The notes under the pieces are model-generated. The model saw nothing but the letters and a program-made list of their open reading frames with translations. It did no database searches and was not told the DNA's origin. This document shows, in pieces, positions 1 to 64,000 of a DNA stretch of 64,000 nt. The translations under genes were made by a program, and so were the position numbers. The number at the start of each line of letters is the position of its first letter. The first letter of the stretch is position 1. This stretch comes from Burkholderiales bacterium (GTDB lineage Bacteria; Pseudomonadota; Gammaproteobacteria; Burkholderiales; Burkholderiaceae_C): the NCBI GenBank assembly GCA_947377275.1, contig CANCFV010000003.1, positions 1 through 64,000 of the forward strand. Reading direction: 5' to 3'.

Positions 1-2927
1 GTGGCCTGAAGCTTGCCGCCGTCGACCTTGTAGTGCACCGTGACCGACAGCGTGCCCTTGTCAATGGTGTAGCCCGCATAGCGCGATGCATATGGGGTCA
101 GGCGCGTGAGCTCGATGCCCTTGGCCGAGCCTTCGATGTCGGTGAAGAGCTTGGGGCCCAGCGGGTGCAAGGTGCCGGTGACTTTGAGCGGCGCGGCATC
201 GTCCACCGCACCCGAGATCGACACCTGGGCCGGCTCGGGTTGGGTCGACGATACGGCCGACACCGCACCGTCGATTTGCGTCAGGCGAGCCGAGTAATTG
301 GGCTTGATGAAGTTGTCGGTGAAGTCGATGCGGCCTTGGCGCAAGGCAATGCCTTGCCAGCGCAATTGCATGGGTTTGGCGGGCGTCTGGGCAGCGGGGG
401 CCGATGCCGCAGAGGCTGCCGGCGTGCTGGAGGCCACCGTCGTCAGCGGTTTGGCGCCCGTGGATGCCGGCGCAGGCTCCGGCGTGGTCAAGGAGCGCAC
501 AGGCGCGTCGGCCTCGCGGCGCACGATGCCCGCCAGGTTGATCTGGCCGTTGAGGTTGATGATGAGGCGGCCGTAAAAGTCTTGCAGACTGATGCGCCCC
601 AGGTCGGCGTTGAGGGCTTGCTCTGACCAATTCACGTCCATGCCGTCGAGGGCCAGTTGGCGCCAGCTCAGGAAGTCGGCCTCGTTGACGCGGTCCAACA
701 CACGCAGGTCGCTGAGCGCCACACGCCCTTTGTAGCGCACCTGCAGGCCTTGCTTGGCCACGTCCTGCACCTGCAACTGCCCGCCCACGTGGGCCTTGGC
801 ACCGGCCAGTTGCACGTTGACCTTGTCGTCGATGTAGGGCTGGATGGCGCGCAGGTCCAGGCCCACCACGTTCACCGTCGACTTGACCAGCAAAGGCTGG
901 GGGCGCACATCGCCATCGAACTGCACGCGGCCCTGGCCTTGGGCCAAGGTGTTGAGCTTGACGTGCAAGGTCTTGTCGAGCTGGCTGGAGGCACCGGTCA
1001 CGCTCAGCTGCGTTTGCGCCAGCGTGAACTGCGCGGCGGGCTGCACGGTCTGGTCGGTCACCTTGATCTGGCAGGCCTTGCAGCTCAATTGCTGCACCAG
1101 CACGTCAGGCAAGGGCGATGGGCTCGTGGCTTTGCCCTTGACGGCTTTGTTCGCTGATGACGCTGAAGATGCAGGTGATGCAGGTGATGCAGGCACAGCC
1201 ATGCCCAGCCATTGGCCTTGCGCGTTGCGGGTCAAGACGGCATTCAAGCCATCGACGGTGATGTCGCCCAGCGTCAGCTTGCGCAGGCCCGGCTGGTCGC
1301 CCAGCGCCAATTGGGCATCGATGCCGGTGAGGCCGAGGTCGGCCCAAGCGAGCTTGTCACCCGCCTGTGCGGTGGTGGCGGCCACTTTGCTCAGCTTGAT
1401 TTGGGATTGGGTGATGGCCACCGAGGCGGGCTGATCGCCCTGGGGCAACAGGTGTGCCTGCACGTTCAACTGCAGCCCTAAGTCGCCCTGCTGCACCACC
1501 ACGGGCATGGGGGCCAAGGCCTTGGCCGTGTCCAACCAGGGCTTCAATGACAGGCCCTTGAGGCTCACGGTGGCGTCATGCACCTGCTGGCTGAGTTGGG
1601 CATGGCCACTGGCTTGCACCTCGGCACCATGGGCATCGTGCAGGCTCAGGGTCCAGGCGGCCGGCGCGGCTTTGGCGCCGCCATCGAGGCCTTGGACCGA
1701 CACCGCCACATCGCGCAGCAGGGGCCATGCCGCTTGCGGCAGCGTTTGCAAGGCCAACTCAGGGGCGCTGAGCTTGACGGTTTGCACATGCCAGACCCAA
1801 GGTGCCGGCACGGCTTCGGTTGATTTGGCTGGCGTGGCTGGGGCAGCAGGAACCCCAGGACGTGCAGCGGTCACGCCAGCGGCCTTACCGGCAGGCTGCG
1901 TGTGCACCGTCAAACCACTGAGGTCGATCAACTGCACCTTGGCTTGATGCTCCATGGGCAAGAGGTCCAGCCCCTGCACCTTAAGGTCAGCCCAACCGGC
2001 TTGCACAGCGCCGACACCGGGCAAGTTGGGCGATTGCAGCGCCAATTTGCTCAGACTCAAACCGCCCGTAATGGCCAGCCGCGGCACCTGGGGCGGCTTG
2101 CGCTCTTCGAACTGCACGGTCAGGTCGGTGTCCAACTGCCCGCTGTCGGCTTGCACTTGCAGGTGGGGGGGCATGAAAGGCTTGGCAGCCGCCACCCATT
2201 GCGGCACGTTCACACCGCGCCACTGCAACTTGACCTCTGAGCGCAAGCCCGCGGTGAAGGGCAAGGTGCGCCCCTCGATGCGCAAAGGCGCACCGTCGAT
2301 GCGCGCGGCCAACAAAGGCTGCACATCCACGTTCTGAAAGCTGGCCAGGCTGGAGACAAAAGGCACGCCCAGCTGGATTTGGTCGATGACGTGGGTCTGC
2401 CCCAGCACCTGATCCACGTAGCGCACACGCCCGCCATTCAAGGCGATGTTGAAGACAGCAAAGCGCGCAGGCTCGGCGCTGGGTTGGGACGCGGGCTGGG
2501 CCTGCAGGTGCGCCAAGATGGGCGAGAAGTTGAAGCGCTCGGCCGCTTGCCGCTCGATGTAAACGTCTGCCTCGTCCAGGGTGACCCGGCTGAGCACCGG
2601 CGCCAAGCGCCACACCGACTCCAGCGAGAGCTGCACCAACGCCTGTTTGAGCTGGGCGATGGGCGCGTCCTGCGGGCCCACGCTCAGGCCTTGGAGGGCC
2701 ACGGTCAAGGTCCATGGGTGCACCTCGATGGCCTGGATGCGCACCGGTGTGCCCAGGGCCTTGCTGACCTCGGCCTCTGCGCGCGGACGCACCCAGTCGG
2801 GCAGCCACACACCCACCACGCCGGTCCAGGCAGCCGCACCCAAGGCAACGCCGATCACCGGGCGACGCCAGCGCTGCCAGGTCGATGCAGAGGGGGCGGG
2901 GGCGGCGGTGGGCACTTCGGCGGTCAT
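1..2927 (-). CDS. DUF748 / AsmA-like envelope protein, C-terminus cut by window edge
   Basis: The minus-strand frame is open from the ATG at 2927 to position 1, about 975 codons with no stop, so the protein continues outside the window. A short polar N-terminus is followed by one membrane segment (about residues 22-42). A very long beta-rich region follows, with many short repeats of the kind seen in AsmA and DUF748 proteins, for example the YIERQAAERFNFSPI stretch near residue 115. Family members are thought to sit in the inner membrane with the bulk in the periplasm and to act in envelope lipid transport or outer-membrane homeostasis; that role is inferred. Two linkers rich in Ala, Pro and Ser (near 370-510 and 1150-1200) look disordered. 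No good ribosome site precedes the start. Confidence 0.85.
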   Translation of the reverse strand, partial: MTAEVPTAAPAPSASTWQRWRRPVIGVALGAAAWTGVVGVWLPDWVRPRAEAEVSKALGTPVRIQAIEVHPWTLTVALQGLSVGPQDAPIAQLKQALVQLSLESVWRLAPVLSRVTLDEADVYIERQAAERFNFSPILAHLQAQPASQPSAEPARFAVFNIALNGGRVRYVDQVLGQTHVIDQIQLGVPFVSSLASFQNVDVQPLLAARIDGAPLRIEGRTLPFTAGLRSEVKLQWRGVNVPQWVAAAKPFMPPHLQVQADSGQLDTDLTVQFEERKPPQVPRLAITGGLSLSKLALQSPNLPGVGAVQAGWADLKVQGLDLLPMEHQAKVQLIDLSGLTVHTQPAGKAAGVTAARPGVPAAPATPAKSTEAVPAPWVWHVQTVKLSAPELALQTLPQAAWPLLRDVAVSVQGLDGGAKAAPAAWTLSLHDAHGAEVQASGHAQLSQQVHDATVSLKGLSLKPWLDTAKALAPMPVVVQQGDLGLQLNVQAHLLPQGDQPASVAITQSQIKLSKVAATTAQAGDKLAWADLGLTGIDAQLALGDQPGLRKLTLGDITVDGLNAVLTRNAQGQWLGMAVPASPASPASSASSANKAVKGKATSPSPLPDVLVQQLSCKACQIKVTDQTVQPAAQFTLAQTQLSVTGASSQLDKTLHVKLNTLAQGQGRVQFDGDVRPQPLLVKSTVNVVGLDLRAIQPYIDDKVNVQLAGAKAHVGGQLQVQDVAKQGLQVRYKGRVALSDLRVLDRVNEADFLSWRQLALDGMDVNWSEQALNADLGRISLQDFYGRLIINLNGQINLAGIVRREADAPVRSLTTPEPAPASTGAKPLTTVASSTPAASAASAPAAQTPAKPMQLRWQGIALRQGRIDFTDNFIKPNYSARLTQIDGAVSAVSSTQPEPAQVSISGAVDDAAPLKVTGTLHPLGPKLFTDIEGSAKGIELTRLTPYASRYAGYTIDKGTLSVTVHYKVDGGKLQA
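1168..1194. repeat. Three tandem 9-bp units inside the DUF748 gene
   Basis: The unit GATGCAGGT is repeated three times head to tail, the last copy ending in C. Read on the minus strand it encodes an Ala-Ser-Pro linker. The unit length is a multiple of three, so copy-number change by slippage would keep the frame and only alter linker length. Confidence 0.8.
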
Positions 2928-2989
2928 GGAACGGTCCAGGCAAATCGGTGGTGCCGATGGTACCTGGGGCCAAGGCCCCCCGCCGTGCG

Positions 2990-3577
2990 CTAGCCCAGGT
3001 CAGCAGGCGTGTCGATGTCGCGCAGCACGCCGGGGTCGTCAACCTGCAGCCGATGTGCCGCAGACCAGGCAATGGCGTGGCGCGCGCCCTCATCGCCTTG
3101 CAGCGCGCTCAAGGCCGGCAAGTGCGCCGCTGGCAGGCCGCGCGGATGGCCCATCTGGCCTGCGTGCACCGATACGACCGGATCGAACTGCGACGCCACG
3201 GCCTGCTGCAAAGCGCGCAACGTGGTGGCTTGCACAAAAGGCATGTCGGCCAAAGACAAGACCAAGCCTTGCAAAGCCCCGTCTGCCGCAGATGAGGCCG
3301 CCTGCGCCAGCACGGCACGCACGCCACAGGCCATCGAGTGGCCCATGCCCTGCTCGGCATCATCAGCCCACACCGGGGTCGCGCCCCAACGCTCGCAGGC
3401 CGCTTGCCCAAAGGCATCGCCTGGCCTCAGAACCACCCAGCACTGCGCGAAACAGGCCGTGTGCAGCGCCAGCACGGCATCGAGCACCGAGCGTCCGTCA
3501 GGCAACAGGGCTTGGCGCTTGTCAGACCCAAAGCGACGAGCTTGCCCCGCCGCCAGGATCAGCGCCTGCACGCTCAT
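2990..3577 (-). CDS. MocA-like molybdenum cofactor nucleotidyltransferase (MobA-like NTP transferase)
   Basis: A protein of 195 residues that opens with the nucleotide-binding motif LILAAGQARRFGSDK (the usual Ser is Ala), with a metal-binding SLADMPF motif near the middle. Members of this family add CMP or GMP to molybdopterin. MocA makes the cytosine dinucleotide form needed by xanthine dehydrogenase-type enzymes. The start is an ATGA overlap with the stop of the large hydroxylase subunit, so it is translationally coupled to the enzyme it probably matures. The genus of nucleotide (CTP rather than GTP) is inferred from this context, not read from residues. Confidence 0.85.
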   Translation of the reverse strand: MSVQALILAAGQARRFGSDKRQALLPDGRSVLDAVLALHTACFAQCWVVLRPGDAFGQAACERWGATPVWADDAEQGMGHSMACGVRAVLAQAASSAADGALQGLVLSLADMPFVQATTLRALQQAVASQFDPVVSVHAGQMGHPRGLPAAHLPALSALQGDEGARHAIAWSAAHRLQVDDPGVLRDIDTPADLG

Positions 3578-5865
3578 GCCGTAGGGCCCAACTTGATCGG
3601 CAAGGCGCGCACCCGCTGTCCCTTGAGCACAAACACCGCATTGGCCACCGCCGGCGCGATGGGGGGTGTGCCCGGCTCGCCCACACCGCCAGGTGGCTGG
3701 GTGCTGGGCACGATGTGCGTGTCGATGCGCGGCATGTGCGCCATCTGCACCACAGGGTAGCTCGGGAAGCTGCTTTGCTCGACACGGCCATTGGCCAGCG
3801 TGATCTCGCCAAACAAGGCCGCGCTCAAGCCATAGACGATGGCGCTTTGCAGCTGCGCATCGACCGTGTCGGGGTTGACAACCACGCCACAATCGAGCGC
3901 ACAGGTCACGCGGTGCACCCGCACCTGATCGCCATCGATCGAGACCTCGGCCACCTGCGCACAGATCGATCCAAAGGACTCGTGCAGTGCCACGCCACGC
4001 GCATGGCCAGCAGGCAAAGGCTGCCCCCAGCCCGACTTGGCGGCCGCCAGCGCCAGCACAGCTTTGTGGCGCGGGTGGGCGCTCAACAAAGCGCTGCGGT
4101 AGGCCACGGGGTCTTGGCCCGCGGCGTGCGCCAGCTCGTCCACAAAGCATTCGGTGAAAAAGGCGTTGTACGAATGGCCCACGCTGCGCCATGAGCCCAC
4201 CGGCACCGCATTGAAGGGGCGCAACTGGCGCACCGACACATGGGCAAAGCTGTAAGGAATGTCGAACGCACCTTCAATCTGGTTTTTGTCAGGCGTGTCG
4301 GCTGCGGCCCAGGGCAACAAGCGGGCGGTTGTGCCACGCCCCACCGAAGGGGCCACCACGCGGTTGGACCAGGCTGTGGCCTGCCCCTTGTCGTCCAGCG
4401 CAGCCTTGAACACCGACAGCGCCGCTGGGCGGTACACGTCGTGCTGCATGTCTTCCTCGCGGCTCCACAGCAATTTGACGGGCTGCCCATCGAGCTGTTT
4501 GGCAATGGCCACGGCCTGCTCAACCATGTCGGTCTCCAGGCGACGGCCAAAGCCGCCACCCAGGTAGAGCTGGTTCAAGTTGACCTGGTCCGTGTCAATG
4601 CCTGCGGCCTGCGCGGCCTTCCACTTCACCAGCGACGGCGCTTGTGTGCCCACCCACACGCTGAGCTGCCCCTTTGAGGCGCCATCGGCATGCCACTGCG
4701 CGGTGCAGTTCATGGGCTCCATGGTGGCGTGCGCGAGGTAGGGCACGCTGTAGCGAGACTCGACCACACGCGGTGCTGCCTTCAACGCGGCATCCACGTC
4801 GCCCTTGCTGGTGAAGCCTGAGCCTTCTTGCGTGGTCAAGGCCTGCTCAAACGACTGGGCAATGTCTTTGGACGAGAGCGTGTCGTTGGGCGAAGGCGCA
4901 TATGTGATTTGCACATCGGCCAAGGCCTTTTGCGCACGCCACCAGCTGTTGGCCACCACCACCACGCCCTGCGAGATCTGCAGCACCTTGAGCACACCCG
5001 GGCGCTTGAGCGCCTGCGCGCCATCGACCTTGGTGACCTGCGCACCGAACACCGGGGGCTGCGCGATGGCGGCATAGACCAAGCCGGGCAAACGCACGTC
5101 AATGCCGAACTGCGCCGAGCCGTCGACCTTGCCGGGGATGTCCTTGCGCGGCATCGACCGCCCGATCAGTTTGAACTGGGCAGGGTCTTTCAAAGGCACA
5201 TCGCTGGGGGGCGACAAGGCCGCAGCGGCTTGCGCCAACTCGCCAAACCCCAGGCTGGCGCCCGTGGCGGCCTGGACCACGCGGCCGGCCTCGACACGGC
5301 ATTGCGACGGCGGCACGCCCCAGCGCTGCGCCGCTGCTTGCACGAGCATGGCGCGGGCCGTGGCACCGGCAGTGCGCATCGGGCCCCAGGCGTCGCGCAC
5401 GCTGGAAGAGCCGCCTGTGACCTGCAGCGACAGCATGTAGCCCACACGCTGGACGCTGGTGCGGGCCACGCGGGCCAACAGGCTGTCGTCGTCAGAGGTG
5501 AAGGGCAGCACGTTGAGCAGCAAGGTCGCGTTGGCGTAAATGCGCGCCACCGGCGCATGCACCACCTGCACGTCTTCCCATCTGGCATCGAGCTCTTCGG
5601 CCAGCAGCATGGGCAAGGCCGTCATCACGCCCTGGCCCATTTCGGCGCGGGGCACGGCCACCGTCACGCGGCCATCGGTGTCGATCTTGACCCAGCCGTT
5701 GAGCGCCACTTCGCCGCCCTGCACGGGCAAGGCATCTGGCTTGCCCAGGCGCTCTCGGGGCGTGGGAACGCCACAGCCCACCAGCAAGCCGCCACCCACG
5801 GCCGCACCGGCCAGCAAAAAGCCGCGGCGGCTCAAAGTGCCCTCAGGCGCACGCTGCGCGCTCAT
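3574..5865 (-). CDS. Xanthine dehydrogenase-family molybdopterin-binding subunit, IorB-like, Tat-exported
   Basis: A protein of 763 residues. The N-terminus has the twin-arginine motif SRRGFLLAG followed by a hydrophobic run ending in VGCG, so it is exported folded through the Tat pathway, perhaps lipid-anchored. The rest matches the molybdopterin-binding subunit of isoquinoline 1-oxidoreductase-type enzymes, including [17 protein letters not shown] near the middle and the C-terminal [17 protein letters not shown]. These enzymes hydroxylate N-heterocycles or oxidise aldehydes. The substrate here cannot be read from sequence. It overlaps the 2Fe-2S subunit by 4 nt upstream and the MocA-like gene by 4 nt downstream, giving a compact three-gene operon. 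Confidence 0.92.
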
Positions 5866-6320
5866 GCCGCACCGCCTTTCGATGCGGCCGTGTGGATGGC
5901 GGCGCGCACGCGTTGGTAGGTGCCACAGCGGCAGATGTTGGTCATGGCGGCATCGATGTCGTCATCGCTCGGTTGGGGTTTGCTGCGCAGCAAGGCAGAC
6001 GCCGCCATCAACATGCCCGATTGGCAGTAGCCGCATTGGGGCACTTGGTGCTGCACCCAGGCCGCTTGCAGGCGCTGCAGCACGGGGTCGTCTTGGCGCT
6101 CGATGGTGTGAACCGACTTGCCGGCCACGGCCACCACGGGCATCACGCACGAGCGCAAGGCCGCCCCGTCGACGTGCACGGTGCAAGCACCACACGCGGC
6201 CACGCCGCAGCCGAACTTGGTGCCGGTGTGGCCCAACTCGTCTCGGAGGACCCACAACAAAGGCATGTCAGGTTCGACATTGACCGACACGGGCTGACCA
6301 TTGAGCTGAAAGGTGTGCAT
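5862..6320 (-). CDS. (2Fe-2S)-binding subunit of molybdenum hydroxylase, IorA-like
   Basis: A protein of 152 residues, normal length for the small subunit. The plant-type cluster ligands are Cys38, Cys43, Cys46 and Cys58. The second, helical cluster domain has Cys96 and Cys99 (QCGYCQSGM) and Cys130 and Cys132 ([10 protein letters not shown]). It passes electrons from the molybdenum centre in the partner subunit to an acceptor. There is no FAD subunit next to it, as is usual for the isoquinoline oxidoreductase type, where electrons go to a cytochrome or other external acceptor. It is the first gene of the operon, divergent from a TetR regulator. Confidence 0.93.
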
Positions 6321-6322
6321 GG

Positions 6323-6335
6323 TGTACAGCGTACA
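6323..6335. promoter_or_regulatory. Perfect palindrome TGTAC-N3-GTACA, candidate TetR operator
   Basis: Two 5-bp arms are exactly complementary around a 3-bp centre. The site lies 3-15 bp before the start codon of the 2Fe-2S subunit and covers the proposed -10 element of its promoter, where a bound repressor would block transcription. The adjacent divergent TetR gene is the natural candidate to bind it. This is inference from position and symmetry. Confidence 0.5.
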
Positions 6336-6357
6336 TCTTTGATGCAGCGCGCGTCAA
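6328..6357 (-). promoter_or_regulatory. Putative sigma-70 promoter of the molybdenum hydroxylase operon
   Basis: On the minus strand, TTGACG (6357-6352) is followed after 18 bp by TACGCT (6333-6328), which lies inside the TGTAC palindrome. The -10 is weak, as is common for a regulated promoter. The distance to the ATG at 6320 leaves only a few bases of leader and no clear ribosome site. Confidence 0.4.
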
Positions 6358-6367
6358 GCGATACAGT
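6339..6367 (+). promoter_or_regulatory. Putative promoter of the TetR gene, overlapping the divergent one
   Basis: TTGATG (6339-6344), 17 bp, then TACAGT (6362-6367) lies just before the ATG at 6374. The transcript would begin at or near the start codon, so the mRNA may be leaderless. The two divergent promoters interlock, so one bound protein could affect both. Confidence 0.35.
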
Positions 6368-6373
6368 GCGATC

Positions 6374-6985
6374 ATGTCTTACCCCCAGAAAATCAGCCGC
6401 GACGTGGTGCTGCAAACCGCCATGGCCCTGGCCGAATCGCATGGCATGGCTGCGCTGTCGATGCGCAGCATCGCCGCTGAGCTGGGCGTGACACCCAATG
6501 CCTTGTACCGCTATTTCGCCAGCAAGGCAGAGCTGGAATACGCCATGGCCGACGAGGTGGGCAGCATGATGCTCAACGTGCTCCTGCCCGCCGCGCAAGC
6601 GCCCAGCCCCTTGCAAGCCCTGCCTGCCGTGGCGCGCGCCTACATCCAGTTCGCGCGACAGCACCCCGAGCTTTACGGGATCAAGCTGCGCTATTGCAGC
6701 GACGAGGTCAACGAGCCCGCCAGCCATGCCCATGTGTGGCAGTTTGTGACCGCACTGGCCGAGGGCTTGAACACCCCATGGCCCGCTGAGGACCTGGCCT
6801 TGTCGCTGTGGGCCTTCCTGCATGGCATGGTCGAGTTAGACCGTGCCAAGGCGCTCAACGGCCGCGCGCCAGAAGACGCCATGTTGACGGGTTTGGAGGT
6901 GATGATCGCCGGCCTGCTGGCCAGCGCGGGTCAAGGCAGCGCCGCGACAACCACCGCCCCCAAGGGGCGCATCAAGCAGGCTTGA
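6374..6985 (+). CDS. TetR/AcrR-family transcriptional regulator
   Basis: A protein of 203 residues. The N-terminal helix-turn-helix is clear around LSMRSIAAELGVTPNALYRYFASK (split here as LSMRSIAAELGV and TPNALYRYFASK, about residues 36-60). The C-terminal ligand-binding part is of the TetR WHG type. It is divergent from the molybdenum hydroxylase operon across only 53 bp, which contains a palindrome, so it probably represses that operon and itself. The ligand would be the enzyme's substrate or product, unknown here. Its 3' end overlaps the convergent hydratase gene by 14 nt. Confidence 0.9.
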   Translation: MSYPQKISRDVVLQTAMALAESHGMAALSMRSIAAELGVTPNALYRYFASKAELEYAMADEVGSMMLNVLLPAAQAPSPLQALPAVARAYIQFARQHPELYGIKLRYCSDEVNEPASHAHVWQFVTALAEGLNTPWPAEDLALSLWAFLHGMVELDRAKALNGRAPEDAMLTGLEVMIAGLLASAGQGSAATTTAPKGRIKQA

Positions 6986-7748
6986 AGCGCGCGCGCAGCA
7001 CGCCCAGCGCGCCAAAGCGCACTTCGATGTCTTGCCCCAGCGGCACCGGGATGGCGCCGGCATACGAGCCAGTGATCACTGCCTGGTGCGCGCGCAGGCC
7101 ACGACCTTGGCTCGACATTTCATTGACCAGCTCATGCAAAGGTGCCATGGGCTGCCCGTTGGGATGCGCACCCGCCCATGCGCCCAGCGCCTGCCCATCG
7201 GCGGTGATGTGCAGCTCGATGGTGGCCGCTGCCAGCGCTTGGGCCTTGTCCACGGCGGGGCCGAGCAACAAGCCTTGGTTGACGAGGCCGTCGGCGAGCT
7301 TGTCAATGAAGGTGGGCTCTGCGAGCGGCGCGTAGCGGCTGTCGATCAGCTCCAGCGCCAGGTGCACGCTGAACACGGCGGATTCGACCTCTTGCAAGCT
7401 GTAAGGCTCGGCGCGCGCTGGCAGGTCGCGTCCCAAGACGAAGGCCAGCTCGGGCTCGATGCGAACGTTGCCATCGCGGGCCCACACCGGGCAGACCACG
7501 TCGTAGGCGGTGAAGACCGTGCGCGCATGGATGGGAGCCATCACCGGGCCGTCTGCATGGGGCATGCCGCACTTCCAGCCGCCCACTTGCTCGCGCAAAG
7601 CCGCGACCACCGCAAGCTGGATGTCCAGCGCGTCTTGCACATTTTGCGGACGGCAAGCAGGTGGCAAACAGGGGCCTTGCGCACCGGCTTCTCGCCGCTC
7701 AGACAAGGTGGCGGCGGCTTGGGCGATGGCGTTCGGGCTCAAAGGCAT
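6972..7748 (-). CDS. 2-keto-4-pentenoate hydratase-like protein (fumarylacetoacetase superfamily)
   Basis: A protein of 258 residues from the chosen ATG. It has the hydratase pattern, with IEPELAFVLGRDLP near the middle and GLLLGPAV further on. Relatives hydrate 2-hydroxypenta-2,4-dienoate in aromatic meta-cleavage or act as decarboxylase partners, but no other meta-cleavage gene is nearby, so the substrate is open. An alternative ATG at 7778 would overlap the stop of the upstream gene and add ten residues. Neither start has a strong ribosome site. It lies directly after PA2778/PA2779 on the same strand. Confidence 0.82.
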   Translation of the reverse strand: MPLSPNAIAQAAATLSERREAGAQGPCLPPACRPQNVQDALDIQLAVVAALREQVGGWKCGMPHADGPVMAPIHARTVFTAYDVVCPVWARDGNVRIEPELAFVLGRDLPARAEPYSLQEVESAVFSVHLALELIDSRYAPLAEPTFIDKLADGLVNQGLLLGPAVDKAQALAAATIELHITADGQALGAWAGAHPNGQPMAPLHELVNEMSSQGRGLRAHQAVITGSYAGAIPVPLGQDIEVRFGALGVLRARFKPA

Positions 7749-7755
7749 GGGTGGA

Positions 7756-8778
7756 TCAAGGTGTGGGTGCCCGGGCATTGTCGGTCACGGTGCCAGCGGC
7801 CGCGTCCACCTCGGCCAAGGTGGCCAGGGCGGTCTGGCGCCAAGCGGGTTCAGCCGCCTCTGCGCGACGCACGGCGCGCACGGCAGCTTCGTGCGCAGCG
7901 CGGTGCAAACCCAAGCTGGAGCGGACGCTGGCGAGGTTGTTCCACGCGGCGGCGCTGTCATGCAGGCGTGCGGCCTCCTCAAAGGCGCTGGCCGCCGCGG
8001 CTGGCTCACCAGCCGCAAACAGGGCGTTGCCCCACCCCAGCTGCAAGGTCAATTGACCAGGGTGGCGCGCCAAGGCAGACCGGTACACCGGCACGGCACG
8101 GGCTGCGCCCTGCACGCGCTCAAAGGCCACGGCTGCGTCAACCACTTGGGCCTCATCGGCCACACTGGGCCACTGCCCTGGTGACAAGGCCGTGAACGCC
8201 CAATGGCCGCTGCGCTGCCAGGTGTGCTCGAAGGTGAACAGGGGCATGGCCAAGCGACGCGTTTGGCCCGAGCGCAAATAGACCTCGCGCAGGGGAAGGT
8301 CGTAACCCACCACCACGGCGTAGTGCCACATGGGGTAGATGCCCAGCCCCAGGTTGAGCAAGACGACCGGCGTGTGGCCTGCGGCCACTTCTTGCAGCAG
8401 CGCAGACAAGCTGGCCGGCAAGCGTGTGCTGACCGCGCCCTGCCTGCGGGCGGCCACCAACATTTCAAGCTGCAGCGTGCCGCCCCGCTCGGGCACAAAC
8501 AACTGCGGGCTCAAAGCCGCTGGCTCAGCGGCGATGCCCACCTGCCCCAAGGCCGTGGCCAAAGCGGCCGGGCCGCACTGCAGGTCGGTCTGCGCAAAAA
8601 ACGGCGTGTCGCGCTGCTCGGCGTGCTCAGGCAAACCCGCAGGCGGGCTGCTGAGCAGGGCCTCGTACTGAGGCGCCTGCCAGCTGCTGCAAGCGGCCAA
8701 GCCCAGCGACAGCACCATGGGCAAAGCGACGCAGCGCAAGGCGCGCTGCAGCCAAGCCCGTTGCGCCATGCCGTTCAA
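7756..8778 (-). CDS. PA2778-family cysteine peptidase, C39-like lipoprotein with TPR repeats
   Basis: A protein of 340 residues with a lipoprotein signal peptide (lipobox LAAC, Cys30). A papain-fold C39-like domain follows, with the nucleophile Cys68 in LQCGPAALA and a His152 in MWHYAVVVGYD. The C-terminal third has TPR-like helical repeats (LGWGNALFAAGEPAAAASAF and the next unit). The family is conserved beside PA2779-like genes, here with a 4-nt overlap. Its substrate is not known. C39 relatives cleave Gly-Gly leader peptides, but no bacteriocin precursor is visible nearby. Confidence 0.88.
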   Translation of the reverse strand: MNGMAQRAWLQRALRCVALPMVLSLGLAACSSWQAPQYEALLSSPPAGLPEHAEQRDTPFFAQTDLQCGPAALATALGQVGIAAEPAALSPQLFVPERGGTLQLEMLVAARRQGAVSTRLPASLSALLQEVAAGHTPVVLLNLGLGIYPMWHYAVVVGYDLPLREVYLRSGQTRRLAMPLFTFEHTWQRSGHWAFTALSPGQWPSVADEAQVVDAAVAFERVQGAARAVPVYRSALARHPGQLTLQLGWGNALFAAGEPAAAASAFEEAARLHDSAAAWNNLASVRSSLGLHRAAHEAAVRAVRRAEAAEPAWRQTALATLAEVDAAAGTVTDNARAPTP

Positions 8779-9179
8779 CGGCGCAGGGAGTGGGTGAAGG
8801 GGAAGACCTTGGTGAAGCCCAAGAGGTCGGTGATCAGCAGCAGCACGAAGATGAACACGATGGTGCCCAGCACGTCAGAAGCACCGGCAGGTGCCTTGTC
8901 CAGCTGGTCAGACAGGTTCACCAGCTCGGCGTCTGACAGCGCGGCCACGCGGGCACGGGCGGCGTCCATGTCCACGCCCTTGTCGACCAGGGCCTGCGCC
9001 ACATCGGCGCGGTCCAGGGTGGCCAGCACTTGCGCGCGGCGAGCAGCGAGTTGGGCGTCAGTGGCTTGCGCCGCCACGGCCTCGGTGGTGATCATGGCGG
9101 CGTGAGCCACTTGCAAGCCGGCGGTGTGGCTCAAAGCGATGGCCACGCTCAAGGCGATGGATTTGGTCAAACGGCTCAT
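8775..9179 (-). CDS. PA2779-family protein, exported, with C-terminal membrane segment
   Basis: A protein of 134 residues. The ATG at 9179 is chosen because GAGGAAG lies at the right distance. An ATG further upstream (9212) has no such site. The signal peptide ends near HTAGLQVAHA. A helical middle holds LATLDRADVAQALVDKGVD. A hydrophobic segment (TIVFIFVLLLITDLLGF) close to the C-terminus would anchor it in the membrane. The gene overlaps the PA2778-like peptidase by 4 nt, and the two occur together in many proteobacteria, so they probably work as a pair. No function is established. Confidence 0.88.
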   Translation of the reverse strand: MSRLTKSIALSVAIALSHTAGLQVAHAAMITTEAVAAQATDAQLAARRAQVLATLDRADVAQALVDKGVDMDAARARVAALSDAELVNLSDQLDKAPAGASDVLGTIVFIFVLLLITDLLGFTKVFPFTHSLRR

Positions 9180-9251
9180 GGTGGCTTCCTCAGGTTGGTG
9201 TGACGAGCCCATCTTACAAAAAGGCCCAGGCTTTTGTGTGTGCGCCAGCGC

Positions 9252-10259
9252 TCAAATGGATGCACGTTGCAACAGCGGGTGAGTGGCCATGACGGCCTTG
9301 GCCAAAGCCTGCCCGCTGAGCCAAGCACCCTCCACCTTGCCGCCATGCAGCCAATCGCCGCACAGGCCCAAGCCCTTGTCTGCTTGCCAGAGGCTGCCCT
9401 CGGCACGCTCAGTGGCGGTGTCGGCGTAACGCCAGCGGTGGGCCGACACCGTGGGTGTGGAAACACCGCCCAGCGCCACGAAGGCCTCTGCGAGCGTCGC
9501 GGCTGCGGCATCGGGGGTGTCCTCGATGTGGTCCTCACTCCACTCAGGGCTGCCGTGCAGCAGCCAGGTTTCGGGGCCTGCGCGACCTGGCTTGCTGCTG
9601 TCACGGGCGACCCAACGCATGGGGCCGGTGTTGACGAAGGCGGCATCGAAGGGCAAAGGCACCGGGGCATCAAAGCGCAGCATCACGGCCCAACTGCCGC
9701 GCATCACGGTGTGGTGCGCCTGCCCGGCCAACTCAGGGGCCACTGGCTGCAACAGGGCCGCCGCCTGGGGTGCTGGCATGGCCAGCAAGACGAGGTCAAA
9801 GGGCGATGCGAGCTCGCCTTGTTCCAGGGTGTGCAAACGCCAGCCTTGGGCATCGCTCAGCAGCGCATCCACGGTGTGGCCCACGTGCAGCTTGAGCTGG
9901 CTGCCCAGCCAGGCGGCGGGCGAGGTCATGCGGGGCGTGCCCACAAAGCGCTCCACCGAGGGCGTGTGGGCGTGAACACCATCGCTGTCCACCACGGCCC
10001 AGCGAGCGTCCCAAGGCGCTGCCACGCCGGCCTCTCGCCAGCGCATCACTTCGGCCCGGAAAGCAGGGGCGCGGGCGGTGAAGTACTGGGCGCCGTGGTC
10101 GCACTGCCAGCCTTCGCCGCGCCGCGTGCTCATGCGGCCTGAGGGACCTCGGCTCTTGTCAAACACCTGAACCTGGGCTCCCGCGCTTTGCAGGCTGTGC
10201 GCGCAAGACAGGCCGGACAAACCGGCACCCACCACGGCAACGCGAAGGGAGGGGGACAT
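9252..10259 (-). CDS. NAD(P)/FAD-dependent oxidoreductase, renalase-like
   Basis: A protein of 335 residues that begins with a dinucleotide-binding motif, VAVVGAGLSGLSCAHSL, followed by VFDKSRGPSGRMSTRR, the signature of the renalase-like amine oxidase family. Near the C-terminus GLCGDWLHGGKVEGAWLSG is the second FAD contact. Bacterial renalase-like enzymes oxidise aberrant dihydro forms of NAD(P)H; that specific activity is an inference. The start at 10259 is preferred over 10307 because the protein begins right at the Rossmann motif and AAGGA lies upstream. It is divergent from the next gene. Confidence 0.87.
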   Translation of the reverse strand: MSPSLRVAVVGAGLSGLSCAHSLQSAGAQVQVFDKSRGPSGRMSTRRGEGWQCDHGAQYFTARAPAFRAEVMRWREAGVAAPWDARWAVVDSDGVHAHTPSVERFVGTPRMTSPAAWLGSQLKLHVGHTVDALLSDAQGWRLHTLEQGELASPFDLVLLAMPAPQAAALLQPVAPELAGQAHHTVMRGSWAVMLRFDAPVPLPFDAAFVNTGPMRWVARDSSKPGRAGPETWLLHGSPEWSEDHIEDTPDAAAATLAEAFVALGGVSTPTVSAHRWRYADTATERAEGSLWQADKGLGLCGDWLHGGKVEGAWLSGQALAKAVMATHPLLQRASI

Positions 10260-10373
10260 GGCAGGGATCCTTGTGACATCTGACTCAAGGCCAGATGCTA
10301 CGCGCACGCCTCACTGGCCCACCCGGTGCAGCCTGCTTACACTGGCATCGACGAGGCTTTGAACTGGATCGGC

Positions 10374-11276
10374 ATGCACGCACGAGGGGGGTCATGGACA
10401 CGAGCGATGCGCTGGGGCGTTTGGCTGCTGGCCTTCGGGGCCTGGCCCGTGGGGGCTCAGGAAGCGCCGCCCGCGTCATCAATGGCACCGGCACAGGCGC
10501 AAATCGCCAAGCCCACCCAGATTGGCACCGTGGACTTGCCAACACGCCCCGGTGTGACCCAGCGCATGTGGGTCATCACGCCCACCAAGCCCAAAGCCGC
10601 GGTGGTGCTGTATGCCGGTGGCTTGGGGATCTTGCAGTTGTCAGACACCGGCGTGCCCGCGATGGGCGGCGGCAACTTCTTGGTTCGCACGCGCGCACTG
10701 TGGGCCGAACAAGGCCTGATGGTGGTGGTGCTGGACGCGCCATCTGACCGCCAACAAGCGCCCTACCTGGGCGGCTTTCGGCAAACCGCAGAGCATGTGC
10801 AAGACGCCAAAGCCGTGATCGCCTGGGTTCGCCAGCAAGCCGCACTGCCCGTCTGGCTGGTGGGCACCAGCCGCGGCACGCAGTCCGTGGCCTTCATCGC
10901 GACCGAGCTGAACGGCCCCGAAGGGCCCGACGGCTTGGTCCTCACGGCCACCATCTTGTCAGACGACAAAGGGCGCGCCGTGCCCCAGATGGCACTGCAC
11001 AAACTGCGCATTCCCGTGCTGGTGGTTCACCACGAGCTGGACGCCTGCAAACACTGCTCCGCGAGCGCCTTGCCGGGCCTGATGGCGCAGTTGAGCAACG
11101 CGCCGAGCAAAGCCTTGTTGCTGCGTCAAGGTGGCATCACGCGGGGCGATGCCTGTGAGGCTTGGTCGTACCACGGGTTCAACGGCATCGAGGCAGACAC
11201 CGTGGCCGTGGCATCTCAGTGGCTGCTGTCGGCCTCAGCAGCACACACTGGCTCAATGCCCGCCATTGGCCGCTGA
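10374..11276 (+). CDS. Secreted alpha/beta hydrolase-fold protein
   Basis: About 300 residues from the ATG at 10374. The N-terminus looks like a signal peptide (MRWGVWLLAFGAWPVGA then QEAPP). The body has the alpha/beta hydrolase nucleophile elbow VGTSRGTQS, an acidic stretch after VLVVHHELDACKHC, and a possible catalytic His in WSYHGFNG near the end. The class looks like periplasmic dienelactone hydrolase or esterase-type proteins, with no clear substrate. ATGs at 10326 and 10407 are possible alternative starts; the latter leaves a shorter, cleaner signal peptide. The last 24 nt overlap the 3' end of the convergent peptidase gene. Confidence 0.75.
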   Translation: MHARGGSWTRAMRWGVWLLAFGAWPVGAQEAPPASSMAPAQAQIAKPTQIGTVDLPTRPGVTQRMWVITPTKPKAAVVLYAGGLGILQLSDTGVPAMGGGNFLVRTRALWAEQGLMVVVLDAPSDRQQAPYLGGFRQTAEHVQDAKAVIAWVRQQAALPVWLVGTSRGTQSVAFIATELNGPEGPDGLVLTATILSDDKGRAVPQMALHKLRIPVLVVHHELDACKHCSASALPGLMAQLSNAPSKALLLRQGGITRGDACEAWSYHGFNGIEADTVAVASQWLLSASAAHTGSMPAIGR

Positions 11277-12800
11277 CACGGTGGCCGGCTGCTCCAAAGC
11301 GCTGGCTTTGCGAATCAGGCGCTCGTAGAACTGGATCATCTCAACGTGGTTGGCGATCGAGATGCGCTCGTTCGTGCCATGGAAGCGGGCCAGGTCAGCC
11401 CCATTCGCATGGATGGGTGAGAAGCGGTAGATGGCATCGGCCAGGTCGGCGTAATGCCTTGAGTCGGTGCCGCCCAGCAGCAGGCCTGGCGCCACCACCA
11501 GATCGGGCTGCAGCTCGCGCAGGGTGCGGGCCAGCGCGGCGTAGGCCGGCGTGTCGGTGCGCGACACGGCCGAGGCTTCGGTGCCCTGGGGCATCTGTTC
11601 GATCTCAACCGGCAGGCCCTTGAGCGTGTTGCGCACATGGTCCAACACCGTGGCGCGGCTGTCGCCAGGCAAAAGGCGGAAGTTGACCAGGGCCGTGGCC
11701 AGGCCCGGCAAAACGTTTTCGCGTTCGCCCGCGTTGAACACCGTGGCCACACCGGTGGTGCGCACCATGGCATTGGCCGAGGGCACCTTTTGCAACTGGC
11801 TTTCCAGCAACGGCGCGGTGAGCCACAGGTTGCTCAGCACCCATTGGGTGACACCGCTGGCTTGTGGGGCCACGGCTTCGAAAGTTTGGCGCGTGAGCCC
11901 TTGCAAGCGCGCCGGCATGGGATTGGCCTCGATGCGGGCCACGGCCTCACCCAGCACACCCACCACGCTGCGCGGCAAAGGCATGCTGGTGTGACCGGGC
12001 TGCCCGCGTGCGGTGAGCTTGAGCGTCATGTAGCCCTTCTCGGCCATGCCGATCAGGGCCACCGGCTGCTGCATGCCAGGGACCAGACCGTGCGTGATCA
12101 ACATGCCCTCGTCCAACACGAAACGCAGCTTGACGCCCTGCTGACGCAAGGCCGCCGCCATGCGCTGGGCGCCATCTTCGCCGCCCACCTCTTCATCGGC
12201 CCCAAAGGCAAAGAAAATCGTTTGCTCTGGCTGAAAGCCCGAAGCGGCCAGCAACTCGGCCGCCTCCATGAGTGCCATCAAGCTGCCTTTGTTGTCCCAA
12301 GCGCCCCGGCCCCACACAAAGCCACCTTGAATGGCGCCTGAAAACGGCGGCACCTGCCATTGGCCCTCGGTACCAGGGGCAATGGGCACCACGTCCTGAT
12401 GGGCCATCAAAGCAATCGGCTGGACCTTAGGGTTGCGGCCTGGCCAGGTGTAGAGCAAAGCGTGTTTGCCAAACGCCTGGCGCTGCATCACCTTGTGGGC
12501 CGCCACATAGTCCTGCTGCAACTGCCGGTGCAGGGCCTCAAAAGCAGAGGCGTTCTCGTCAGTGGGCGACCACACGGTGCGCAATTGCACCGCGGCGCTC
12601 AGTCGCCGCGCGGCGGCTTGGGCGTCGACCGTCACCCCGGGCTTGGCTTGGATGGGCTGCAGGCTGCCACGCGCTTGCCACGTGTGCCAGGCCATCGCGG
12701 CCAACAAACCCAAGGCGAGCACGGCCAGCAGCGCCAGCAGGCGCAGCCACACACGGCCAGAAGCGGCCCAACGGGGGTGAGACACGGGGGCAGCCAACAT
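11253..12800 (-). CDS. M20-family zinc carboxypeptidase (carboxypeptidase S-like), membrane-anchored
   Basis: A protein of 515 residues with a hydrophobic N-terminal segment (about residues 18-38) that would anchor it or act as an uncleaved signal. The zinc site of the M20 family is intact: His134 and Asp136 (LMAHQDVVP), Asp169 (GRGAWDNKG), Glu203 and Glu204 (ADEEVGGEDG), and the C-terminal His in IANHVEMIQFYE. Domain order (catalytic, dimerisation lid, catalytic) and length match carboxypeptidase S-like enzymes, which cleave C-terminal or N-acylated amino acids. An ATG at 12842 would add 14 residues. The 3' end overlaps the convergent hydrolase. Confidence 0.9.
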   Translation of the reverse strand: MLAAPVSHPRWAASGRVWLRLLALLAVLALGLLAAMAWHTWQARGSLQPIQAKPGVTVDAQAAARRLSAAVQLRTVWSPTDENASAFEALHRQLQQDYVAAHKVMQRQAFGKHALLYTWPGRNPKVQPIALMAHQDVVPIAPGTEGQWQVPPFSGAIQGGFVWGRGAWDNKGSLMALMEAAELLAASGFQPEQTIFFAFGADEEVGGEDGAQRMAAALRQQGVKLRFVLDEGMLITHGLVPGMQQPVALIGMAEKGYMTLKLTARGQPGHTSMPLPRSVVGVLGEAVARIEANPMPARLQGLTRQTFEAVAPQASGVTQWVLSNLWLTAPLLESQLQKVPSANAMVRTTGVATVFNAGERENVLPGLATALVNFRLLPGDSRATVLDHVRNTLKGLPVEIEQMPQGTEASAVSRTDTPAYAALARTLRELQPDLVVAPGLLLGGTDSRHYADLADAIYRFSPIHANGADLARFHGTNERISIANHVEMIQFYERLIRKASALEQPATVSAANGGH

Positions 12801-12879
12801 GGTCGATGGGATACGGAAGGTGTTGAACGGTCGGTCGCGCATCTTACCCAGCGGAGCGATGCCGCCTAAGATGCGCGCC

Positions 12880-13383
12880 ATGCACACACCCGACACCCCA
12901 GACCAAGGCGAGCTGGCGCCCGACGCCCCCATCCAAGAAGCCCGACTGTGGCGCGACAAAGGATGGACCGCCCGCGTGATCAAAAACGAAGACGACGATG
13001 GCTGGGCGGTCGAGATGGTGATGGACGGTGAGCCCGAGCCCGCCCTGGTCGGCCCCTGGACCATGGGACGCGACAAAAAGAACCCCAAGCCACTGGACGT
13101 GTCCGCCTTCAACACGCTCGTCAAAACCGCCAGCGAGGTGGTCAGGCGGCACGAGCAGCAGTTGCACGCGCAGCTGCACAAAGAGGTGTCAGTGTTCGCT
13201 GCCGATGCCCGCTGGCGCGTCACCCTGGACATCACCCCCGACGAGGACGAGCCTTACGCCACCCTCACCGCCATGGACGATGAAGGCGACGAGGCGGCGC
13301 AGGTGCGCGTGTCAGCAGGCTTCAAGCTCAGCAGCGACAGCGCCACGCGCTGGATCGAACAGGGCTTTGCCAAGCCGCGCTGA
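12880..13383 (+). CDS. Conserved hypothetical protein, acidic
   Basis: A protein of 167 residues that I do not recognise. It is acidic and hydrophilic with no signal peptide or membrane segment. It begins MHTPDTPDQGE and contains KGWTARVIKNEDDDGWAVEM, which suggests a compact alpha/beta cytoplasmic protein. An ATG at 12871 is also possible, and neither start has a clear ribosome site. It is divergent from the M20 peptidase gene. Codon use fits the neighbours, and all three codon positions behave as in a real gene. Confidence 0.7.
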   Translation: MHTPDTPDQGELAPDAPIQEARLWRDKGWTARVIKNEDDDGWAVEMVMDGEPEPALVGPWTMGRDKKNPKPLDVSAFNTLVKTASEVVRRHEQQLHAQLHKEVSVFAADARWRVTLDITPDEDEPYATLTAMDDEGDEAAQVRVSAGFKLSSDSATRWIEQGFAKPR

Positions 13384-13391
13384 AACGCCCC

Positions 13392-13679
13392 TCAAGGCAT
13401 GACGCGCTCCCGCACAAACAGGCGGACCAGCTCGTCAGGATCGAGCTGACACGGCGGCAGGCTGGACAGCATCTGCAGGTCGGCGCGGGTGGCCAGACCG
13501 TTGTCCAGGCGCTGGCGCAGCGCCTGCATGCGCCCCATCAGGTCGGGCCCACGCATGGCCAGCAGCAAAGCCGCCAGCGTGCGTTGCAAGGAGGCCAAAC
13601 CCAATTCGGTGCCCGACACCGGCTGCACCCACGGCCGGAACGCCTGGGGCGGCAAAGGGCGTTGAAGGTTGAAATTCAT
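13392..13679 (-). CDS. Small hypothetical protein, 95 residues
   Basis: A small, mostly helical protein starting MNFNLQRPLPPQAFRPW, with a Leu-rich helix (LASLQRTLAALLLAMRG) and a second helical part ending LVRLFVRERVMP. I do not recognise a family. The start at 13679 is the first ATG that gives a sensible protein. A longer open frame upstream runs into the promoter region of the divergent gene. It converges on the gene at 12880, with only 8 nt between stops. Confidence 0.55.
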   Translation of the reverse strand: MNFNLQRPLPPQAFRPWVQPVSGTELGLASLQRTLAALLLAMRGPDLMGRMQALRQRLDNGLATRADLQMLSSLPPCQLDPDELVRLFVRERVMP

Positions 13680-13826
13680 CACGGCACACCTGTCTGGTGC
13701 CGCCAATGGCACCGAGATTTCACTGTGCGGTGCGCATGTTGCTGTTGTGTTGCTGCTTGGTTGCGCGGGGCAAAGTGCACCCTCGCCAGCGCGGTTAAGC
13801 TCGGGCCCCACGCATTGCCCCCACCC

Positions 13827-14288
13827 ATGAGCCTCAAACCACCCGCCGTGCTCGCATGGCATTACACCCTCGGCATCCATTTGCTGCCCATCCTGGAGAG
13901 CGGCCACCTGCTGCCCATGGACACGCCCGACACCCCCGCCAGCGAAAGCCCGCTGGTGTGGTTCTCGCTGAACACGCGCTACGAGCCCTCGGCCGCCAAG
14001 AGCCTGGTCCTCGACGGTGTGACCCAGGCGCCCACGCTGGCCGTGATGCGCCAGCTGGGCAATGGCATCTACCGCCTGGGCCTCACGCCGCGGCAGTTGC
14101 TGACCGGGCAGGCCCTGCGCCGCCAGGCCCGCATCGGCAAAGAGCGCTGGGTGGCGATCAGCGCACAGGCGCAGGCCTGCGGCGCCAACACGGGCGAGTG
14201 GTATGGCTCGGTCAACCCCGTGCCTGCGGCAGACTGCGTGATCGAAGTGCTCAACGCGCAAGACCAATGGGTGCGCGTGGCCTCCTGA
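13827..14288 (+). CDS. Hypothetical protein with WHYT and VWFS motifs
   Basis: A protein of 153 residues. Near the N-terminus it has AWHYTLGIHLLPILESGHL, then VWFSLNTRYEPSAAK about 30 residues later. This order (Trp-His-Tyr, a helix ending in Gly, then a Trp-Phe-Ser strand) resembles a small ADP-ribosyltransferase-like fold seen in several uncharacterised families, but I cannot confirm that link. No signal peptide or membrane segment is seen. It stands alone between a divergent and a convergent gene. Confidence 0.65.
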   Translation: MSLKPPAVLAWHYTLGIHLLPILESGHLLPMDTPDTPASESPLVWFSLNTRYEPSAAKSLVLDGVTQAPTLAVMRQLGNGIYRLGLTPRQLLTGQALRRQARIGKERWVAISAQAQACGANTGEWYGSVNPVPAADCVIEVLNAQDQWVRVAS

Positions 14289-14289
14289 A

Positions 14290-14304
14290 GGGCTGACCCA
14301 GCCC
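14290..14304. terminator. Short hairpin between convergent genes
   Basis: GGGCTG, a 3-nt loop ACC, then CAGCCC forms a perfect 6-bp stem between the stop codons of two convergent genes. There is no T run on either side, so at best it is a weak or Rho-assisted bidirectional terminator. Confidence 0.35.
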
Positions 14305-14309
14305 AGGGA

Positions 14310-15023
14310 TCAACCGGCCAAGCCGGCGAACACGGTTTGCACGTCGTCGTATTCATCCAGCGCGGCCAAGAATGCCTCGACCTCTTCCAGGGCCTCGGCG
14401 CTCAAGCTGCTGGGGTCGACCGGGTTCTTGGGCTTGTAGCCCAGCTTGGCCGACAAGACCGTGAAGCCCTGCGCGGGCAAAGCGCGGCTGACCAGGTCCA
14501 GGTCGGCCGGGTCGGTCAGGAACAGGGTCACGCCATCTTCATCAGCGGCTTCCAGGTCTTGGGCACCGGCTTCGATGGCGGCCATCTCAGCGTCGGCACC
14601 TGGCGTGGCCGGCTCGGCTTCGATGAAACCGAGGTGGTCAAAGTCCCACGACACGGAACCAGAAGTGCCCAACTGCCCCTTGCGGAACAGCACGCGCATT
14701 TCAGGCGCGGTGCGGTTGACGTTGTCGGTCAGGCACTCGACCATGACGGGCACACGGTGCGGCGCGAAGCCTTCGTAGATCACGTGCTCGAAGTTCACGG
14801 CCTCACCGGTCAAACCAGCGCCCTTTTTGATGGCACGCTCCAGCGTGTCTTTGGGCATGGACACCTTGCGGGCCTGCTCCACCACCAGGCGCAAACGGGC
14901 ATTGGCCGCTGGGTCAGCGCCGTGGCGCGCCGCGATCATGATGTCCTTGGCCAGCTTGCCAAACAGCTTGCCTCGCGCGTCAGCTGCCTGTGCCTTGCCT
15001 TTTGCTTTCCATTGCGCGCCCAT
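14310..15023 (-). CDS. yebC: YebC/PmpR-family translation-associated regulatory protein
   Basis: A protein of 237 residues, the usual length. It starts [19 protein letters not shown] and contains the family block [15 protein letters not shown] and later [19 protein letters not shown]. YebC proteins were first described as DNA-binding regulators. Recent work on the family links them to easing ribosome stalling at proline stretches. AAGGAAA precedes the start at a good distance. This type (starting MGAQWK rather than MAGHSKW) is the second YebC form found in many Burkholderiales. Confidence 0.92.
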
Positions 15024-15087
15024 GTCGCGGTTTCCTTGTGTGTCAGCCGGCCACGCTGGCCCGCTTTGAATAAGCGCCGATTTTAGG

Positions 15088-15555
15088 TCAGCGACGGCGC
15101 CGCTTGCCGTGCGTTTGCACTTTGGGTCCCAGCCCCAAGGCCAAACGGGCCAAGGCATCGGCTTGGGCATTGCGGTGCCGGGGCACCCACCGCAGCTGGC
15201 AATGCGCAAAGGCAGCCAGCAAAGCCCTGGCCTCGTCAAACAAGGGCGCCAAGCGCGCCACTGGGGGCTCGCCCGCCTGGCTCAGCTGCGCCACCACGAT
15301 GCTGTTGTCGCACTGAATGGCCACTTCAGCAATTCGGGCCTGCGCTGGGGTCATGTCAGACAAGGCCCATTGCAAGGCGGCCATGAGGGCGCGCAGCTCG
15401 GCCTCGTTGTTGCAACCCGTGGCCTGCGTGGCCACCGACAGCGTGTGCTGCGACCCGTCAGGGCGGGTGATGAGGGCGCCCAGCCCCATGCGGCCGGGGT
15501 TGGGCACGGCGCTGCCGTCGCACTGGATCGCCCAGGTTGGGTTGGGCTCGGCCAT
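15088..15555 (-). CDS. RNase HI-like nuclease
   Basis: A protein of 155 residues with the RNase H fold and all four acidic residues visible: Asp13 in [11 protein letters not shown], Glu53 in NNEAELRAL, Asp83 in QCDNSIVV and Asp133 in RNAQADALA. The basic tail (HGKRRRR) may help nucleic-acid binding. It would cleave RNA in RNA-DNA hybrids, but it belongs to the divergent RNase HI-like group rather than the housekeeping RnhA. Its ATG shares one base with the TGA of the upstream small gene, so the two are translated together. Confidence 0.85.
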
Positions 15556-15833
15556 CAGGCCAGCGTCTTGGGCACGCCGTCGGCCGGCGGTGGGCCACCA
15601 CGGTGGGACTTCGACCAGCTGTAGTCTGACGGCAGCTCGTCGCTGACGCCGGGCTTGCCCACGCTGTTGCCCAACTCAGAGTTGGTGACCACATGGCAGT
15701 TCAAAGGCTGGCCCTGGGCGTCTTTGTCTTTGCGCCTAGCTTCCGAAAACGCCAGGGCATCGAGCAATTGCTCGTCAGAGAAAGCCTCGACAAACGGGCG
15801 GCCCTGGCTGAGCCAATACACGACGATGCTCAT
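15555..15833 (-). CDS. Small hypothetical protein, 92 residues
   Basis: A small soluble protein starting MSIVVYWLSQGRPFVEAFSDE, with a charged helix SEARRKDKDAQG and a polar tail rich in Pro and Gly. I do not recognise a domain. Its stop overlaps the start of the RNase HI-like gene in a TGATG arrangement, so they form a two-gene unit. The region 5' of it faces the DUF3297 gene on the same strand. Confidence 0.7.
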   Translation of the reverse strand: MSIVVYWLSQGRPFVEAFSDEQLLDALAFSEARRKDKDAQGQPLNCHVVTNSELGNSVGKPGVSDELPSDYSWSKSHRGGPPPADGVPKTLA

Positions 15834-15864
15834 GCGGATCTCCCGGATGCGGTTTGGGGCGGTG

Positions 15865-16113
15865 TCAGCGGTAGAAGACTTCGACGGTGCCCTTGAGCTT
15901 GATCGTCAAGGAGCGGCCCTTGCGGTCCACGGCCTTGCCTGCCGGCACGCGGATCCAGCCTTCGCTGATGCAGTATTCCTCGACGTCGAAACGCTCCTTG
16001 TCATTGAAGCGGATGCCGATGTCGTGCTGGAACACGGCCGCATCGTGGTGCGGGCTGCGTGGGTCGATGGACAGGTGATCGGGCAGTTCGGGGCGTGGGG
16101 TCGCGTCGGTCAT
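15865..16113 (-). CDS. DUF3297-family protein
   Basis: A protein of 82 residues that matches the whole DUF3297 family: LPDHLSIDPRSPHHDAAVF, GIRFNDKERFDVEEYC, SEGWIRV and the C-terminal LTIKLKGTVEVFYR. The function is unknown. The family is a short glutathione-peroxidase-like or beta-barrel stub common in Proteobacteria. The ATG at 16113 starts right before the conserved part. Longer frames upstream add unrelated sequence. Confidence 0.9.
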   Translation of the reverse strand: MTDATPRPELPDHLSIDPRSPHHDAAVFQHDIGIRFNDKERFDVEEYCISEGWIRVPAGKAVDRKGRSLTIKLKGTVEVFYR

Positions 16114-16177
16114 GGGTGCAGATGCCAATGCCGGCTTCGCAACAGACGCGAAGCACACAGCAGGATGGGTTCGCAGT

Positions 16178-16729
16178 TTAGTGGACGTCGGGCGCGCCCT
16201 CGCGCAGCAACAAGGCACGCTTGCGGTCCACGCCCCAGCGGTAGCCCGAGATGTCGCCATCGCGGCGCACCACCCGGTGGCAAGGAATCGCCACCGCGAT
16301 CGGGTTGGCCGCGCAGGCCTGGGCCACGGCGCGCACGGCCTTGGGTGAGCCAATGCGCTGCGCCAGTTGCGTGTAATTCACCGTGCTGCCGCAAGGCACG
16401 GCCTGCAGCGCCTGCCACACCCGCGCCTGGAAGGCCGTTCCGCGCACATCCAGCGGCAGGTCCAAGCCACGCGCCGGGGACTCGACCAAGCCGACCACCT
16501 GGGCCACCACCTGCTCCAAGCCGTCAGCGGCGCCCACGATGTGGGCTTTGGGAAAGCGGTCCTGCAGGTCACGCACCAACGCATCCGGGTCGTCGCCCAT
16601 CAAGATGGCGCAAATGCCGCGCTGGGTTTGCGCCACCAAGACGGCCCCCAGCGCACATGAGCCCAGCGCAAAGCGAATCTCGGCCCCGGCCTGGGTCAGT
16701 TGGGGCGATGGGGTGACAGCGTTTGGCAT
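16178..16729 (-). CDS. Methylated-DNA--protein-cysteine methyltransferase (Ogt/AdaB-type)
   Basis: A protein of 183 residues with the active site AIPCHRVV (acceptor Cys150) and the DNA-binding helix QLAQRIGSPKAVRAVAQACA. The C-terminal SGYRWGVDRKRALL is more like the C-terminal half of Ada than Ogt. It removes alkyl groups from O6-methylguanine by suicide transfer. It lies directly after alkB on the same strand. An upstream ATG at 16804 shares its A with the alkB TGA (TGATG) and would give a coupled 208-residue form. The extra residues are not conserved-looking, so the shorter start is listed, but the longer one is plausible. Confidence 0.9.
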   Translation of the reverse strand: MPNAVTPSPQLTQAGAEIRFALGSCALGAVLVAQTQRGICAILMGDDPDALVRDLQDRFPKAHIVGAADGLEQVVAQVVGLVESPARGLDLPLDVRGTAFQARVWQALQAVPCGSTVNYTQLAQRIGSPKAVRAVAQACAANPIAVAIPCHRVVRRDGDISGYRWGVDRKRALLLREGAPDVH

Positions 16730-16803
16730 GGTCCACACAGCGGGCTGAAACGAAGCCGCCAGCTTAGACCAGCCCGCAGCACTTGGCACTCCCTGGGCCG
16801 CCA

Positions 16804-17478
16804 TCAAATGGCACCTGGGCGACCCGCGTGCCGAAAGGTGAGGTTGATGCGTTGGCGGCCCAAGCTGGGGTGAGGCGCGTCGGGCAGAGGCATGACGCCA
16901 TGGAAGCGCAGGCGATCGACCCCGCCCCACACCACCACATCGCCGTGGTGCAAGGCCACCCGCGCCGCCTGGTCGCTGCGCGCATGGCCACCCCACAAAA
17001 ACACGGCGCTCATGCCCAGCGACACCGACACCACCGGCGCCGACAAGTCGGCCTCGTTTTTGTCTTGGTGCAGGGACATGCGCGCACCGGGCACATAGCG
17101 GTTCACCAAACAGGCATCGGGCGCGAAGCCCGCAAAGCCCGCCTCTTCAGCGGCTTGAAGCGCCAAGGCGAGCCAGGCCGGCGGGATCGCAGGCCAAGGC
17201 AGATCGGTCACCGGGTCGCGGTGAACGTAGCGGTAGCCGCGCTCGTCGCTGTGCCAGCCCAGGCTGCCGCAACTGGTCAAGGCCACCGACATCGGCAAGC
17301 CACTGGGCGTGTGCATCGCGCGAAACGGCGCCTGCGCCAGCACCGCATCCAACCCTTGCCGGACCTGCGCCATGCAGGGCAAGGCCACGCCGCGCAAAAC
17401 CCACGCCTGCGCGCCCAGCGGGTGGCGCACACCCGCGTCGTTGTCACCAAACAGATCGCCATCGAGCATGGCCGCCAT
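16804..17478 (-). CDS. alkB: DNA oxidative demethylase AlkB
   Basis: A protein of 224 residues. The iron ligands are His137, Asp139 (SLHQDKNEADL) and His193 (RFHGV). The 2-oxoglutarate-binding arginines are Arg210 and Arg216 (RINLTFRHAG). Spacing equals that of E. coli AlkB with an offset of six. The region GWHSDERGYRYVHRDP forms the nucleotide-recognition lid. It repairs 1-methyladenine and 3-methylcytosine in DNA and RNA by oxidation. With the methyltransferase gene behind it, this is an alkylation-repair operon. No full-length Ada regulator is in the window. Confidence 0.95.
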   Translation of the reverse strand: MAAMLDGDLFGDNDAGVRHPLGAQAWVLRGVALPCMAQVRQGLDAVLAQAPFRAMHTPSGLPMSVALTSCGSLGWHSDERGYRYVHRDPVTDLPWPAIPPAWLALALQAAEEAGFAGFAPDACLVNRYVPGARMSLHQDKNEADLSAPVVSVSLGMSAVFLWGGHARSDQAARVALHHGDVVVWGGVDRLRFHGVMPLPDAPHPSLGRQRINLTFRHAGRPGAI

Positions 17479-17551
17479 TGTCAGCGAAGGGGCTGAGAAC
17501 GCCCATGCGCTCGATTAGAGTCACTGCTGTTCCAGCCTCCCCTCGCCCGCC

Positions 17552-18337
17552 ATGACCCGACTGCACACCGAATGGCAACGCCTGTACCTGCCGCCCACCG
17601 CGGCTGACCCCGCCGAGTTGACGGACCAGGCTCCCCTGGTGGACGCCCAAGGCCATGTGCGCGCCCTGGTGCTGAGCGTGTCGCAACCCGCCGATTGGCC
17701 CACCGTGGCCGCGCTGTGGCAGGCCGTGCAAGCCGAGCTGGAGCTGCCCGCACCGGCCATTGCCGTGTCTGGCACCGACAGCTACCAGCTGTGGTTCTCG
17801 CTGGCCGAGGCCGTGCCCGCGGCGCAAGCGCATGCCTTCTTGGCCGCCGTGCGTGGGCGCTACCTGGCCGACATCAAGCCAAGCCGCGTGGGTTTGCTGC
17901 CCGCAGTCGACCCCTCGGCGCCCGACGGCTTTCGCCACGTGACGCACCGGCCCGGTCAGGCCGCAGAGGCCGAGCAATGGGCCTCCTTCGTGGCGCGCGA
18001 CCTGGCCCCGGTGTTCGCAGACACGCCCTGGCTGGACATCGCGCCCAGTGCAGAAGGCCAGGCCGAATTGCTCAGCCACCTGCGCAGCATCAGCCCCGCA
18101 CAGTGGGATGCCGCGCTGGCGATGCTGCAGCCCGAGCCTGCCCACACCGTGGACACAAAGACGCCTTCACAAGGCCCAACGGGCTCAGCCGAAGATGCGG
18201 AAGAAGCCCTCACCCCACAGCGCTTTTTGACGCAGGTGATGAACGACCGCAACGCCCCCTTGGCCTTGCGCATCGAGGCGGCCAAAGCGCTGCTGGCTGA
18301 CACGCCGGCCGGCGTCCTCACCGAGCAACGCCGATGA
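17552..18337 (+). CDS. Hypothetical protein, possibly primase-fold-like
   Basis: A protein of 261 residues that I cannot assign firmly. The stretch AIAVSGTDSYQLWFSLAEAV followed by a helix resembles the Ser-Gly-x-x-x-Tyr-x-x-Trp-Phe core of archaeo-eukaryotic primase or RepB-primase folds, but the usual acidic catalytic pair is not obvious, so this is only a structural hint. The C-terminal part (ALTPQRFLTQVMNDRNAPLALRIE, in two pieces) is helical. It overlaps the DUF3820 gene by 4 nt, so the pair is one unit. Confidence 0.7.
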   Translation: MTRLHTEWQRLYLPPTAADPAELTDQAPLVDAQGHVRALVLSVSQPADWPTVAALWQAVQAELELPAPAIAVSGTDSYQLWFSLAEAVPAAQAHAFLAAVRGRYLADIKPSRVGLLPAVDPSAPDGFRHVTHRPGQAAEAEQWASFVARDLAPVFADTPWLDIAPSAEGQAELLSHLRSISPAQWDAALAMLQPEPAHTVDTKTPSQGPTGSAEDAEEALTPQRFLTQVMNDRNAPLALRIEAAKALLADTPAGVLTEQRR

Positions 18338-18552
18338 ACCCCGAAGACTTGGTCAAGCTGGTCACCATGACCATGCCCTTTGGCAAGCACAAAGGGATGC
18401 TGCTGGCCGACCTGCCCGGCAACTACCTGGGCTGGTTCGCGCGCGAGGGCTTCCCCAAGGGCGAGATGGGCCGCCTGCTGGCCCTCGCTTACGAGCTGGA
18501 TCACAACGACCTGAAAGACCTGCTCAAGCCCTTGCGACAGGGCTTGCGCTGA
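18334..18552 (+). CDS. DUF3820-family protein
   Basis: A protein of 72 residues with the full family pattern MPFGKHKGMLLADLPGNYLGW and the C-terminal KDLLKPLRQGLR. The family is described as putative quorum-sensing-regulated factors. The fold resembles the exonuclease-associated DUF3820 module, and no activity is proven. The ATGA overlap with the upstream hypothetical gene shows translational coupling. Confidence 0.88.
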   Translation: MNPEDLVKLVTMTMPFGKHKGMLLADLPGNYLGWFAREGFPKGEMGRLLALAYELDHNDLKDLLKPLRQGLR

Positions 18553-18587
18553 GCCGAGGGCGTCGAAAGCCCCCTGCCCCGCTGGCA

Positions 18588-20843
<2,256 letters not shown>

Positions 20844-20860
20844 CTAGGAGCGAGGCCCGC

Positions 20861-20895
20861 ATTGCTCAATCGGGCAATTTCTATGGCCGTCATAG
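20861..20895. promoter_or_regulatory. Two dyads upstream of katG, OxyR-like
   Basis: CTAT-N7-ATAG at 20881-20895 equals the central half of the OxyR consensus. The flanking ATAG/CTAT elements are not matched. Next to it, ATTGC-N8-GCAAT at 20861-20878 is a second dyad closer to katG. They lie 63-97 bp before the katG start, a usual distance for an activator. No oxyR gene is in the window, so the regulator is inferred. Confidence 0.4.
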
Positions 20896-20917
20896 CGACC
20901 ACACCGGCATCCGCCCG

Positions 20918-22039
20918 TCAGGGCACCACGGTCAAGAAGATGAAGGCGGCAAACAGGACCAAGTGCACCGTGCCTTGCATCACCGTGGCACGGCCACTGC
21001 CCAGGGTCAACGTGGCCGTGAGCATGGTCATGGCCAGCAAGACCATCTGCATGGGCGGCAGGCCCAAGGCCAGCGAAAACGGGAACCAAGGCGACAGCGC
21101 CGCCACCACCGGGATGGTCAAGCCAATGCTGGCCAGACCCGAGCCCAAGGCCAGGTTCAGGCTGCTTTGCATGCGGTTGCCCTTGGCAGCGCGCAAGGCC
21201 GCGCCCGTTTCTGGCAACAACACGATCATGGCGATCACCACCCCGGCCACCCCAGGGGGCAAACCGGCCGCCGAAACCCCTGCCTCCAAGGCCGGTGCCA
21301 GGGCCTTGGCCAGCCCTACCACACCCACCAGCGAGACCATCAGCAAGCCCAGGCTCGTCCACGCCACGGCATTGGATGGCGGTGTGGCATGACTGTCTTC
21401 ATCATCAGCGCCCTCGGCAGGCAAGAAGTAATCGCGGTGTCGCACGGTTTGCACGAACACGAACACGCCATACAGAACCAGCGAGGTCGCACCCGCGAAC
21501 ATCAATTGAGAGGCGCTGTACGTGGGCCCCGGCGTGGTGGTGGTGAAGCTGGGCAAGACCAGCGACAAGCCCGCCAGTGCGCCCAGCGAAGCCAGGGCCG
21601 GGCTGGTGCCTTCGACACGGTAGGCCAGCACGCCATGGCGCCATCCGCCCAAGACCAGGGACAGGCCGACGATGCCATTGACCGCGATCATCACCGCGGC
21701 GAACACCGTGTCACGCGCCAGCGAATTGGCGCTTTCGCCACCGGCCACCATCAGGGCCACGATGAGGGCCACTTCAATGATGGTAACGGCCACGGCCAGC
21801 ACCAGCGTGCCAAACGGTTCGCCCACGCGGTGGGCCACCACCTCGGCGTGGTGGATGGCGCCCATCACGGCCGCAAATAAGGCGCCCACCAAGAGCAGAC
21901 CCAGCCCCAATCCCAGCGGCTGCCCCCAGGCGCCAGCCAAGATCAAGGCGGCCAGGGCCGGCACAGCCAGACTCCACACAGGCAGACCAGGGATGCGCGT
22001 CCACGAAGGGCGCTCAGAAGGGGTGGGCTTGGTTGACAT
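20918..22039 (-). CDS. Calcium/sodium:proton antiporter, ChaA-like
   Basis: A protein of 373 residues with about eleven membrane helices. The two inverted-repeat halves of the Ca2+/cation antiporter superfamily each hold an acidic motif in a helix: AVTIIEVALIVALMVAG in the first and MIVLLPETGAALRAA in the second. Length and layout match ChaA, which exports Ca2+, Na+ or K+ for protons at high pH or salt. The start at 22039 follows a poor ribosome site. An open frame extends slightly upstream, but the sequence there overlaps the promoter of the divergent gene. Confidence 0.88.
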   Translation of the reverse strand: MSTKPTPSERPSWTRIPGLPVWSLAVPALAALILAGAWGQPLGLGLGLLLVGALFAAVMGAIHHAEVVAHRVGEPFGTLVLAVAVTIIEVALIVALMVAGGESANSLARDTVFAAVMIAVNGIVGLSLVLGGWRHGVLAYRVEGTSPALASLGALAGLSLVLPSFTTTTPGPTYSASQLMFAGATSLVLYGVFVFVQTVRHRDYFLPAEGADDEDSHATPPSNAVAWTSLGLLMVSLVGVVGLAKALAPALEAGVSAAGLPPGVAGVVIAMIVLLPETGAALRAAKGNRMQSSLNLALGSGLASIGLTIPVVAALSPWFPFSLALGLPPMQMVLLAMTMLTATLTLGSGRATVMQGTVHLVLFAAFIFLTVVP

Positions 22040-22130
22040 GGGGTGATCGTACAAGCTGACGGGCCCGATGCTCGCCTCGCGTGGCGGCTTGACCGACAAT
22101 CGCGCATTCCCCTCTTGCCGCACACCCGCC

Positions 22131-22367
22131 ATGAAAACCTACGACATCGAAATCCAGCGCATCAAATCGGCCCGGCACAACCGCGGTCTGATCGAGTTGG
22201 GCGTGGATGTGCTGGTGCAGCCCCGCCCGGCGCGCGATGAGCAATCCACCACGACCTGCCTGTCGCTGCCTGTGGACGACGCACGCACCCTGCTGATCTT
22301 GCTCAAGCAGCAGATCGCCGAGCTGGACAAACTGCAGCCCCGCAGCCGCCGCTCGGGCCGCTGCTGA
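22131..22367 (+). CDS. Small conserved hypothetical protein, 78 residues
   Basis: A small soluble protein starting MKTYDIEIQRIKSARHNRG, with a strand-rich first half and a Leu-rich helix LLILLKQQIAELDKLQ before a basic Arg/Ser tail. It has no named domain. Codon use and the short gaps to the neighbours (about 90 bp to chaA, 14 bp to the convergent stop) support a real gene. Confidence 0.65.
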   Translation: MKTYDIEIQRIKSARHNRGLIELGVDVLVQPRPARDEQSTTTCLSLPVDDARTLLILLKQQIAELDKLQPRSRRSGRC

Positions 22368-22381
22368 GGCGCAACGCACGA

Positions 22382-22861
22382 TCAGTGCTGGTGGGCTTCG
22401 GCCGCCTTGGGCGCCGCCACCACGACCTCGGCCTGGCATTCGCCAGCGCGCTTGAAGGTCAGCGTGATGGGGAACTTGTCGCCCTCTTTGAGCGGCTTGG
22501 TCAAGTCCAGCAACATCACGTGGTAACCGTTGACCTGACCACGCTTGAGCGAGATTTCTTTGCCCGGCGGCAACGCGACCTCTGACACCGAGCGCATTTT
22601 CATCACATCGCCCACCATGGCCATTTCGTGGATTTCGACCGCGGGTGAAACCTCTGTGCGCGCGGCAATCAACTGGTCAGCCTGTTTGCCCTTGTTGGTG
22701 ATGCCATTGAAATAAACCGCGCCCACTTTGCTGAGGCCGATCGTGGGTGGCGAATGGGGGTGAGCAACCTGGATGTCGCCACAGGTGACACCGTGGGCCA
22801 TGGCACCCGTTTGCAATGCGACCATGCAGGCGCCCAGAACGAGGCGTTTCGTGAGGATCAT
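22382..22861 (-). CDS. Copper chaperone PCu(A)C-family periplasmic protein
   Basis: A protein of 159 residues with a signal peptide ending near TGAMAHG. The copper-binding pattern of the family is present: EIHEMAMVGDVMKM, then NGYHVMLLDLTKPL about 30 residues later, giving the His and Met ligands. A His tail (EAHQH) may add binding. These proteins deliver Cu(I) to the CuA site of cytochrome oxidase or buffer periplasmic copper. No partner SCO gene is next to it. It converges with the small gene at 22131. Confidence 0.9.
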   Translation of the reverse strand: MILTKRLVLGACMVALQTGAMAHGVTCGDIQVAHPHSPPTIGLSKVGAVYFNGITNKGKQADQLIAARTEVSPAVEIHEMAMVGDVMKMRSVSEVALPPGKEISLKRGQVNGYHVMLLDLTKPLKEGDKFPITLTFKRAGECQAEVVVAAPKAAEAHQH

Positions 22862-22923
22862 GGCGGTTTCCTTGTGACCTTGTGCTCGGGAGAAGCCTCA
22901 GTTTATGCGAGCTGGGTGAGCGC

Positions 22924-23838
22924 TCAAGCCCGACGCAAAGCCGGAAAGCCCTCGAAGAGCTCGGCCACCCAGTCGACAAAGGCCTGAACCCGCGTCGACA
23001 GGTGGCGGTTGGAGGGGTACATGACGTGGATGGGGATGGGGTCGGCCACCCAGTCGGGCAAGACCTCGACCAAGCCCTTGGCCTTTTCGCTGCAAGCCAT
23101 GACGTAGCTGGGCAAGCAGCCGATGCCCAGGCCGGCATGCAGGGCGTCTTCGTGCACGTTCGAATCGTTCAGGGCCAGCACGCAATCGGGCGTCAACACG
23201 ATGCGCTCGCCATCGCGGCTGAAGTTCACGGGGTAGATCTGACCCGACATCTGGCTGGAGAAGTAACCCACCCAGCGGTGCTGCTGCAACTCGCTGGGGT
23301 GCTGCGGCAAGCCATGCGCCTGCGCGTAGGCCACCGAAGCGCAGGTGAGCAACCTCATCGACCCGACGCGCCGGGCGACCACCCCAGGGTCATTGGCCTC
23401 GCCCACACGGATCACACAATCGACGGCCTCGCTGACCAGGTTGATGGGGCGGTCGCTGCAGCCCAGCTCGAGCTTGATCTGCGGGTAGCGGGCCATGAAG
23501 TCGCTCAAGCCGGCGTACATCAACAGGCTGCCCAGGCTGGTCGCCACGTCCACACGCAGGCGCCCGGTCGGGTTGCCTTGTCGCGAGGACACGGCCTCGT
23601 CGGCTTCGCGCATGTCGTCAATGAGCCGGATGCAGCGCTCGTAATACGCGGCACCGTCGGCCGTGACGGCCACCTTGCGGGTGGTGCGGTTGAGCAGGCG
23701 CACGCCGAGTTGGGCCTCCAGGTCTTGCACCAGGGTCGAGATGCTGGCCTTGGGTGCGCCCATGAGCTCGGCCGCACGGGTGAAGCCGCCTGTGTCCACC
23801 ACGCGCACAAAGGCTTCCATCGCTTTGAACTTGTCCAT
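22924..23838 (-). CDS. LysR-family transcriptional regulator
   Basis: A protein of 304 residues with the N-terminal winged helix (MEAFVRVVDTGGFTRAAEL, then APKASISTLVQDLEAQLGV) and a LysR effector domain of normal length. It is the AaeR/DmlR-like subgroup typical of Burkholderiales. It is divergent from the gene string 23914-31823, so it probably controls that efflux operon. The dyad at 23837-23858 touches its own start codon, which suggests autoregulation. Confidence 0.92.
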   Translation of the reverse strand: MDKFKAMEAFVRVVDTGGFTRAAELMGAPKASISTLVQDLEAQLGVRLLNRTTRKVAVTADGAAYYERCIRLIDDMREADEAVSSRQGNPTGRLRVDVATSLGSLLMYAGLSDFMARYPQIKLELGCSDRPINLVSEAVDCVIRVGEANDPGVVARRVGSMRLLTCASVAYAQAHGLPQHPSELQQHRWVGYFSSQMSGQIYPVNFSRDGERIVLTPDCVLALNDSNVHEDALHAGLGIGCLPSYVMACSEKAKGLVEVLPDWVADPIPIHVMYPSNRHLSTRVQAFVDWVAELFEGFPALRRA

Positions 23839-23858
23839 TGTTCAGATTTTCGAACAAT
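23837..23858. promoter_or_regulatory. Inverted repeat ATTGTTC-N8-GAACAAT, likely LysR operator
   Basis: Two perfect 7-bp arms flank an 8-bp centre, an arrangement typical of LysR binding sites. The left arm covers the start codon of the LysR gene and the right arm lies about 55 bp before the divergent hydrolase gene. Confidence 0.55.
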
Positions 23859-23913
23859 CAATTCGCATTCGTCTTCTTTATCCATTCATTGACCATCAAT
23901 ACAGTGCGGTCAT

Positions 23914-24729
23914 ATGCCCCACACCCCTTCGTCATCGCCCGCCGAGATCCTGACCTGGCCTGCCCACAGCGGCCCGGTGGAGGTGCGGGTTTACCGAGGC
24001 GCCACCACGCGCCCGCATGACGCCTTGCTGGTGTTCTTCCACCCTGGTGGCTTTGTGATGGACGACAGCGGCGCGGCCGACGGCTGCCTGAGCGTGCTGG
24101 CCCAAGCTTGCGGGCTGGACGTGATCGCACCGAGCTACGCCCTGGCCCCTGCACACCCCTTTCCCGCGGCGGTCGAGGACGCCCACGCCGTGTTGAACGA
24201 GGCCCTGAGCCGGCGCAGTGAGCTGGGCTGGAAGGGCAAGCGGCTGTTCGTGTGTGGTGTGGAAGCTGGCGGCAACCTGGCGGCGGTCTCTGCCATGGTC
24301 TGCCGTGACCGTCAGGGCCCCACGCTGGCAGGACAGATCCTGGTGATGCCCATGCTGGACACCTGCATGCAAGGCCAGTCGATGCAATGCGCCGCAGGTC
24401 AGGCCGACCAGGTCGAGCTGGTGGCCGGCATGGCCCGCAGCTACCGCAGCTACCTGCCTCACCCCGCCGACCGGCAACACCCCTATGCCAGCCCCTTGCA
24501 GGCCAGGCGCTTGGGCCAGTTGCCGCCGGCGCAGATTTTCTACACCGAGGGCGACCCCTTGGCCGACGACAGCCGGGCCTATGCCGACAAGTTGCGCCTA
24601 GCGGGCAACGAGGTCGAGCTGGTGGGCCTGCCCCCGGCCAATGTCTGCGACGACGAAGCGAGATGTTCCATCACGGCCGACGACCCCTGCGTCACGGCCA
24701 TGAAGCGCTTCCTCGACGCCCACCGCTGA
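23914..24729 (+). CDS. HSL-type alpha/beta hydrolase homologue lacking the catalytic Ser and His
   Basis: A protein of 271 residues clearly related to hormone-sensitive-lipase-type esterases: FFHPGGFVMDD in place of the HGGG oxyanion loop, YALAPAHPFPAAVEDA, and EGDPLADDSRAYADKLR. The nucleophile motif GDSAGG reads GVEAGGNLA, with Glu at the Ser position. The C-terminal HGF motif is absent; the region reads PPANVCDDEARC. It is therefore most likely a pseudoenzyme, perhaps a ligand-binding or assembly partner. It is first in line of the RND efflux genes, 57 bp before the adaptor. The reading frame is otherwise intact. Confidence 0.85.
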   Translation: MPHTPSSSPAEILTWPAHSGPVEVRVYRGATTRPHDALLVFFHPGGFVMDDSGAADGCLSVLAQACGLDVIAPSYALAPAHPFPAAVEDAHAVLNEALSRRSELGWKGKRLFVCGVEAGGNLAAVSAMVCRDRQGPTLAGQILVMPMLDTCMQGQSMQCAAGQADQVELVAGMARSYRSYLPHPADRQHPYASPLQARRLGQLPPAQIFYTEGDPLADDSRAYADKLRLAGNEVELVGLPPANVCDDEARCSITADDPCVTAMKRFLDAHR

Positions 24730-24786
24730 GTTCATCTTTCCTCATCTTTGTCTTTGTCTTTGATCGATTCATTTCGGGAGCCTTCC

Positions 24787-25965
24787 ATGAAACCCATGTC
24801 ACACCCACGCTGGCTGCTGGCCACCCTCACGGCCATGCTGATGGCCGCCGGCTTGTCTGCCTGCGGCGACGAGCAAAAGGCGCCCGCCGCTGCCGCGCCC
24901 CAGCCGCAAGGCGCCCCGGTCACCGTGGCCGCCGTCATCGCGCGCGCGGTGCAACAAGAGCGCGAGTTCTCGGGGCAGGTCGAAGCCATCGACCGGGCTC
25001 AACTGCGCCCGCGCGTGTCGGGCTACATCGACAGCGTGCGCTTTCAAGCCGGCAGCCTGGTGCGCAAAGGCGATGTGCTCTTCGTGATCGACCCACGCCC
25101 CTACCAAACCGAAGTGGCCCGGCTGGAGGCGGCGTCTGCCGCCACCCGCGTTCGCGCCGACCAGGCAGCATCGGACCTTCAGCGCGCCAAGCGCCTGTTG
25201 GCAGACAACGCCATCGCCCAACGTGAACACGACGAACGCTCGGCCACGGCCCGCCAGCTGGACGCCGCTGCACGTGCCGATGCCGCGGCGCTGCAAACCG
25301 CCAAGCTCAACCTGGAATGGACCCAGGTGCGCGCGCCCTTCAATGGGCGCGTGGGCAAGGCCGAAGTGACCACAGGCAACCTGGTCGATGGCAACACCGT
25401 GCTGACCTCGCTGGTGTCGGCCAACCCCATGTACGTGAGCTTCAATGGCGACGAGGCCACCTACCTGCAACTGGGCCAACGTGCCCGCAACAAGCCGACT
25501 GAGCTGAAGATCCGCGTGGGTCTGGCCAACGAGACGGGCTTCCCACACGCCGGCCGCCTGGAGTTCGTGGACAACCAGATCGACCCGCAATCGGGCAGCG
25601 TGCGCCTGCGCGCCGTGGTGGACAACACCGATGGCTTGTTGACGCCCGGCCTGTTCGCCAAGGTGCAACTGGCCACCGGCAGCGTGGACGGCACGCCCGC
25701 AACCCTGGTGCTGGAGCGCGCCATTGGCACCGACCAGAACCGCAAGTTCGTGGTGGTGGTGGGCCCCAAGCAAATCGCCGAATTCCGCCCAGTGCAACTG
25801 GGCAACGTGGTGGGTGAGTTGCGCGTGATCACCTCGGGTTTGAAGGTGGGTGAACAGGTGGTGGTGGACGGCTTGCAGCGCGTGCGCCCTGGTGCCCCGC
25901 TGGCCCCCACCGTGGTGCCGATGGACCCTGCAGCCACATCTGCCTCGGCGGCTGCCAGCAAGTGA
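24787..25965 (+). CDS. RND efflux periplasmic adaptor (membrane fusion lipoprotein)
   Basis: A protein of 392 residues with a lipoprotein signal (LSACG, Cys26). The biotinyl-lipoyl half motif RVSGYIDSVRFQAGSLVRKGD is followed by a coiled coil (about residues 100-165) and then the closing lipoyl half APFNGRVGKAEVTTGNLVDG. Beta-barrel and membrane-proximal domains complete the AcrA/MexA fold. It links the inner-membrane pump to the outer-membrane channel. GGGAG stands 7 nt before the ATG at 24787. An upstream frame adds nothing conserved. Confidence 0.94.
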   Translation: MKPMSHPRWLLATLTAMLMAAGLSACGDEQKAPAAAAPQPQGAPVTVAAVIARAVQQEREFSGQVEAIDRAQLRPRVSGYIDSVRFQAGSLVRKGDVLFVIDPRPYQTEVARLEAASAATRVRADQAASDLQRAKRLLADNAIAQREHDERSATARQLDAAARADAAALQTAKLNLEWTQVRAPFNGRVGKAEVTTGNLVDGNTVLTSLVSANPMYVSFNGDEATYLQLGQRARNKPTELKIRVGLANETGFPHAGRLEFVDNQIDPQSGSVRLRAVVDNTDGLLTPGLFAKVQLATGSVDGTPATLVLERAIGTDQNRKFVVVVGPKQIAEFRPVQLGNVVGELRVITSGLKVGEQVVVDGLQRVRPGAPLAPTVVPMDPAATSASAAASK

Positions 25966-25975
25966 GGACACGGCC

Positions 25976-28900
25976 ATGAACATTTCACGCTTCTTTGTCG
26001 ACCGGCCCATCTTTGCCGGCGTGCTCTCCATCCTGGTCTTCATTGCCGGGGTGATTGCCATCTTCCGCCTGCCCATCTCTGAGTACCCGGAGGTGGTGCC
26101 GCCCTCCGTGGTGGTGCGCGCCCAGTTCCCGGGCGCCAATCCCAAGGTCATTGCCGAGACCGTGGCTGCGCCACTGGAGGAGCAGATCAACGGCGTCGAG
26201 AAGATGCTGTACATGTCTTCGCAAGCCACCACGGATGGCGTGCTCACGCTGACCGTGACCTTCCAGATCGGCACCAACGTCGAGCAGGCCGAAACCCAGG
26301 TGCAAAACCGCGTGCAACGCGCCCTGCCCCGCCTGCCGGATGAGGTGCGCCAGATCGGCGTGACCACGGTCAAGAGCTCGCCCAACCTGACGCTGGTGGT
26401 GCACCTGCTGTCGCCCAAAGGCAGCTACGACGACATCTACCTGCGCAACTATTCCACGCTCAACGTGAAGGACCGTCTGGCGCGCTTGCCGGGCATGGGC
26501 GATGTGCAGGTGTTTGGTGCGGGTGACTACGCCATGCGCATCTGGCTGGACCCACAAAAGGTGGCCCAGCGCAAGCTGACGGCCGGTGATGTGGTGGCCG
26601 CCATCCGCGAGCAGAACGTGCAGGTGGCCGCCGGTGTGGTGGGCGCTCCGCCTGACACCAAGGCACCCTTCCAGCTCTCGGTGAACGCCCCAGGCCGCCT
26701 GGCCAATGAGGCCGAGTTCGGCAACATCATCATCAAGACCACGCCAGACGGGGGCGTGACGCGCCTGCGTGACGTGGCCCGCATCGAGCTGGGCGCTTCG
26801 CAATACGCGCTGCGCTCGCTGTTGGACAACAAGCCGGCAGTGGGCATCGGCATCTTCGAGGCGCCCAATGCCAATGCCTTGCAGCTGTCCGCCGATGTTC
26901 GCAAGCTCATGGCCGAGCTCAAGAAGGACTTCCCGGCCGATGTGGACTACGACATCGTCTATGACCCCACGCAGTTCGTGAGCGCCTCAATCGAGGCCGT
27001 GATCAAGACCCTGATCGAAGCCGTGGCCTTGGTGGTGCTGGTGGTCATCGTCTTCCTGCAGACCTGGCGCGCCTCCATCATCCCGCTGCTGGCCGTGCCG
27101 GTGTCCATCGTGGGCACGTTCGCGGTGCTGCTGGGCTTTGGCTTTTCGATCAACACGCTGTCGCTGTTCGGCCTGGTGCTGGCCATTGGCATCGTGGTGG
27201 ACGACGCCATCGTGGTGGTCGAGAACGTGGAACGCAACATCGCCCTGGGACTGAACCCGCGTGAGGCCACCATCCAGGCCATGAAGGAGGTCTCTGGCCC
27301 CATCATCGCCATTGCCCTGGTGCTGTGCGCGGTGTTCGTTCCCATCGCCTATGTGTCAGGCCTGACGGGCCAGTTCTACAAGCAGTTCGCGCTGACCATT
27401 GCCATCTCCACGGTGATCTCGGCCTTCAACTCGCTGACCTTGTCGCCCGCCCTGGCTGCCGCCCTGCTCAAGCCGCATGACGCGCCCAAAGACCGCCTGA
27501 CCCGTGGCATGGACGCCGTGTTTGGTGGCTTCTTCAAGCGCTTCAACCGCGTGTTCGAGCGCGGCTCACACAGCTACCAAGGCGGCGTGGCGGGCACGCT
27601 CAAGCACAAGACCCTGACCATGGGCGTGTACGCGCTGCTGTGTGTGGCTGCCTTCTTCGTGTTCAAGGCCGTGCCTTCGGGCTTCGTGCCGGCGCAAGAC
27701 AAGCAATACCTGGTGGGCTTCGCCCAGCTACCTGACGCTGCTTCCCTGGAGCGCACCGACGCCGTCATCCGCCGCATGACCGACATCACCAAGACCGTGC
27801 CGGGTGTGGCCCATGCCGTGGCCTTTCCTGGCCTGTCGATCAATGGCTTCACCAACGCGCCCAACGCAGGCATCGTGTTCTACACGCTGGACGACTTTGC
27901 CAAGCGCAAGGGCCCCGGCATGTCGGGCGATGCGATTGCGGCCGAGGTCAACAAGCGCCTGGGTGCCATCCAGGACGCCTTCATCATGGTCTTCCCGCCA
28001 CCGGCGGTGAACGGCCTGGGCACCATCGGCGGCTTCAAGCTGTATGTCGAAGACCGCGGCAACGTGGGCTATGACGAGCTGTTCAAGGCCGTGATGGCCC
28101 TGCAGATGAAGGCCTGGCAGACGCCCGAGCTGGCCGGTGTTTTCAGCAGCTACCAGATCAACGTGCCCCAACTGTTTGCCGACGTGGACCGCACCAAGGC
28201 CAAGCAGATGGGTGTGCCCCTGGGTAGCATCTTCGACACCCTGCAGATCAACCTGGGCTCGCTCTACGCCAACGACTTCAACCAGTTTGGCCGCACCTAC
28301 CAGGTGGTGGTGCAAGCCGATGCCCCCTTCAGGTCGACACCCGATGCCATTGGCCAACTCAAGGTGCGCAGCAACAGTGGCGAGATGGTGCCCCTGGGCA
28401 GCCTGATGAAGGTGTCTGACTCATACGGTCCTGACCGTGTGCAGCGCTACAACGCTTACGTGTCGGCCGACATCAACGGTGGCCCCGCCCCAGGTGTGTC
28501 GTCCGGACAAGCCCAAGCCATCATGGAGAAAATCGCTGCCGAAACCCTGCCCAAGGGCGTGAGCTTCGAATGGACCGACCTGACCTATCAAGATATTTTG
28601 GCGGGCAACACCCTGGTCTACATCTTCCCGCTGTGCGTGCTGCTGGTCTTCCTGGTGCTGGCCGCTCAGTACGAAAGCTGGACGCTGCCTCTGGCCGTGA
28701 TCCTGATCGTGCCCATGTCCATTTTGTGCGCGCTGGCCGGGGTCTACCTCACCAAGGGCGACAACAACGTGTTCACCCAGATCGCGCTGTTCGTGCTGGT
28801 GGGGCTGGCCTCCAAGAACGCCATCCTGATCGTGGAGTTTGCGCGTGAGCTTGAACACCACGGCCGTGGCACGGTCGAGGCCGCGCTGGAGGCTTGCAAG

Positions 28901-29161
28901 CTGCGCCTGCGCCCCATCTTGATGACGTCGATCGCTTTCATCATGGGCGTGGTGCCGCTGGTGTTCTCCACCGGTGCGGGCTCGGAGATGCGCCATGCCA
29001 TGGGCGTGGCCGTGTTCTCAGGCATGTTGGGGGTGACGCTGTTTGGTCTCTTCCTCACACCGGTGTTTTACGTGCTGCTTCGCTTGCTGGCCAAACGCCT
29101 GGAGCGCAAGCCCAGCGCCACCTCGCACAACCCTGAACTGAACGAAGAGGTGCAAGCATGA
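25976..29161 (+). CDS. RND multidrug efflux permease, HAE1 family (AcrB/MexB-like)
   Basis: A protein of 1061 residues, full length, starting MNISRFFVDRPIFAGVLSIL. The proton-relay aspartates lie at about 409-410 in GIVVDDAIVVVENVERN. The partner Lys region of TM10 is in the second half near FVLVGLASKNAILIVEFA. Twelve membrane helices and two large periplasmic loops are present. It exports hydrophobic drugs or aromatics using the proton gradient. It starts 10 bp after the adaptor stop and overlaps the outer-membrane factor by 4 nt. Confidence 0.96.
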   Translation: MNISRFFVDRPIFAGVLSILVFIAGVIAIFRLPISEYPEVVPPSVVVRAQFPGANPKVIAETVAAPLEEQINGVEKMLYMSSQATTDGVLTLTVTFQIGTNVEQAETQVQNRVQRALPRLPDEVRQIGVTTVKSSPNLTLVVHLLSPKGSYDDIYLRNYSTLNVKDRLARLPGMGDVQVFGAGDYAMRIWLDPQKVAQRKLTAGDVVAAIREQNVQVAAGVVGAPPDTKAPFQLSVNAPGRLANEAEFGNIIIKTTPDGGVTRLRDVARIELGASQYALRSLLDNKPAVGIGIFEAPNANALQLSADVRKLMAELKKDFPADVDYDIVYDPTQFVSASIEAVIKTLIEAVALVVLVVIVFLQTWRASIIPLLAVPVSIVGTFAVLLGFGFSINTLSLFGLVLAIGIVVDDAIVVVENVERNIALGLNPREATIQAMKEVSGPIIAIALVLCAVFVPIAYVSGLTGQFYKQFALTIAISTVISAFNSLTLSPALAAALLKPHDAPKDRLTRGMDAVFGGFFKRFNRVFERGSHSYQGGVAGTLKHKTLTMGVYALLCVAAFFVFKAVPSGFVPAQDKQYLVGFAQLPDAASLERTDAVIRRMTDITKTVPGVAHAVAFPGLSINGFTNAPNAGIVFYTLDDFAKRKGPGMSGDAIAAEVNKRLGAIQDAFIMVFPPPAVNGLGTIGGFKLYVEDRGNVGYDELFKAVMALQMKAWQTPELAGVFSSYQINVPQLFADVDRTKAKQMGVPLGSIFDTLQINLGSLYANDFNQFGRTYQVVVQADAPFRSTPDAIGQLKVRSNSGEMVPLGSLMKVSDSYGPDRVQRYNAYVSADINGGPAPGVSSGQAQAIMEKIAAETLPKGVSFEWTDLTYQDILAGNTLVYIFPLCVLLVFLVLAAQYESWTLPLAVILIVPMSILCALAGVYLTKGDNNVFTQIALFVLVGLASKNAILIVEFARELEHHGRGTVEAALEACKLRLRPILMTSIAFIMGVVPLVFSTGAGSEMRHAMGVAVFSGMLGVTLFGLFLTPVFYVLLRLLAKRLERKPSATSHNPELNEEVQA

Positions 29162-30603
29162 ACGCCGCCCGCGCACTCACCCCCTTGATGGCCGCGCTGG
29201 TGATGGCCGGCTGCGCCAACGCCCCTGTCGAGCCCGATGCCGAACTGAACGTGCCAGCCGCCTTCAAGGAAGCGCAGCCCACCGGCCAAGCCATGGCCCA
29301 GGCACCCGCCGGATGGAAGTTCGCCTCCCCACAAGAAGGCAGCGAACGCGGCGCATGGTGGTCTGGCTTTGAGGACCCCGCCTTGGAGCGCTTGCTCAAG
29401 CAAGCCATGGACAACAGCCCGACGCTGCAAGCCGCCACGGCCCGGGTCCAGGCCGCACGTTCGGCCCTGCGTGGCAGCCAAGCCGCCCAGATGCCACAGG
29501 TCGGCGTGAACCTGGGCGTGGCCCGCAGCAAGCCCAGCGCCGCTGAGCAAGGCTTACCCTCAGGCACGCAGGTCTCGCCGGCCACGGTGTGGCAAGCAGG
29601 CGTGGGCGCCAGCTACGAGGTCGACCTGTTCCGCCGCGTGGCCAACAGCGTGACCGCGTCCCAATTGGACTTGGCTGCCCTCGAAGCAAGCCACCGATCG
29701 GTGTTGTTGGCCCTGCAAGCCGACGTGGCGCAAACCTACTTCCAGTTGCGCACACTCGATGGTGACCTGGACGTGTTGTCACGTGGTGTGAGCTTGCGCG
29801 AGCAAACGCTGCAACTCATCCAAAAGCGCTTCGCTTCGGGTGACGTGTCTGAGCTGGACGTGAGCCGAGCGCAGACCGACCTGTCGAGCACCCGCGCCGA
29901 ACTGCAAAGCCTGCGCGGCACACGGGCGCGGACCGAACACAGCCTGGCCCTGCTGCTGGGCCAAGCGCCTGCGGCCTTCCAACTGCCCTCGCAGCCCCTC
30001 GCTGTGAACGCGGCCGTGCCAGCGGTGCCCGCGGGCCTGCCCTCTTCGCTGCTGGAGCGTCGCCCCGACGTCGTGGCCGCGCAAGCCCAGATGCGCGCGG
30101 CCTCCGCCCGCGTGGGGCAAGCGCAAGCCGCGCTGTTCCCGGCCCTGATGCTCACGGCCAATGGCGGCGTGGCGTCGTACGAGCTGCGAGACCTGTTCGA
30201 GCTGAGCGCGCGCTCCTGGCTGACCAGCGCGGTGCTGTCCCTCCCGCTGATCGACGGTGGACGCAACCGGGCGGTGATCGACCGGGCCGAAGCCCTGTTG
30301 GCCGAATCGGTGGCCAGCTACCGGCAATCGGTGTTGCAAGCCTTCGGTGACGTCGAGGGTCAGCTGTCCAGCCTGAGCAGCTTGCGCGAGCAATCGAGCT
30401 CGGTCGGCGAGGCCTTGGTGTCAGCACGGCGGTCGGCTGAGCTGGCCGACAAGCGCTACCGCGCGGGCGAAGACAGCTACCTCACCTTGCTGGACGCTCA
30501 GCGCAGCCAACTCAGCGTGGAGCGCCAGGCCCTGCAAGTGCGTGGCGCCTGGGCGGCCAGCACCGTGGGGCTGGTGCGTGCGCTCGGAGGTGACTGGCGT
30601 TGA
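29158..30603 (+). CDS. Outer-membrane efflux factor, NodT/OprM-type lipoprotein
   Basis: A protein of 481 residues with lipobox MAGC (Cys19). Two repeats of the TolC fold are visible, each with long helices: ARVQAARSALRGSQAAQMPQ in the first and AQAQMRAASARVGQAQAALF in the second. The family signature VGASYEVDLFRRVANS precedes the first beta pair. It forms the trimeric channel across the outer membrane for the RND pump. It overlaps both neighbours by 4 nt, so the pump, channel and MFS genes are translationally linked. Confidence 0.95.
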   Translation: MNAARALTPLMAALVMAGCANAPVEPDAELNVPAAFKEAQPTGQAMAQAPAGWKFASPQEGSERGAWWSGFEDPALERLLKQAMDNSPTLQAATARVQAARSALRGSQAAQMPQVGVNLGVARSKPSAAEQGLPSGTQVSPATVWQAGVGASYEVDLFRRVANSVTASQLDLAALEASHRSVLLALQADVAQTYFQLRTLDGDLDVLSRGVSLREQTLQLIQKRFASGDVSELDVSRAQTDLSSTRAELQSLRGTRARTEHSLALLLGQAPAAFQLPSQPLAVNAAVPAVPAGLPSSLLERRPDVVAAQAQMRAASARVGQAQAALFPALMLTANGGVASYELRDLFELSARSWLTSAVLSLPLIDGGRNRAVIDRAEALLAESVASYRQSVLQAFGDVEGQLSSLSSLREQSSSVGEALVSARRSAELADKRYRAGEDSYLTLLDAQRSQLSVERQALQVRGAWAASTVGLVRALGGDWR

Positions 30604-31823
30604 GCAACACCCACCACAGTCCCTTGCGGGCCCTCGTGGCCCAGACACCGTTCGCTCGGTTCTGGGTCTCGCGCGTGGCCGGCATCATGGCCAACCAGAT
30701 GCTGATGGTCGCCGTGGGCTGGCACATGTACGACCTCACCGCCAGTGCCTGGGACCTCGGGCTGGTGGGCCTGTTCCAGTTCGTGCCGGCCCTGTTGATG
30801 ACGCTGCCCGCGGGCCACATTGCAGACAGGCACCACCGTGCGCGCATCTTTGCCGTGTGCATGTTGGCGCAAGCCACGGTGGCCGCGGTGCTGTGGTGGA
30901 GCACCCTCAGCGGCGAGGCCAGCCGCAGCCTGATCCTGGCTTTGTCGGTGCTGCTGGGCGTGGCGCGCGCCTTTCAGATGCCGGCACAGCAGGCGCTCAC
31001 GCCCTTGCTGGTGCCGCGCGAGCTGCTGCAACGCGCCATCGCGGTGAGCTCCTGCGGCATGGAGATCGCTGTGATCGGTGGCCCGGCTTTGGGCGGTTTG
31101 CTCTACACCACCGGCGCCGCCACCGTGTACGCCCTGTGCAGCGCCTTGTTGTTGCTGGCCTTTGGGCTGTCGCTGCTGGTGCATTACCCCTTCACACCCA
31201 CCCGGCATGCCAGTTCGTGGTCCGACGTGTTCGCTGGCCTGCGCTTCGTGTGGGAGCGCAAGGTGCTGCTGGGCGCCACCAGCCTCGACCTGTTCGCGGT
31301 GCTGCTGGGCGGTGCCTCGGCCTTGCTGCCCATCTTTGCCCGCGACATCTTGCACACCGGCCCGCTGGGCTTGGGGCTGCTGCGCGCTGCACCAGCGGTG
31401 GGCGCGTTGACCATGTCCATCGTGCTGACACGCTGGCCACTGCAACGCCATGTGGGTGCGCGCCTGCTGGCCGCCGTGGCGGTGTTCGGGCTGGCCACCT
31501 TGGGCTTTGGCCTGTCGCAGAGTTTCTGGCTGTCGATGCTGATGCTGGCCATCACGGGTGCGGCCGACAACATCAGTGTGGTCACGCGCCTGACACTGAC
31601 CCAGCTCGAAACACCCGACGAAATGCGAGGCCGCGTGGCCGCCGTCAACAGCATCTTCATTGGCGCCTCCAACCAGCTCGGTGAGTTCGAGTCGGGCATG
31701 AGCGCCGCGGCCCTGGGTGCCGTGGGCTCGGTGGTGATGGGCGGCTTGGGCTCGGTCGCTGTGGCCGCCTTGTGGTGGCGCTGGTTCGCGCAATTGGCCC
31801 AGCGAGACCGCATCGAAGGCTGA
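30600..31823 (+). CDS. MFS exporter, coupled to the RND operon, TTG start
   Basis: A protein of 407 residues with twelve membrane helices, of the MFS group that includes EntS-like exporters (motif A as GHIADRHHRARIFAV). The start is TTG at 30600, overlapping the TGA of the outer-membrane factor. It is supported by a strong Shine-Dalgarno sequence, GGAGGTGA, 7 nt upstream and by a conserved N-terminus right after it. Placing an MFS pump behind a full RND tripartite set suggests hand-over of substrate from cytoplasm to periplasm. That link is inferred. Confidence 0.9.
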   Translation: MSNTHHSPLRALVAQTPFARFWVSRVAGIMANQMLMVAVGWHMYDLTASAWDLGLVGLFQFVPALLMTLPAGHIADRHHRARIFAVCMLAQATVAAVLWWSTLSGEASRSLILALSVLLGVARAFQMPAQQALTPLLVPRELLQRAIAVSSCGMEIAVIGGPALGGLLYTTGAATVYALCSALLLLAFGLSLLVHYPFTPTRHASSWSDVFAGLRFVWERKVLLGATSLDLFAVLLGGASALLPIFARDILHTGPLGLGLLRAAPAVGALTMSIVLTRWPLQRHVGARLLAAVAVFGLATLGFGLSQSFWLSMLMLAITGAADNISVVTRLTLTQLETPDEMRGRVAAVNSIFIGASNQLGEFESGMSAAALGAVGSVVMGGLGSVAVAALWWRWFAQLAQRDRIEG

Positions 31824-31937
31824 CACGACCCGCGGTTGACACACACCGTGGTGAGCCGTTCGGCAGGCCCAGGATCATGCGCACGTCAAACGCGGCGCCC
31901 ATAGTCCCGGCGATCCACTGTCACCGGAGTCGATACC

Positions 31938-33692
31938 ATGGGCCGTCCCAGCCACGTCAAGCCAGCACGCACCGGCACCAGCCGTCGCGAATTTTTCAAA
32001 CGCTCTGCCGGCGGCGCAGCCCTGGTGGTGGCCGCATCGCCCATGGTGCCCATGGGCAGCCTGAGCGCAGCTCCCGCCGACCGCGCTGGCGCCAACACCT
32101 TCCAACACGGTGTGGCCAGCGGCGACCCCCTGCACGACCGCGTCATTTTGTGGACCCGCGTCACGCCACACGCGTACACCGCCTTGGCCGCGTCTGCCCA
32201 CATCGAAGACCGTGAAGACGAGGAAGCCTGCCGCGACGGCAAAGTCCTCGTGCGCTTCACTGTCGCGCTTGACCCGCAATTCAACCGCCCGGTGAGCCAC
32301 GGCACCTTCAAGACCGGCCCCGAGCGCGACCACACCGTCAAGATCGACGTCACCGGTCTGCGCCCAGACACCACCTACTACTACCGGTTCCGTGCGCTGG
32401 GCACCACCTCGGCCATCGGCCGCACCAAAACCTTGCCCAAGGGTCAGGTCGAGCGTTTGCGCATGGCCGTGGTCAGCTGCTCCAACTTCGCGGCTGGCTA
32501 CTTCAACGCTTACCGCCAAATCGCCGCTCGCGCCGACCTCGACATGGTCGTCCACCTGGGCGACTACATCTACGAATACGGCGCCGGCCAGTACGGCAAC
32601 GTGCGCCCTTGCGAGCCTGCGAACGAAATCCTGACCCTGGCCGACTACCGCATGCGCCACGCCCAATACAAGCGCGACGCGGACTCGCAAGCCATGCACC
32701 GCCAACACCCGCTGGTCGCCATCTGGGACGACCATGAAACGGCCAACAACGCCTGGAAAGATGGCGCTGAAAACCACCAGGCCGCCAACGAAGGCGCCTG
32801 GCCTGAACGCGTGAAAGCGGCACTGCAGGCCTACTACGAGTGGATGCCTGTGCGCGTGGTGGACCCCGCCAACCTGCGTCGCAACAACCGCAGCTTTGCC
32901 TTTGGCAACCTGGTGGACCTGATCATGCTCGAAGAGCGCCTGGGCGCTCGCTCACAGCAACTCGATGGCAGCATCCCCACGCCATTGGGCTTGGCCTTCA
33001 CACAAACCGGCGCCTTCGCCGACCCCGCACGCCAACTGCTCGGCAAAGACGAAGAGACCTGGCTGTTTGACAAGCTGCGCACCAGCACGGCCAAGTGGAA
33101 GGTCTTGGGACAAGGCGTGATGTTCGCGCAACTCAAGGTCAAGGGCGCGCCGAACGCAGTCGGTGGCGGCCTGTTCTTCAACTCGGACCAGTGGGACGGC
33201 TATCAGCCCGCACGCGACCGCGTCTACAACGTCATCAAAGGCGTCAACAGCAGCAAGCCCGTGAACAACGTGGTGGTGCTGACGGGCGACATCCACAGTG
33301 CCTGGGCCGCCGACCTGACCCAAGACCCGAACAACCCAGACACCACCTTGGGTGGCTACAACCCACTGACGGGCGAAGGCTCGCTGGCCGTTGAGTTCGT
33401 GGGCACCTCAGTGAGTTCACCGGGCGTCAGCGACCCCTCTGGCGCGGTGGCCAACAGCCTCAAGCCTGCCAACCCGCACTTCAAGCACATCGACCTGGAC
33501 AAGCGCGGCTACATGCTGATCGACGCCAACGCACAACGCTGCGTGTGCGAGTTCTGGCAGGTGGACACCGTCGCGTCGATCAGCAACGTGCAGACGCTGG
33601 GAGCAACGTTCGAGGTCAAAGACGGCCAAAACCGCTTGCAGATCTCGTCCATCACCACGCCAAAGGCAAACCCAGCCAAGCTCGCGCCCTGA
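31938..33692 (+). CDS. phoD: Alkaline phosphatase D family protein, Tat-exported
   Basis: A protein of 584 residues. The Tat motif SRREFFKRSAGG lies near residue 14. After an N-terminal Ig-like domain (TVKIDVTGLRPDTTYYYRFR) comes the metallophosphatase domain with metal ligands in VHLGDYIYEYG, AIWDDHETANN and LTGDIHSAWAAD. PhoD enzymes are phosphodiesterase/monoesterases that use Ca2+ and Fe3+ and recover phosphate from organic esters. No Pho box was found by eye in the 114 bp upstream. A hairpin overlaps its stop. Confidence 0.94.
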   Translation: MGRPSHVKPARTGTSRREFFKRSAGGAALVVAASPMVPMGSLSAAPADRAGANTFQHGVASGDPLHDRVILWTRVTPHAYTALAASAHIEDREDEEACRDGKVLVRFTVALDPQFNRPVSHGTFKTGPERDHTVKIDVTGLRPDTTYYYRFRALGTTSAIGRTKTLPKGQVERLRMAVVSCSNFAAGYFNAYRQIAARADLDMVVHLGDYIYEYGAGQYGNVRPCEPANEILTLADYRMRHAQYKRDADSQAMHRQHPLVAIWDDHETANNAWKDGAENHQAANEGAWPERVKAALQAYYEWMPVRVVDPANLRRNNRSFAFGNLVDLIMLEERLGARSQQLDGSIPTPLGLAFTQTGAFADPARQLLGKDEETWLFDKLRTSTAKWKVLGQGVMFAQLKVKGAPNAVGGGLFFNSDQWDGYQPARDRVYNVIKGVNSSKPVNNVVVLTGDIHSAWAADLTQDPNNPDTTLGGYNPLTGEGSLAVEFVGTSVSSPGVSDPSGAVANSLKPANPHFKHIDLDKRGYMLIDANAQRCVCEFWQVDTVASISNVQTLGATFEVKDGQNRLQISSITTPKANPAKLAP

Positions 33693-33707
33693 GGCGGCAT
33701 GCCTCAG
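33689..33707 (+). terminator. Hairpin at the end of phoD
   Basis: CTGAGGC, a 5-nt loop, then GCCTCAG form a perfect 7-bp stem that overlaps the phoD stop codon. There is no T run directly after it, so termination may be weak, or the hairpin may protect the mRNA end. Confidence 0.4.
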
Positions 33708-33906
33708 CCACCTGCCTAACGTCATACTCTTTGAGCAAAGGCAAGAGCACGTTCAAGCTGAACGGCTCGCTCATGGATCACCCTTTCCAGTCATCAGGCA
33801 CAGGCACAGGGCCAAACGACGGCGATCGGCAGGTTTTTGTCAAAAACGTGGGGGGAATGCGAGAAGCGGTGTACCGCCGCCGAAGGCTGTCAATGACCGA
33901 TTTGGG

Positions 33907-34851
33907 TCATCGCCCCGCCATCGGCGGCCGCATGCCCGCAATGCCCGGCAGGGCCTGTCGCATGACGTTGGCAAAGGCCCGCAAGCGCGCGGGGTAGATG
34001 CGGGCGTAGGGATAGACCAGATGCACCGGTAGCGGCGATGCCTCCCAGTCGGGGATGAGCTGGCACAGGCGGCCAGTGGCCAGATCGTCGGCCACCAGCC
34101 ATGCCGAGACCAGCGCGGCGCCCACACCTTCACGCACGGCACTGCGCGCGGCATAGAGGCTGTCGGTCCTGAGCCGAGGGCTCAAGCGCACTTGCTCGCG
34201 CTTGCCAGTGCCGAGCTGGAGAAGATCGAGCTCGTCTTGATGCAGCTGGGGAAGCGACAGCCAGGGCAGCGCCTGGAGATCGGCCGGCTTGCGAGGCGGC
34301 GCGCCTGGGCCCAGCAGACCGGGCGCGGCCACCAGGATGCGCGGCACCTCCGCCAATTGCACGGCCACCAGAGAGGGGTCGTGCACGCCGCCAACGCGGA
34401 TGGCGCAGTCGATGCCTTCGGCGATGAGATTCGCCTCGCGGTCATGCAGGAACCAGTCCACGTTGACCTCGGGACAGTCAGCCAGGAAAGCCGCCAACGG
34501 CTTGATCAGGGCCTCCTGCCCGAAGGCGTGCGGCGCGAGCACGCGCAATTGACCTCGGGGCTGATCCTTGGCGCCGCGCAGATCGGCCTCGACCGCCGCC
34601 CAGTTCTCCAGCAAAGACTTGGCATGGGCGTAGCAGCGCTCACCGTCCTCGGTCAGCCGCATGGTGTGGGTGGAGCGCTGCAGCAGCCGCAGGCCCAGCA
34701 GCTTCTCCAGCCATTGCAGGCGCCGGCTGACCGTGGGTTGGGTGCTGCCCATCTGCGTGGCCGCGGCCGACAGGCTACCGGCCTCGACGATGCGGACAAA
34801 GGTCTGCATCAGCTCCAGGCGGTCCAGTGCGGTTGAACTCGGTGGTTTCAT
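33907..34851 (-). CDS. LysR-family transcriptional regulator
   Basis: A protein of 314 residues with winged helix MQTFVRIVEAGSLSAAATQ and QPTVSRRLQWLEKLLGLRL (about residues 14-60), then the effector domain. Length is normal. It is divergent from the MFS exporter gene at 34946, and such pairs usually regulate each other. The inducer cannot be read. The 214 bp between it and phoD hold no gene that I can support. Confidence 0.92.
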   Translation of the reverse strand: MKPPSSTALDRLELMQTFVRIVEAGSLSAAATQMGSTQPTVSRRLQWLEKLLGLRLLQRSTHTMRLTEDGERCYAHAKSLLENWAAVEADLRGAKDQPRGQLRVLAPHAFGQEALIKPLAAFLADCPEVNVDWFLHDREANLIAEGIDCAIRVGGVHDPSLVAVQLAEVPRILVAAPGLLGPGAPPRKPADLQALPWLSLPQLHQDELDLLQLGTGKREQVRLSPRLRTDSLYAARSAVREGVGAALVSAWLVADDLATGRLCQLIPDWEASPLPVHLVYPYARIYPARLRAFANVMRQALPGIAGMRPPMAGR

Positions 34852-34862
34852 ACGTGGAATGT

Positions 34863-34879
34863 ATATCCAATGTTCATAT
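34863..34879. promoter_or_regulatory. ATAT-N9-ATAT dyad with a T-N11-A core, possible LysR site
   Basis: The short dyad lies 12 bp before the LysR start codon and about 67 bp before the divergent MFS gene, in an AT-rich patch unlike the surroundings. T at 34864 and A at 34876 fit the T-N11-A rule for LysR sites. The arms are short, so the call is weak. Confidence 0.3.
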
Positions 34880-34945
34880 CAGCCGTCTACAACAATTTGT
34901 CATGCAGGACAAGAATCAAGGCACACCACTCGCTGGAGTCCCAAC

Positions 34946-36166
34946 ATGAGCTCAATGTCTTTGAAGCGCGGCAACACCGCCGCTGCGCAAACTGTCGATC
35001 TGCCCCGCCCGCTGGTGCTGCTGCTCGCCAGCGGTGCCGGTCTGGCGGTGGCGTCCATCTACTACAGCCAACCCATGCTGGCCGTGCTGTCTGGCGCGCT
35101 GGGCGCCAGTGCCCGCGACACCGGCTTTGTGCCCACGCTGACTCAGCTGGGGTATGCGCTGGGCATCTTGCTGCTGGCCCCGCTGGGCGACCGCTTCGAT
35201 CGCCGCCTTCTTATCTTGGTCAAAACCACGCTGCTTGCAGCGGCGCTTTTGGCCACCGGTCTGGCGCCAGGGCTGCCTTCCCTGCTGGCGGCCAGCCTGG
35301 TCGTGGGGCTGACCGCGACGCTCGCTCAAGACATCGTGCCAGCCGCCGCGACGCTGGCGCCCGAGTCCAGCCGGGGCAAGACCGTCGGGACCGTCATGAC
35401 AGGGCTCCTGCTGGGCATCCTGCTGTCTCGCGTGGCCAGCGGCTTCATCGCAGAGCGCTGGGGCTGGCGCATGGTGTACGAGCTGGCCGCTGCCAGCCTT
35501 GGGGTCTTTGGCCTGGCCGCTTGGCGCGGTCTGCCACGCCTGCCGGTGACAAGCCACATGAGCTACACCAAGCTGATGGGTTCGCTGGCGAAACTGTGGC
35601 GGCAGCACGCCGAGCTGCGCCGTGCAGCCCTGGCCCAAGGCCTGCTGTCCATGGGTTTCAGTGCCTTCTGGTCCACGATGGCGGTGATGCTGCACAGCCA
35701 ATATCACATGGGCAGCGAAGCGGCAGGCGCCTTCGGGCTGGCCGGTGCGGCTGGCGCGCTGGCTGCACCACTGGCCGGCCGCTTGGCCGACCAGCGCGGC
35801 CCTGAACTGGTGACCCGCCTGGGTGCCGGACTGGCCATGGCGTCCTTCGCCGTGATGGGGCTGGGCATGTTCTTGCCCCGCGAGGCCCAGATCGGTCTCA
35901 TCCTTGCCGCCACGGTGGGCTTCGACTTTGGCATCCAGGCCACGCTGGTGGCCCACCAGACCGTGGTCTACAGCCTGGACCCGGCCGCCCGCAGCCGCCT
36001 GAATGCGCTGCTGTTCACCGGGATGTTCGTCGGCATGTCGGCTGGCGCGGCGCTGGGCAGCCTGGCGCTGGCTCACTGGGGCTGGATGGGCGTGGTGGCG
36101 CTGGCCACGGCGGCCTCTGGCGCCTCATTGGCCGTGCGGCTCAGCCGACGCCACGGCGCGCGTTGA
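34946..36166 (+). CDS. MFS transporter, AraJ/YfcJ-type exporter
   Basis: A protein of 406 residues with twelve membrane helices. Motif A reads LGDRFDRRLLILVKT. The N-terminus holds SIYYSQPMLAVLSGALGAS, typical of the sugar/drug exporter group found next to LysR regulators. The ATG at 34946 is chosen because the first helix follows within 25 residues. Earlier starts would run through the LysR promoter. The substrate is unknown. Control by the divergent LysR gene is likely. Confidence 0.9.
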   Translation: MSSMSLKRGNTAAAQTVDLPRPLVLLLASGAGLAVASIYYSQPMLAVLSGALGASARDTGFVPTLTQLGYALGILLLAPLGDRFDRRLLILVKTTLLAAALLATGLAPGLPSLLAASLVVGLTATLAQDIVPAAATLAPESSRGKTVGTVMTGLLLGILLSRVASGFIAERWGWRMVYELAAASLGVFGLAAWRGLPRLPVTSHMSYTKLMGSLAKLWRQHAELRRAALAQGLLSMGFSAFWSTMAVMLHSQYHMGSEAAGAFGLAGAAGALAAPLAGRLADQRGPELVTRLGAGLAMASFAVMGLGMFLPREAQIGLILAATVGFDFGIQATLVAHQTVVYSLDPAARSRLNALLFTGMFVGMSAGAALGSLALAHWGWMGVVALATAASGASLAVRLSRRHGAR

Positions 36167-36481
36167 CGCCATGCCGGAGCCATCGCTGACATGGCCGGGT
36201 CAATGGGATGTGGATCGGCAGGTGCTGACGGATCCGAAGGCACTGGACCTGCGCTTGCAGGCACCGACCAACGCGAGGCAGCCATCATGGGTGACCGATC
36301 GGCGATGGCGCGTTGGATGCTGTGCCAGAGCTTTGCCCGCCTGTCCGGCGAGGCACCACGCTGCAGCGAAGGGCCGCACTTTTGTGGCACGCGCTTCTCA
36401 ACGTTGGCGACGGCATGCGAGGGTTCAAGATCTGTTCGCCCGCGCACAGATCAGCAGCCGGCTGGTCGATAGCCTGACGAC
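36167..36481. other. Gap without a supported gene
   Basis: These 315 bp between two plus-strand genes contain several overlapping open frames (for example one from an ATG at 36171), but none has a ribosome site, a familiar motif or the codon pattern of the neighbours. It may be the remains of a lost gene. No hairpin or clear promoter was seen. Confidence 0.5.
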
Positions 36482-37807
36482 ATGAACCCGGCAACTTTCG
36501 CATTCATCACCATCACCATCGCTGCCACAGGACTTGGCCTGGCCAGTTGTGGCGACACCGCAAAGCTGACGGTTGAGGACGGCACAGGCCCACATCCCAA
36601 ATGGGTGGAACCCCACGCGACGCTGATCCCCACGGTGAACATCGCCCCCGCCCGCGGCTGGCCGGCGGGTGCCAAACCGCAGGCGGCCGCAGGCACCCAA
36701 GTGCTCGCTTTCGCCGGTGGCTTGGACCACCCGCGATGGCTGATGGTGCTGCCCAACGGCGACGTGCTGGTGGCCGAATCCAATGCACCTGCGCGGCCCG
36801 ATGACGGCAGCGGCATCAAGGGCGCCGTCATGCGCTGGGTGATGAAGCGCGCTGGCGCAGCCGTGCCCAGCGCCAATCGCATCACCCTGCTGCGAGACAG
36901 CCACAACAGCGGCGTGGCAGACGTGCGAAGCGTGTTGCTTGAAGGGCTGAACTCGCCCTTCGGCATGGCCTTGATCGGCAGCGAATTGTTCGTGGCCGAT
37001 ACCGATGCCGTCCTGCGCTTTCCATACAGCCCTGGTCAGTTGCGGATCACCGAGCCCGGCGTCGTGGTGACGCGCTTGCCGGCCGGCAGCATCAACCACC
37101 ACTGGACCAAGAACCTCATCGCGGGTGCAGACGGGCGCAAGCTCTTCGTGACCGTGGGCTCGAACAGCAACGTCGGCGAGAACGGCATGGCGGCCGAGGC
37201 CGAACGCGCGGCCATCTGGGAAGTGGACATCGCCAGCGGCGAACACCGCGTCTTCGCCACCGGCCTGCGCAACCCGAACGGCTTGGCCTGGGCGCCTGGA
37301 GGCGTGCTCTGGACCGTCGTCAACGAGCGTGACGAGATTGGCAGCGACCTCGTCCCAGACTACCTGACCTCGGTGCGTGATGGCGGCTTCTATGGCTGGC
37401 CATACAGCTACCACGGCGCCCATGTGGACGTGCGCGTCGATCCGCAGCGCCCAGATCTGGTTGCCAAGGCCTTGGTGCCCGACTATGCACTGGGGGCGCA
37501 CACGGCATCGCTCGGACTCACATCTTCGACCGGCACCACGCTGCCGGCGCGCTTTGCACACGGGATGTTCGTGGGTCAGCATGGCTCGTGGAACCGGCGG
37601 CCTCACAGCGGCTACCGAGTGGTTTTCGTGCCCTTCGACGGGACACAGCCATCGGGCGCAGTGCCGCTGGACGTGTTGACTGGTTTTCTCGATGATCAAG
37701 GCCAGGCATTCGGGCGGCCGGTGGGCGTGGTCATCGACCGGCAAGGTGGCCTGCTCGTCGCCGACGATGTGGGCAACGTGATCTGGCGCGTCAGCGCCAA
37801 GCCTTGA
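36482..37807 (+). CDS. Sorbosone dehydrogenase-family beta-propeller lipoprotein
   Basis: A protein of 441 residues with lipobox GLASCG (Cys23). It is a six-bladed propeller of the soluble PQQ glucose/sorbosone dehydrogenase type: GGLDHPRWLMVLPNGDVLVAE, then SVLLEGLNSPFGMAL (blade 2), FATGLRNPNGLAWAPGG and GFYGWPYSYHG. These enzymes oxidise sugars or sorbosone with PQQ in the periplasm. No cytochrome or PQQ synthesis gene is nearby, so PQQ would come from elsewhere. The AsnPro and GlyTrpPro motifs near the cofactor site are present. Confidence 0.88.
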   Translation: MNPATFAFITITIAATGLGLASCGDTAKLTVEDGTGPHPKWVEPHATLIPTVNIAPARGWPAGAKPQAAAGTQVLAFAGGLDHPRWLMVLPNGDVLVAESNAPARPDDGSGIKGAVMRWVMKRAGAAVPSANRITLLRDSHNSGVADVRSVLLEGLNSPFGMALIGSELFVADTDAVLRFPYSPGQLRITEPGVVVTRLPAGSINHHWTKNLIAGADGRKLFVTVGSNSNVGENGMAAEAERAAIWEVDIASGEHRVFATGLRNPNGLAWAPGGVLWTVVNERDEIGSDLVPDYLTSVRDGGFYGWPYSYHGAHVDVRVDPQRPDLVAKALVPDYALGAHTASLGLTSSTGTTLPARFAHGMFVGQHGSWNRRPHSGYRVVFVPFDGTQPSGAVPLDVLTGFLDDQGQAFGRPVGVVIDRQGGLLVADDVGNVIWRVSAKP

Positions 37808-37894
37808 CAGCTTTCGTCTGTCACCGCAAAGCGGCCTCATACCGACCCAGACACGGCTGGTGCCACGCCGCCTGTCTGGGCCTCGACCCATGCG

Positions 37895-38263
37895 TTATTC
37901 CCAGTAAGGCGCGCGATCGTAATAGCTGGATGTCTCGCGGTTCCATTTTTCATCGGCCATCACGGGCCAATGGTCAGAATCGAACCCGGGTGCGGCCTTC
38001 AGTTTTGCCTTGTCCACATCGAGCACGTACTCGTTCTGGGTCGGGTTGTATGCAAATGCGCTGAAGGGAATGGCAAAGAGCTTTTCACCCATGCCCAGGA
38101 AACCGCCGAACGAGACGACGGCATAAGCCACCTTTCCCGTGCGCGGATCGATGACCATCTCTTTGACGTCGCCGAGGCTTTCGTGCTGGGGATTGACGAC
38201 GTTGGAGCCGATGATGCTCGATGACTTGACGGGTGAGTTTGAAAATGTTTGCGGCTGACTCAT
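37895..38263 (-). CDS. PRC-barrel domain protein
   Basis: A protein of 122 residues built around one PRC-barrel: SSIIGSNVVNPQHESLGDVKE (two pieces), VIDPRTGKVAYAVVSFGGFLGMG and LFAIPFSAF. The C-terminal WNRETSSYYDRAPYWE is common in the stress-linked members of Burkholderiales. PRC-barrels act in RNA processing or as photosynthetic reaction-centre modules, and this free-standing type is induced by stress in several species. AGGAG stands at the right distance before the ATG at 38263. Confidence 0.92.
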   Translation of the reverse strand: MSQPQTFSNSPVKSSSIIGSNVVNPQHESLGDVKEMVIDPRTGKVAYAVVSFGGFLGMGEKLFAIPFSAFAYNPTQNEYVLDVDKAKLKAAPGFDSDHWPVMADEKWNRETSSYYDRAPYWE

Positions 38264-38465
38264 TTTTGAGCTCCTGTTGAAACGAGGTTCGAGGCAGGTA
38301 GTCAACGCGAAATGGCTGAGCGGCTTCTTGCAACGATCAAGCATTCGCACAACTTGAAGACCTGTGATCAGCCTAGGCGCCAAGCCATGCCAACACCGTT
38401 CGGGAGCGCACAGAGCCGCGTGGTTCAGTGCGGGTACCGCAACGGCAAGGCCTTGCTTGATTGGA

Positions 38466-38858
38466 TTACTCCGAAGTCTTCCCGTCGAAGTGCTCGCTGT
38501 CAGCCTTGGCGTCGGCGGGCGTGTGGTGGACGACCCCGTCACGATGATTCGGTGGCGCATAGAGCGTGTAGAGCTTCAAGGGTGTCGCGCCGGCGTTGAT
38601 GATGTTGTGCTTCGTCCCCGCCGGCACGAGCACCGCGAATCCGACCTCAATCGGAGTTCGAACCCCGTCAAGAACCGCTTCACCGCTCCCCTGTTCAACC
38701 CTGAAGAACTGGTCGAGTTGGTGAACCTCGGCTCCGATTTCTTCCTGCGGCTTCAATGCCATCAGCACGAGCTGGCAGTTCTTTGCCGTATAGAGCACCT
38801 TGCGGAACTCCACGTTTTGGGTCGCCAAACCCTCGATGTTTTGCACGTAGCCCTTCAT
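38466..38858 (-). CDS. Cupin-domain protein
   Basis: A protein of 130 residues starting MKGYVQNIEGLATQNVEFRKV. A single cupin barrel has metal-ligand-like positions in EIGAEVHQLDQFFRVEQGSG (only one His in motif 1) and motif 2 in VPAGTKHNIINAG. The tail is GVVHHTPADA. Such small cupins bind a metal and may act as isomerases or sensors. The substrate is unknown. The start at 38858 has GAGGAG (as agaggagttgcg) just before it. It lies upstream of the PRC-barrel gene on the same strand, 202 bp away. Confidence 0.88.
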   Translation of the reverse strand: MKGYVQNIEGLATQNVEFRKVLYTAKNCQLVLMALKPQEEIGAEVHQLDQFFRVEQGSGEAVLDGVRTPIEVGFAVLVPAGTKHNIINAGATPLKLYTLYAPPNHRDGVVHHTPADAKADSEHFDGKTSE

Positions 38859-39333
38859 CGCAACTCCTCTGGTGATTTGACCTGCGGCACATGCCGTTTG
38901 CTCGGCGCCTGTGGGCAGCGTCGGGCCATTCAACTTTGACTGTATGCACCCATGCACATGGTGTCCGTTCGATATCGAACAAAAGCGAGCGACCAGGATG
39001 GCTTGCTGGTCGAACGACCGCCCCATTGAACGGACCGCGCCCAGGGCGCTGAATTGGCCGGCGTTGACACCCGGCGATGTGCTTGCGCCGGTCAAATCGC
39101 CACCCTGACATGGCCGCAGTGGCGTACGACAACGCACAGATGTGCGGCCAACGTGACTTGCACACTCAGACACTGGAGCAGGTTGGACTTGCAAACGTGT
39201 CTTGTACAACCAGGACGACGATGACCATCAGGCGGCGCCGTTGCTGTGCCGCCCAATCGAGGACGCGGTGGCGATGACGGTTCCCTCGGGCGCTCACGCA
39301 CATGCTGAATGCATGCATCCTCCCCCAGCCCCG
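38859..39333. other. Long non-coding gap between cupin and AsmA genes
   Basis: These 475 bp between divergent genes contain no supported gene. The most notable content is a 14-bp perfect palindrome at 38967-38980, a second dyad GGTCG-AA-CGACC near 39008-39019, and an A/T-richer patch after the cupin start. It probably holds divergent promoters, but I could not fix -35/-10 elements with confidence. Confidence 0.5.
38967..38980. promoter_or_regulatory. Perfect palindrome GTTCGATATCGAAC
   Basis: A 14-bp sequence identical to its own reverse complement, about 110 bp upstream of the cupin gene on the minus strand. Length and symmetry fit an operator for a dimeric regulator. No candidate regulator lies next to it. 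Confidence 0.4.
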
Positions 39334-41457
39334 ATGTCGACGTCGTCAAGTCAGCCGTCCTCCCAGCGCGCGCCGCGCCTGCGCATCGCCGCACTGGCGC
39401 TGCCCGCCTTGGTGGTGCTCGGCGGCGCCGCGGTGGCCATCGCCGAAGCGCGCGGCTGGCCCTTCCTGCGCGCTCCGATGGCGCGCGGACTGGCCCGCGC
39501 GGCGGGCGTGCCGGTTGACTTCGGCCAAGACGCCGACCGCTTTGCGCTGAAGCTGATCGGTCGGCCGAGCCTGGAGGCCGCGTCGCTGACCGTCGGCGCC
39601 GCGCCCGGCCCTGCGGCGCCCTACCTGTTGAGCGGACGGGACCTTCGACTGGCGTGGCGTTGGTCCGACGCCTGGCGCTGGTGGCGTGGCAGCACGGCAT
39701 TGCGCGTTGCAAGCCTGGATGCGCGCACGCTCGACGTGAACCTGCTGCGCGATGGCGATGGCCGCGCCACCTGGCAGATCGGGCCCGGCGCCAGCAAGGG
39801 GTCGCCGCCGCCCGCGGGCCAGGCGCGGCTCGACCTGACGCAGATTGGGATGCTGTCGCTCGGCGGTGGCCGCATCGCCTTTGACGACCAGCCCTTGGCC
39901 ACCCAGCTCGTCGTCACCATCGAAGGCCGCGAGAACGCAGACGCCGGCAGTCGCAGCCAGTCCGGCTGGCACGCCCGCGTCGAAGGCCGCTGGAAAGCGC
40001 TGCCGCTGCGGTTGGCCGTCGTCACCGGCGGTGCGATGCCGTTGGTGGCCGACGTGACGACAGCCGACATCGGCTTGCGTGTCGAAGGCCAGGTCGGTTC
40101 GGCGCGCGTGGTCTTTGACGGCTGCGCTGGCGCCTTGCTGGGCGCGCTGCGCTTGGACGGCGAACTGAAATTCAGCGGCCCGTCACTGGCCCGCGTCGCG
40201 GCGCCGCTGGGCCTGTCCCTGCCGCAGACACCGCCCTTCGAGCTGGAAGGGCACCTCTCCCACGACCTTGGCCTGTGGCAGCTCAACGCGCGCCGCGTGA
40301 CCACGCGCAAGAGCCGGCTCCGTGGCGAGTTCCGCTACGACACCCGCACGGACCCGCCGAAGCTGACAGGCCAGTTGAATGGCACGCGGCTCGCACTGGC
40401 CGACCTGGGCCCGGCCATCGGCGCGCCCGCCAGCGGCACCGCCGCGGCGCCATCGGCATGGCCGCCGAACGCCGCGGGCCGCGTGCTGCCGCAACGCAAA
40501 TTCGATCTGCCCTCGTTGAAGGCGATAGACGCCGACGTGCAGGTGGCGTTCGACGAACTCGACTTTGGCACCGATGCGCTGGCGCCGCTGCGCAACGTCA
40601 CCACCCGCGTGGTGCTGAAGGCCGGCCGGCTGGCGCTGCAACAGCTGAAGGCCACGGTGGCCGGCGGCACGCTGAGCGGCACCAGTTCTTACGCCAGCAC
40701 CGGCGCTGCCGCCCAGTGGACTGCGCGCATGCGCCTGACGGGTGTCGACGTCGCCGGCTGGCTGCGCGGCACGCAGACTTCGCAAGCGGCCGACGCGCCG
40801 CCGGCGGCCCCGACGCAGACCGCGAAGCTCAAGCAGGAGCGCCAGCAGGCACGCCAGGGCGGCGACCAGTTGGTGCGCAACTACGTCACCGGTGCACTGG
40901 ATGCCGAGTTCGATGTGCGCGGCACGGGGGAATCAACCAGTCAGATCCTGTCGACGCTGAACGGCCGCTTCGACCTCACGCTGCGCGATGGCACGCTCTC
41001 GCACCTGGCCACTGAAGCCGCGGGCCTGGACCTGGCGCAGGGTCTGGGCGTGATCATCCGCGGCGACCGCCCGCTGCCGCTGCGCTGCGCGCGCATCCAG
41101 GCCACCGCGCGCAACGGCATCGTGCGCACCGACCGCGGCGTGATCGACAACGCTGACAGCACCTTGCTGCTGGCCGGCGAGCTGAACCTGAAGGACGAGT
41201 CGCTGGCCTTGGTGGCGACGTCCAGGCCCAAGGACTTTTCTCCGCTTTCATTGCGCACACCGGTCACCGTGCGCGGCACGCTCGCGCGGCCGCGCATCGG
41301 TGTCGAGGACGGCAAGCTCGTCGGCAAGGTGGGGGTGGCCGCGGCGCTGGGGGCGGCACTCGGGCCGTTGGCCGCGTTGATCCCCTTGATCGACTTCGGC
41401 CGCAAGGAAGCAGGCGATCCGTGTGCCGTCAATGCACGAACAGCGCAATCAAAATGA
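39334..41457 (+). CDS. AsmA-family protein
   Basis: A protein of 707 residues with one N-terminal membrane segment (about residues 15-37, IAALALPALVVLGGAAVAIA). A large periplasmic AsmA body follows, and the C-terminal AsmA core with GLDLAQGLGVIIRGDRPLPL and LVATSRPKDFSPLSLRTPV. Family members are linked to outer-membrane lipid transport. It ends in a hydrophobic stretch (AAALGAALGPLAALIPLI) and a short tail. The ATG at 39334 is the best of several. The last 29 nt overlap the tiny gene on the other strand. Confidence 0.88.
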   Translation: MSTSSSQPSSQRAPRLRIAALALPALVVLGGAAVAIAEARGWPFLRAPMARGLARAAGVPVDFGQDADRFALKLIGRPSLEAASLTVGAAPGPAAPYLLSGRDLRLAWRWSDAWRWWRGSTALRVASLDARTLDVNLLRDGDGRATWQIGPGASKGSPPPAGQARLDLTQIGMLSLGGGRIAFDDQPLATQLVVTIEGRENADAGSRSQSGWHARVEGRWKALPLRLAVVTGGAMPLVADVTTADIGLRVEGQVGSARVVFDGCAGALLGALRLDGELKFSGPSLARVAAPLGLSLPQTPPFELEGHLSHDLGLWQLNARRVTTRKSRLRGEFRYDTRTDPPKLTGQLNGTRLALADLGPAIGAPASGTAAAPSAWPPNAAGRVLPQRKFDLPSLKAIDADVQVAFDELDFGTDALAPLRNVTTRVVLKAGRLALQQLKATVAGGTLSGTSSYASTGAAAQWTARMRLTGVDVAGWLRGTQTSQAADAPPAAPTQTAKLKQERQQARQGGDQLVRNYVTGALDAEFDVRGTGESTSQILSTLNGRFDLTLRDGTLSHLATEAAGLDLAQGLGVIIRGDRPLPLRCARIQATARNGIVRTDRGVIDNADSTLLLAGELNLKDESLALVATSRPKDFSPLSLRTPVTVRGTLARPRIGVEDGKLVGKVGVAAALGAALGPLAALIPLIDFGRKEAGDPCAVNARTAQSK

Positions 41458-41503
41458 TGACAGGGATGGGAATGCCGAGAAAGAGCAAAAGCAGTGAGCG
41501 CAT
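41429..41503 (-). CDS. Tiny membrane peptide, 24 residues
   Basis: A 24-codon frame from the ATG at 41503 gives a peptide that is one hydrophobic helix after MRS, with a GIPIPVIILIALF core. A strong Shine-Dalgarno sequence, TTTGGAGG, lies 5 nt before the ATG, which is the main support. Similar very short GIPIP-type peptides occur in other proteobacterial genomes next to stress-related membrane proteins, to my recollection. It follows the membrane-protein gene on the same strand by 59 nt, so they may be one transcript. Confidence 0.65.
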   Translation of the reverse strand: MRSLLLLFLGIPIPVIILIALFVH

Positions 41504-41562
41504 GGTTGCCTCCAAATTTGAAGTGAGATGAGGTGAATCGAAACGTGCCGACCAGATTGGCC

Positions 41563-42558
41563 TCAGGCGTCTCGTTGCCGCCCGCCCACGGTGGCCGCCA
41601 AGCTGGCCACAAAAGCACCGCTCAGCAAGGCAATGAAGAGCCACAAGGCGGCGTAGGCCGATGCCTTGCGCGCAGTGTCAGCGGCCTGAACCAGTGCGGT
41701 CTGCGCATCACGCAAACTGGCTTGTGCGCGGGCATACGTGTCGGTCACGCGCTTTTCGGCTTCTGGCTGCAACAGCCCGGTGCGTTGCGTGACCAAGTGA
41801 CCCACATAGCGAACATCCTGCGCGGGCAACGCCTCCATGTGAATGGTCGTCATGAAGATGCGAGCGACTTCAGCCAGACGCACTGGCGTGACGGGGTCCA
41901 CAGTCCCACTTTGCATCGCGCGGCCACCCACAGGCGCAGCGCTTGCGGCCATCGTGGTGTCTCTTCGGAACAATGAATCGATGAAGTAGTCCATGGTCGT
42001 GGTCATGCCATCAGACTTCGCCGCTTCAGAGCCTGCCATGGCCGCAGCGCCAGTCGTGGCCGCCGCAGCGGTGCTTGCGATGCCACCCCCAACCGAAGCC
42101 CCAGCTTGCACGCCGCTGTTGGTGATCGACCCAATCACCGAAGTCAACAACGCTGCTGTCACCAGAGAGGACACCGCCCACGCCAGAAAGCCGTGAACCG
42201 TGTCGCGGAAGTAGATTTCATCGCGATGAACTTCCACCCACTTGGTTCTGAGCCTGCCGGCCAGGTAGCCGCCCATGCCTGAGGCCACCAACTGTGTGAA
42301 CGTGACCCACAGGATGGTCGATAAGCCAAAGGCGGCCTTGCTGATGCCATCGTGTGCCCATGGAGAGACGGAAGAGAGCCCCAATCCCGTACCCAGCATC
42401 AACAGGATCAAAGAAAGTGCGGCGGCCCCAGCGGCCCCAGCAAAAATGGCAGCCCAAGACACGGGGCTGGAAGAAGCCGACGCGGTTGCGGCATACGCAT
42501 CGGGCTGCGGGCGTTCACGCCCTGGGTTACCCATGGTGGCGGTGGTCGGAAGGGCCAT
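41563..42558 (-). CDS. Hypothetical multi-pass membrane protein
   Basis: A protein of 331 residues with predicted membrane helices near residues 33-58, 72-98, 120-145 and 300-325. Between the third and fourth lies a Gly/Ala-rich loop and a helical soluble region (EAEKRVTDTYARAQASLRDA). AGGA stands at the right distance before the start. I do not know a function. The layout (three clustered helices, a coiled soluble part, one C-terminal helix) suggests an envelope-stress or sensor-like role. The tiny peptide gene follows it. Confidence 0.78.
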   Translation of the reverse strand: MALPTTATMGNPGRERPQPDAYAATASASSSPVSWAAIFAGAAGAAALSLILLMLGTGLGLSSVSPWAHDGISKAAFGLSTILWVTFTQLVASGMGGYLAGRLRTKWVEVHRDEIYFRDTVHGFLAWAVSSLVTAALLTSVIGSITNSGVQAGASVGGGIASTAAAATTGAAAMAGSEAAKSDGMTTTMDYFIDSLFRRDTTMAASAAPVGGRAMQSGTVDPVTPVRLAEVARIFMTTIHMEALPAQDVRYVGHLVTQRTGLLQPEAEKRVTDTYARAQASLRDAQTALVQAADTARKASAYAALWLFIALLSGAFVASLAATVGGRQRDA

Positions 42559-42983
42559 GATGAATCCTGAAGTGCAATCGCAAAATCATGGCCTGATGAG
42601 GCTGGTGGCACGGTGCGTTGGCGCACAGAGTGCTGGCATCGCCCCCTGCCGCACTTGAGCCACACGTGAGCAGACGAAGCGCACTCTTGGTTGATCTCGG
42701 ATGCGCCGCGTCGAGCGATTTCCGGCAGCGAATCTGAGAGTCGCTGTAGCCTGTGTGGGTCAGCAGCGCGAGTTCGCCGCCAGCCAACGTCAGTTTCTAG
42801 CGCAGACCTGCCATTGCTCGGCACAATCCAGTAAGCAACGGAGGTGTTCGTGTTCTCGCTGTCCAATATGGCTGATTGGTTGGTGCCCCCGGGGCCGTTG
42901 TCCGCGGTGTGATGGCTGGCCGTCAATGAGCCTTGACAGGGGCGCCCTGAATGGCGCCAACACGTTGGCCGCAACAAGTGCAC
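42559..42983. other. Gap without a supported gene
   Basis: About 425 bp between divergent genes. Small open frames occur on both strands, but they lack ribosome sites and recognisable motifs. A GGGCGCC/GGCGCC imperfect hairpin lies near 42939-42958. The segment may hold promoters for the membrane protein and the cupin gene. Confidence 0.45.
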
Positions 42984-43652
42984 ATGACCATGCTAGTGAA
43001 CTCCGACTTCTCGCACCGCGTCACAGTGACCGCAGATGAACACCACTGGGTGCCGTCACCGCAGTCCGGTGTGACGCGCGCAATGCTGGACCGCCTGGGC
43101 GGCGAGCAGGCTCGGGCCACGAGCCTGGTGCGGTACGCGCCGGCATCGATGTTCCCGGCGCACAGTCACCCCGGCGGGGAGGAGATCCTTGTGCTGTCGG
43201 GCACCTTCTCGGACGGCAGCGGCCATTACGGGCCTGGCTGGTACCTGCGAAACCCGCCGGGCTCGGCCCACCAACCCTCGAGCGTGGACGGCGCGCTGAT
43301 CTTCGTGAAGCTGTGGCAAATGCCGGCAGACGACACGCGTGCCTTGCGCGTCGACACACACGATCCCTCTGTGTGGCGACGTGACGGGGCGCACGAGGTC
43401 TGCTTGCTTCACCGGACCGACCATGAGCAGGTCAGCCTGCTGCGGCTGCTGCCGGGCCACGCGCTGCAGCCGGACGCACGAGGCGGCGCCGAACTTCTGG
43501 TACTTGATGGCCAGTTGCTTGACAAAGCCACCGTGCTCGGTCCATCAGGCTGGCTGCGGCTGCCGCCTGGAGACGGCTCAGAACTCCGCGCCGGCGCCTT
43601 TGGGGTCACGCTCTACCTGAAGACCGGTCACCTGGCTGGGTTCGCGACATGA
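42984..43652 (+). CDS. ChrR-like double-cupin protein
   Basis: A protein of 222 residues. The first half has the ChrR-type cupin pattern SLVRYAPASMFPAHSHPGGEEILVLSG (in pieces: FPAHSHPGGEEILV) with the usual His-x-His and Glu ligands, and the second half repeats the fold (LLRLLPGHALQP, LVLDGQLL) without the His pair. ChrR itself is an anti-sigma factor with an N-terminal zinc domain, which is missing here, so this is a free cupin protein, perhaps a sensor. ATG at 42984 or 42990. Its stop overlaps the start of the broken amine oxidase gene by ATGA. Confidence 0.85.
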   Translation: MTMLVNSDFSHRVTVTADEHHWVPSPQSGVTRAMLDRLGGEQARATSLVRYAPASMFPAHSHPGGEEILVLSGTFSDGSGHYGPGWYLRNPPGSAHQPSSVDGALIFVKLWQMPADDTRALRVDTHDPSVWRRDGAHEVCLLHRTDHEQVSLLRLLPGHALQPDARGGAELLVLDGQLLDKATVLGPSGWLRLPPGDGSELRAGAFGVTLYLKTGHLAGFAT

Positions 43653-44549
43653 CGACACCCATCACCCGAATTGTCATCGTGGGCGGCGGCTTGGCCGGAA
43701 GCCGGTGACTTGCTCGTCGAGCGGTCGACCCAGCAGCCGCCTCAGCGCATGCGCAGTCATGCCAGCGACCCGCCGTCGATGCGGCTGGCTGGTGGCACCG
43801 GTGCCCTTGTTGCCGCGTTGAATGCCCGACTCGATCCCGCGATCGTACGCACCGGGCAGACTGTGCGCCGCCTGCGTTGCGAGGCGACCCACGTCGAGCT
43901 GACGGTCGACGACGCGGACGGCAAACAGACGACCTGCCAGACCGAGAAAGTGCTTCTGGCTCTGCCTCCGCGACTGGCCGCGACACGGCTGCAATTCGAT
44001 CCCCCGCTGCCCTCCGATCTGGCGCGCTGCAGGCAGGGGACGCCGACTTGGATGGCACCGCACGCGAAGTACGTGGCTGTTTACGACTCACCGTTCTGGC
44101 GCGAACAGGGACTGTCCGGCGGCGCGCGCAGCAGCGCTGGCCCGATGGGTGAGATCCACGACGTCTCGATGCCTGGCGGTCACCCAGCGCTGTTCGGATT
44201 CCTGAGCGTGCCGGCGCGGGTGCGCCGCCAGGTCAGTGACGAGGTGCTGCGAAGGCACTGCCGGGCGCAGCTCGTCCGGCTGTTTGGCGAGCGGGCCGGT
44301 ATGCCGCTGGGCGACGCCTTGCAGGACTGGGCAGCCGAAGCGCTGACCGCGACCGATGACGACCAGGACGCCGCAGGCCACCATGCTGCACCACCGCCGA
44401 GCAGCCCCGATGGGGGCGCATGGCAAGGCCGTTTGATCGGCATCGGCAGCGAATGGTCTCCGCTGTTCCCGGGCTATCTGGCCGGGGCGGTCGATGCTGC
44501 CGAGCGCGGCGTCCAGCAAAGCGTTGCGGCTTCAGAGAAGTCTCGCTGA
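43649..44549 (+). pseudogene. FAD-dependent amine oxidase, internal deletion plus frameshift
   Basis: The ATG at 43649 opens a frame that reads the FAD motif RIVIVGGGLAG and then hits TGA at 43706, after only 19 codons. The next frame carries the C-terminal part of the same family: MRLAGGTGALVAALNARL, FDPPLP, then the substrate domain, and GRLIGIGSEWSPLFPGYLAGA, which is the closing FAD contact. The stretch between the N-terminal dinucleotide fold and the RLAGG block, about 180 residues in relatives, is missing and the frame is changed at the joint near 43700. It cannot give a working enzyme. The upstream overlap with the cupin gene shows they were once co-translated. Confidence 0.85.
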
Positions 44550-44762
44550 AGGACTGTAGCCAGCGTGAAGCCGTTACGGTCGCCGGCAGCTCCGCAGCGG
44601 GAGGCGGTCAAACCAGGGCTCGTATCCGAATGAGAAAGCGTGAAGGAGTCCGCGGCCGTTCGCTTCAGATTTTGAACAAATCGACGAAATATGTAACTGA
44701 TTGACCCGCCCGACGTGCCCCTCGGCCCAACAAGGCGTGGGTGTTGCAATCGACCAGACCCA

Positions 44763-47700
44763 ATGAGCATGAACGTCCGCCCCGAAGTCGCGCTGCCCAT
44801 CCAGGCGCCCGCCCATCCCCGTTCGCTGGGCTGGATCGGTACGACGGCGCTCGCAATGGGCGGTAGCAATCAGAGCCTGTTCATCCTGGCGGCTCTGTTC
44901 ATCGGTCAGGGTGAAATACTGGGCCAGGGCACGGCCGCAGTGCCGCTGCTTTGGGTCGGCTTGCTGCTGGCGTGGGCGGCTGCGCCCGGCTGGACCGAAC
45001 TGGTGCTGATGTATCCGCATCGGGTCGGTGGCATCGCTGCCACTTGCACCGAAGCATTCCGGCCCTACAGCCCGGTGCTGGCCAACCTGACTGGCGTCTG
45101 CTACTGGTGGGGCTGGGTGCCGACCTGCGGCATCACCGCCATCCTGTCGGCTTCGGCCATCCACGAGTGGTATCTGCCGGGCATCCCGATCAACGCGCTG
45201 GCCATTGCGCTGGTGCTCGCGTTCACGCTGCTCAACCTGGCCGGCATCCGCTGGGTCACGCGGCTGGCCGTGCCGGTGGCCAGCGCATCTGCCCTGCTGG
45301 CTTTCGTGTCGGGACTGGCACCCATTTTCGCCGGTACCGTCGACTGGCATACGGCCACCACCTTCACCCTGACCACGCCGTTCAGCGGCTGGTTCGGTCA
45401 GCTCACCAGCCTGATGGCCGGGCTGTATCTGATCGGCTTTGCCGCACCCGCCTTCGAGGCTGCCGCGTGCCATGTGGGCGAGGCCATCGATCCCGCCAAA
45501 ACGATCCCGCGCGCGATGCGGGCCAGTGGCCTGCTGGCCGGCATGTTCTTTGTCGTCCTGCCGCTGGTTTGGCTGGGCAGCCTGGGAGCCGAGCCCCTGG
45601 GCAAGGACCTGGCCCTGGTCCTCGGTCCCACGTTCGCGCCACTGTTCGGCAACTTGGCCAAGACCGTCGCCATCTGGTTCATGGTGCTGGGCATGTTCTC
45701 CGGCACGCTGCAGCCCCTGGCCGGCGCCTCTCGCACGCTGGCCCAGCTGTCGGAAGACGGCCTGCTGCCGCGCATCCTCGCGCGCCGTTCACGCACCGAT
45801 GCACCCTGGGTCGCGACGCTGCTGACCGCCGGCATGGCCATCGCCTTTCTGCTGATCGGCGACCCGATCTGGCTGATCGCAGCGGCCAACTTCACCTACC
45901 TGATCAGCATCACGCTGCCCAGTGTGGCCGTCTGGCTGCTGCGGCGCGATGCGCCGCAGATGCACCGGCCCTACCGAGCACCGCGCGGCACCATCGGGCT
46001 GGGTCTGGCCGCTGCCGTGGTCTGGGGCTGTGCCGCTCTGCTCGGTTTCGAGCAGTACGGGCTGTCGACCGTGCTGATTGGCCTGGCATTTGCCTACTCG
46101 GGCTCGGCGCTCTACGCCTGGCGCAAGTACGAGGACCGCCGACGCGCAGGCCTGCCCGGCTTGGCCGGCTCGCTGCAGCTCAAGCTGACCGGCGCGCTGG
46201 TGGGCGTGCTGGTGCTGGACGGGGCCGGCTACCTGCTGGCCGTCAGCAACCTGCCACCGCAGCAAGGCGCGCTGATGACAGGCCTGGCCGACATCTTCGT
46301 GGCCGTCGCGATGCTCTCGATCACGGTGGCGCTGCTGCTGCCGGGCATGATCGCCAACTCCGTGCTCGAAGTCGCCAGCGCCGCCAGGCGGCTGACCGCC
46401 GGCACGCTTGAAGACTTCTCGCGAGCGATGAATGCACTCGGCCGTGGCGATCTCGATGCCGCGCACGCCCGCGTTGACATCACGCCGGTCAGCATCACCA
46501 CCAGCGACGAGGTCGGCGAAATGGCGGCCAGCTTCAACACGATGCAGGCGCAGATCGGCTACGCCGCGGTCGGGTTGGTCGGCGCCCGAGAAGGTCTGCG
46601 CGAGGCACGCGATGCCCTGACCGACGCCAACGACCGACTGGAGCAGAAGGTGGTGAAACTGCACCTCGCCGAAGAGAAGCTGTCCGGACTGCTCGAGTCG
46701 ATCGACAACGTGGTGTGGTCCATGTCGCTCGAGACCGGCGATCTGCTCTACCTCAACCCGGCGGCCGAACGCATCTACGGCCGCCCGGTCGATGCGTTTT
46801 TTGCCGATCGGGATCTGTGGCTGAGCATCGTGCACGCGGACGACCGCGAGCGTGTGCTGGCCCGCCTGCAAGGGCCGTTTCAAAGTGACACCATCAGCTC
46901 CGAATATCGCGTGGTGCGGCCCGACCGCAGCGAGCGCTGGCTCGAGGACCGGGCCCGCGTCATCCGCGGACCGGACGGCGCGTTGCTGCGCCTTGACGGC
47001 ATCGCCACCGACATCACCGAGCGCAAATCCCATGCCGAACGCATCGCTCACCAGGCCAACCACGACGCATTGACCGGCCTGCCCAACCGCAACCGGCTGA
47101 ACGACCGGATCGAACAGGCGCTGGCCTTGGCGCGACGCAGCGGCCAGCACGTGGCGGTGTTGTTCATGGACCTGGACGGCTTCAAGTTTGTCAACGACAG
47201 CTACGGCCATCCGTTCGGCGACGCGCTGCTGTGCACGGTCGCCGCGCGCCTTCAGGTCGTGGTCCGCGAAAGCGATACGGTGGCCCGGCTGGGCGGCGAC
47301 GAGTTCCTGATCCTGTTGCCCAGCCTGGACCGCGCCGAGGATGCACAGCAAGTGGCCGCCAAGGTGCTCGATGCGTTCAAGGTCCAGATCTCGCATGGCG
47401 GCCGCGACCTGCAGCTGAGCGCCAGCATCGGCATCAGCGTGTTTCCCGACGATGGTGACGATGGCGCCTTGCTCTTGCAGCATGCCGACGTGGCGATGTA
47501 CCACGCCAAGGCCCAGGGCCGCAACCGCTACCAGTGCTACGCCAGCGAAATGGGCATGCAGGCGCAGGAGCGCATGGAGCTTGAAGGTGCCTTGCGCATG
47601 GCGCTCGAACGCCAACAACTCGAGGTGCACTATCAGCCTCAGGTCGAACGCGAGAGTGGCCGCATCGTCGGCGTCGAGGCGCTTTTGCGCTGGACGCACC

Positions 47701-48353
47701 CCACGCTGGGCAAGGTTTCCCCCGCACGCTTCATCCCTCTGGCGGAAGAGACTGGCTTGATCATTCCGATCGGTGAATGGGTGCTGCGCACCGCCTGCGC
47801 CCAGGCACAGTCGTGGCATGCGGCGGGGCACGGGACCCTGAGCGTCGCCGTCAACATGTCGGCCCGCCAGTTCCAGCAACAGGACGTGCCCGCTCTGGTG
47901 GGCCATGTCCTTGCGGCCACAGGATTGCCTGCTCGGTTCCTGGAGCTGGAGCTGACGGAGTCGGTCTTGATGCACGACACCGATCAGGTGGTCCGCACCA
48001 TGCAGCGGATCAAGCAGCTCGGCGTGCGGCTGGCCCTCGATGATTTCGGGACTGGCTACTCGAGCCTGAGCTATCTGAAGCGATTCCCGATTGACGTGCT
48101 GAAGATCGACCAGTCCTTCACCTTCGAGGTGGCGCGTGATGCAGGCACCGCCTCGATCACGCGCGCCATCATCGCGATGGCGCATTCGCTGCAAATGACA
48201 ACGGTCGCCGAGGGCGTCGAAGACCAGGTCCAGTTCGACTTCCTCGCCGAGCTGGGCTGCGACGTCATGCAGGGATATCACATCGCCCGCCCCATGCCGG
48301 CAAACCAAGTCACGGCGCTGCTCGATGCGGAGCTGCGGCTCGAAAAGCAATGA
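44763..48353 (+). CDS. APC amino-acid permease fused to HAMP-like, PAS, GGDEF and EAL domains
   Basis: A single frame of 1196 residues. Residues 1-450 are an APC-family permease with about twelve helices, including GGSNQSLFILAALFIGQGEI and EAAACHVGEAIDPAKTIPRA. Two further helices (about 475-540) lead into a HAMP-like linker (540-600) and a coil. A PAS domain follows (640-750, LLYLNPAAERIYGR). The GGDEF domain has an intact LGGDEFLILLP (844-848), and the EAL domain an intact VGVEALLRW (972-974), ELTES, DDFGTGYSSL (about 1093) and KIDQSF. Both cyclic di-GMP synthesis and breakdown are possible. The permease may act as a sensor or as a working transporter. Either way the fusion ties amino-acid uptake to cyclic di-GMP. 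ATGs at 44763 and 44769 are both possible, and no clear ribosome site is seen. Confidence 0.93.
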   Translation: MSMNVRPEVALPIQAPAHPRSLGWIGTTALAMGGSNQSLFILAALFIGQGEILGQGTAAVPLLWVGLLLAWAAAPGWTELVLMYPHRVGGIAATCTEAFRPYSPVLANLTGVCYWWGWVPTCGITAILSASAIHEWYLPGIPINALAIALVLAFTLLNLAGIRWVTRLAVPVASASALLAFVSGLAPIFAGTVDWHTATTFTLTTPFSGWFGQLTSLMAGLYLIGFAAPAFEAAACHVGEAIDPAKTIPRAMRASGLLAGMFFVVLPLVWLGSLGAEPLGKDLALVLGPTFAPLFGNLAKTVAIWFMVLGMFSGTLQPLAGASRTLAQLSEDGLLPRILARRSRTDAPWVATLLTAGMAIAFLLIGDPIWLIAAANFTYLISITLPSVAVWLLRRDAPQMHRPYRAPRGTIGLGLAAAVVWGCAALLGFEQYGLSTVLIGLAFAYSGSALYAWRKYEDRRRAGLPGLAGSLQLKLTGALVGVLVLDGAGYLLAVSNLPPQQGALMTGLADIFVAVAMLSITVALLLPGMIANSVLEVASAARRLTAGTLEDFSRAMNALGRGDLDAAHARVDITPVSITTSDEVGEMAASFNTMQAQIGYAAVGLVGAREGLREARDALTDANDRLEQKVVKLHLAEEKLSGLLESIDNVVWSMSLETGDLLYLNPAAERIYGRPVDAFFADRDLWLSIVHADDRERVLARLQGPFQSDTISSEYRVVRPDRSERWLEDRARVIRGPDGALLRLDGIATDITERKSHAERIAHQANHDALTGLPNRNRLNDRIEQALALARRSGQHVAVLFMDLDGFKFVNDSYGHPFGDALLCTVAARLQVVVRESDTVARLGGDEFLILLPSLDRAEDAQQVAAKVLDAFKVQISHGGRDLQLSASIGISVFPDDGDDGALLLQHADVAMYHAKAQGRNRYQCYASEMGMQAQERMELEGALRMALERQQLEVHYQPQVERESGRIVGVEALLRWTHPTLGKVSPARFIPLAEETGLIIPIGEWVLRTACAQAQSWHAAGHGTLSVAVNMSARQFQQQDVPALVGHVLAATGLPARFLELELTESVLMHDTDQVVRTMQRIKQLGVRLALDDFGTGYSSLSYLKRFPIDVLKIDQSFTFEVARDAGTASITRAIIAMAHSLQMTTVAEGVEDQVQFDFLAELGCDVMQGYHIARPMPANQVTALLDAELRLEKQ

Positions 48354-48838
48354 CGCGCACGGCGCACGATGTTCAACTTTCCAAGGTGGACAGCGTGCGA
48401 CCCGCCCGCTCAACGTCGCGCGCCAGATCGGCGTATCCGTGCGAAGCGTGCAACGCTGGGTCGAGCTGGGTCGCTCGCGAGCTTGGAAGACGATCATGGC
48501 GCTCCAGTGACCATCACCCTCCCTTGCGAATGAGTTGATGAGACTTCGCACTTCCCATCGTGGTGCTGAGCGACCGGTCGCCTCTGCGCGGCTGGTTCGC
48601 GAGGGGAAGTCCCGTCCATTCGCTGAGCGTCGGCTTTCAGGCGGCTCAGTCGGCATTGTCAAAGGGCGCCAAGGGTCGTTTTAGCTGCCCCCCCGTCAGA
48701 CCCACACGGGGTGACCGCGCCCAGCCTGTAGCTGGCACTCGGCGCGCTGTGCGGGCTGCCGTACAGACCGACCCGCGGCGCTCCGACACGCTCAACTCGT
48801 GGCCGCTCCATTTTGATCGGCCAGGACAAGGCAACCCC
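48354..48838. other. Gap with a possible helix-turn-helix relic
   Basis: About 485 bp without a complete gene. At 48412-48510 a plus-strand frame reads ARQIGVSVRSVQRWVELGR and a stop, which looks like the end of a helix-turn-helix protein but has no start or ribosome site. The rest shows only short, unconvincing frames. A promoter for the thioredoxin gene should lie near the right end. Confidence 0.45.
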
Positions 48839-49219
48839 ATGACCCAGCAAGTATCCGCGTCAAGCCAGGGCGCCAGCAGCGTCGCCCACGACCTCATTCC
48901 CAGTCTCGACGCCGCCGGCTTTGCGTCGCATGTGCTGAGGGGGCAGGGGCCGATTGCGGTGGAGTTCATGTCCTACAGCTGCGCCTATTGCGGCGCGATT
49001 GAGCCGGTCTTGCAGCAGGTGGCCGAGACGCTGCGTTCGCAGGAGGCGGTCTACAAAGTGAACGTGGCGGTGGAGCAAGAGCTGGCCAGCACTTACGCGA
49101 TTGAGGGCACACCGACGCTGGTCATGTTCTCGCAAGGCCAGGAGCTTGGGCGGGCCGAGGGTGTACACCCGGATGCGGCAAGCGTGCTTGAGGCACTGAC
49201 GGCGCCATTCAGGTCATGA
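48839..49219 (+). CDS. Thioredoxin-family protein
   Basis: A protein of 126 residues. The active site reads EFMSYSCAYCGAIEP (Cys48, Cys51), a CAYC motif in place of CGPC, and the cis-Pro loop is GTPTLVMFSQG. It has no signal peptide, so it is cytoplasmic. The chemistry (Ala-Tyr between the cysteines) suggests a more oxidising or substrate-specific thioredoxin. AGGACAAGG lies before the ATG. It overlaps the DCC protein gene by 4 nt, so the pair works together. Confidence 0.9.
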   Translation: MTQQVSASSQGASSVAHDLIPSLDAAGFASHVLRGQGPIAVEFMSYSCAYCGAIEPVLQQVAETLRSQEAVYKVNVAVEQELASTYAIEGTPTLVMFSQGQELGRAEGVHPDAASVLEALTAPFRS

Positions 49220-49788
49220 CGGCTGCTGCAGGCCTCGGCACCGCTGCAGGGCCGACCACACCGATCCTGCTGTTTGACGATGAGTGTGCGGTATGCCGTC
49301 GCGTGGCGCGCTGGACGCAAAGCATTGCGCGTGATGAGGCGGGCACGCCTACCGTCGACGTGCGCGCCATTGGCGAGGACCCTCAAGCCATGCGGCGACT
49401 GGACCCCAGGCTCGACATGTGGAAGCTCTATGCCCAAAACCACCTGCTGATGCCCGATGGGACCATCCTCCTGGCCGGTGAGGCCGTGGCCGAGGTCTTC
49501 AGGCGCTCGCCAAGCATGGCTTGGTGCGCCCGGCTGTGTTCAATCCGTGTCTTCAAGGTGCGGCCCTTTCAGAGCATGCTCGACTTGGGCTACGTGATCC
49601 TGTCTGACGTTCGGCCGATCTTCGGCTGCAAGAGTTGCGGTAAGCCGGCCTGGTGGGCCAGGCCATTTGCATGGCTCGTTAAGTTGGCGACCAAGTTCAC
49701 CGGCACCGAAACGCGCACCCCGCAGCGTCCGCACTTTACGCCGCGAGCTGGTGCCGGCGGGGCCAAGCCATTGCCGCCGGCACAATAG
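49216..49788 (+). CDS. DCC1-like thiol-disulfide oxidoreductase family protein (DUF393)
   Basis: A protein of 190 residues with the family motif ILLFDDECAVCRRVARW (Cys24, Cys27) and a later helical part. A Cys pair, GCKSCG, lies near residue 137. The tail is rich in Thr, Pro and Gly. DCC proteins have a thioredoxin-like fold and are named for the Asp-x-x-Cys-x-x-Cys motif. It is translated with the thioredoxin gene (ATGA overlap). The shared role may be disulfide handling; no substrate is known. Confidence 0.88.
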   Translation: MTAAAGLGTAAGPTTPILLFDDECAVCRRVARWTQSIARDEAGTPTVDVRAIGEDPQAMRRLDPRLDMWKLYAQNHLLMPDGTILLAGEAVAEVFRRSPSMAWCARLCSIRVFKVRPFQSMLDLGYVILSDVRPIFGCKSCGKPAWWARPFAWLVKLATKFTGTETRTPQRPHFTPRAGAGGAKPLPPAQ

Positions 49789-50014
49789 CGTCTCGTCCCC
49801 CTCTTTTTGGGCGGCCCACCGCGACGGGTTGGAAGTACCCGAGTAAGGCTCAATGCCGAGCCGATCGCGGCTTTGCAGCGATTGCCGCCGATGATGTCTG
49901 CCCCCTGAGATCACAGTCCGGGCCACACAGTGGTCATCCAGGCACCAAAGCACTGAAGGTCACCATCGAGGGCTCGCCGAGCACTGGCATGAAGACGCGG
50001 CGAGGCAGGCCCGA

Positions 50015-51154
50015 TTAACTTGGAATCATCCTGGTTTCTCCGGCCCGGCGCTGGCGCTTTCGGGAGACCCCGAGCACTGTACCGAGTCCGGCCAGCACCA
50101 TGGCCCAAGCCCCAGGTTCGGGCACTGCCGCTGCCACCGCGACCAGGTTGGCCGCGCCGTTCTGCGCGCCGAGGTAGCTTCCAATGTCTCCCAGGCCAGG
50201 GTTCGAATCCGAGCCTTCCAGAATGGCGTGGTTGTCGATGGCATCGTACTGGCCGCCGAACTTGTAGAACTCATATCGGCGCAGGATGGATGCGGCATTG
50301 GGCCCGACAGGCGCACCATAGCCGCTTTCAAGAATGCCGGACAAGGGGTTGCCAGGATCCTTTTGGAGCAGCTGCCACTCGGTCTCCGTCTTCAGGTTTT
50401 TGAGCGCGGCATTGCCACCGATCAAGTCCTCCAGCTGGGGGGCATTTTCCAGCTCGGTCGTGAACACCTTGACCCATATAGCCGTGCCCCATTGGGCTTC
50501 GGGCTTTTCAGGGGGCTGGACAGGTGCTGGGGCTTGAATCACGGCAGCGACGACAGGCGGTGCAGGTGGCTGTCCGACCGGTGGCTGCGCGGCAGGAATG
50601 ACGTTCCACACCGGTGCGGGCAGGTTGACGATGCTGTTGTTCAAAACCCCTGAGTTGGGCGCGGTCTCGGTCAGCCAGCTGTACGTGGTCTTGGTTGCGT
50701 TCGCTCTCACACCCACACCGAAGTGGTCGCAGGGCGTGCTGGCGTTGTAGCCAAGGCCGCCACCCGACCAGCAATTGTCGCCAGGGGTGATGAAGGAGCC
50801 GCTGGGGGTGCCGTAATCCCACGACGAGCCGTTGAACAGGCCCTGGTAGACGACCTTGGTGCCGAAGACGCCGCCGATCGCGTACTCGGAGATCGTCGGT
50901 GAACCGTATCGCTCCACACTGCCGGAGCCGAAACCGCGACCGGTGGGGAAGCCACGACCGGCACCGCCGAACGTGTCGGTGATGTCACTCGCGTGCAGGC
51001 CTTCAAGGTCAATCTCGAAACCATGCGCTTCTTTGCCGGTGTCGTTGATGACGTCGAAATTGCCCAGAAACCCGATCACCGCAGCCGACGAAACGGCTGG
51101 AGCCAAAGCGAGGGCCGCAACGGCAGACACCAGGGAAAGCTTGAATCGCCGCAT
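50015..51154 (-). CDS. PEP-CTERM-anchored surface protein
   Basis: A protein of 379 residues with a signal peptide (VSAVAALALAPAVSSAA). The C-terminus has the full sorting signal: VPEPGAWAMVLAGLGTVLGV, then a basic cluster RKRQRR. Exosortase would cut there and attach the protein to the envelope or release it into exopolysaccharide. The middle has a Gly/Ser/Asn-rich region (residues 60-150) and a Pro-rich linker (about 195-225, PPVGQPPAPP). No exosortase gene is in the window. AAAAGG lies before the ATG. Its role may be in biofilm, as proposed for the family. Confidence 0.9.
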   Translation of the reverse strand: MRRFKLSLVSAVAALALAPAVSSAAVIGFLGNFDVINDTGKEAHGFEIDLEGLHASDITDTFGGAGRGFPTGRGFGSGSVERYGSPTISEYAIGGVFGTKVVYQGLFNGSSWDYGTPSGSFITPGDNCWSGGGLGYNASTPCDHFGVGVRANATKTTYSWLTETAPNSGVLNNSIVNLPAPVWNVIPAAQPPVGQPPAPPVVAAVIQAPAPVQPPEKPEAQWGTAIWVKVFTTELENAPQLEDLIGGNAALKNLKTETEWQLLQKDPGNPLSGILESGYGAPVGPNAASILRRYEFYKFGGQYDAIDNHAILEGSDSNPGLGDIGSYLGAQNGAANLVAVAAAVPEPGAWAMVLAGLGTVLGVSRKRQRRAGETRMIPS

Positions 51155-51230
51155 GATGAACCTTTTCGTTTGTAGAAAGAAATGGAACTTGTCGCCATTG
51201 GGTCTGGAATGCCTCGCAGAAGCACCAGCA

Positions 51231-51256
51231 TTAAATGTGCATTCTACACATTAAAA
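51231..51256. promoter_or_regulatory. AT-rich inverted repeat upstream of the PEP-CTERM gene
   Basis: TTAAATGTG and CACATTAAAA face each other across a 7-bp centre. The island is much richer in A and T than its flanks and lies 77-102 bp before the start on the minus strand. It may be an operator or a promoter element of the PEP-CTERM gene. Confidence 0.4.
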
Positions 51257-51450
51257 GTGTGCAATCCTTGCCCTAGGCGCAGCGTTGCATGGCGGAAAGG
51301 TGTCTCGCAAGCGGCTACAGTGTGTTCAGCGTTTGTTGGCGCCGAGCCAGAACGGAGCCAGTGGACCGGTCGAAGCGGCGCTGACTGAGCCTCGACCGCG
51401 ATGTGGCCAAGACCGTGAGCGCAGAGCATGAATGAACAGGACGGCCAACG

Positions 51451-51852
51451 ATGGATTGGCTTCGATCTGCCAACACGCACGAGCACGCGCAAGGCCTGGA
51501 TGCGCGCATCATCGATGTCGGTCCCAAGTGGGTGGTTGTGCGCCTGAACAGCGACAGAGAAGTTCATCAGCTACAACCTGACTTGGCGCACATGGCCACT
51601 TGCGACCGCACATGGGGTACGGTGGGCATCACCGAAGACCCGGTGTGCGGCAGCGGCAACGGCTGCGTGGCCGCATTCATCCGTGAACTGGCTCTGCCCG
51701 GCCTTTTCCCTGAAGGCCACATCGCCGGGCAAGGCATGGCCATCGGTCGAAACGGCCGTGTACGCATCGGCTATGTCGACGCCACCATCCACGTTACCGG
51801 ACAGGCCATCACAGTCATCAGCGGACACATGACGCTTCCTCTCACACGTTGA
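51451..51852 (+). pseudogene. PhzF-family isomerase, C-terminal half only
   Basis: A frame of 133 residues that begins in the middle of the PhzF fold: IIDVGPKWVVVRLNSD, then ITEDPVCGSGNGCVAAFIREL, which is the second-half signature, and IGRNGRVRIGYVDATIHVTG to the end. Normal family members are about 280-300 residues and start with a strand holding the catalytic Glu. That first half is missing, and the 290 bp upstream show no trace of it. AGGA before the ATG could still allow translation of the fragment. Confidence 0.8.
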
Positions 51853-51864
51853 CGCCGTTGCATC

Positions 51865-52275
51865 ATGGCCGACATCATTTTTCATGCCCACGAAGCAGAT
51901 GCACCTGCGATCGCCACCCTGGTCAATCGTTCGTATCGACCAACTTCTGACAACGCTGGCTGGACCCATGAAGCAGCCTTGGTTTCAGGGCCACGCACAT
52001 CGGCAGAGCAGGTTCGATCTCTGTTCCATGATGGCTCCGCTGTCTTGATCATGAAACGCGACGACACCCTGATCGCCTGTGTGCATGTCTTGAACGAAGG
52101 TGATGCCTGCTGGATTGGCATGCTGGCCACCGAGCCCCAACTGCAAGGGCAAGGCGTCGGCAAAGCCATGCTGGACGCAGCAGAGCTTCTCGCCCATGCG
52201 ATCCGACCTCTTGCTCAGGTCGATGGTCAAACACCTTTCTCCCTTCTCTGGCTGACATGCGCCCTCGCAAACTGA
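51865..52275 (+). CDS. GNAT acetyltransferase, C-terminus lost
   Basis: A protein of 136 residues with the GNAT fold up to the acetyl-CoA motif QGQGVGKAMLDAAELLAHA. Relatives are about 160-170 residues and end with a strand-helix-strand (R.ELI.WYER.GY type). Here the sequence after residue 112 changes to IRPLAQVDGQTPFSLLWLTC, which is not the family. So the last 50 residues are gone, replaced by sequence that overlaps the start of the next gene by 19 nt. Activity is unlikely, but the fragment is still open. Confidence 0.75.
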   Translation: MADIIFHAHEADAPAIATLVNRSYRPTSDNAGWTHEAALVSGPRTSAEQVRSLFHDGSAVLIMKRDDTLIACVHVLNEGDACWIGMLATEPQLQGQGVGKAMLDAAELLAHAIRPLAQVDGQTPFSLLWLTCALAN

Positions 52276-52901
52276 TCTTCCTGCCCGGTGCGGGCGGCCA
52301 CCCTGACTTCTGGCGCCCCATGAGCGACGCGCTGCGCCACATCGGCGAACACGTGTTGATGGCATGGTCAGGGTTCGGAGGCATCCCCGCCCAAGCGGAC
52401 GTCACCGGGATGAACGACCTGGTCGACATGGTGCTCCACCAGATGAACGAGCCCTGCGCACTCATCGCCCAATCGATGGGCGGCGTGATTGCCATGAAGG
52501 CGGCGTTGACGCGGCCTGAAGCCGTCACCCACATGGTCTTGTCCGTGACCTCGGGCGGGTTGCCCATGGACGACCTGGGTGCCGAGGATTGGCGTCCAGC
52601 CTACTTTGCGGCCAACCCCGAAGCGCCTCGCTGGTTTGGGCACGAGCGTGAAGACTTGTCCGGGCAGATCTCGGCGCTGGACATACCTGCGCTGCTGCTG
52701 TGGGGTGATCGCGACCCCATCAGCCCGGTCGCTGTGGGGCAACGGCTTCAAGCCCTGTTGAAGTCATCGCAGCTGCATGTGCTGGAAGGCGGCGAGCACG
52801 ACCTGGCCAAGAGGCACGCGGCCGACCTGGTGCCTCTGGTGACGCAGCACCTTCTTCTGGCCACGCCCAAGATGCCCAAACGCGTGCCAGGCGAGCCCTG
52901 A
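52257..52901 (+). CDS. Alpha/beta hydrolase
   Basis: A protein of 214 residues, complete. It starts RKLIFLPGAGGHPDFWRP. The nucleophile lies in AQSMGGVIAMK, the acid in LLWGDRDPISP, and the His in EGGEHDLAKRHA, so the triad is whole. The family covers small esterases and related enzymes, with no clear substrate. It begins inside the end of the shortened GNAT gene. The joint may be a deletion end point. Confidence 0.88.
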   Translation: MRPRKLIFLPGAGGHPDFWRPMSDALRHIGEHVLMAWSGFGGIPAQADVTGMNDLVDMVLHQMNEPCALIAQSMGGVIAMKAALTRPEAVTHMVLSVTSGGLPMDDLGAEDWRPAYFAANPEAPRWFGHEREDLSGQISALDIPALLLWGDRDPISPVAVGQRLQALLKSSQLHVLEGGEHDLAKRHAADLVPLVTQHLLLATPKMPKRVPGEP

Positions 52902-52912
52902 AGGCCCACCGC

Positions 52913-52930
52913 TTCAGCTTTCCGGCTGAA
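52913..52930 (+). terminator. Short hairpin after the alpha/beta hydrolase
   Basis: TTCAGC and GCTGAA pair across a 6-nt loop 11 bp after the hydrolase stop. There is no T run, so termination efficiency would be low. Confidence 0.25.
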
Positions 52931-52995
52931 CCGCGACACCTTGACATGATTTCTGCGCATGCAAGCTGCCAGGAACGTGGCTTGAAGCAAGAGGC

Positions 52996-53199
52996 TTGGG
53001 AGGGTTCAATGCCAGCAACTACAGCTACCTGAGCATCATGCGCATCGAAGAAGCCTGCGCCATCTGGGCGCAAACCCAGGCCGCCATGGACAAAGGCATG
53101 TTGGGTGCCCCCACCTTCCTCGTTGGACAAGAGATGTTCTGGGGCAATGCCCGGGTGGATGAGGCGCAGGCCTGGTGTGCCACACTGCGCGCGGGATGA
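52996..53199 (+). pseudogene. DsbA/HCCA isomerase-family C-terminal fragment
   Basis: The frame reads GMLGAPTFLVGQEMFWGNAR, which is the closing motif of the 2-hydroxychromene-2-carboxylate isomerase and DsbA-like family (about 200 residues when complete). Only the last 65 residues are present. The first has the TTG start at 52996 as a possible but unconvincing start. Upstream sequence (52902-52995) shows no trace of the thioredoxin-like N-terminus. Confidence 0.8.
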
Positions 53200-53717
53200 A
53201 GCCACCAAGCCCCCACACACCACAGCACCACACCACGCCATCAGCCCAAGCCACCCAGTCGGACAAGGCACAGCGATTTCAAGCGCTCCATGCCGCAGGG
53301 TCTGGGTTCATCATCCCCAACCCCTGGGACCCAGGCTCCGCACGCCTGTTGGCCTCACTGGGCTTTCAGGCCCTGGCCACGACCAGCGCGGGCTTTGCGT
53401 TCTCCAGGGGCCTGCCAGACGGTGAAGTCCCACGCGACTGGATGATGCAGCACCTGGCAGAACTGTATGCGTCCACGCATCTGCCCATCAGCGCTGACTT
53501 GCTCAACGGCTTTGGCCCTCAACCCAGCGACGTGGCCCGCTGCATCATCGACGCTGCCCAACAAGGCGTCGTGGGCGGATCTTTGGCGCGTGCCGCGCTG
53601 AGTGCTTTGGTGAGAGCCGCCACGGAACTGCGTGACCAGGGCACAACGGGCTACAACCAGTCGGCCATGCGGGGCGCGGAGTTGAACACGCTGTTCTCAG
53701 CCCCGGACGTGGTTTGA
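53196..53717 (+). pseudogene. PEP mutase/isocitrate lyase family, in-frame internal deletion
   Basis: A frame of 173 residues. The first 120 match the family well (GFIIPNPWDPGSARLLASLG, ATTSAGFAFSRGLPDG, SADLLNGFG), and the last 40 match its C-terminus (LARAALSALVRAATELRDQG, then AELNTLF). Between them the sequence passes straight from AAQQGVVGGS to LARAAL, skipping about 100 residues of the barrel (the region around the IEDATG acid motif and the following strands). The frame is kept through the joint near 53575-53585. The product could be made but not work as the enzyme. It overlaps the preceding fragment by ATGA. Confidence 0.8.
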
Positions 53718-53728
53718 GCGCAGCGCCC

Positions 53729-54364
53729 TCACTTGGCACGGTGTGAATCGACCAACAGGGCCATCTGCGTCGACACATCGCTGCCCTCGGCCAACAGCGC
53801 CTGAACCACAGACTGTTGGTTCTGTGGCGCTTGATTCTGGCTGACCTTCCACTTGCCCTGCATGCGCAGGATTTTCAGCTCGATGCCCACGATGTTGGCG
53901 ACCAACTGGTCCACAAAGGACTGGGGCGCATCGCTGACGCGCCATGGATGCGACTGAGCCGCTTCGTGCTGGTCCGTGAGCTTGGTGATGATCTGCAGAA
54001 CTTGATCTTGATCGTGGATGGCGCTCAGCGTGCAATGGGCGTGAACGACAGCGTAGTTCCACGTGGGGACCACCTTGCCGGGCTCTTGTTTGGTGGCGTA
54101 CCAGTTCGGTGAGATGTAGGTGGACGGACCTTGAAACACAATGAGCAACTCCTGCTCAGGTTCGCACTGCCACAACGGGTTGTGCCTGGCCACATGCCCG
54201 ACCAGCTTGCCCCATGTGCCAGGGGCAGCCTCATGCAGCAGCGGAATGTGATCGGCCACCAGCCCCGACGGGCCGTTGCCCACGATGGCGGCCAAAGGGA
54301 ACTGCTCGATGAGGCTGAGCAAACTGGCAGCATGCTCCTCGTTGAAATGGGCAGGGCAGTACAT
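53729..54364 (-). CDS. PaiB-family FMN-binding negative regulator
   Basis: A protein of 211 residues, the family length. It starts MYCPAHFNEEHAASLLSLIE and contains NPLWQCEPEQELLIVFQGPS and YISPNWYATKQEPGKVVPTWNY, the FMN-binding split-barrel signature. PaiB was described as a repressor of sporulation and protease genes in Bacillus. In Proteobacteria it is often next to MocR genes and may be a flavin-dependent reductase. It is the last of three genes facing the MocR gene. Confidence 0.92.
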   Translation of the reverse strand: MYCPAHFNEEHAASLLSLIEQFPLAAIVGNGPSGLVADHIPLLHEAAPGTWGKLVGHVARHNPLWQCEPEQELLIVFQGPSTYISPNWYATKQEPGKVVPTWNYAVVHAHCTLSAIHDQDQVLQIITKLTDQHEAAQSHPWRVSDAPQSFVDQLVANIVGIELKILRMQGKWKVSQNQAPQNQQSVVQALLAEGSDVSTQMALLVDSHRAK

Positions 54365-54440
54365 GTATGTTCCGGTCTGGGATGAAGTCCGAGCGTCGTC
54401 TGGTCTGCACGTGTGGCCGCACAGCCATGTGACGCCATTT

Positions 54441-54872
54441 TCACTGACGCATGCCGATCGCCAAGCGATTGAAGGCGCTCATCAACGCGATGGCAAAGCT
54501 CAGGTCGGCGATCTCTGCATCGGTGAAATGTGCTTTGAGCGGATCGAATTCGGCATCGGGCGCATGCGTGTGCGCCACATCCACCAGTGATTCCGTCCAG
54601 CTCAGTGCCGCGCGTTCGCGGTCACTGAAGTGCGGGCTCACGCGCCACCCCGCCAGGCTGTCGACTTTGGCATCTGGCATGCCCCCTGTGCGCAACGCGG
54701 CCGCATGCATCTCCAAGCAATAGGCGCAACCATTGATTTGCGACACCCGCAGGTAGACCAACTCGATCAGCTGCTTGCCCAAGCTGCTCTTGAGCAGGGC
54801 CTTCTTGGTGGCACCAAGCCCTTGATAGGCTTCAGGCGAAAGGGTTGTATAGGGCAGGCGAAGGGTGCTCAT
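54441..54872 (-). CDS. AhpD-like carboxymuconolactone decarboxylase-family protein
   Basis: A protein of 143 residues starting MSTLRLPYTTLSPEAYQGLG. The motif GCAYCLEMHAAALR holds the CxxC pair and the following His of AhpD-type peroxidase partners. The C-terminus FAIALMSAFNRLAIGM closes the helical fold. CGGAG precedes the ATG at 54872. It lies between the OsmC and PaiB genes on one strand, a set that suggests peroxide or electrophile defence. Confidence 0.9.
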   Translation of the reverse strand: MSTLRLPYTTLSPEAYQGLGATKKALLKSSLGKQLIELVYLRVSQINGCAYCLEMHAAALRTGGMPDAKVDSLAGWRVSPHFSDRERAALSWTESLVDVAHTHAPDAEFDPLKAHFTDAEIADLSFAIALMSAFNRLAIGMRQ

Positions 54873-54936
54873 GAAAACGCTCCGGTAGCAGCTGTTCAAC
54901 AGGCGCAAGCCATTGGGTCAAAGTAAAGAGATGCGT

Positions 54937-55413
54937 TCAAACCCAGTCATGAGGCACGAAGACGGTGATCTCCGACCTGACCGAGTTGGCAATGAAACAT
55001 TCGTCGTGGGCTTCGTCGTGCATGGCCACCAGCTCCTCTCGTGTTGGCCGTTTGAAGCCGGAGAACACGGCCACTGGATTCAGTCGGATGTGCGCCAGCC
55101 AAAGCTTCTTGCGCTCATTGGGAACCATGGTGCCTTCTGCCTGATCCTGGTAGCTGTCCACAACGAAATGGTGCTTGGCTGCGATCGACAGGAACCACAG
55201 CATGTGACAACTGGACACGGCAGAGACCAGCGCTTCTTCTGGATCCAAGGCCTGAGGATCAGACATGGGCACGGGCACCACCCAAGGTGAAGATGAGCCT
55301 GCGATGTCCAGGCCCCCATCAAATCGCAATCGATGGCGACGGCTGTACAGCTTGTCGGTGAACACTTGCTGCTCCCGCTGCCAAATGGTTTGCGCCGTGT
55401 AGAGATGAGACAT
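54937..55413 (-). CDS. OsmC-family peroxiredoxin-like protein
   Basis: A protein of 158 residues with the two conserved cysteines of the family, one in SAVSSCHMLWFLSIAAKHHF and one in HDECFIANSVRS. OsmC and Ohr proteins reduce organic hydroperoxides. The spacing here is more like the YhfA/OsmC group than Ohr. The ATG at 55413 is chosen over 55446. It is divergent from the MocR gene across 51 bp, so it is probably the first gene of the controlled set OsmC, AhpD-like, PaiB-like. Confidence 0.9.
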   Translation of the reverse strand: MSHLYTAQTIWQREQQVFTDKLYSRRHRLRFDGGLDIAGSSSPWVVPVPMSDPQALDPEEALVSAVSSCHMLWFLSIAAKHHFVVDSYQDQAEGTMVPNERKKLWLAHIRLNPVAVFSGFKRPTREELVAMHDEAHDECFIANSVRSEITVFVPHDWV

Positions 55414-55464
55414 GTGTGCCCTCAAATGTGCTTCAATTGATTCCACAGATTACCGATATTCAAC

Positions 55465-56946
55465 GTGATTAAGCGGGCCAATTTGAAGCCATCAGATGGA
55501 GCCAATGAAGCATCAGGCGCCTCCTTGCGCTTGCAGATCTACCGTCAGCTGAGACAGGCCATCGCCAACGGCACCTTCCCTGCTGGCAGCAAGCTACCCC
55601 CGTCGCGTGACCACGCCAAAGCCTTGGGCGTAGCGCGCAACTCCATCCTGTGGGCACTGGATCGGCTCAAGGCTGAGGGCTATCTACTCACCCGGGTCGG
55701 GGACGGCACCTACGTGGCAGATGCAGCCCACATGCTCCCTGCGGAGCGTCGCAATGGCTTGAGGCCTGCGATATCTACATCGCCAGGCATCTCTCGCCGA
55801 GGGCAGACCATGGTTGATGCCATTCGCCATTGGCCGCCTCCTGCTGGTGAGCCCATCGCCTTCCGCGTCGGCTATCCCGCGCTGGATGCCTTTCCGTTCC
55901 AAGCATGGGAAAAGCTGATGCGCCAGGCGCAAAGAGACCAAGGCACGGCCATGGCCCGCTACATCGCACCAGCAGGGCACCCGCCGCTCCAGCAGGCCAT
56001 CTCGCAATGGCTGCTGGTGTCACGCGGCATCCGTTGCGATGCCAGCCAAGTGATCGTGGTGTCCGGATCCCAGCAGGCACTGGACCTGGTGGGTCGCATC
56101 TTGCTGGACCCCGGCGACGAGGTGCTGGTCGAAGACCCGGGCTATCAAGGCATCCGCGCCAGCCTGATGGGGCATGGGGCGGTGGTCAGGCCCGCACCGC
56201 TGGATGCCGATGGCATGGACATCGAGCACGCAGCACGCAAGTGGCCCAAAGCGCGCATGGCCGTGGTCACGCCAAGCTGGCAGTTCCCTGCGGGTGTGCA
56301 CATGGGCCTCAGCCGTCGCCTGGCCGTTCTGGCCTGGGCTCACCAGCATCAAGCCTGGGTTGTGGAGGACGACTACGACGGTGAGTTTCAATACCTTCCA
56401 CACCGCACCCCCGCATTGTCCAGTCTGGATGAAACCGGCCGCACCATCCATGTCGGCACGTTTTCAAAGTCGCTTCATCCGGGCTTGCGAATCGGTTTCA
56501 TCGTGGTTCCTGATCGTTTGGTGGATGCGTTCACGGCGGCAAAAGTGCTCGCTGATCGCCACAACCCCGCGCTGGAACAAACGGTGCTGGCGCGCTTCAT
56601 TGCGGACGGGCACCTGCTCCGGCATCTGCAGCGCATGCGGTCTTTGTATGCGGAACGGCAACAAGCCATGATCGACGCCCTGAACCGCTCGACTCACGGG
56701 GCCATTCAGTTGCTGCCCAGCTTGCGCGGCATCCATCTGGTTCATGAGATACCAGCCGGTGCGGACGATGCTTCCTTGGTCATCCAAGCCAAGTCTGCTG
56801 GCGTCCACCTCGTTGCCCTGTCGGCCTTTTGCATGGCCTCACCACGGCGGGGCTGGGCATTTGGGTATGCCGCTTATGACGCCCCGGAAATGCAAAAGGC
56901 GGCGAAGCGCCTGGCCAAACTGATCCTCGCCGCCAAGCGGGATTGA
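55465..56946 (+). CDS. MocR-family regulator (GntR helix fused to aminotransferase fold)
   Basis: A protein of 493 residues. The N-terminal winged helix (about residues 20-85, PPSRDHAKALGVARNSILWA) is of the GntR type, followed by a linker and a class I aminotransferase-like domain. The PLP-binding Lys is at about 335 in GTFSKSLHPGLRIGF. MocR proteins use PLP as effector and often control genes for PLP synthesis or amine and amino-acid use. The start is GTG, with no ribosome site visible. Divergent genes encode OsmC, AhpD-like and PaiB-like proteins, the likely targets. Confidence 0.92.
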   Translation: MIKRANLKPSDGANEASGASLRLQIYRQLRQAIANGTFPAGSKLPPSRDHAKALGVARNSILWALDRLKAEGYLLTRVGDGTYVADAAHMLPAERRNGLRPAISTSPGISRRGQTMVDAIRHWPPPAGEPIAFRVGYPALDAFPFQAWEKLMRQAQRDQGTAMARYIAPAGHPPLQQAISQWLLVSRGIRCDASQVIVVSGSQQALDLVGRILLDPGDEVLVEDPGYQGIRASLMGHGAVVRPAPLDADGMDIEHAARKWPKARMAVVTPSWQFPAGVHMGLSRRLAVLAWAHQHQAWVVEDDYDGEFQYLPHRTPALSSLDETGRTIHVGTFSKSLHPGLRIGFIVVPDRLVDAFTAAKVLADRHNPALEQTVLARFIADGHLLRHLQRMRSLYAERQQAMIDALNRSTHGAIQLLPSLRGIHLVHEIPAGADDASLVIQAKSAGVHLVALSAFCMASPRRGWAFGYAAYDAPEMQKAAKRLAKLILAAKRD

Positions 56947-56957
56947 ACGGCGCCATC

Positions 56958-57022
56958 CATTTTTGCCCGGGTGTTATTGACGCGAACATTTAACCCGGGT
57001 ATATTTCATTTTTACCCGGATG
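56958..57022. promoter_or_regulatory. Three copies of an ACCCGG motif around the DUF2239 promoter
   Basis: CATTTTTGCCCGGGTG at 56958-56973 and CATTTTTACCCGGATG at 57007-57022 are near-identical direct repeats, and AACCCGGGTATA lies between at about 56992-57003. The middle copy touches the -10, the left one the -35 and the right one the start codon. A repressor or activator that binds this motif would control the gene tightly. Which protein binds is unknown. Confidence 0.6.
56977..57005 (+). promoter_or_regulatory. Strong sigma-70 promoter for DUF2239
   Basis: TTGACG (56977-56982), exactly 17 bp, then TATATT (57000-57005) match the consensus closely. Transcription should start near 57012, about 8 nt before the ATG at 57020, so the leader is very short or the ATG at 57041 is used. 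Confidence 0.75.
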
Positions 57023-57655
57023 AATCAAGCCAGCACAGCCATGCCAAACAACACCTGGATCGCCTTCGCCAAGCACAAACAAATCGCCGTGGGCGAGCCC
57101 AGAAACGTGGCCACCCACGTGAAGGCATTTCTCGATACCCAACCCGAGGTGCCCTTTGTTGTGCTCGATGCAGACACCAGTCAGCCCATTGAGCTCGACC
57201 TGCGCGGCTCACTTGCTGCGATATTGAAACGCCTGCCCGTGCCTGAAGCATCGAGCACATCGGCCGCCGAAGCCACACCACGCGGACCCGGGCGCCCCAA
57301 GCTCGGAGTCGTGGCGCGCGAAGTCACCTTGTTGCCCCGGCACTGGGACTGGCTGGGCTCGCAGCCTGGCGGGGCATCGGTGGCGCTGCGCAAGCTCGTC
57401 GAACAGGCCCAACGTGCGAGCCTTGAATCCGACCGCAGGCGCGTGGCCACTGAATCCGCCTACCGCTTCATGCATGCCATGGCCGGTGACGAAAAGGGCT
57501 TCGAAGAGGCCTCGCGTGCACTGTTCGCAAACCAGCTTGAGCGGCTCAAAGACGTGGTCGCCAAATGGCCGCGTGATGTGCGGTCACACCTGCTGGAACT
57601 GGCCGGCCGTGCGCTTGCTGCCCCCAATACCGACGCAGCGAAAGCCGCCGATTGA
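57020..57655 (+). CDS. DUF2239-family protein
   Basis: A protein of 211 residues with the DUF2239 blocks: TWIAFAKHKQIAVGEPRNVA, the GRPKLGVVAREVTLLPRHW stretch and YRFMHAMAGDEKGFEEASRA. The function is unknown. The GRPKLGVVAREVTLLPRHWD part looks like a basic strand-helix that could touch DNA. It stands under its own strong promoter with three ACCCGG motifs, and the Tet-type MFS gene follows after 14 bp, so it may be the regulator of the pump. An ATG at 57041 is an alternative start. Confidence 0.9.
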   Translation: MNQASTAMPNNTWIAFAKHKQIAVGEPRNVATHVKAFLDTQPEVPFVVLDADTSQPIELDLRGSLAAILKRLPVPEASSTSAAEATPRGPGRPKLGVVAREVTLLPRHWDWLGSQPGGASVALRKLVEQAQRASLESDRRRVATESAYRFMHAMAGDEKGFEEASRALFANQLERLKDVVAKWPRDVRSHLLELAGRALAAPNTDAAKAAD

Positions 57656-57669
57656 ACAAGTAGAACAAC

Positions 57670-58965
57670 GTGAAGCCATTGCCAACACCTGTGGAAGCCC
57701 TTGGGCATCAGCCCGAGGCTCATCCACCCGCCAAGCGACGAGAGCCCGCCATGGGCTTCATCATGCTGACGGTCCTCATCGACATGATCGCGATCGGCCT
57801 GATCGTGCCGGTGCTGCCGGGGCTGGTGGGCACCTTCACGTCCTCCCCCGCCGAGCAGACGTTCTGGTTTGGTGCCGTGGCCTTGAGCTTAGGCTTGAGC
57901 AACTTCTTCGCGTCGCCCATCATTGGCGCGCTGTCAGACCAGTTTGGCCGTCGGCCCCTGTTGCTGCTCGGCTTCTCGGGGCTGGCCTTGAGCTTCATCG
58001 TCACGGGCTTGGCCACCGCCCTGTGGATGTTGATTGTGGTGCGCTTGTTCAGCGGTGCGATGCAAGCCAACGCGGCCGTGGCCAATGCCTACGTGGCGGA
58101 CATCACCGCGCCGCAAGACCGTGCCCGGCGCTTCGGGCTGGTCGGCGCGATGTTCGGGTTGGGTTTCACACTGGGCCCTGCTTTGGGCGGCTACCTCGGT
58201 GGCATCAACCTGCACCTGCCATTTTTCTTTGCTGGCGGCCTGGCCATCTTGAATTTGACCTATGGGTACTTCGTGCTGCCGGAGTCACTGACACCCGAAC
58301 AGCGCAAGCCTTTCGCGTGGCATCGCGCCAACCCGCTCGGCGCCTTCGCTGGCCTGAAGCAACTGCAAGGGGTGGGCGCACTGGTGGTGGTCACCGGCCT
58401 GTCCGGGCTGGCCCAGTCGACGCTGTTCAACAGCTTCGTGCTCTACACGACCTTCAAGTTTGATTGGGGGCCAAGAGACAACGGCCTGGCGCTGTTTACC
58501 GTGGGCTTGTCATCGGTATTGGTCCAGGGCGTGCTGCTCAAACATCTGCTGAAGCACATGTCAGCACGGGTCTTGGCGGTGGGTGGGCTGTTGGCATCGA
58601 TGCTGACCTACCTGGCTTTCGGCGTCGCCACCGAAGGCTGGATGATGTTCGCGGTCATCGTCGTGGGTACGCTGCTGAGCGGCGGGGCCGGGGCGGTGGT
58701 TCAAAGCCAGATCTCCAACGCGGCCCATGCACGCGACCAGGGCCAGACCATGGGCGCCGTGGCGGCCGTCAACAGCCTGATGGCGGTGATGTCGCCTGTC
58801 ATCAGCGCGAGCTTGCTGGGCATCGTCTCTCACTTGCCCAAGGGGGATTGGCGCATGGGCCTGCCGTTTTACTTTTGCGCCGCGCTGCAGATGGTCGGTA
58901 CAGCCGTCCTGTTCCGGCACTTTCACCGGGGTGACGGCAAGGCGCTTGGGCCTGAACCAGATTGA
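57670..58965 (+). CDS. Tet-type MFS drug exporter
   Basis: A protein of 431 residues with twelve membrane helices and an extra N-terminal polar stretch of 25 residues. Motif A reads GALSDQFGRRPLLLLG, and FGLVGAMFGLGFTLGPALGG is the helix-5 signature of the Tet/DHA1 exporters. The start is GTG at 57670; an ATG near 57751 gives a standard-length protein without the polar head. It lies 14 bp after DUF2239 and probably shares its promoter. Substrates cannot be read. Confidence 0.88.
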   Translation: MKPLPTPVEALGHQPEAHPPAKRREPAMGFIMLTVLIDMIAIGLIVPVLPGLVGTFTSSPAEQTFWFGAVALSLGLSNFFASPIIGALSDQFGRRPLLLLGFSGLALSFIVTGLATALWMLIVVRLFSGAMQANAAVANAYVADITAPQDRARRFGLVGAMFGLGFTLGPALGGYLGGINLHLPFFFAGGLAILNLTYGYFVLPESLTPEQRKPFAWHRANPLGAFAGLKQLQGVGALVVVTGLSGLAQSTLFNSFVLYTTFKFDWGPRDNGLALFTVGLSSVLVQGVLLKHLLKHMSARVLAVGGLLASMLTYLAFGVATEGWMMFAVIVVGTLLSGGAGAVVQSQISNAAHARDQGQTMGAVAAVNSLMAVMSPVISASLLGIVSHLPKGDWRMGLPFYFCAALQMVGTAVLFRHFHRGDGKALGPEPD

Positions 58966-59134
58966 CTCGCCCAGAACGTGCGCTGCGCGGGCAATTACCT
59001 GACATGGTGACTGGGGCGTCATCAAGCGGGCGCGCAAAACTTGTTAGCCTATCGCCAGATGCAGAGGTACCGCTCTCTTCACCGTCTCACGACTGCGCCC
59101 GGTACAGGCGCAATGTCTTGAGAGGTGCCTTTCC

Positions 59135-59467
59135 ATGAATGACCGTACCTTCGCGTGGCTGGTACTTGCCATGAGCGTGCTTGCCGAAGTCCTCGGCACC
59201 CTGGCCTTGCGGCAAGCCGCAGGCTTCACCAGGCCCTGGCCATCGGCCGCCGTGGCGGTCTGCTACGCCAGTGCCATCTGGCTGATGTCGATCGCCGTCA
59301 AACACCTTGAAATGGGCTTGGCGTATGCCGTATGGGCCGGTGCCGGTACCGCGGTGACGGCGATCTTGGGCATGCTCTGGTTTGATGAGGCGCGCTCGGC
59401 CTTGCGGCTTGCGGGCCTGGGGTGCATCGTGATCGGCGTGATAGCGCTCAATCTCAGCAGCCGGTGA
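59135..59467 (+). CDS. SMR-family multidrug efflux protein (EmrE/SugE-like)
   Basis: A protein of 110 residues with four helices. The proton- and substrate-binding Glu18 lies in VLAEVLGTLALRQAAGF, and the third helix reads WAGAGTAVTAILGMLWFDE. It works as an antiparallel dimer exporting cationic drugs or guanidinium. The residues around the Glu are closer to EmrE than to the guanidinium exporter Gdx. No guanidine riboswitch was seen in the 169 bp upstream. Confidence 0.92.
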   Translation: MNDRTFAWLVLAMSVLAEVLGTLALRQAAGFTRPWPSAAVAVCYASAIWLMSIAVKHLEMGLAYAVWAGAGTAVTAILGMLWFDEARSALRLAGLGCIVIGVIALNLSSR

Positions 59468-59610
59468 GCTGGCGCTCCCGGTTTGAGACAAGCCGGAAGC
59501 GTTGAAGCGCCATCGCACCAGCCAGCCAACCAAGAAGTGCCAAACAACGCGCTCGTTGCAAAACGAGCCGATCAACGATGGCACATTGGTCACGTCTATT
59601 GCGGCGCGCA

Positions 59611-60012
59611 TCAAGCATGCATGGCTTGATCGTCGAGCGCCAAAAATACCTCTCGCGCAGCCGTCAGCCCATTGAGCGCAGCAGGAAACCCAGCATAGAC
59701 CGCCATCTGCATGATGACCTCGACGATCTCCTGCCGGGTGACACCCACGTTCAGCGCCGCACGCAAGTGCACCTTGAGCTGGGGCGCGGCATTGCCCATG
59801 GCCGTGAGTGCCGCCACGACCGCGATCTCTCTGCTGCGCAGGTCCAGGCCCGGCCGGCTGTAGATGTCGCCAAACGGGAACTCGATCAGGTAGCACGCAA
59901 AGTCGGGGGCGATGTCGGCCAAGCTGGCCACCACCCGCTCGCCTGCTTCGCCATCGATCTCTCGCAACTTGGCAAGCCCCCGGCTGAACCGTTCATTCGT
60001 GTCTGCGCTCAT
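59611..60012 (-). CDS. Carboxymuconolactone decarboxylase-family protein
   Basis: A protein of 133 residues with the family pattern DLRSREIAVVAALTAMGNAAPQLKVHLRAALNVG and EIVEVIMQMAVYAGFPAALN. It lacks the CxxC pair of AhpD, so it is closer to the true decarboxylase fold; the reaction is not known. GGAAAGGA lies before the ATG at 60012. Its start lies 20 nt inside the end of the MerR gene, so the two are translated together from the MerR promoter. Confidence 0.9.
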   Translation of the reverse strand: MSADTNERFSRGLAKLREIDGEAGERVVASLADIAPDFACYLIEFPFGDIYSRPGLDLRSREIAVVAALTAMGNAAPQLKVHLRAALNVGVTRQEIVEVIMQMAVYAGFPAALNGLTAAREVFLALDDQAMHA

Positions 60013-60382
60013 ATGGCGTCCTTTCCAGGTGTTGGTAGTGCTCAACCTTGGTCTGCAACACCTGTGCGGCATGCTGCATGGCCTGGATGGATGCCTGCAC
60101 CTCGGCAAGGTGTTGCGCCAGCAGCGCCCGCCGCGCAGGCACCGTTGAGTCACCTTGGCTGCGCAAGCGCGCGAACACCTGCATCTGCCCAATGGGCATG
60201 CGGGTGTCACGCAAGCGCAGCAAGAAGCTGACCCAATCCAGGTCGGCAGCGGCATAGCGACGCTGCCCACCCGGTGCCCTGCCCACGGGGGCTATCAGCC
60301 CTGCACGCTCGTAGTAACGCAGCGTGTGGGCAGACAGGCCTGTGCGTGTGGCCACTTCGGTGATGCTGAGAAATCCATCCAT
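59993..60382 (-). CDS. MerR-family transcriptional regulator
   Basis: A protein of 129 residues with the winged helix SITEVATRTGLSAHTLRYYERAGL at the very N-terminus (residues 5-28) and a long dimer helix near the C-terminus (QHLAEVQASIQAMQHAAQVL). It has no cysteines for metal binding, so it is of the stress- or aldehyde-responsive NmlR-like group rather than metal-sensing. Its promoter has the 19-bp spacer and central dyad that MerR proteins twist open. The start codon falls at the predicted transcript start. Confidence 0.93.
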   Translation of the reverse strand: MDGFLSITEVATRTGLSAHTLRYYERAGLIAPVGRAPGGQRRYAAADLDWVSFLLRLRDTRMPIGQMQVFARLRSQGDSTVPARRALLAQHLAEVQASIQAMQHAAQVLQTKVEHYQHLERTPYERRHE

Positions 60383-60388
60383 GACTGG

Positions 60389-60419
60389 ATCCTAAAAGTT
60401 GGAGTGCACTCGAAGTCAA
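60389..60419 (-). promoter_or_regulatory. MerR-type promoter with 19-bp spacer and dyad
   Basis: On the minus strand, TTGACT (60419-60414), 19 bp, then TAGGAT (60394-60389). The spacer holds the perfect palindrome GAGTGCACTC at 60402-60411. Spacers of 19-20 bp with a central dyad are the hallmark of MerR-controlled promoters. The predicted start of transcription coincides with the MerR start codon, so the mRNA is probably leaderless. It also overlaps the stop of the LysR gene. Confidence 0.8.
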
Positions 60420-61348
60420 GCGTTTGCTGCACTGAGTTGCGCCACCAGAAAGTCCACCATGGCCCTGAGCTTGGGAGGCACCACGCGCTGCGGTTGCCAC
60501 AAGGCCCAGGCGGTCGCACCAAACGCGGGCTGAGGCGTCCACTGGGGCAAGGCCACGCGCAACTGGCCAGACGCCAGATCGGCGGTCACCGCAAAGCGGG
60601 GCAACAGGCCGAGGCCCATGTCGGCCAGCAAGAGGTCTCGCACCACGTCGCTGCTGTTGACGATCACCGGCCCAGAAACCTTCACCGCGCAGGTGTGTCG
60701 ACCTGGGCCCTCAAAGCGCCAGGTGATCGGCTGACCAGGCTGGCTGACGCCAAAAGGCAGGCAGGGCAGATCCCGCAACTGGTCCGGGTGCAAGAGCTTC
60801 TTGCCTCGCAGAAAGCGCGGTGATGCACACAGCACAAAGTCGAACGCATGCACGGGTCGCCCCGCCAATTGACCTGGGGGTTCATCGGTGAGCCGAATGG
60901 CCAGATCAAGGCCTTCTTCCCACAGGTCCACGTAGCGGTTGACCAGCAGCAGCTCCACTTGGATGTCCGGGTACTGCAGATGGAATGCGGGCAGCAGCGG
61001 CCCCAGCACGTGTTTGCCGTAAGTCACCGAAGCCGTCATCTTCAAGCGACCGGCGGGCCTCGTGGACAGTGATGACAAGGACGCCGACGCATCCCCGACC
61101 AACCGCACCATGCTGGCCGCGTGTTCGTACAGCACCTGCCCCGCCTCGGTCACCGTCATGCTTCGGGTGGTGCGGTGCAAGAGCGTGACGCCCACGCTGC
61201 GCTCCAGCCGCTGGATCTGCTTGGTCACGGCGGATTTGCCCAGGCCCAATGCGACCGCCGCAGCGGTGAAGCCGCCCATGTCCACCACTTTCACGAACAC
61301 CAGCAGATCGGCCATGCGTTGGCTCTGGGCCAGGTACGAGTCTTCCAT
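60416..61348 (-). CDS. LysR-family transcriptional regulator
   Basis: A protein of 310 residues with helix-turn-helix MADLLVFVKVVDMGGFTAAA (residues 12-31) then LGKSAVTKQIQRLERSVGV. The start at 61348 is fixed by a strong GGAGGAAAC ribosome site just before it. Two earlier ATGs in frame (61360, 61378) lack such a site. It is divergent from the tautomerase-isochorismatase fusion and probably controls it. The effector is unknown. Confidence 0.92.
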   Translation of the reverse strand: MEDSYLAQSQRMADLLVFVKVVDMGGFTAAAVALGLGKSAVTKQIQRLERSVGVTLLHRTTRSMTVTEAGQVLYEHAASMVRLVGDASASLSSLSTRPAGRLKMTASVTYGKHVLGPLLPAFHLQYPDIQVELLLVNRYVDLWEEGLDLAIRLTDEPPGQLAGRPVHAFDFVLCASPRFLRGKKLLHPDQLRDLPCLPFGVSQPGQPITWRFEGPGRHTCAVKVSGPVIVNSSDVVRDLLLADMGLGLLPRFAVTADLASGQLRVALPQWTPQPAFGATAWALWQPQRVVPPKLRAMVDFLVAQLSAANA

Positions 61349-61349
61349 T

Positions 61350-61366
61350 GTTTCCTCCATGGAAAC
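61350..61366. promoter_or_regulatory. Inverted repeat GTTTCC-N5-GGAAAC over the LysR ribosome site
   Basis: Two perfect 6-bp arms around a 5-bp centre lie directly at the start of the LysR gene. They cover its ribosome site and could be a LysR operator or an RNA hairpin that hides the site. Confidence 0.45.
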
Positions 61367-61370
61367 TGAA

Positions 61371-61399
61371 TTGTGCATTTGAGAGATATTGTTTTATAT
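61371..61399 (+). promoter_or_regulatory. Putative promoter of the tautomerase-isochorismatase fusion
   Basis: TTGTGC (61371-61376), 17 bp, then TTATAT (61394-61399) lie in an AT-rich patch. A GATAT-N6-ATATC dyad (61385-61400) overlaps the -10. The ATG at 61445 follows about 40 nt after the expected start, with CGGAGA as ribosome site. Confidence 0.5.
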
Positions 61400-61444
61400 C
61401 AGCAGCTCGGCCACGATGGCCACTCTATCCAAACGGAGACCGCC

Positions 61445-62575
61445 ATGCCCCTCTTGACCCTCGACATCACCAGCGCACCGCTGACATCTGAACAGCGCAC
61501 CCTGATCCAGCAAGGTTTAACGCAGCTGATGGCCTCGGTGCTGGACAAAGTAGCTGACCTGACCGTGGTGAATCTGCGCGAGAGCCCCGATCGGTCTGCG
61601 TGGTCTGTGGGTGGCCGACCCTTGTCAGAAGCCGAGTGGTGCGCCAGCCTGCATGTCGCCATCACCGAAGGCAGCAACAGCCTTGCACAACAAAACACCT
61701 TCCTGGCTGCGGCGCACGAGCTGCTTCAAGCCGCCATGGGCCAGCCGCCTTCAGCGCCGCTCTACATCGTGATGCAGAACGTGCCTGGTGCGCATTGGGG
61801 CTACGGGGGCCGCACGCAAGCCAGCCGTCAGGCGCCGCGTGCATCGCTGGGTTTGCCACAGACCATCAAGCAGTTGTCGGGTGCAGCTGGCAACGATGCC
61901 CTGTCGGCGCAAGGCTGCGCCCTCCTCTTGCTGGACTTCCAGCGCGAATACGAGCGCGATGGGCGCTTGCCGCTAGACGGGTTTGGGGCCGCTGCCCATG
62001 AGGCTGATCGCTTGGTTCAGGCTGCCGATGCTTGCGGCGTCCCGGTGATCCATGTCCACCATGTGGCTGCGCAAGCCAATGCTGCATTGTTCGACTGCAA
62101 CGGCACCGGCATCATGCCCGCGCAGAAGCCCACAATGGGCGCTCACCACGTCAAGCTGATCAAGCACTGGCCATCGGCACTTCATGAAACCGACCTGTTG
62201 CAAGCACTGCGGCAGCGCGACATCCACACGGTCGTGCTGGCTGGCTGCATGACGCACAACTGTGTGGACAGCTCGGCACGGCATGCCTTGCACCTCGGCT
62301 TCCAGGTGGTGGTGGCCGGAGATGCCTGCGCGACACGGGCCTTGCCTGCGACCGATGACACGGCCATCCCCGCCGAAGTGGTTCAACGAGTCACACTGGC
62401 CGGCCTGGCTGACCGGCATGGCACGGTCATGTCCGTCAACGAAGTCGTGTCAATGTGGCATCTGTCTACCTGCATTGGCAATGCCAGCGCTGTGCAGCCG
62501 CCGGATTCTGCCGACCATGTCCATGGTGATCACTCCTCAAACCCCGTTGCATCAAAAAGCAGCAGGGTCGGTTGA
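61445..62575 (+). CDS. Tautomerase-isochorismatase fusion protein
   Basis: A protein of 376 residues with two domains. Residues 1-125 look like a 4-oxalocrotonate tautomerase-like unit: after the Met the sequence is PLLTLDITSAPL, so the catalytic N-terminal Pro is in place. Residues 150-345 are an isochorismatase-type cysteine hydrolase with Asp164 (ALLLLDFQREYER), Lys240 (VKLIKHWPSAL) and Cys273 (GCMTHNCVDSSARHA). Both active sites look whole. The two halves may act in one pathway, for example amide or ring-product breakdown, which is an inference. The tail after residue 345 is polar and His-rich. A LysR gene faces it. Confidence 0.85.
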   Translation: MPLLTLDITSAPLTSEQRTLIQQGLTQLMASVLDKVADLTVVNLRESPDRSAWSVGGRPLSEAEWCASLHVAITEGSNSLAQQNTFLAAAHELLQAAMGQPPSAPLYIVMQNVPGAHWGYGGRTQASRQAPRASLGLPQTIKQLSGAAGNDALSAQGCALLLLDFQREYERDGRLPLDGFGAAAHEADRLVQAADACGVPVIHVHHVAAQANAALFDCNGTGIMPAQKPTMGAHHVKLIKHWPSALHETDLLQALRQRDIHTVVLAGCMTHNCVDSSARHALHLGFQVVVAGDACATRALPATDDTAIPAEVVQRVTLAGLADRHGTVMSVNEVVSMWHLSTCIGNASAVQPPDSADHVHGDHSSNPVASKSSRVG

Positions 62576-62598
62576 ACACCCGGGGGTGCGGCAGAAAA

Positions 62599-63293
62599 AT
62601 TGGACTGGCTAAACAGCAATTCCTAGGCTTCTGCGATGCCAGATTGGACTGCGGGCTCCAAGCGAGATCTTGATCCGCACCTCGTTGTACAACTGGATAT
62701 AGGCGTCCAAGGACGCGATGAATTCGTCGATGGTTGTGGACAGCCCGTCGCGAGAGAAGAACATCTCGATCTTCAAGCGGCCGAAGAAGCCTTCGCATGC
62801 GGCGTTGTCTGGCGAGCACCCCTTGCTCGACATGGAGCGAACCAGTTTGGCATCGGCGATTCGCGATAGCCAGCCGGGCCAACGATAGTGGCCGCCACGG
62901 TCCGAATGCACCACGGGCCGAGAACCGCTAGCAGCGATCTTGTCGATGGCCGCGTCCAGCATCGTATTGACCAGCGCGACGCCGCCAATTCCCCAGGCGC
63001 CGTCCACGGCGTGAACTACGTTGACCCAGATGCGCTCCCTGGGCTGCCGCTCGACAAATGCAACGGAGGCCTCCTTCGATCCGGAGAACGTGTGCTCCTT
63101 TGACACGACGTTGATCGAACCAACAATGTTCGGCGTGATGGCCGCGTTTCCAGTCAATCCGTGCCACTTGATCATGGCATCTGAGAGCCGGTCAAAAGCG
63201 AGCTGTTCTTGGCCCTTCGCCGCTTAAGCCATCAAAGTTTTCTGCTGCATTCCCAACATGTTTGCGGTGATTGTGTGATTTGACCCGACCAAT
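62599..63293 (-). mobile_element. Shortened IS3-family (IS150-group) element with both ends
   Basis: ATTGGACTGGCTAAAC at 62599-62614 and the inverted ATTGGTCGGGTCAAAT at 63293-63278 match at 11 of 16 positions and enclose a transposase fragment. Complete members of this group are about 1.2-1.5 kb, so this copy of 695 bp has lost orfA and the first half of orfB. No convincing target duplication was found next to the ends. It should not be able to move by itself. Confidence 0.65.
62609..63175 (-). pseudogene. IS3-family transposase OrfB, C-terminal fragment
   Basis: The frame from about 62980 down reads ALVNTMLDAAIDKI, VVHSDRGGHYRWPGWLS, SMSSKGCSPDNAACEGFFGR and AYIQLYNEVRIKISLGARSP, which is the integrase core of IS150-type transposases with the second Asp and the final Glu of the DDE set. 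The part before this, 62981-63175, does not match the family and lacks the first Asp, so it is foreign or scrambled sequence. The protein is not functional. The stop lies at the element's left end. Confidence 0.85.
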
Positions 63294-63310
63294 AGCAGAT
63301 TCCTCGCGAA

Positions 63311-64000
63311 TCACCTTTGTTCTGCAGTCACGAATATCGCCGACGTCCACACCCGCGATTGATCGCGTTGGCGGGCAGTGATGAACAAGGGATGCTCCAC
63401 GCCGGGCGCCAGTCCCAAGCCGACGAGGTCCACGTCGCCCACCAATTCGCGCGGCAACGGTTGTTCGGTGATGGGTTCGATGTCCAGGATCAGCTCCGTT
63501 CCTGATAGCTCTTCCTGAAACCGCCCACGAGCCAGCAGTTCCGCGCCACTGATGCTGACCTCCACCTCCGGCGCGTGCACAAAAGGCTGGCGCTTGAGCG
63601 CGCTCCCTACCTTGACGTAGCCATCGATGCGCGCCTTCACCTTGATGCGCGCATCACGCAAAGCGCCCAGGGTCAGCTCGATGCTGTCGGTATCGCCATG
63701 GGTGGCAGTTTTGAAGCGCACCGTGGTGGTGTTTTCACGCCAGGCGGTTTGCTCTGGATGGTCGAATCCATGCGTGTCCACGGCGCGGATGTTGGTCCCC
63801 AGCACTTCGATGCTGCCATCCCAATACGCGCCACGATAGCGGTCTTTGATCCGTGCGCCACCGACACGGATGCGCACGCGGGTGTCTGACCAACCCAGCT
63901 CCTTGTGCAGGTCGCGTTCCCAGATGCATTGGTCACCACGGAAGAGACGCACTGACTCCCATCCGGCTTCGCCGAGCAAGTGGTAGGACAGCGGTGTGGC
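63311..64000 (-). CDS. DUF3604-family protein, N-terminal part outside the window
   Basis: The frame is open to the window edge and reads PLSYHLLGEAGWESVRLFRG at the boundary, so this is the C-terminal 229 residues of a larger protein. The pattern GARIKDRYRGAYWDGSIEVLG fits the C-terminal region of DUF3604 proteins, which are often over 600 residues, with a signal peptide and a PHP-like metal site near the N-terminus that is not visible here. A start at 63979 (TTG) is not credible because the frame runs on. The 135 bp after its stop hold no gene and pass into the IS3 remnant. Confidence 0.75.
   Translation of the reverse strand, partial: ATPLSYHLLGEAGWESVRLFRGDQCIWERDLHKELGWSDTRVRIRVGGARIKDRYRGAYWDGSIEVLGTNIRAVDTHGFDHPEQTAWRENTTTVRFKTATHGDTDSIELTLGALRDARIKVKARIDGYVKVGSALKRQPFVHAPEVEVSISGAELLARGRFQEELSGTELILDIEPITEQPLPRELVGDVDLVGLGLAPGVEHPLFITARQRDQSRVWTSAIFVTAEQR

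Follow-up and report, generated by a model that had tools for sequence, protein, structure and literature searches.

The window, a stretch of 64,000 nucleotides from a Burkholderiales bacterium (contig CANCFV010000003.1), carries on its forward strand a gene at 44763–48353 that encodes 1196 residues plus a stop codon. Its translation is a single uninterrupted frame whose sole stop is the terminal one; the candidate start codons, all in frame, are ATG at 44763, GTG at 44715 and ATG at 44769. A preliminary description had placed an APC permease and a GGDEF-EAL output in this one frame, and the translation, the Pfam matches and the intact motifs bear this out. The domain search that it proposed matched the N-terminus to the full-length APC-family model AA_permease_2 at residues 22–419 (44826–46019, E 6.5e-37, 127.9 bits against a cut-off of 27, covering profile positions 1–400 of 427). 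The permease body of 12 helices extends to about residue 461 (46145). Its structure model (pLDDT 88.6) adopts a 12-helix LeuT-type fold, and Foldseek matched it to LAT1, BasC and AdiC with E values of about 1e-11 and target-normalised TM scores of 0.78–0.80. Three motifs stand out in this body: the helix-1 break GGSNQ (residues 33–37, 44859–44873), in which G33, G34, N36 and Q37 are invariant across 64 rows; the helix-3 motif CYWWGWVPTCG (residues 113–123, 45099–45131), whose W115, W118 and P120 are common to trimethylamine N-oxide (TMAO) permeases; and the helix-6 motif GFAAPAFEAAACHVGE (residues 225–240, 45435–45482), taken from the alignment.

The permease is followed by an extra two-helix hairpin, TM13/TM14 (about residues 471–528, 46173–46346), which was seen in both the alignment and the model and is conserved; the preliminary description overlooked it, as it did the existence of a wider family. 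The HAMP-like linker that it described is a real HAMP domain (residues 544–598, 46392–46556, 30.4 bits against a Pfam cut-off of 25). In the model, a helix spanning residues 502–560 runs from TM14 into HAMP without a break (local pLDDT about 76–92). A coiled-coil linker (residues about 599–637, 46557–46673) is helical in two models, of which the full-length one is of low confidence (mean pLDDT 60.2, the permease mostly below 50) and was used for secondary structure only. Next come a PAS domain (PAS_3, residues 662–748, 46746–47006, E 4e-17), a GGDEF domain (residues 765–922, 47055–47528, E 9e-52) and an EAL domain (residues 943–1177, 47589–48293, E 5e-78). The GGDEF motif at residues 844–848 (47292–47306) and the EAL motif at 972–974 (47676–47684) were confirmed by a motif check at the positions first reported. 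An I-site of the RxxD form, RESD (47265–47276), has its first residue 9 before GGDEF, and the EAL domain contains both DDFGTG and LKIDQSF. All Pfam matches quoted for the protein exceed their curated cut-offs. No SSF match was present among the 11 Pfam families matching the protein at E values up to 0.1. Downstream of the permease, where a STAC four-helix linker was sought, Pfam and the model gave the transmembrane hairpin and HAMP, with the proviso that Pfam may hold no STAC model.

Scanning genome contigs with seeds all taken from the window protein found 103 relatives, of which 80 were kept; these share 58–84% identity across the permease-plus-hairpin module of about 530 residues. They come from Pseudomonadota, Verrucomicrobiota and Actinomycetota, with three other phyla represented once each, and carriers include the isolates Glaciimonas immobilis, Roseiarcus fermentans, Actinoplanes palleronii, Mesorhizobium and Verrucomicrobia IMCC26134. 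By its sequences, the family is small, sharply conserved and scattered over several bacterial phyla. The preliminary description had suggested counting the architecture across genomes, and the order permease, hairpin, HAMP and output recurs in dozens of independent assemblies, which excludes chance or assembly error. An artefact in which assembly or a frameshift merged separate permease and GGDEF-EAL genes is therefore vanishingly improbable, and is ruled out by the identical architecture of the relatives: the module runs into an output domain at 74 further loci in many assemblies, isolates included.

The outputs attached to this module differ. We scanned 75 C-termini, those of the window protein and of 74 of the 80 loci, and all 75 carry an output: a histidine-kinase ATPase in 56 and GGDEF in 19. 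EAL was found in 18 of the 75, HD-GYP in 1 and HAMP in 71. The c-di-GMP form is thus a minority output (19/75) in a family that mostly carries histidine kinases. Along the tree built from the permease part, with 77 rows labelled by output, the output type switched about 7 times (bootstrap range 6–8); well-supported branches force at least 5 switches, and shuffling the labels gave a mean of 17.2. The outputs are interchangeable on a common permease module. Among the 19 c-di-GMP members, 17 were aligned by residue (L067 and L080 lie outside this alignment). Invariant in these are G845, D846, E847 and F848 on the GGDEF side and E972, N1031, E1063, D1093, D1094, K1114, E1150, E1153 and Q1170 on the EAL side, residues which we take to be catalytic. 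With both sets intact, the window protein appears built to make and break c-di-GMP.

Constraint is strongest in the presumed ligand region, and HAMP is less conserved than the permease. Columns with one residue in at least 97% of rows number 45 of 120 in TM1–3 and 19 of 42 around TM6, compared with 79 of 323 over residues 138–460 (TM6 included) and 5 of 55 in HAMP. The spacing downstream of HAMP is also ordered. Distances from HAMP to the phosphohistidine of 60, 74, 81 and 88 residues share one heptad phase and account for 34 of the 37 kinases with a distance below 100; out-of-phase short fusions make up 3 of 37 kinases and 3 of 11 GGDEF proteins. Counted over distinct lengths only, each heptad pattern has a chance of about 3%. 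HAMP and the coil had been proposed as the route of the signal, and the continuous modelled helix together with the heptad phasing in relatives supports them as its probable path.

A fused permease is no proof of a sensor, because CbrA signals after deletion of its SLC5 transporter domain, which is dispensable for signalling, though it apparently modulates the kinase, and the CbrA PAS domain binds histidine (PMC7096432). The window protein carries a PAS domain too, and its permease might accordingly be a tethered transporter or membrane anchor, with PAS or another internal cue reading the signal. We consider this distinctly unlikely. In 37 relatives, the 60–88 residues between the HAMP DE and the phospho-acceptor are too few for a PAS domain, and none was found in L013, L014, L037 or L060, scanned singly. 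Since the HAMP-kinase spacing leaves no room for it in so many relatives, PAS is optional, whereas every member keeps the permease; the stronger conservation of the permease than of HAMP likewise speaks against an anchor.

The best NCBIfam model for the window protein is the TMAO permease NF053774, scoring 131 bits where the next family reaches 71; at 130.9 bits the protein nevertheless lies far under the curated cut-off of this model, 690 bits. In a tree of 40 APC rows, several of them with long branches, the sensors and the TMAO permeases lie on one side of a branch (support 100/97), and the sensors form their own clade apart from those permeases (100/100). As in TMAO permeases, the helix-1 break of the sensors has 2 residues more than that of the majority (not all) of the remaining APC rows, whose substrates were not established in the analysis; the TM5 stretch of the sensors also differs from that of other APC rows. 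In APC transporters the canonical GSG motif at this break serves the alpha-carboxyl group. These features hint at a small amine or N-oxide as the putative ligand. The hint is weakened by the absence of a TMAO permease from 33 of 37 carriers, many of which are incomplete bins; with co-occurrence in only 4 of 37, TMAO itself was rejected as the ligand. An ordinary amino acid would agree with the Pfam name, amino acid permease, and with the best Foldseek matches, which are amino-acid transporters, a group that dominates the APC structures listed. The 60-bit lead of the TMAO permease model, its place as the nearest clade and the longer helix-1 break stand against this reading, which we regard as unlikely. 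Of the amino acid or amine first suggested as the signal, an amine-type ligand is thus favoured, while ordinary amino-acid uptake has become less likely.

In 36 host genomes, picked for holding a family member, no free-standing copy of the module was found: each of the 38 strong matches lies in a frame of at least 863 aa, and the next-best APC protein reaches only 27% identity. Six candidate free-standing copies were rejected, four (L043, L069, L025 and L053) because, read by eye, the output lies in another frame or past a stop, and two (L035 and L036) because their frames run off contig ends. Gene neighbours were also examined: a simple ORF caller supplied the 144 ORFs lying closest (those above 900 aa and below 110 aa dropped), and 102 of them were scanned. 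Signalling domains among these were receiver (8), HisKA (3) and HATPase_c (2); every other family occurs in at most 2 of the 102, and no conserved catabolic gene or other conserved neighbour gives a clue to the ligand. Among the genes lying downstream of kinase members, ten were picked out and comprised 5 hybrid kinases, 2 OmpR-type proteins, 1 HD-GYP protein, 1 bare response regulator and 1 without a match. A link to biofilm through a nearby orphan PEP-CTERM protein, raised as speculation in the preliminary description, is unsupported: family neighbours are not conserved, and the genome encodes 3 exosortase homologues, so that the PEP-CTERM protein need not be an orphan. Around the gene, a search of positions 40000–52000 for RNA families gave a single match, far under its gathering score, on the opposite strand and about 3 kb away. 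A pattern scan of 44500–48700 gave no promoter-like site and 5 terminator-like sites (2.0 expected), none of them on the forward strand after the gene.

The protein could still be a true transceptor, whose permease transports and whose transport cycle, not simple binding, sets the c-di-GMP output. The entire 12-helix APC body is present in a high-confidence model, and CbrA, the best studied analogue, transports histidine (PMC7096432, PMC13022988). Against it stand the lack of free-standing relatives in the 36 genomes and of conserved catabolic neighbours, and the differences in TM1 and TM5 from most other APC rows, with the limit on their substrates given above. We judge transport-set signalling a serious possibility that falls short of probable.

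The architecture had been called unusual, with CbrA as an analogue, and both views are upheld. The family is a new form of the known transceptor kind represented by CbrA/CrbS (SLC5-STAC). In the window protein, as in the SLC5/STAC proteins CbrA, CrbS/MxtR, RpuS and PrlS (PMC7096432), a LeuT-fold secondary transporter and a signalling output (PAS/kinase in those proteins) share one chain; the introduction of that paper also places SLC5/STAC transceptors in broad phyla, some with diguanylate-cyclase domains. Unlike those proteins, the transporter here is APC/AA_permease_2 with no SSF match, coupling runs through the TM13/TM14 hairpin and HAMP, Pfam places no other domain between HAMP and the permease, and the family has tandem GGDEF-EAL members. 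The S-component fold of 5TMR receptors is a smaller membrane fold, unrelated to APC. Those receptors resemble the present family in joining a transporter-like membrane fold to freely exchanged kinase, GGDEF and EAL outputs (PMC11109136), and differ from it in that a full 12-helix APC permease is found here. The TMAO permeases of NF053774, the nearest transporter clade, share the longer helix-1 break and the W..W.P pattern in helix 3, but are free-standing, without a signalling part (frames of 547–602 aa, and one of 704, above the cut-off). APC-type permeases also serve as nutrient sensors in LysP-CadC and in yeast Ssy1 and Gap1, the last a transceptor; these act on separate partner proteins, whereas the output is fused here. 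LysP is listed among signalling-linked transporters in PMC7096432. Among the matches listed from CC-licensed PMC literature, none reported a fusion of an APC protein with HAMP, GGDEF or a kinase.

The window protein is probably a dedicated membrane receptor: its APC-fold permease would act as the sensor and drive HAMP, a coiled coil and the output; with no free-standing form in the genomes examined, the module is best seen in this way. Invariance and homology suggest that the central pocket of helices 1, 3 and 6 would bind a small ligand, which is more probably an amine or N-oxide than one of the standard alpha-amino acids. The conformational change would shift the extra hairpin; its second helix, TM14, is modelled as running on into HAMP. 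A coiled coil follows, whose measured length keeps the heptad phase in most short-linker relatives, and the packing of a dimeric output would be altered as a result. Because both catalytic sets are intact, ligand binding would set the balance between synthesis and breakdown of c-di-GMP through PAS-GGDEF-EAL. A narrower proposal, that the family is an undescribed receptor class of dedicated, transport-free APC sensors for small methylated amines, N-oxides or organocations of that sort, carried between phyla and joined through domain exchange to kinase, GGDEF-EAL and GGDEF-HD-GYP outputs, is tentative and, taken as a whole, rather unlikely. Fused bacterial transporter-receptors are known mainly from SLC5/STAC, and the sensing role of the transporter is disputed in CbrA. 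A second fused family, with another transporter type, ordinary HAMP/coiled-coil coupling and natural output swaps, would allow a direct test of whether a permease fold signals through binding or through transport, and its APC-based ligand modules could also be used to build biosensors with c-di-GMP or kinase outputs.

The open frame at 44763–48353 (+) encodes a single 1196-residue protein. Pfam matches, all above cut-off, place AA_permease_2 at residues 22–419, HAMP at 544–598, PAS_3 at 662–748, GGDEF at 765–922, and EAL at 943–1177. The RxxD inhibition site is retained in the GGDEF half and the signature residues in the EAL half. The preliminary description had proposed a permease-PAS-GGDEF-EAL fusion, and the open frame, Pfam matches, and motifs confirm its domain assignment and coordinates. 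The protein belongs to a sensor family with the same APC permease and a TM13/TM14 hairpin, usually a HAMP domain, and then varied outputs. In an alignment of 17 of its 19 c-di-GMP members, the catalytic GGDEF/EAL residues do not vary, and G844 is conserved at ≥90%.

To describe the sensing half, residues 1–619 were modeled with AlphaFold from 64 sensor-family rows (alignment A1), giving a mean pLDDT of 88.6. The model contains the twelve helices of an APC permease followed by a two-helix hairpin (471–495 and from 502). Its second helix extends without a break to residue 560, within HAMP; the hairpin is the less certain region (about 76–87). The top Foldseek matches were LAT1, BasC, y+LAT1, and SLC7A10, with AdiC slightly lower (E about 1e-11), and target-normalized TM was 0.78–0.80 against LAT1, BasC, and AdiC. 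The membrane part of a full-length model was poor, and no conclusion rests on that model.

In APC transporters, the substrate site is lined by helices 1, 3, and 6. Across 78 sensor-family rows, at least 97% share one residue in 45 of 120 columns in helices 1–3 (18–137) and, near helix 6 (204–245), in 19 of 42. By comparison, the counts are 79 of 323 for 138–460 as a whole, 19 of 85 for the hairpin region, and 5 of 55 for HAMP. Since profile matches to solved APC structures start at profile positions 136–143 (16 hits), helices 1–3 seem to have diverged far from known APCs, yet remain almost unchanged within the family. The Pfam profile, however, aligns from residue 22.

Scanning the first 546 residues against genome contigs matched 131 stretches, of which 103 were relatives; the best 80 of these, at 58–84% identity, were kept. 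The seeds were exact peptides of the window protein alone, so this count is a lower bound skewed to near relatives. A permease tree of the window and 77 loci (without L053, L073, L080, and L002, the window itself) holds 36 Pseudomonadota (window included), 27 Verrucomicrobiota, 11 Actinomycetota, one each of Chloroflexota, Omnitrophota, and Dormiibacterota, and one unranked row. Isolates are present, but metagenome bins make up most of the rows, which leaves individual phylum labels open to error.

Members of the family are rare, and their distribution is patchy. The family occurs in 2 of 41 genomes (the window's own genome and relatives), in none of the 24 other genomes of the window's genus, and in 2 of 274 class-sample genomes reached through the trimethylamine N-oxide (TMAO) permease model. 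In two phylum samples, scoring covered each genome's first three or four candidates; only the window's own genome was positive among 398 in one sample, and 2 of 288 were positive in the other, built around a Verrucomicrobia member, namely that member and one other already known. Among 72,556 plasmid records, one carries a copy, a 1.09-Mb Paraburkholderia plasmid record. The phylum label switches 8 times on the permease tree (minimum 5). Rarity combined with strong conservation across phyla would fit spread by gene transfer.

Outputs are exchanged on this constant sensor. Among 75 C-termini scanned with Pfam (the window and 74 of 80 loci), 56 carry HATPase_c and 19 carry GGDEF, accounting for all 75; HAMP was found in 71, receiver domains in 34, EAL in 18, and HD-GYP in 1. 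Kinase types were HisKA (45), HisKA_2 (6), and HisKA_3 (3). The HD-GYP case, actinobacterial locus L067 (7585–9012), joins the same sensor to GGDEF and HD-GYP in place of EAL. Of the six loci outside the scan, four break before the output, with the next frame reading a kinase in L043, L025, and L053 and GGDEF in L069; the other two reach the contig end, L035 past its HisKA motif and L036 ahead of any output. When the tree is built from permease columns alone, with 77 labeled rows (58 kinase and 19 c-di-GMP, L069 included), output class switches 7 times (bootstrap 6–8), at least 5 of them forced by well-supported branches, against a mean of 17.2 changes with shuffled labels. Output classes are thus clustered, yet repeatedly swapped. 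The permease module does not resemble a transporter picked up incidentally; the 38 strong matches (62–86% identity) in 36 host genomes all fall within frames 863 aa long or longer, and the next-best APC in these genomes reached 27% identity and 63 bits.

Linker lengths were compared in 79 C-termini (L053 and L069 outside the set; nine gave no distance), measured in kinases from the invariant HAMP DE to the phospho-acceptor histidine. Of 37 kinases under 100 residues, 34 lie at 60, 74, 81, or 88, one heptad class, the exceptions being L019 and L044 (78) and L060 (87). Among GGDEF members under 170 residues, 8 of 11 fall in one class (112, 126, 161, 168) and 3 outside. Because related sequences are not independent, phasing was recounted by distinct lengths; each set then places 4 of its 6 lengths in the same class, an outcome that chance alone produces in about 3% of draws. 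No common phase is seen among longer linkers, which have room for inserted domains. This pattern is suggestive, not proof, of a coiled-coil relay between HAMP and output.

Ligand clues came from NCBIfam, where the window permease scored 131 bits against the TMAO permease (NF053774, cut-off 690), 71 against the next model, and then 58 against ethanolamine permease. In an unrooted tree with 40 APC rows, made up of eight sensors, six labeled TMAO permeases, and 26 others (including L127, above the TMAO cut-off), the sensors form a 100/100 clade and share one side of a 100/97 branch with the TMAO permeases and L139; several other rows are long-branched. L139 (contig C23 of genome G253) is an APC below the cut-off that also has W..W.P in helix 3. 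Sensors and TMAO permeases have this motif in common, and in both the helix-1 break exceeds that of most, not all, other APC rows by two residues. Together these results favor a small amine or N-oxide as the probable ligand, ahead of an alpha-amino acid. A TMAO permease above cut-off occurs in only 4 of 37 carriers, which counts against TMAO itself. Contig C8 of the Methylotenera genome G712 (host of L037; positions 3021–4337 and 30142–31752) carries both a kinase-type member and a true TMAO permease, about 26 kb from each other, possibly by chance.

Gene neighborhoods did not point to a ligand; of 102 adjacent ORFs, 8 have receiver domains, and any nonsignaling family occurs in 2 at most. Just upstream of the sensor gene lies a flavin amine oxidase remnant (43649–44546, +), a C-terminal half matching positions 196–440 of 443 in PF01593, preceded immediately by a ChrR-type cupin protein (Cupin_7; 42951–43649, +). 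Of the oxidase's N-terminal part, only a short stretch with the dinucleotide-binding glycines survives, in another frame. Lacking its FAD-binding half, the oxidase provides no operon evidence. The PEP-CTERM protein (50018–51154, −), earlier taken for an orphan, need not be one, because three exosortase (EpsH) homologues are encoded elsewhere in the genome, on other contigs. In kinase-type loci L014, L031, L045, L065, and L072, the sensor-gene end overlaps the next ORF, which encodes a hybrid kinase bearing two or three receiver stretches, a possible two-gene phosphorelay.

Ligand binding, or a transport cycle if one is retained, in the APC pocket would shift TM13/14, HAMP, and the coil, and PAS would relay this shift to the GGDEF-EAL dimer, where the c-di-GMP response may run in either direction. 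Caution about permease-driven signaling comes from CbrA, for which one account (PMC7096432) reports that signaling does not need the SLC5 domain and that histidine leaves kinase activity unchanged in vitro.

CbrA has been described as a rare case of transporter and histidine kinase in a single chain (PMC13022988), and SLC5/STAC or SSS-domain sensors are reported to be widespread in bacteria (PMC7918813; PMC9100948), some with a diguanylate cyclase (PMC7096432). Our family differs from the SLC5/STAC transceptors in transporter family, HAMP coupling, and GGDEF-EAL use. It resembles the 5TMR receptors, for which numerous outputs on a transporter-like fold are reported (PMC11109136), in joining such a fold to varied outputs. 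No description of the family appeared among the matches listed from the CC-licensed PMC literature. The sensor family belongs to the bacterial transceptor kind.
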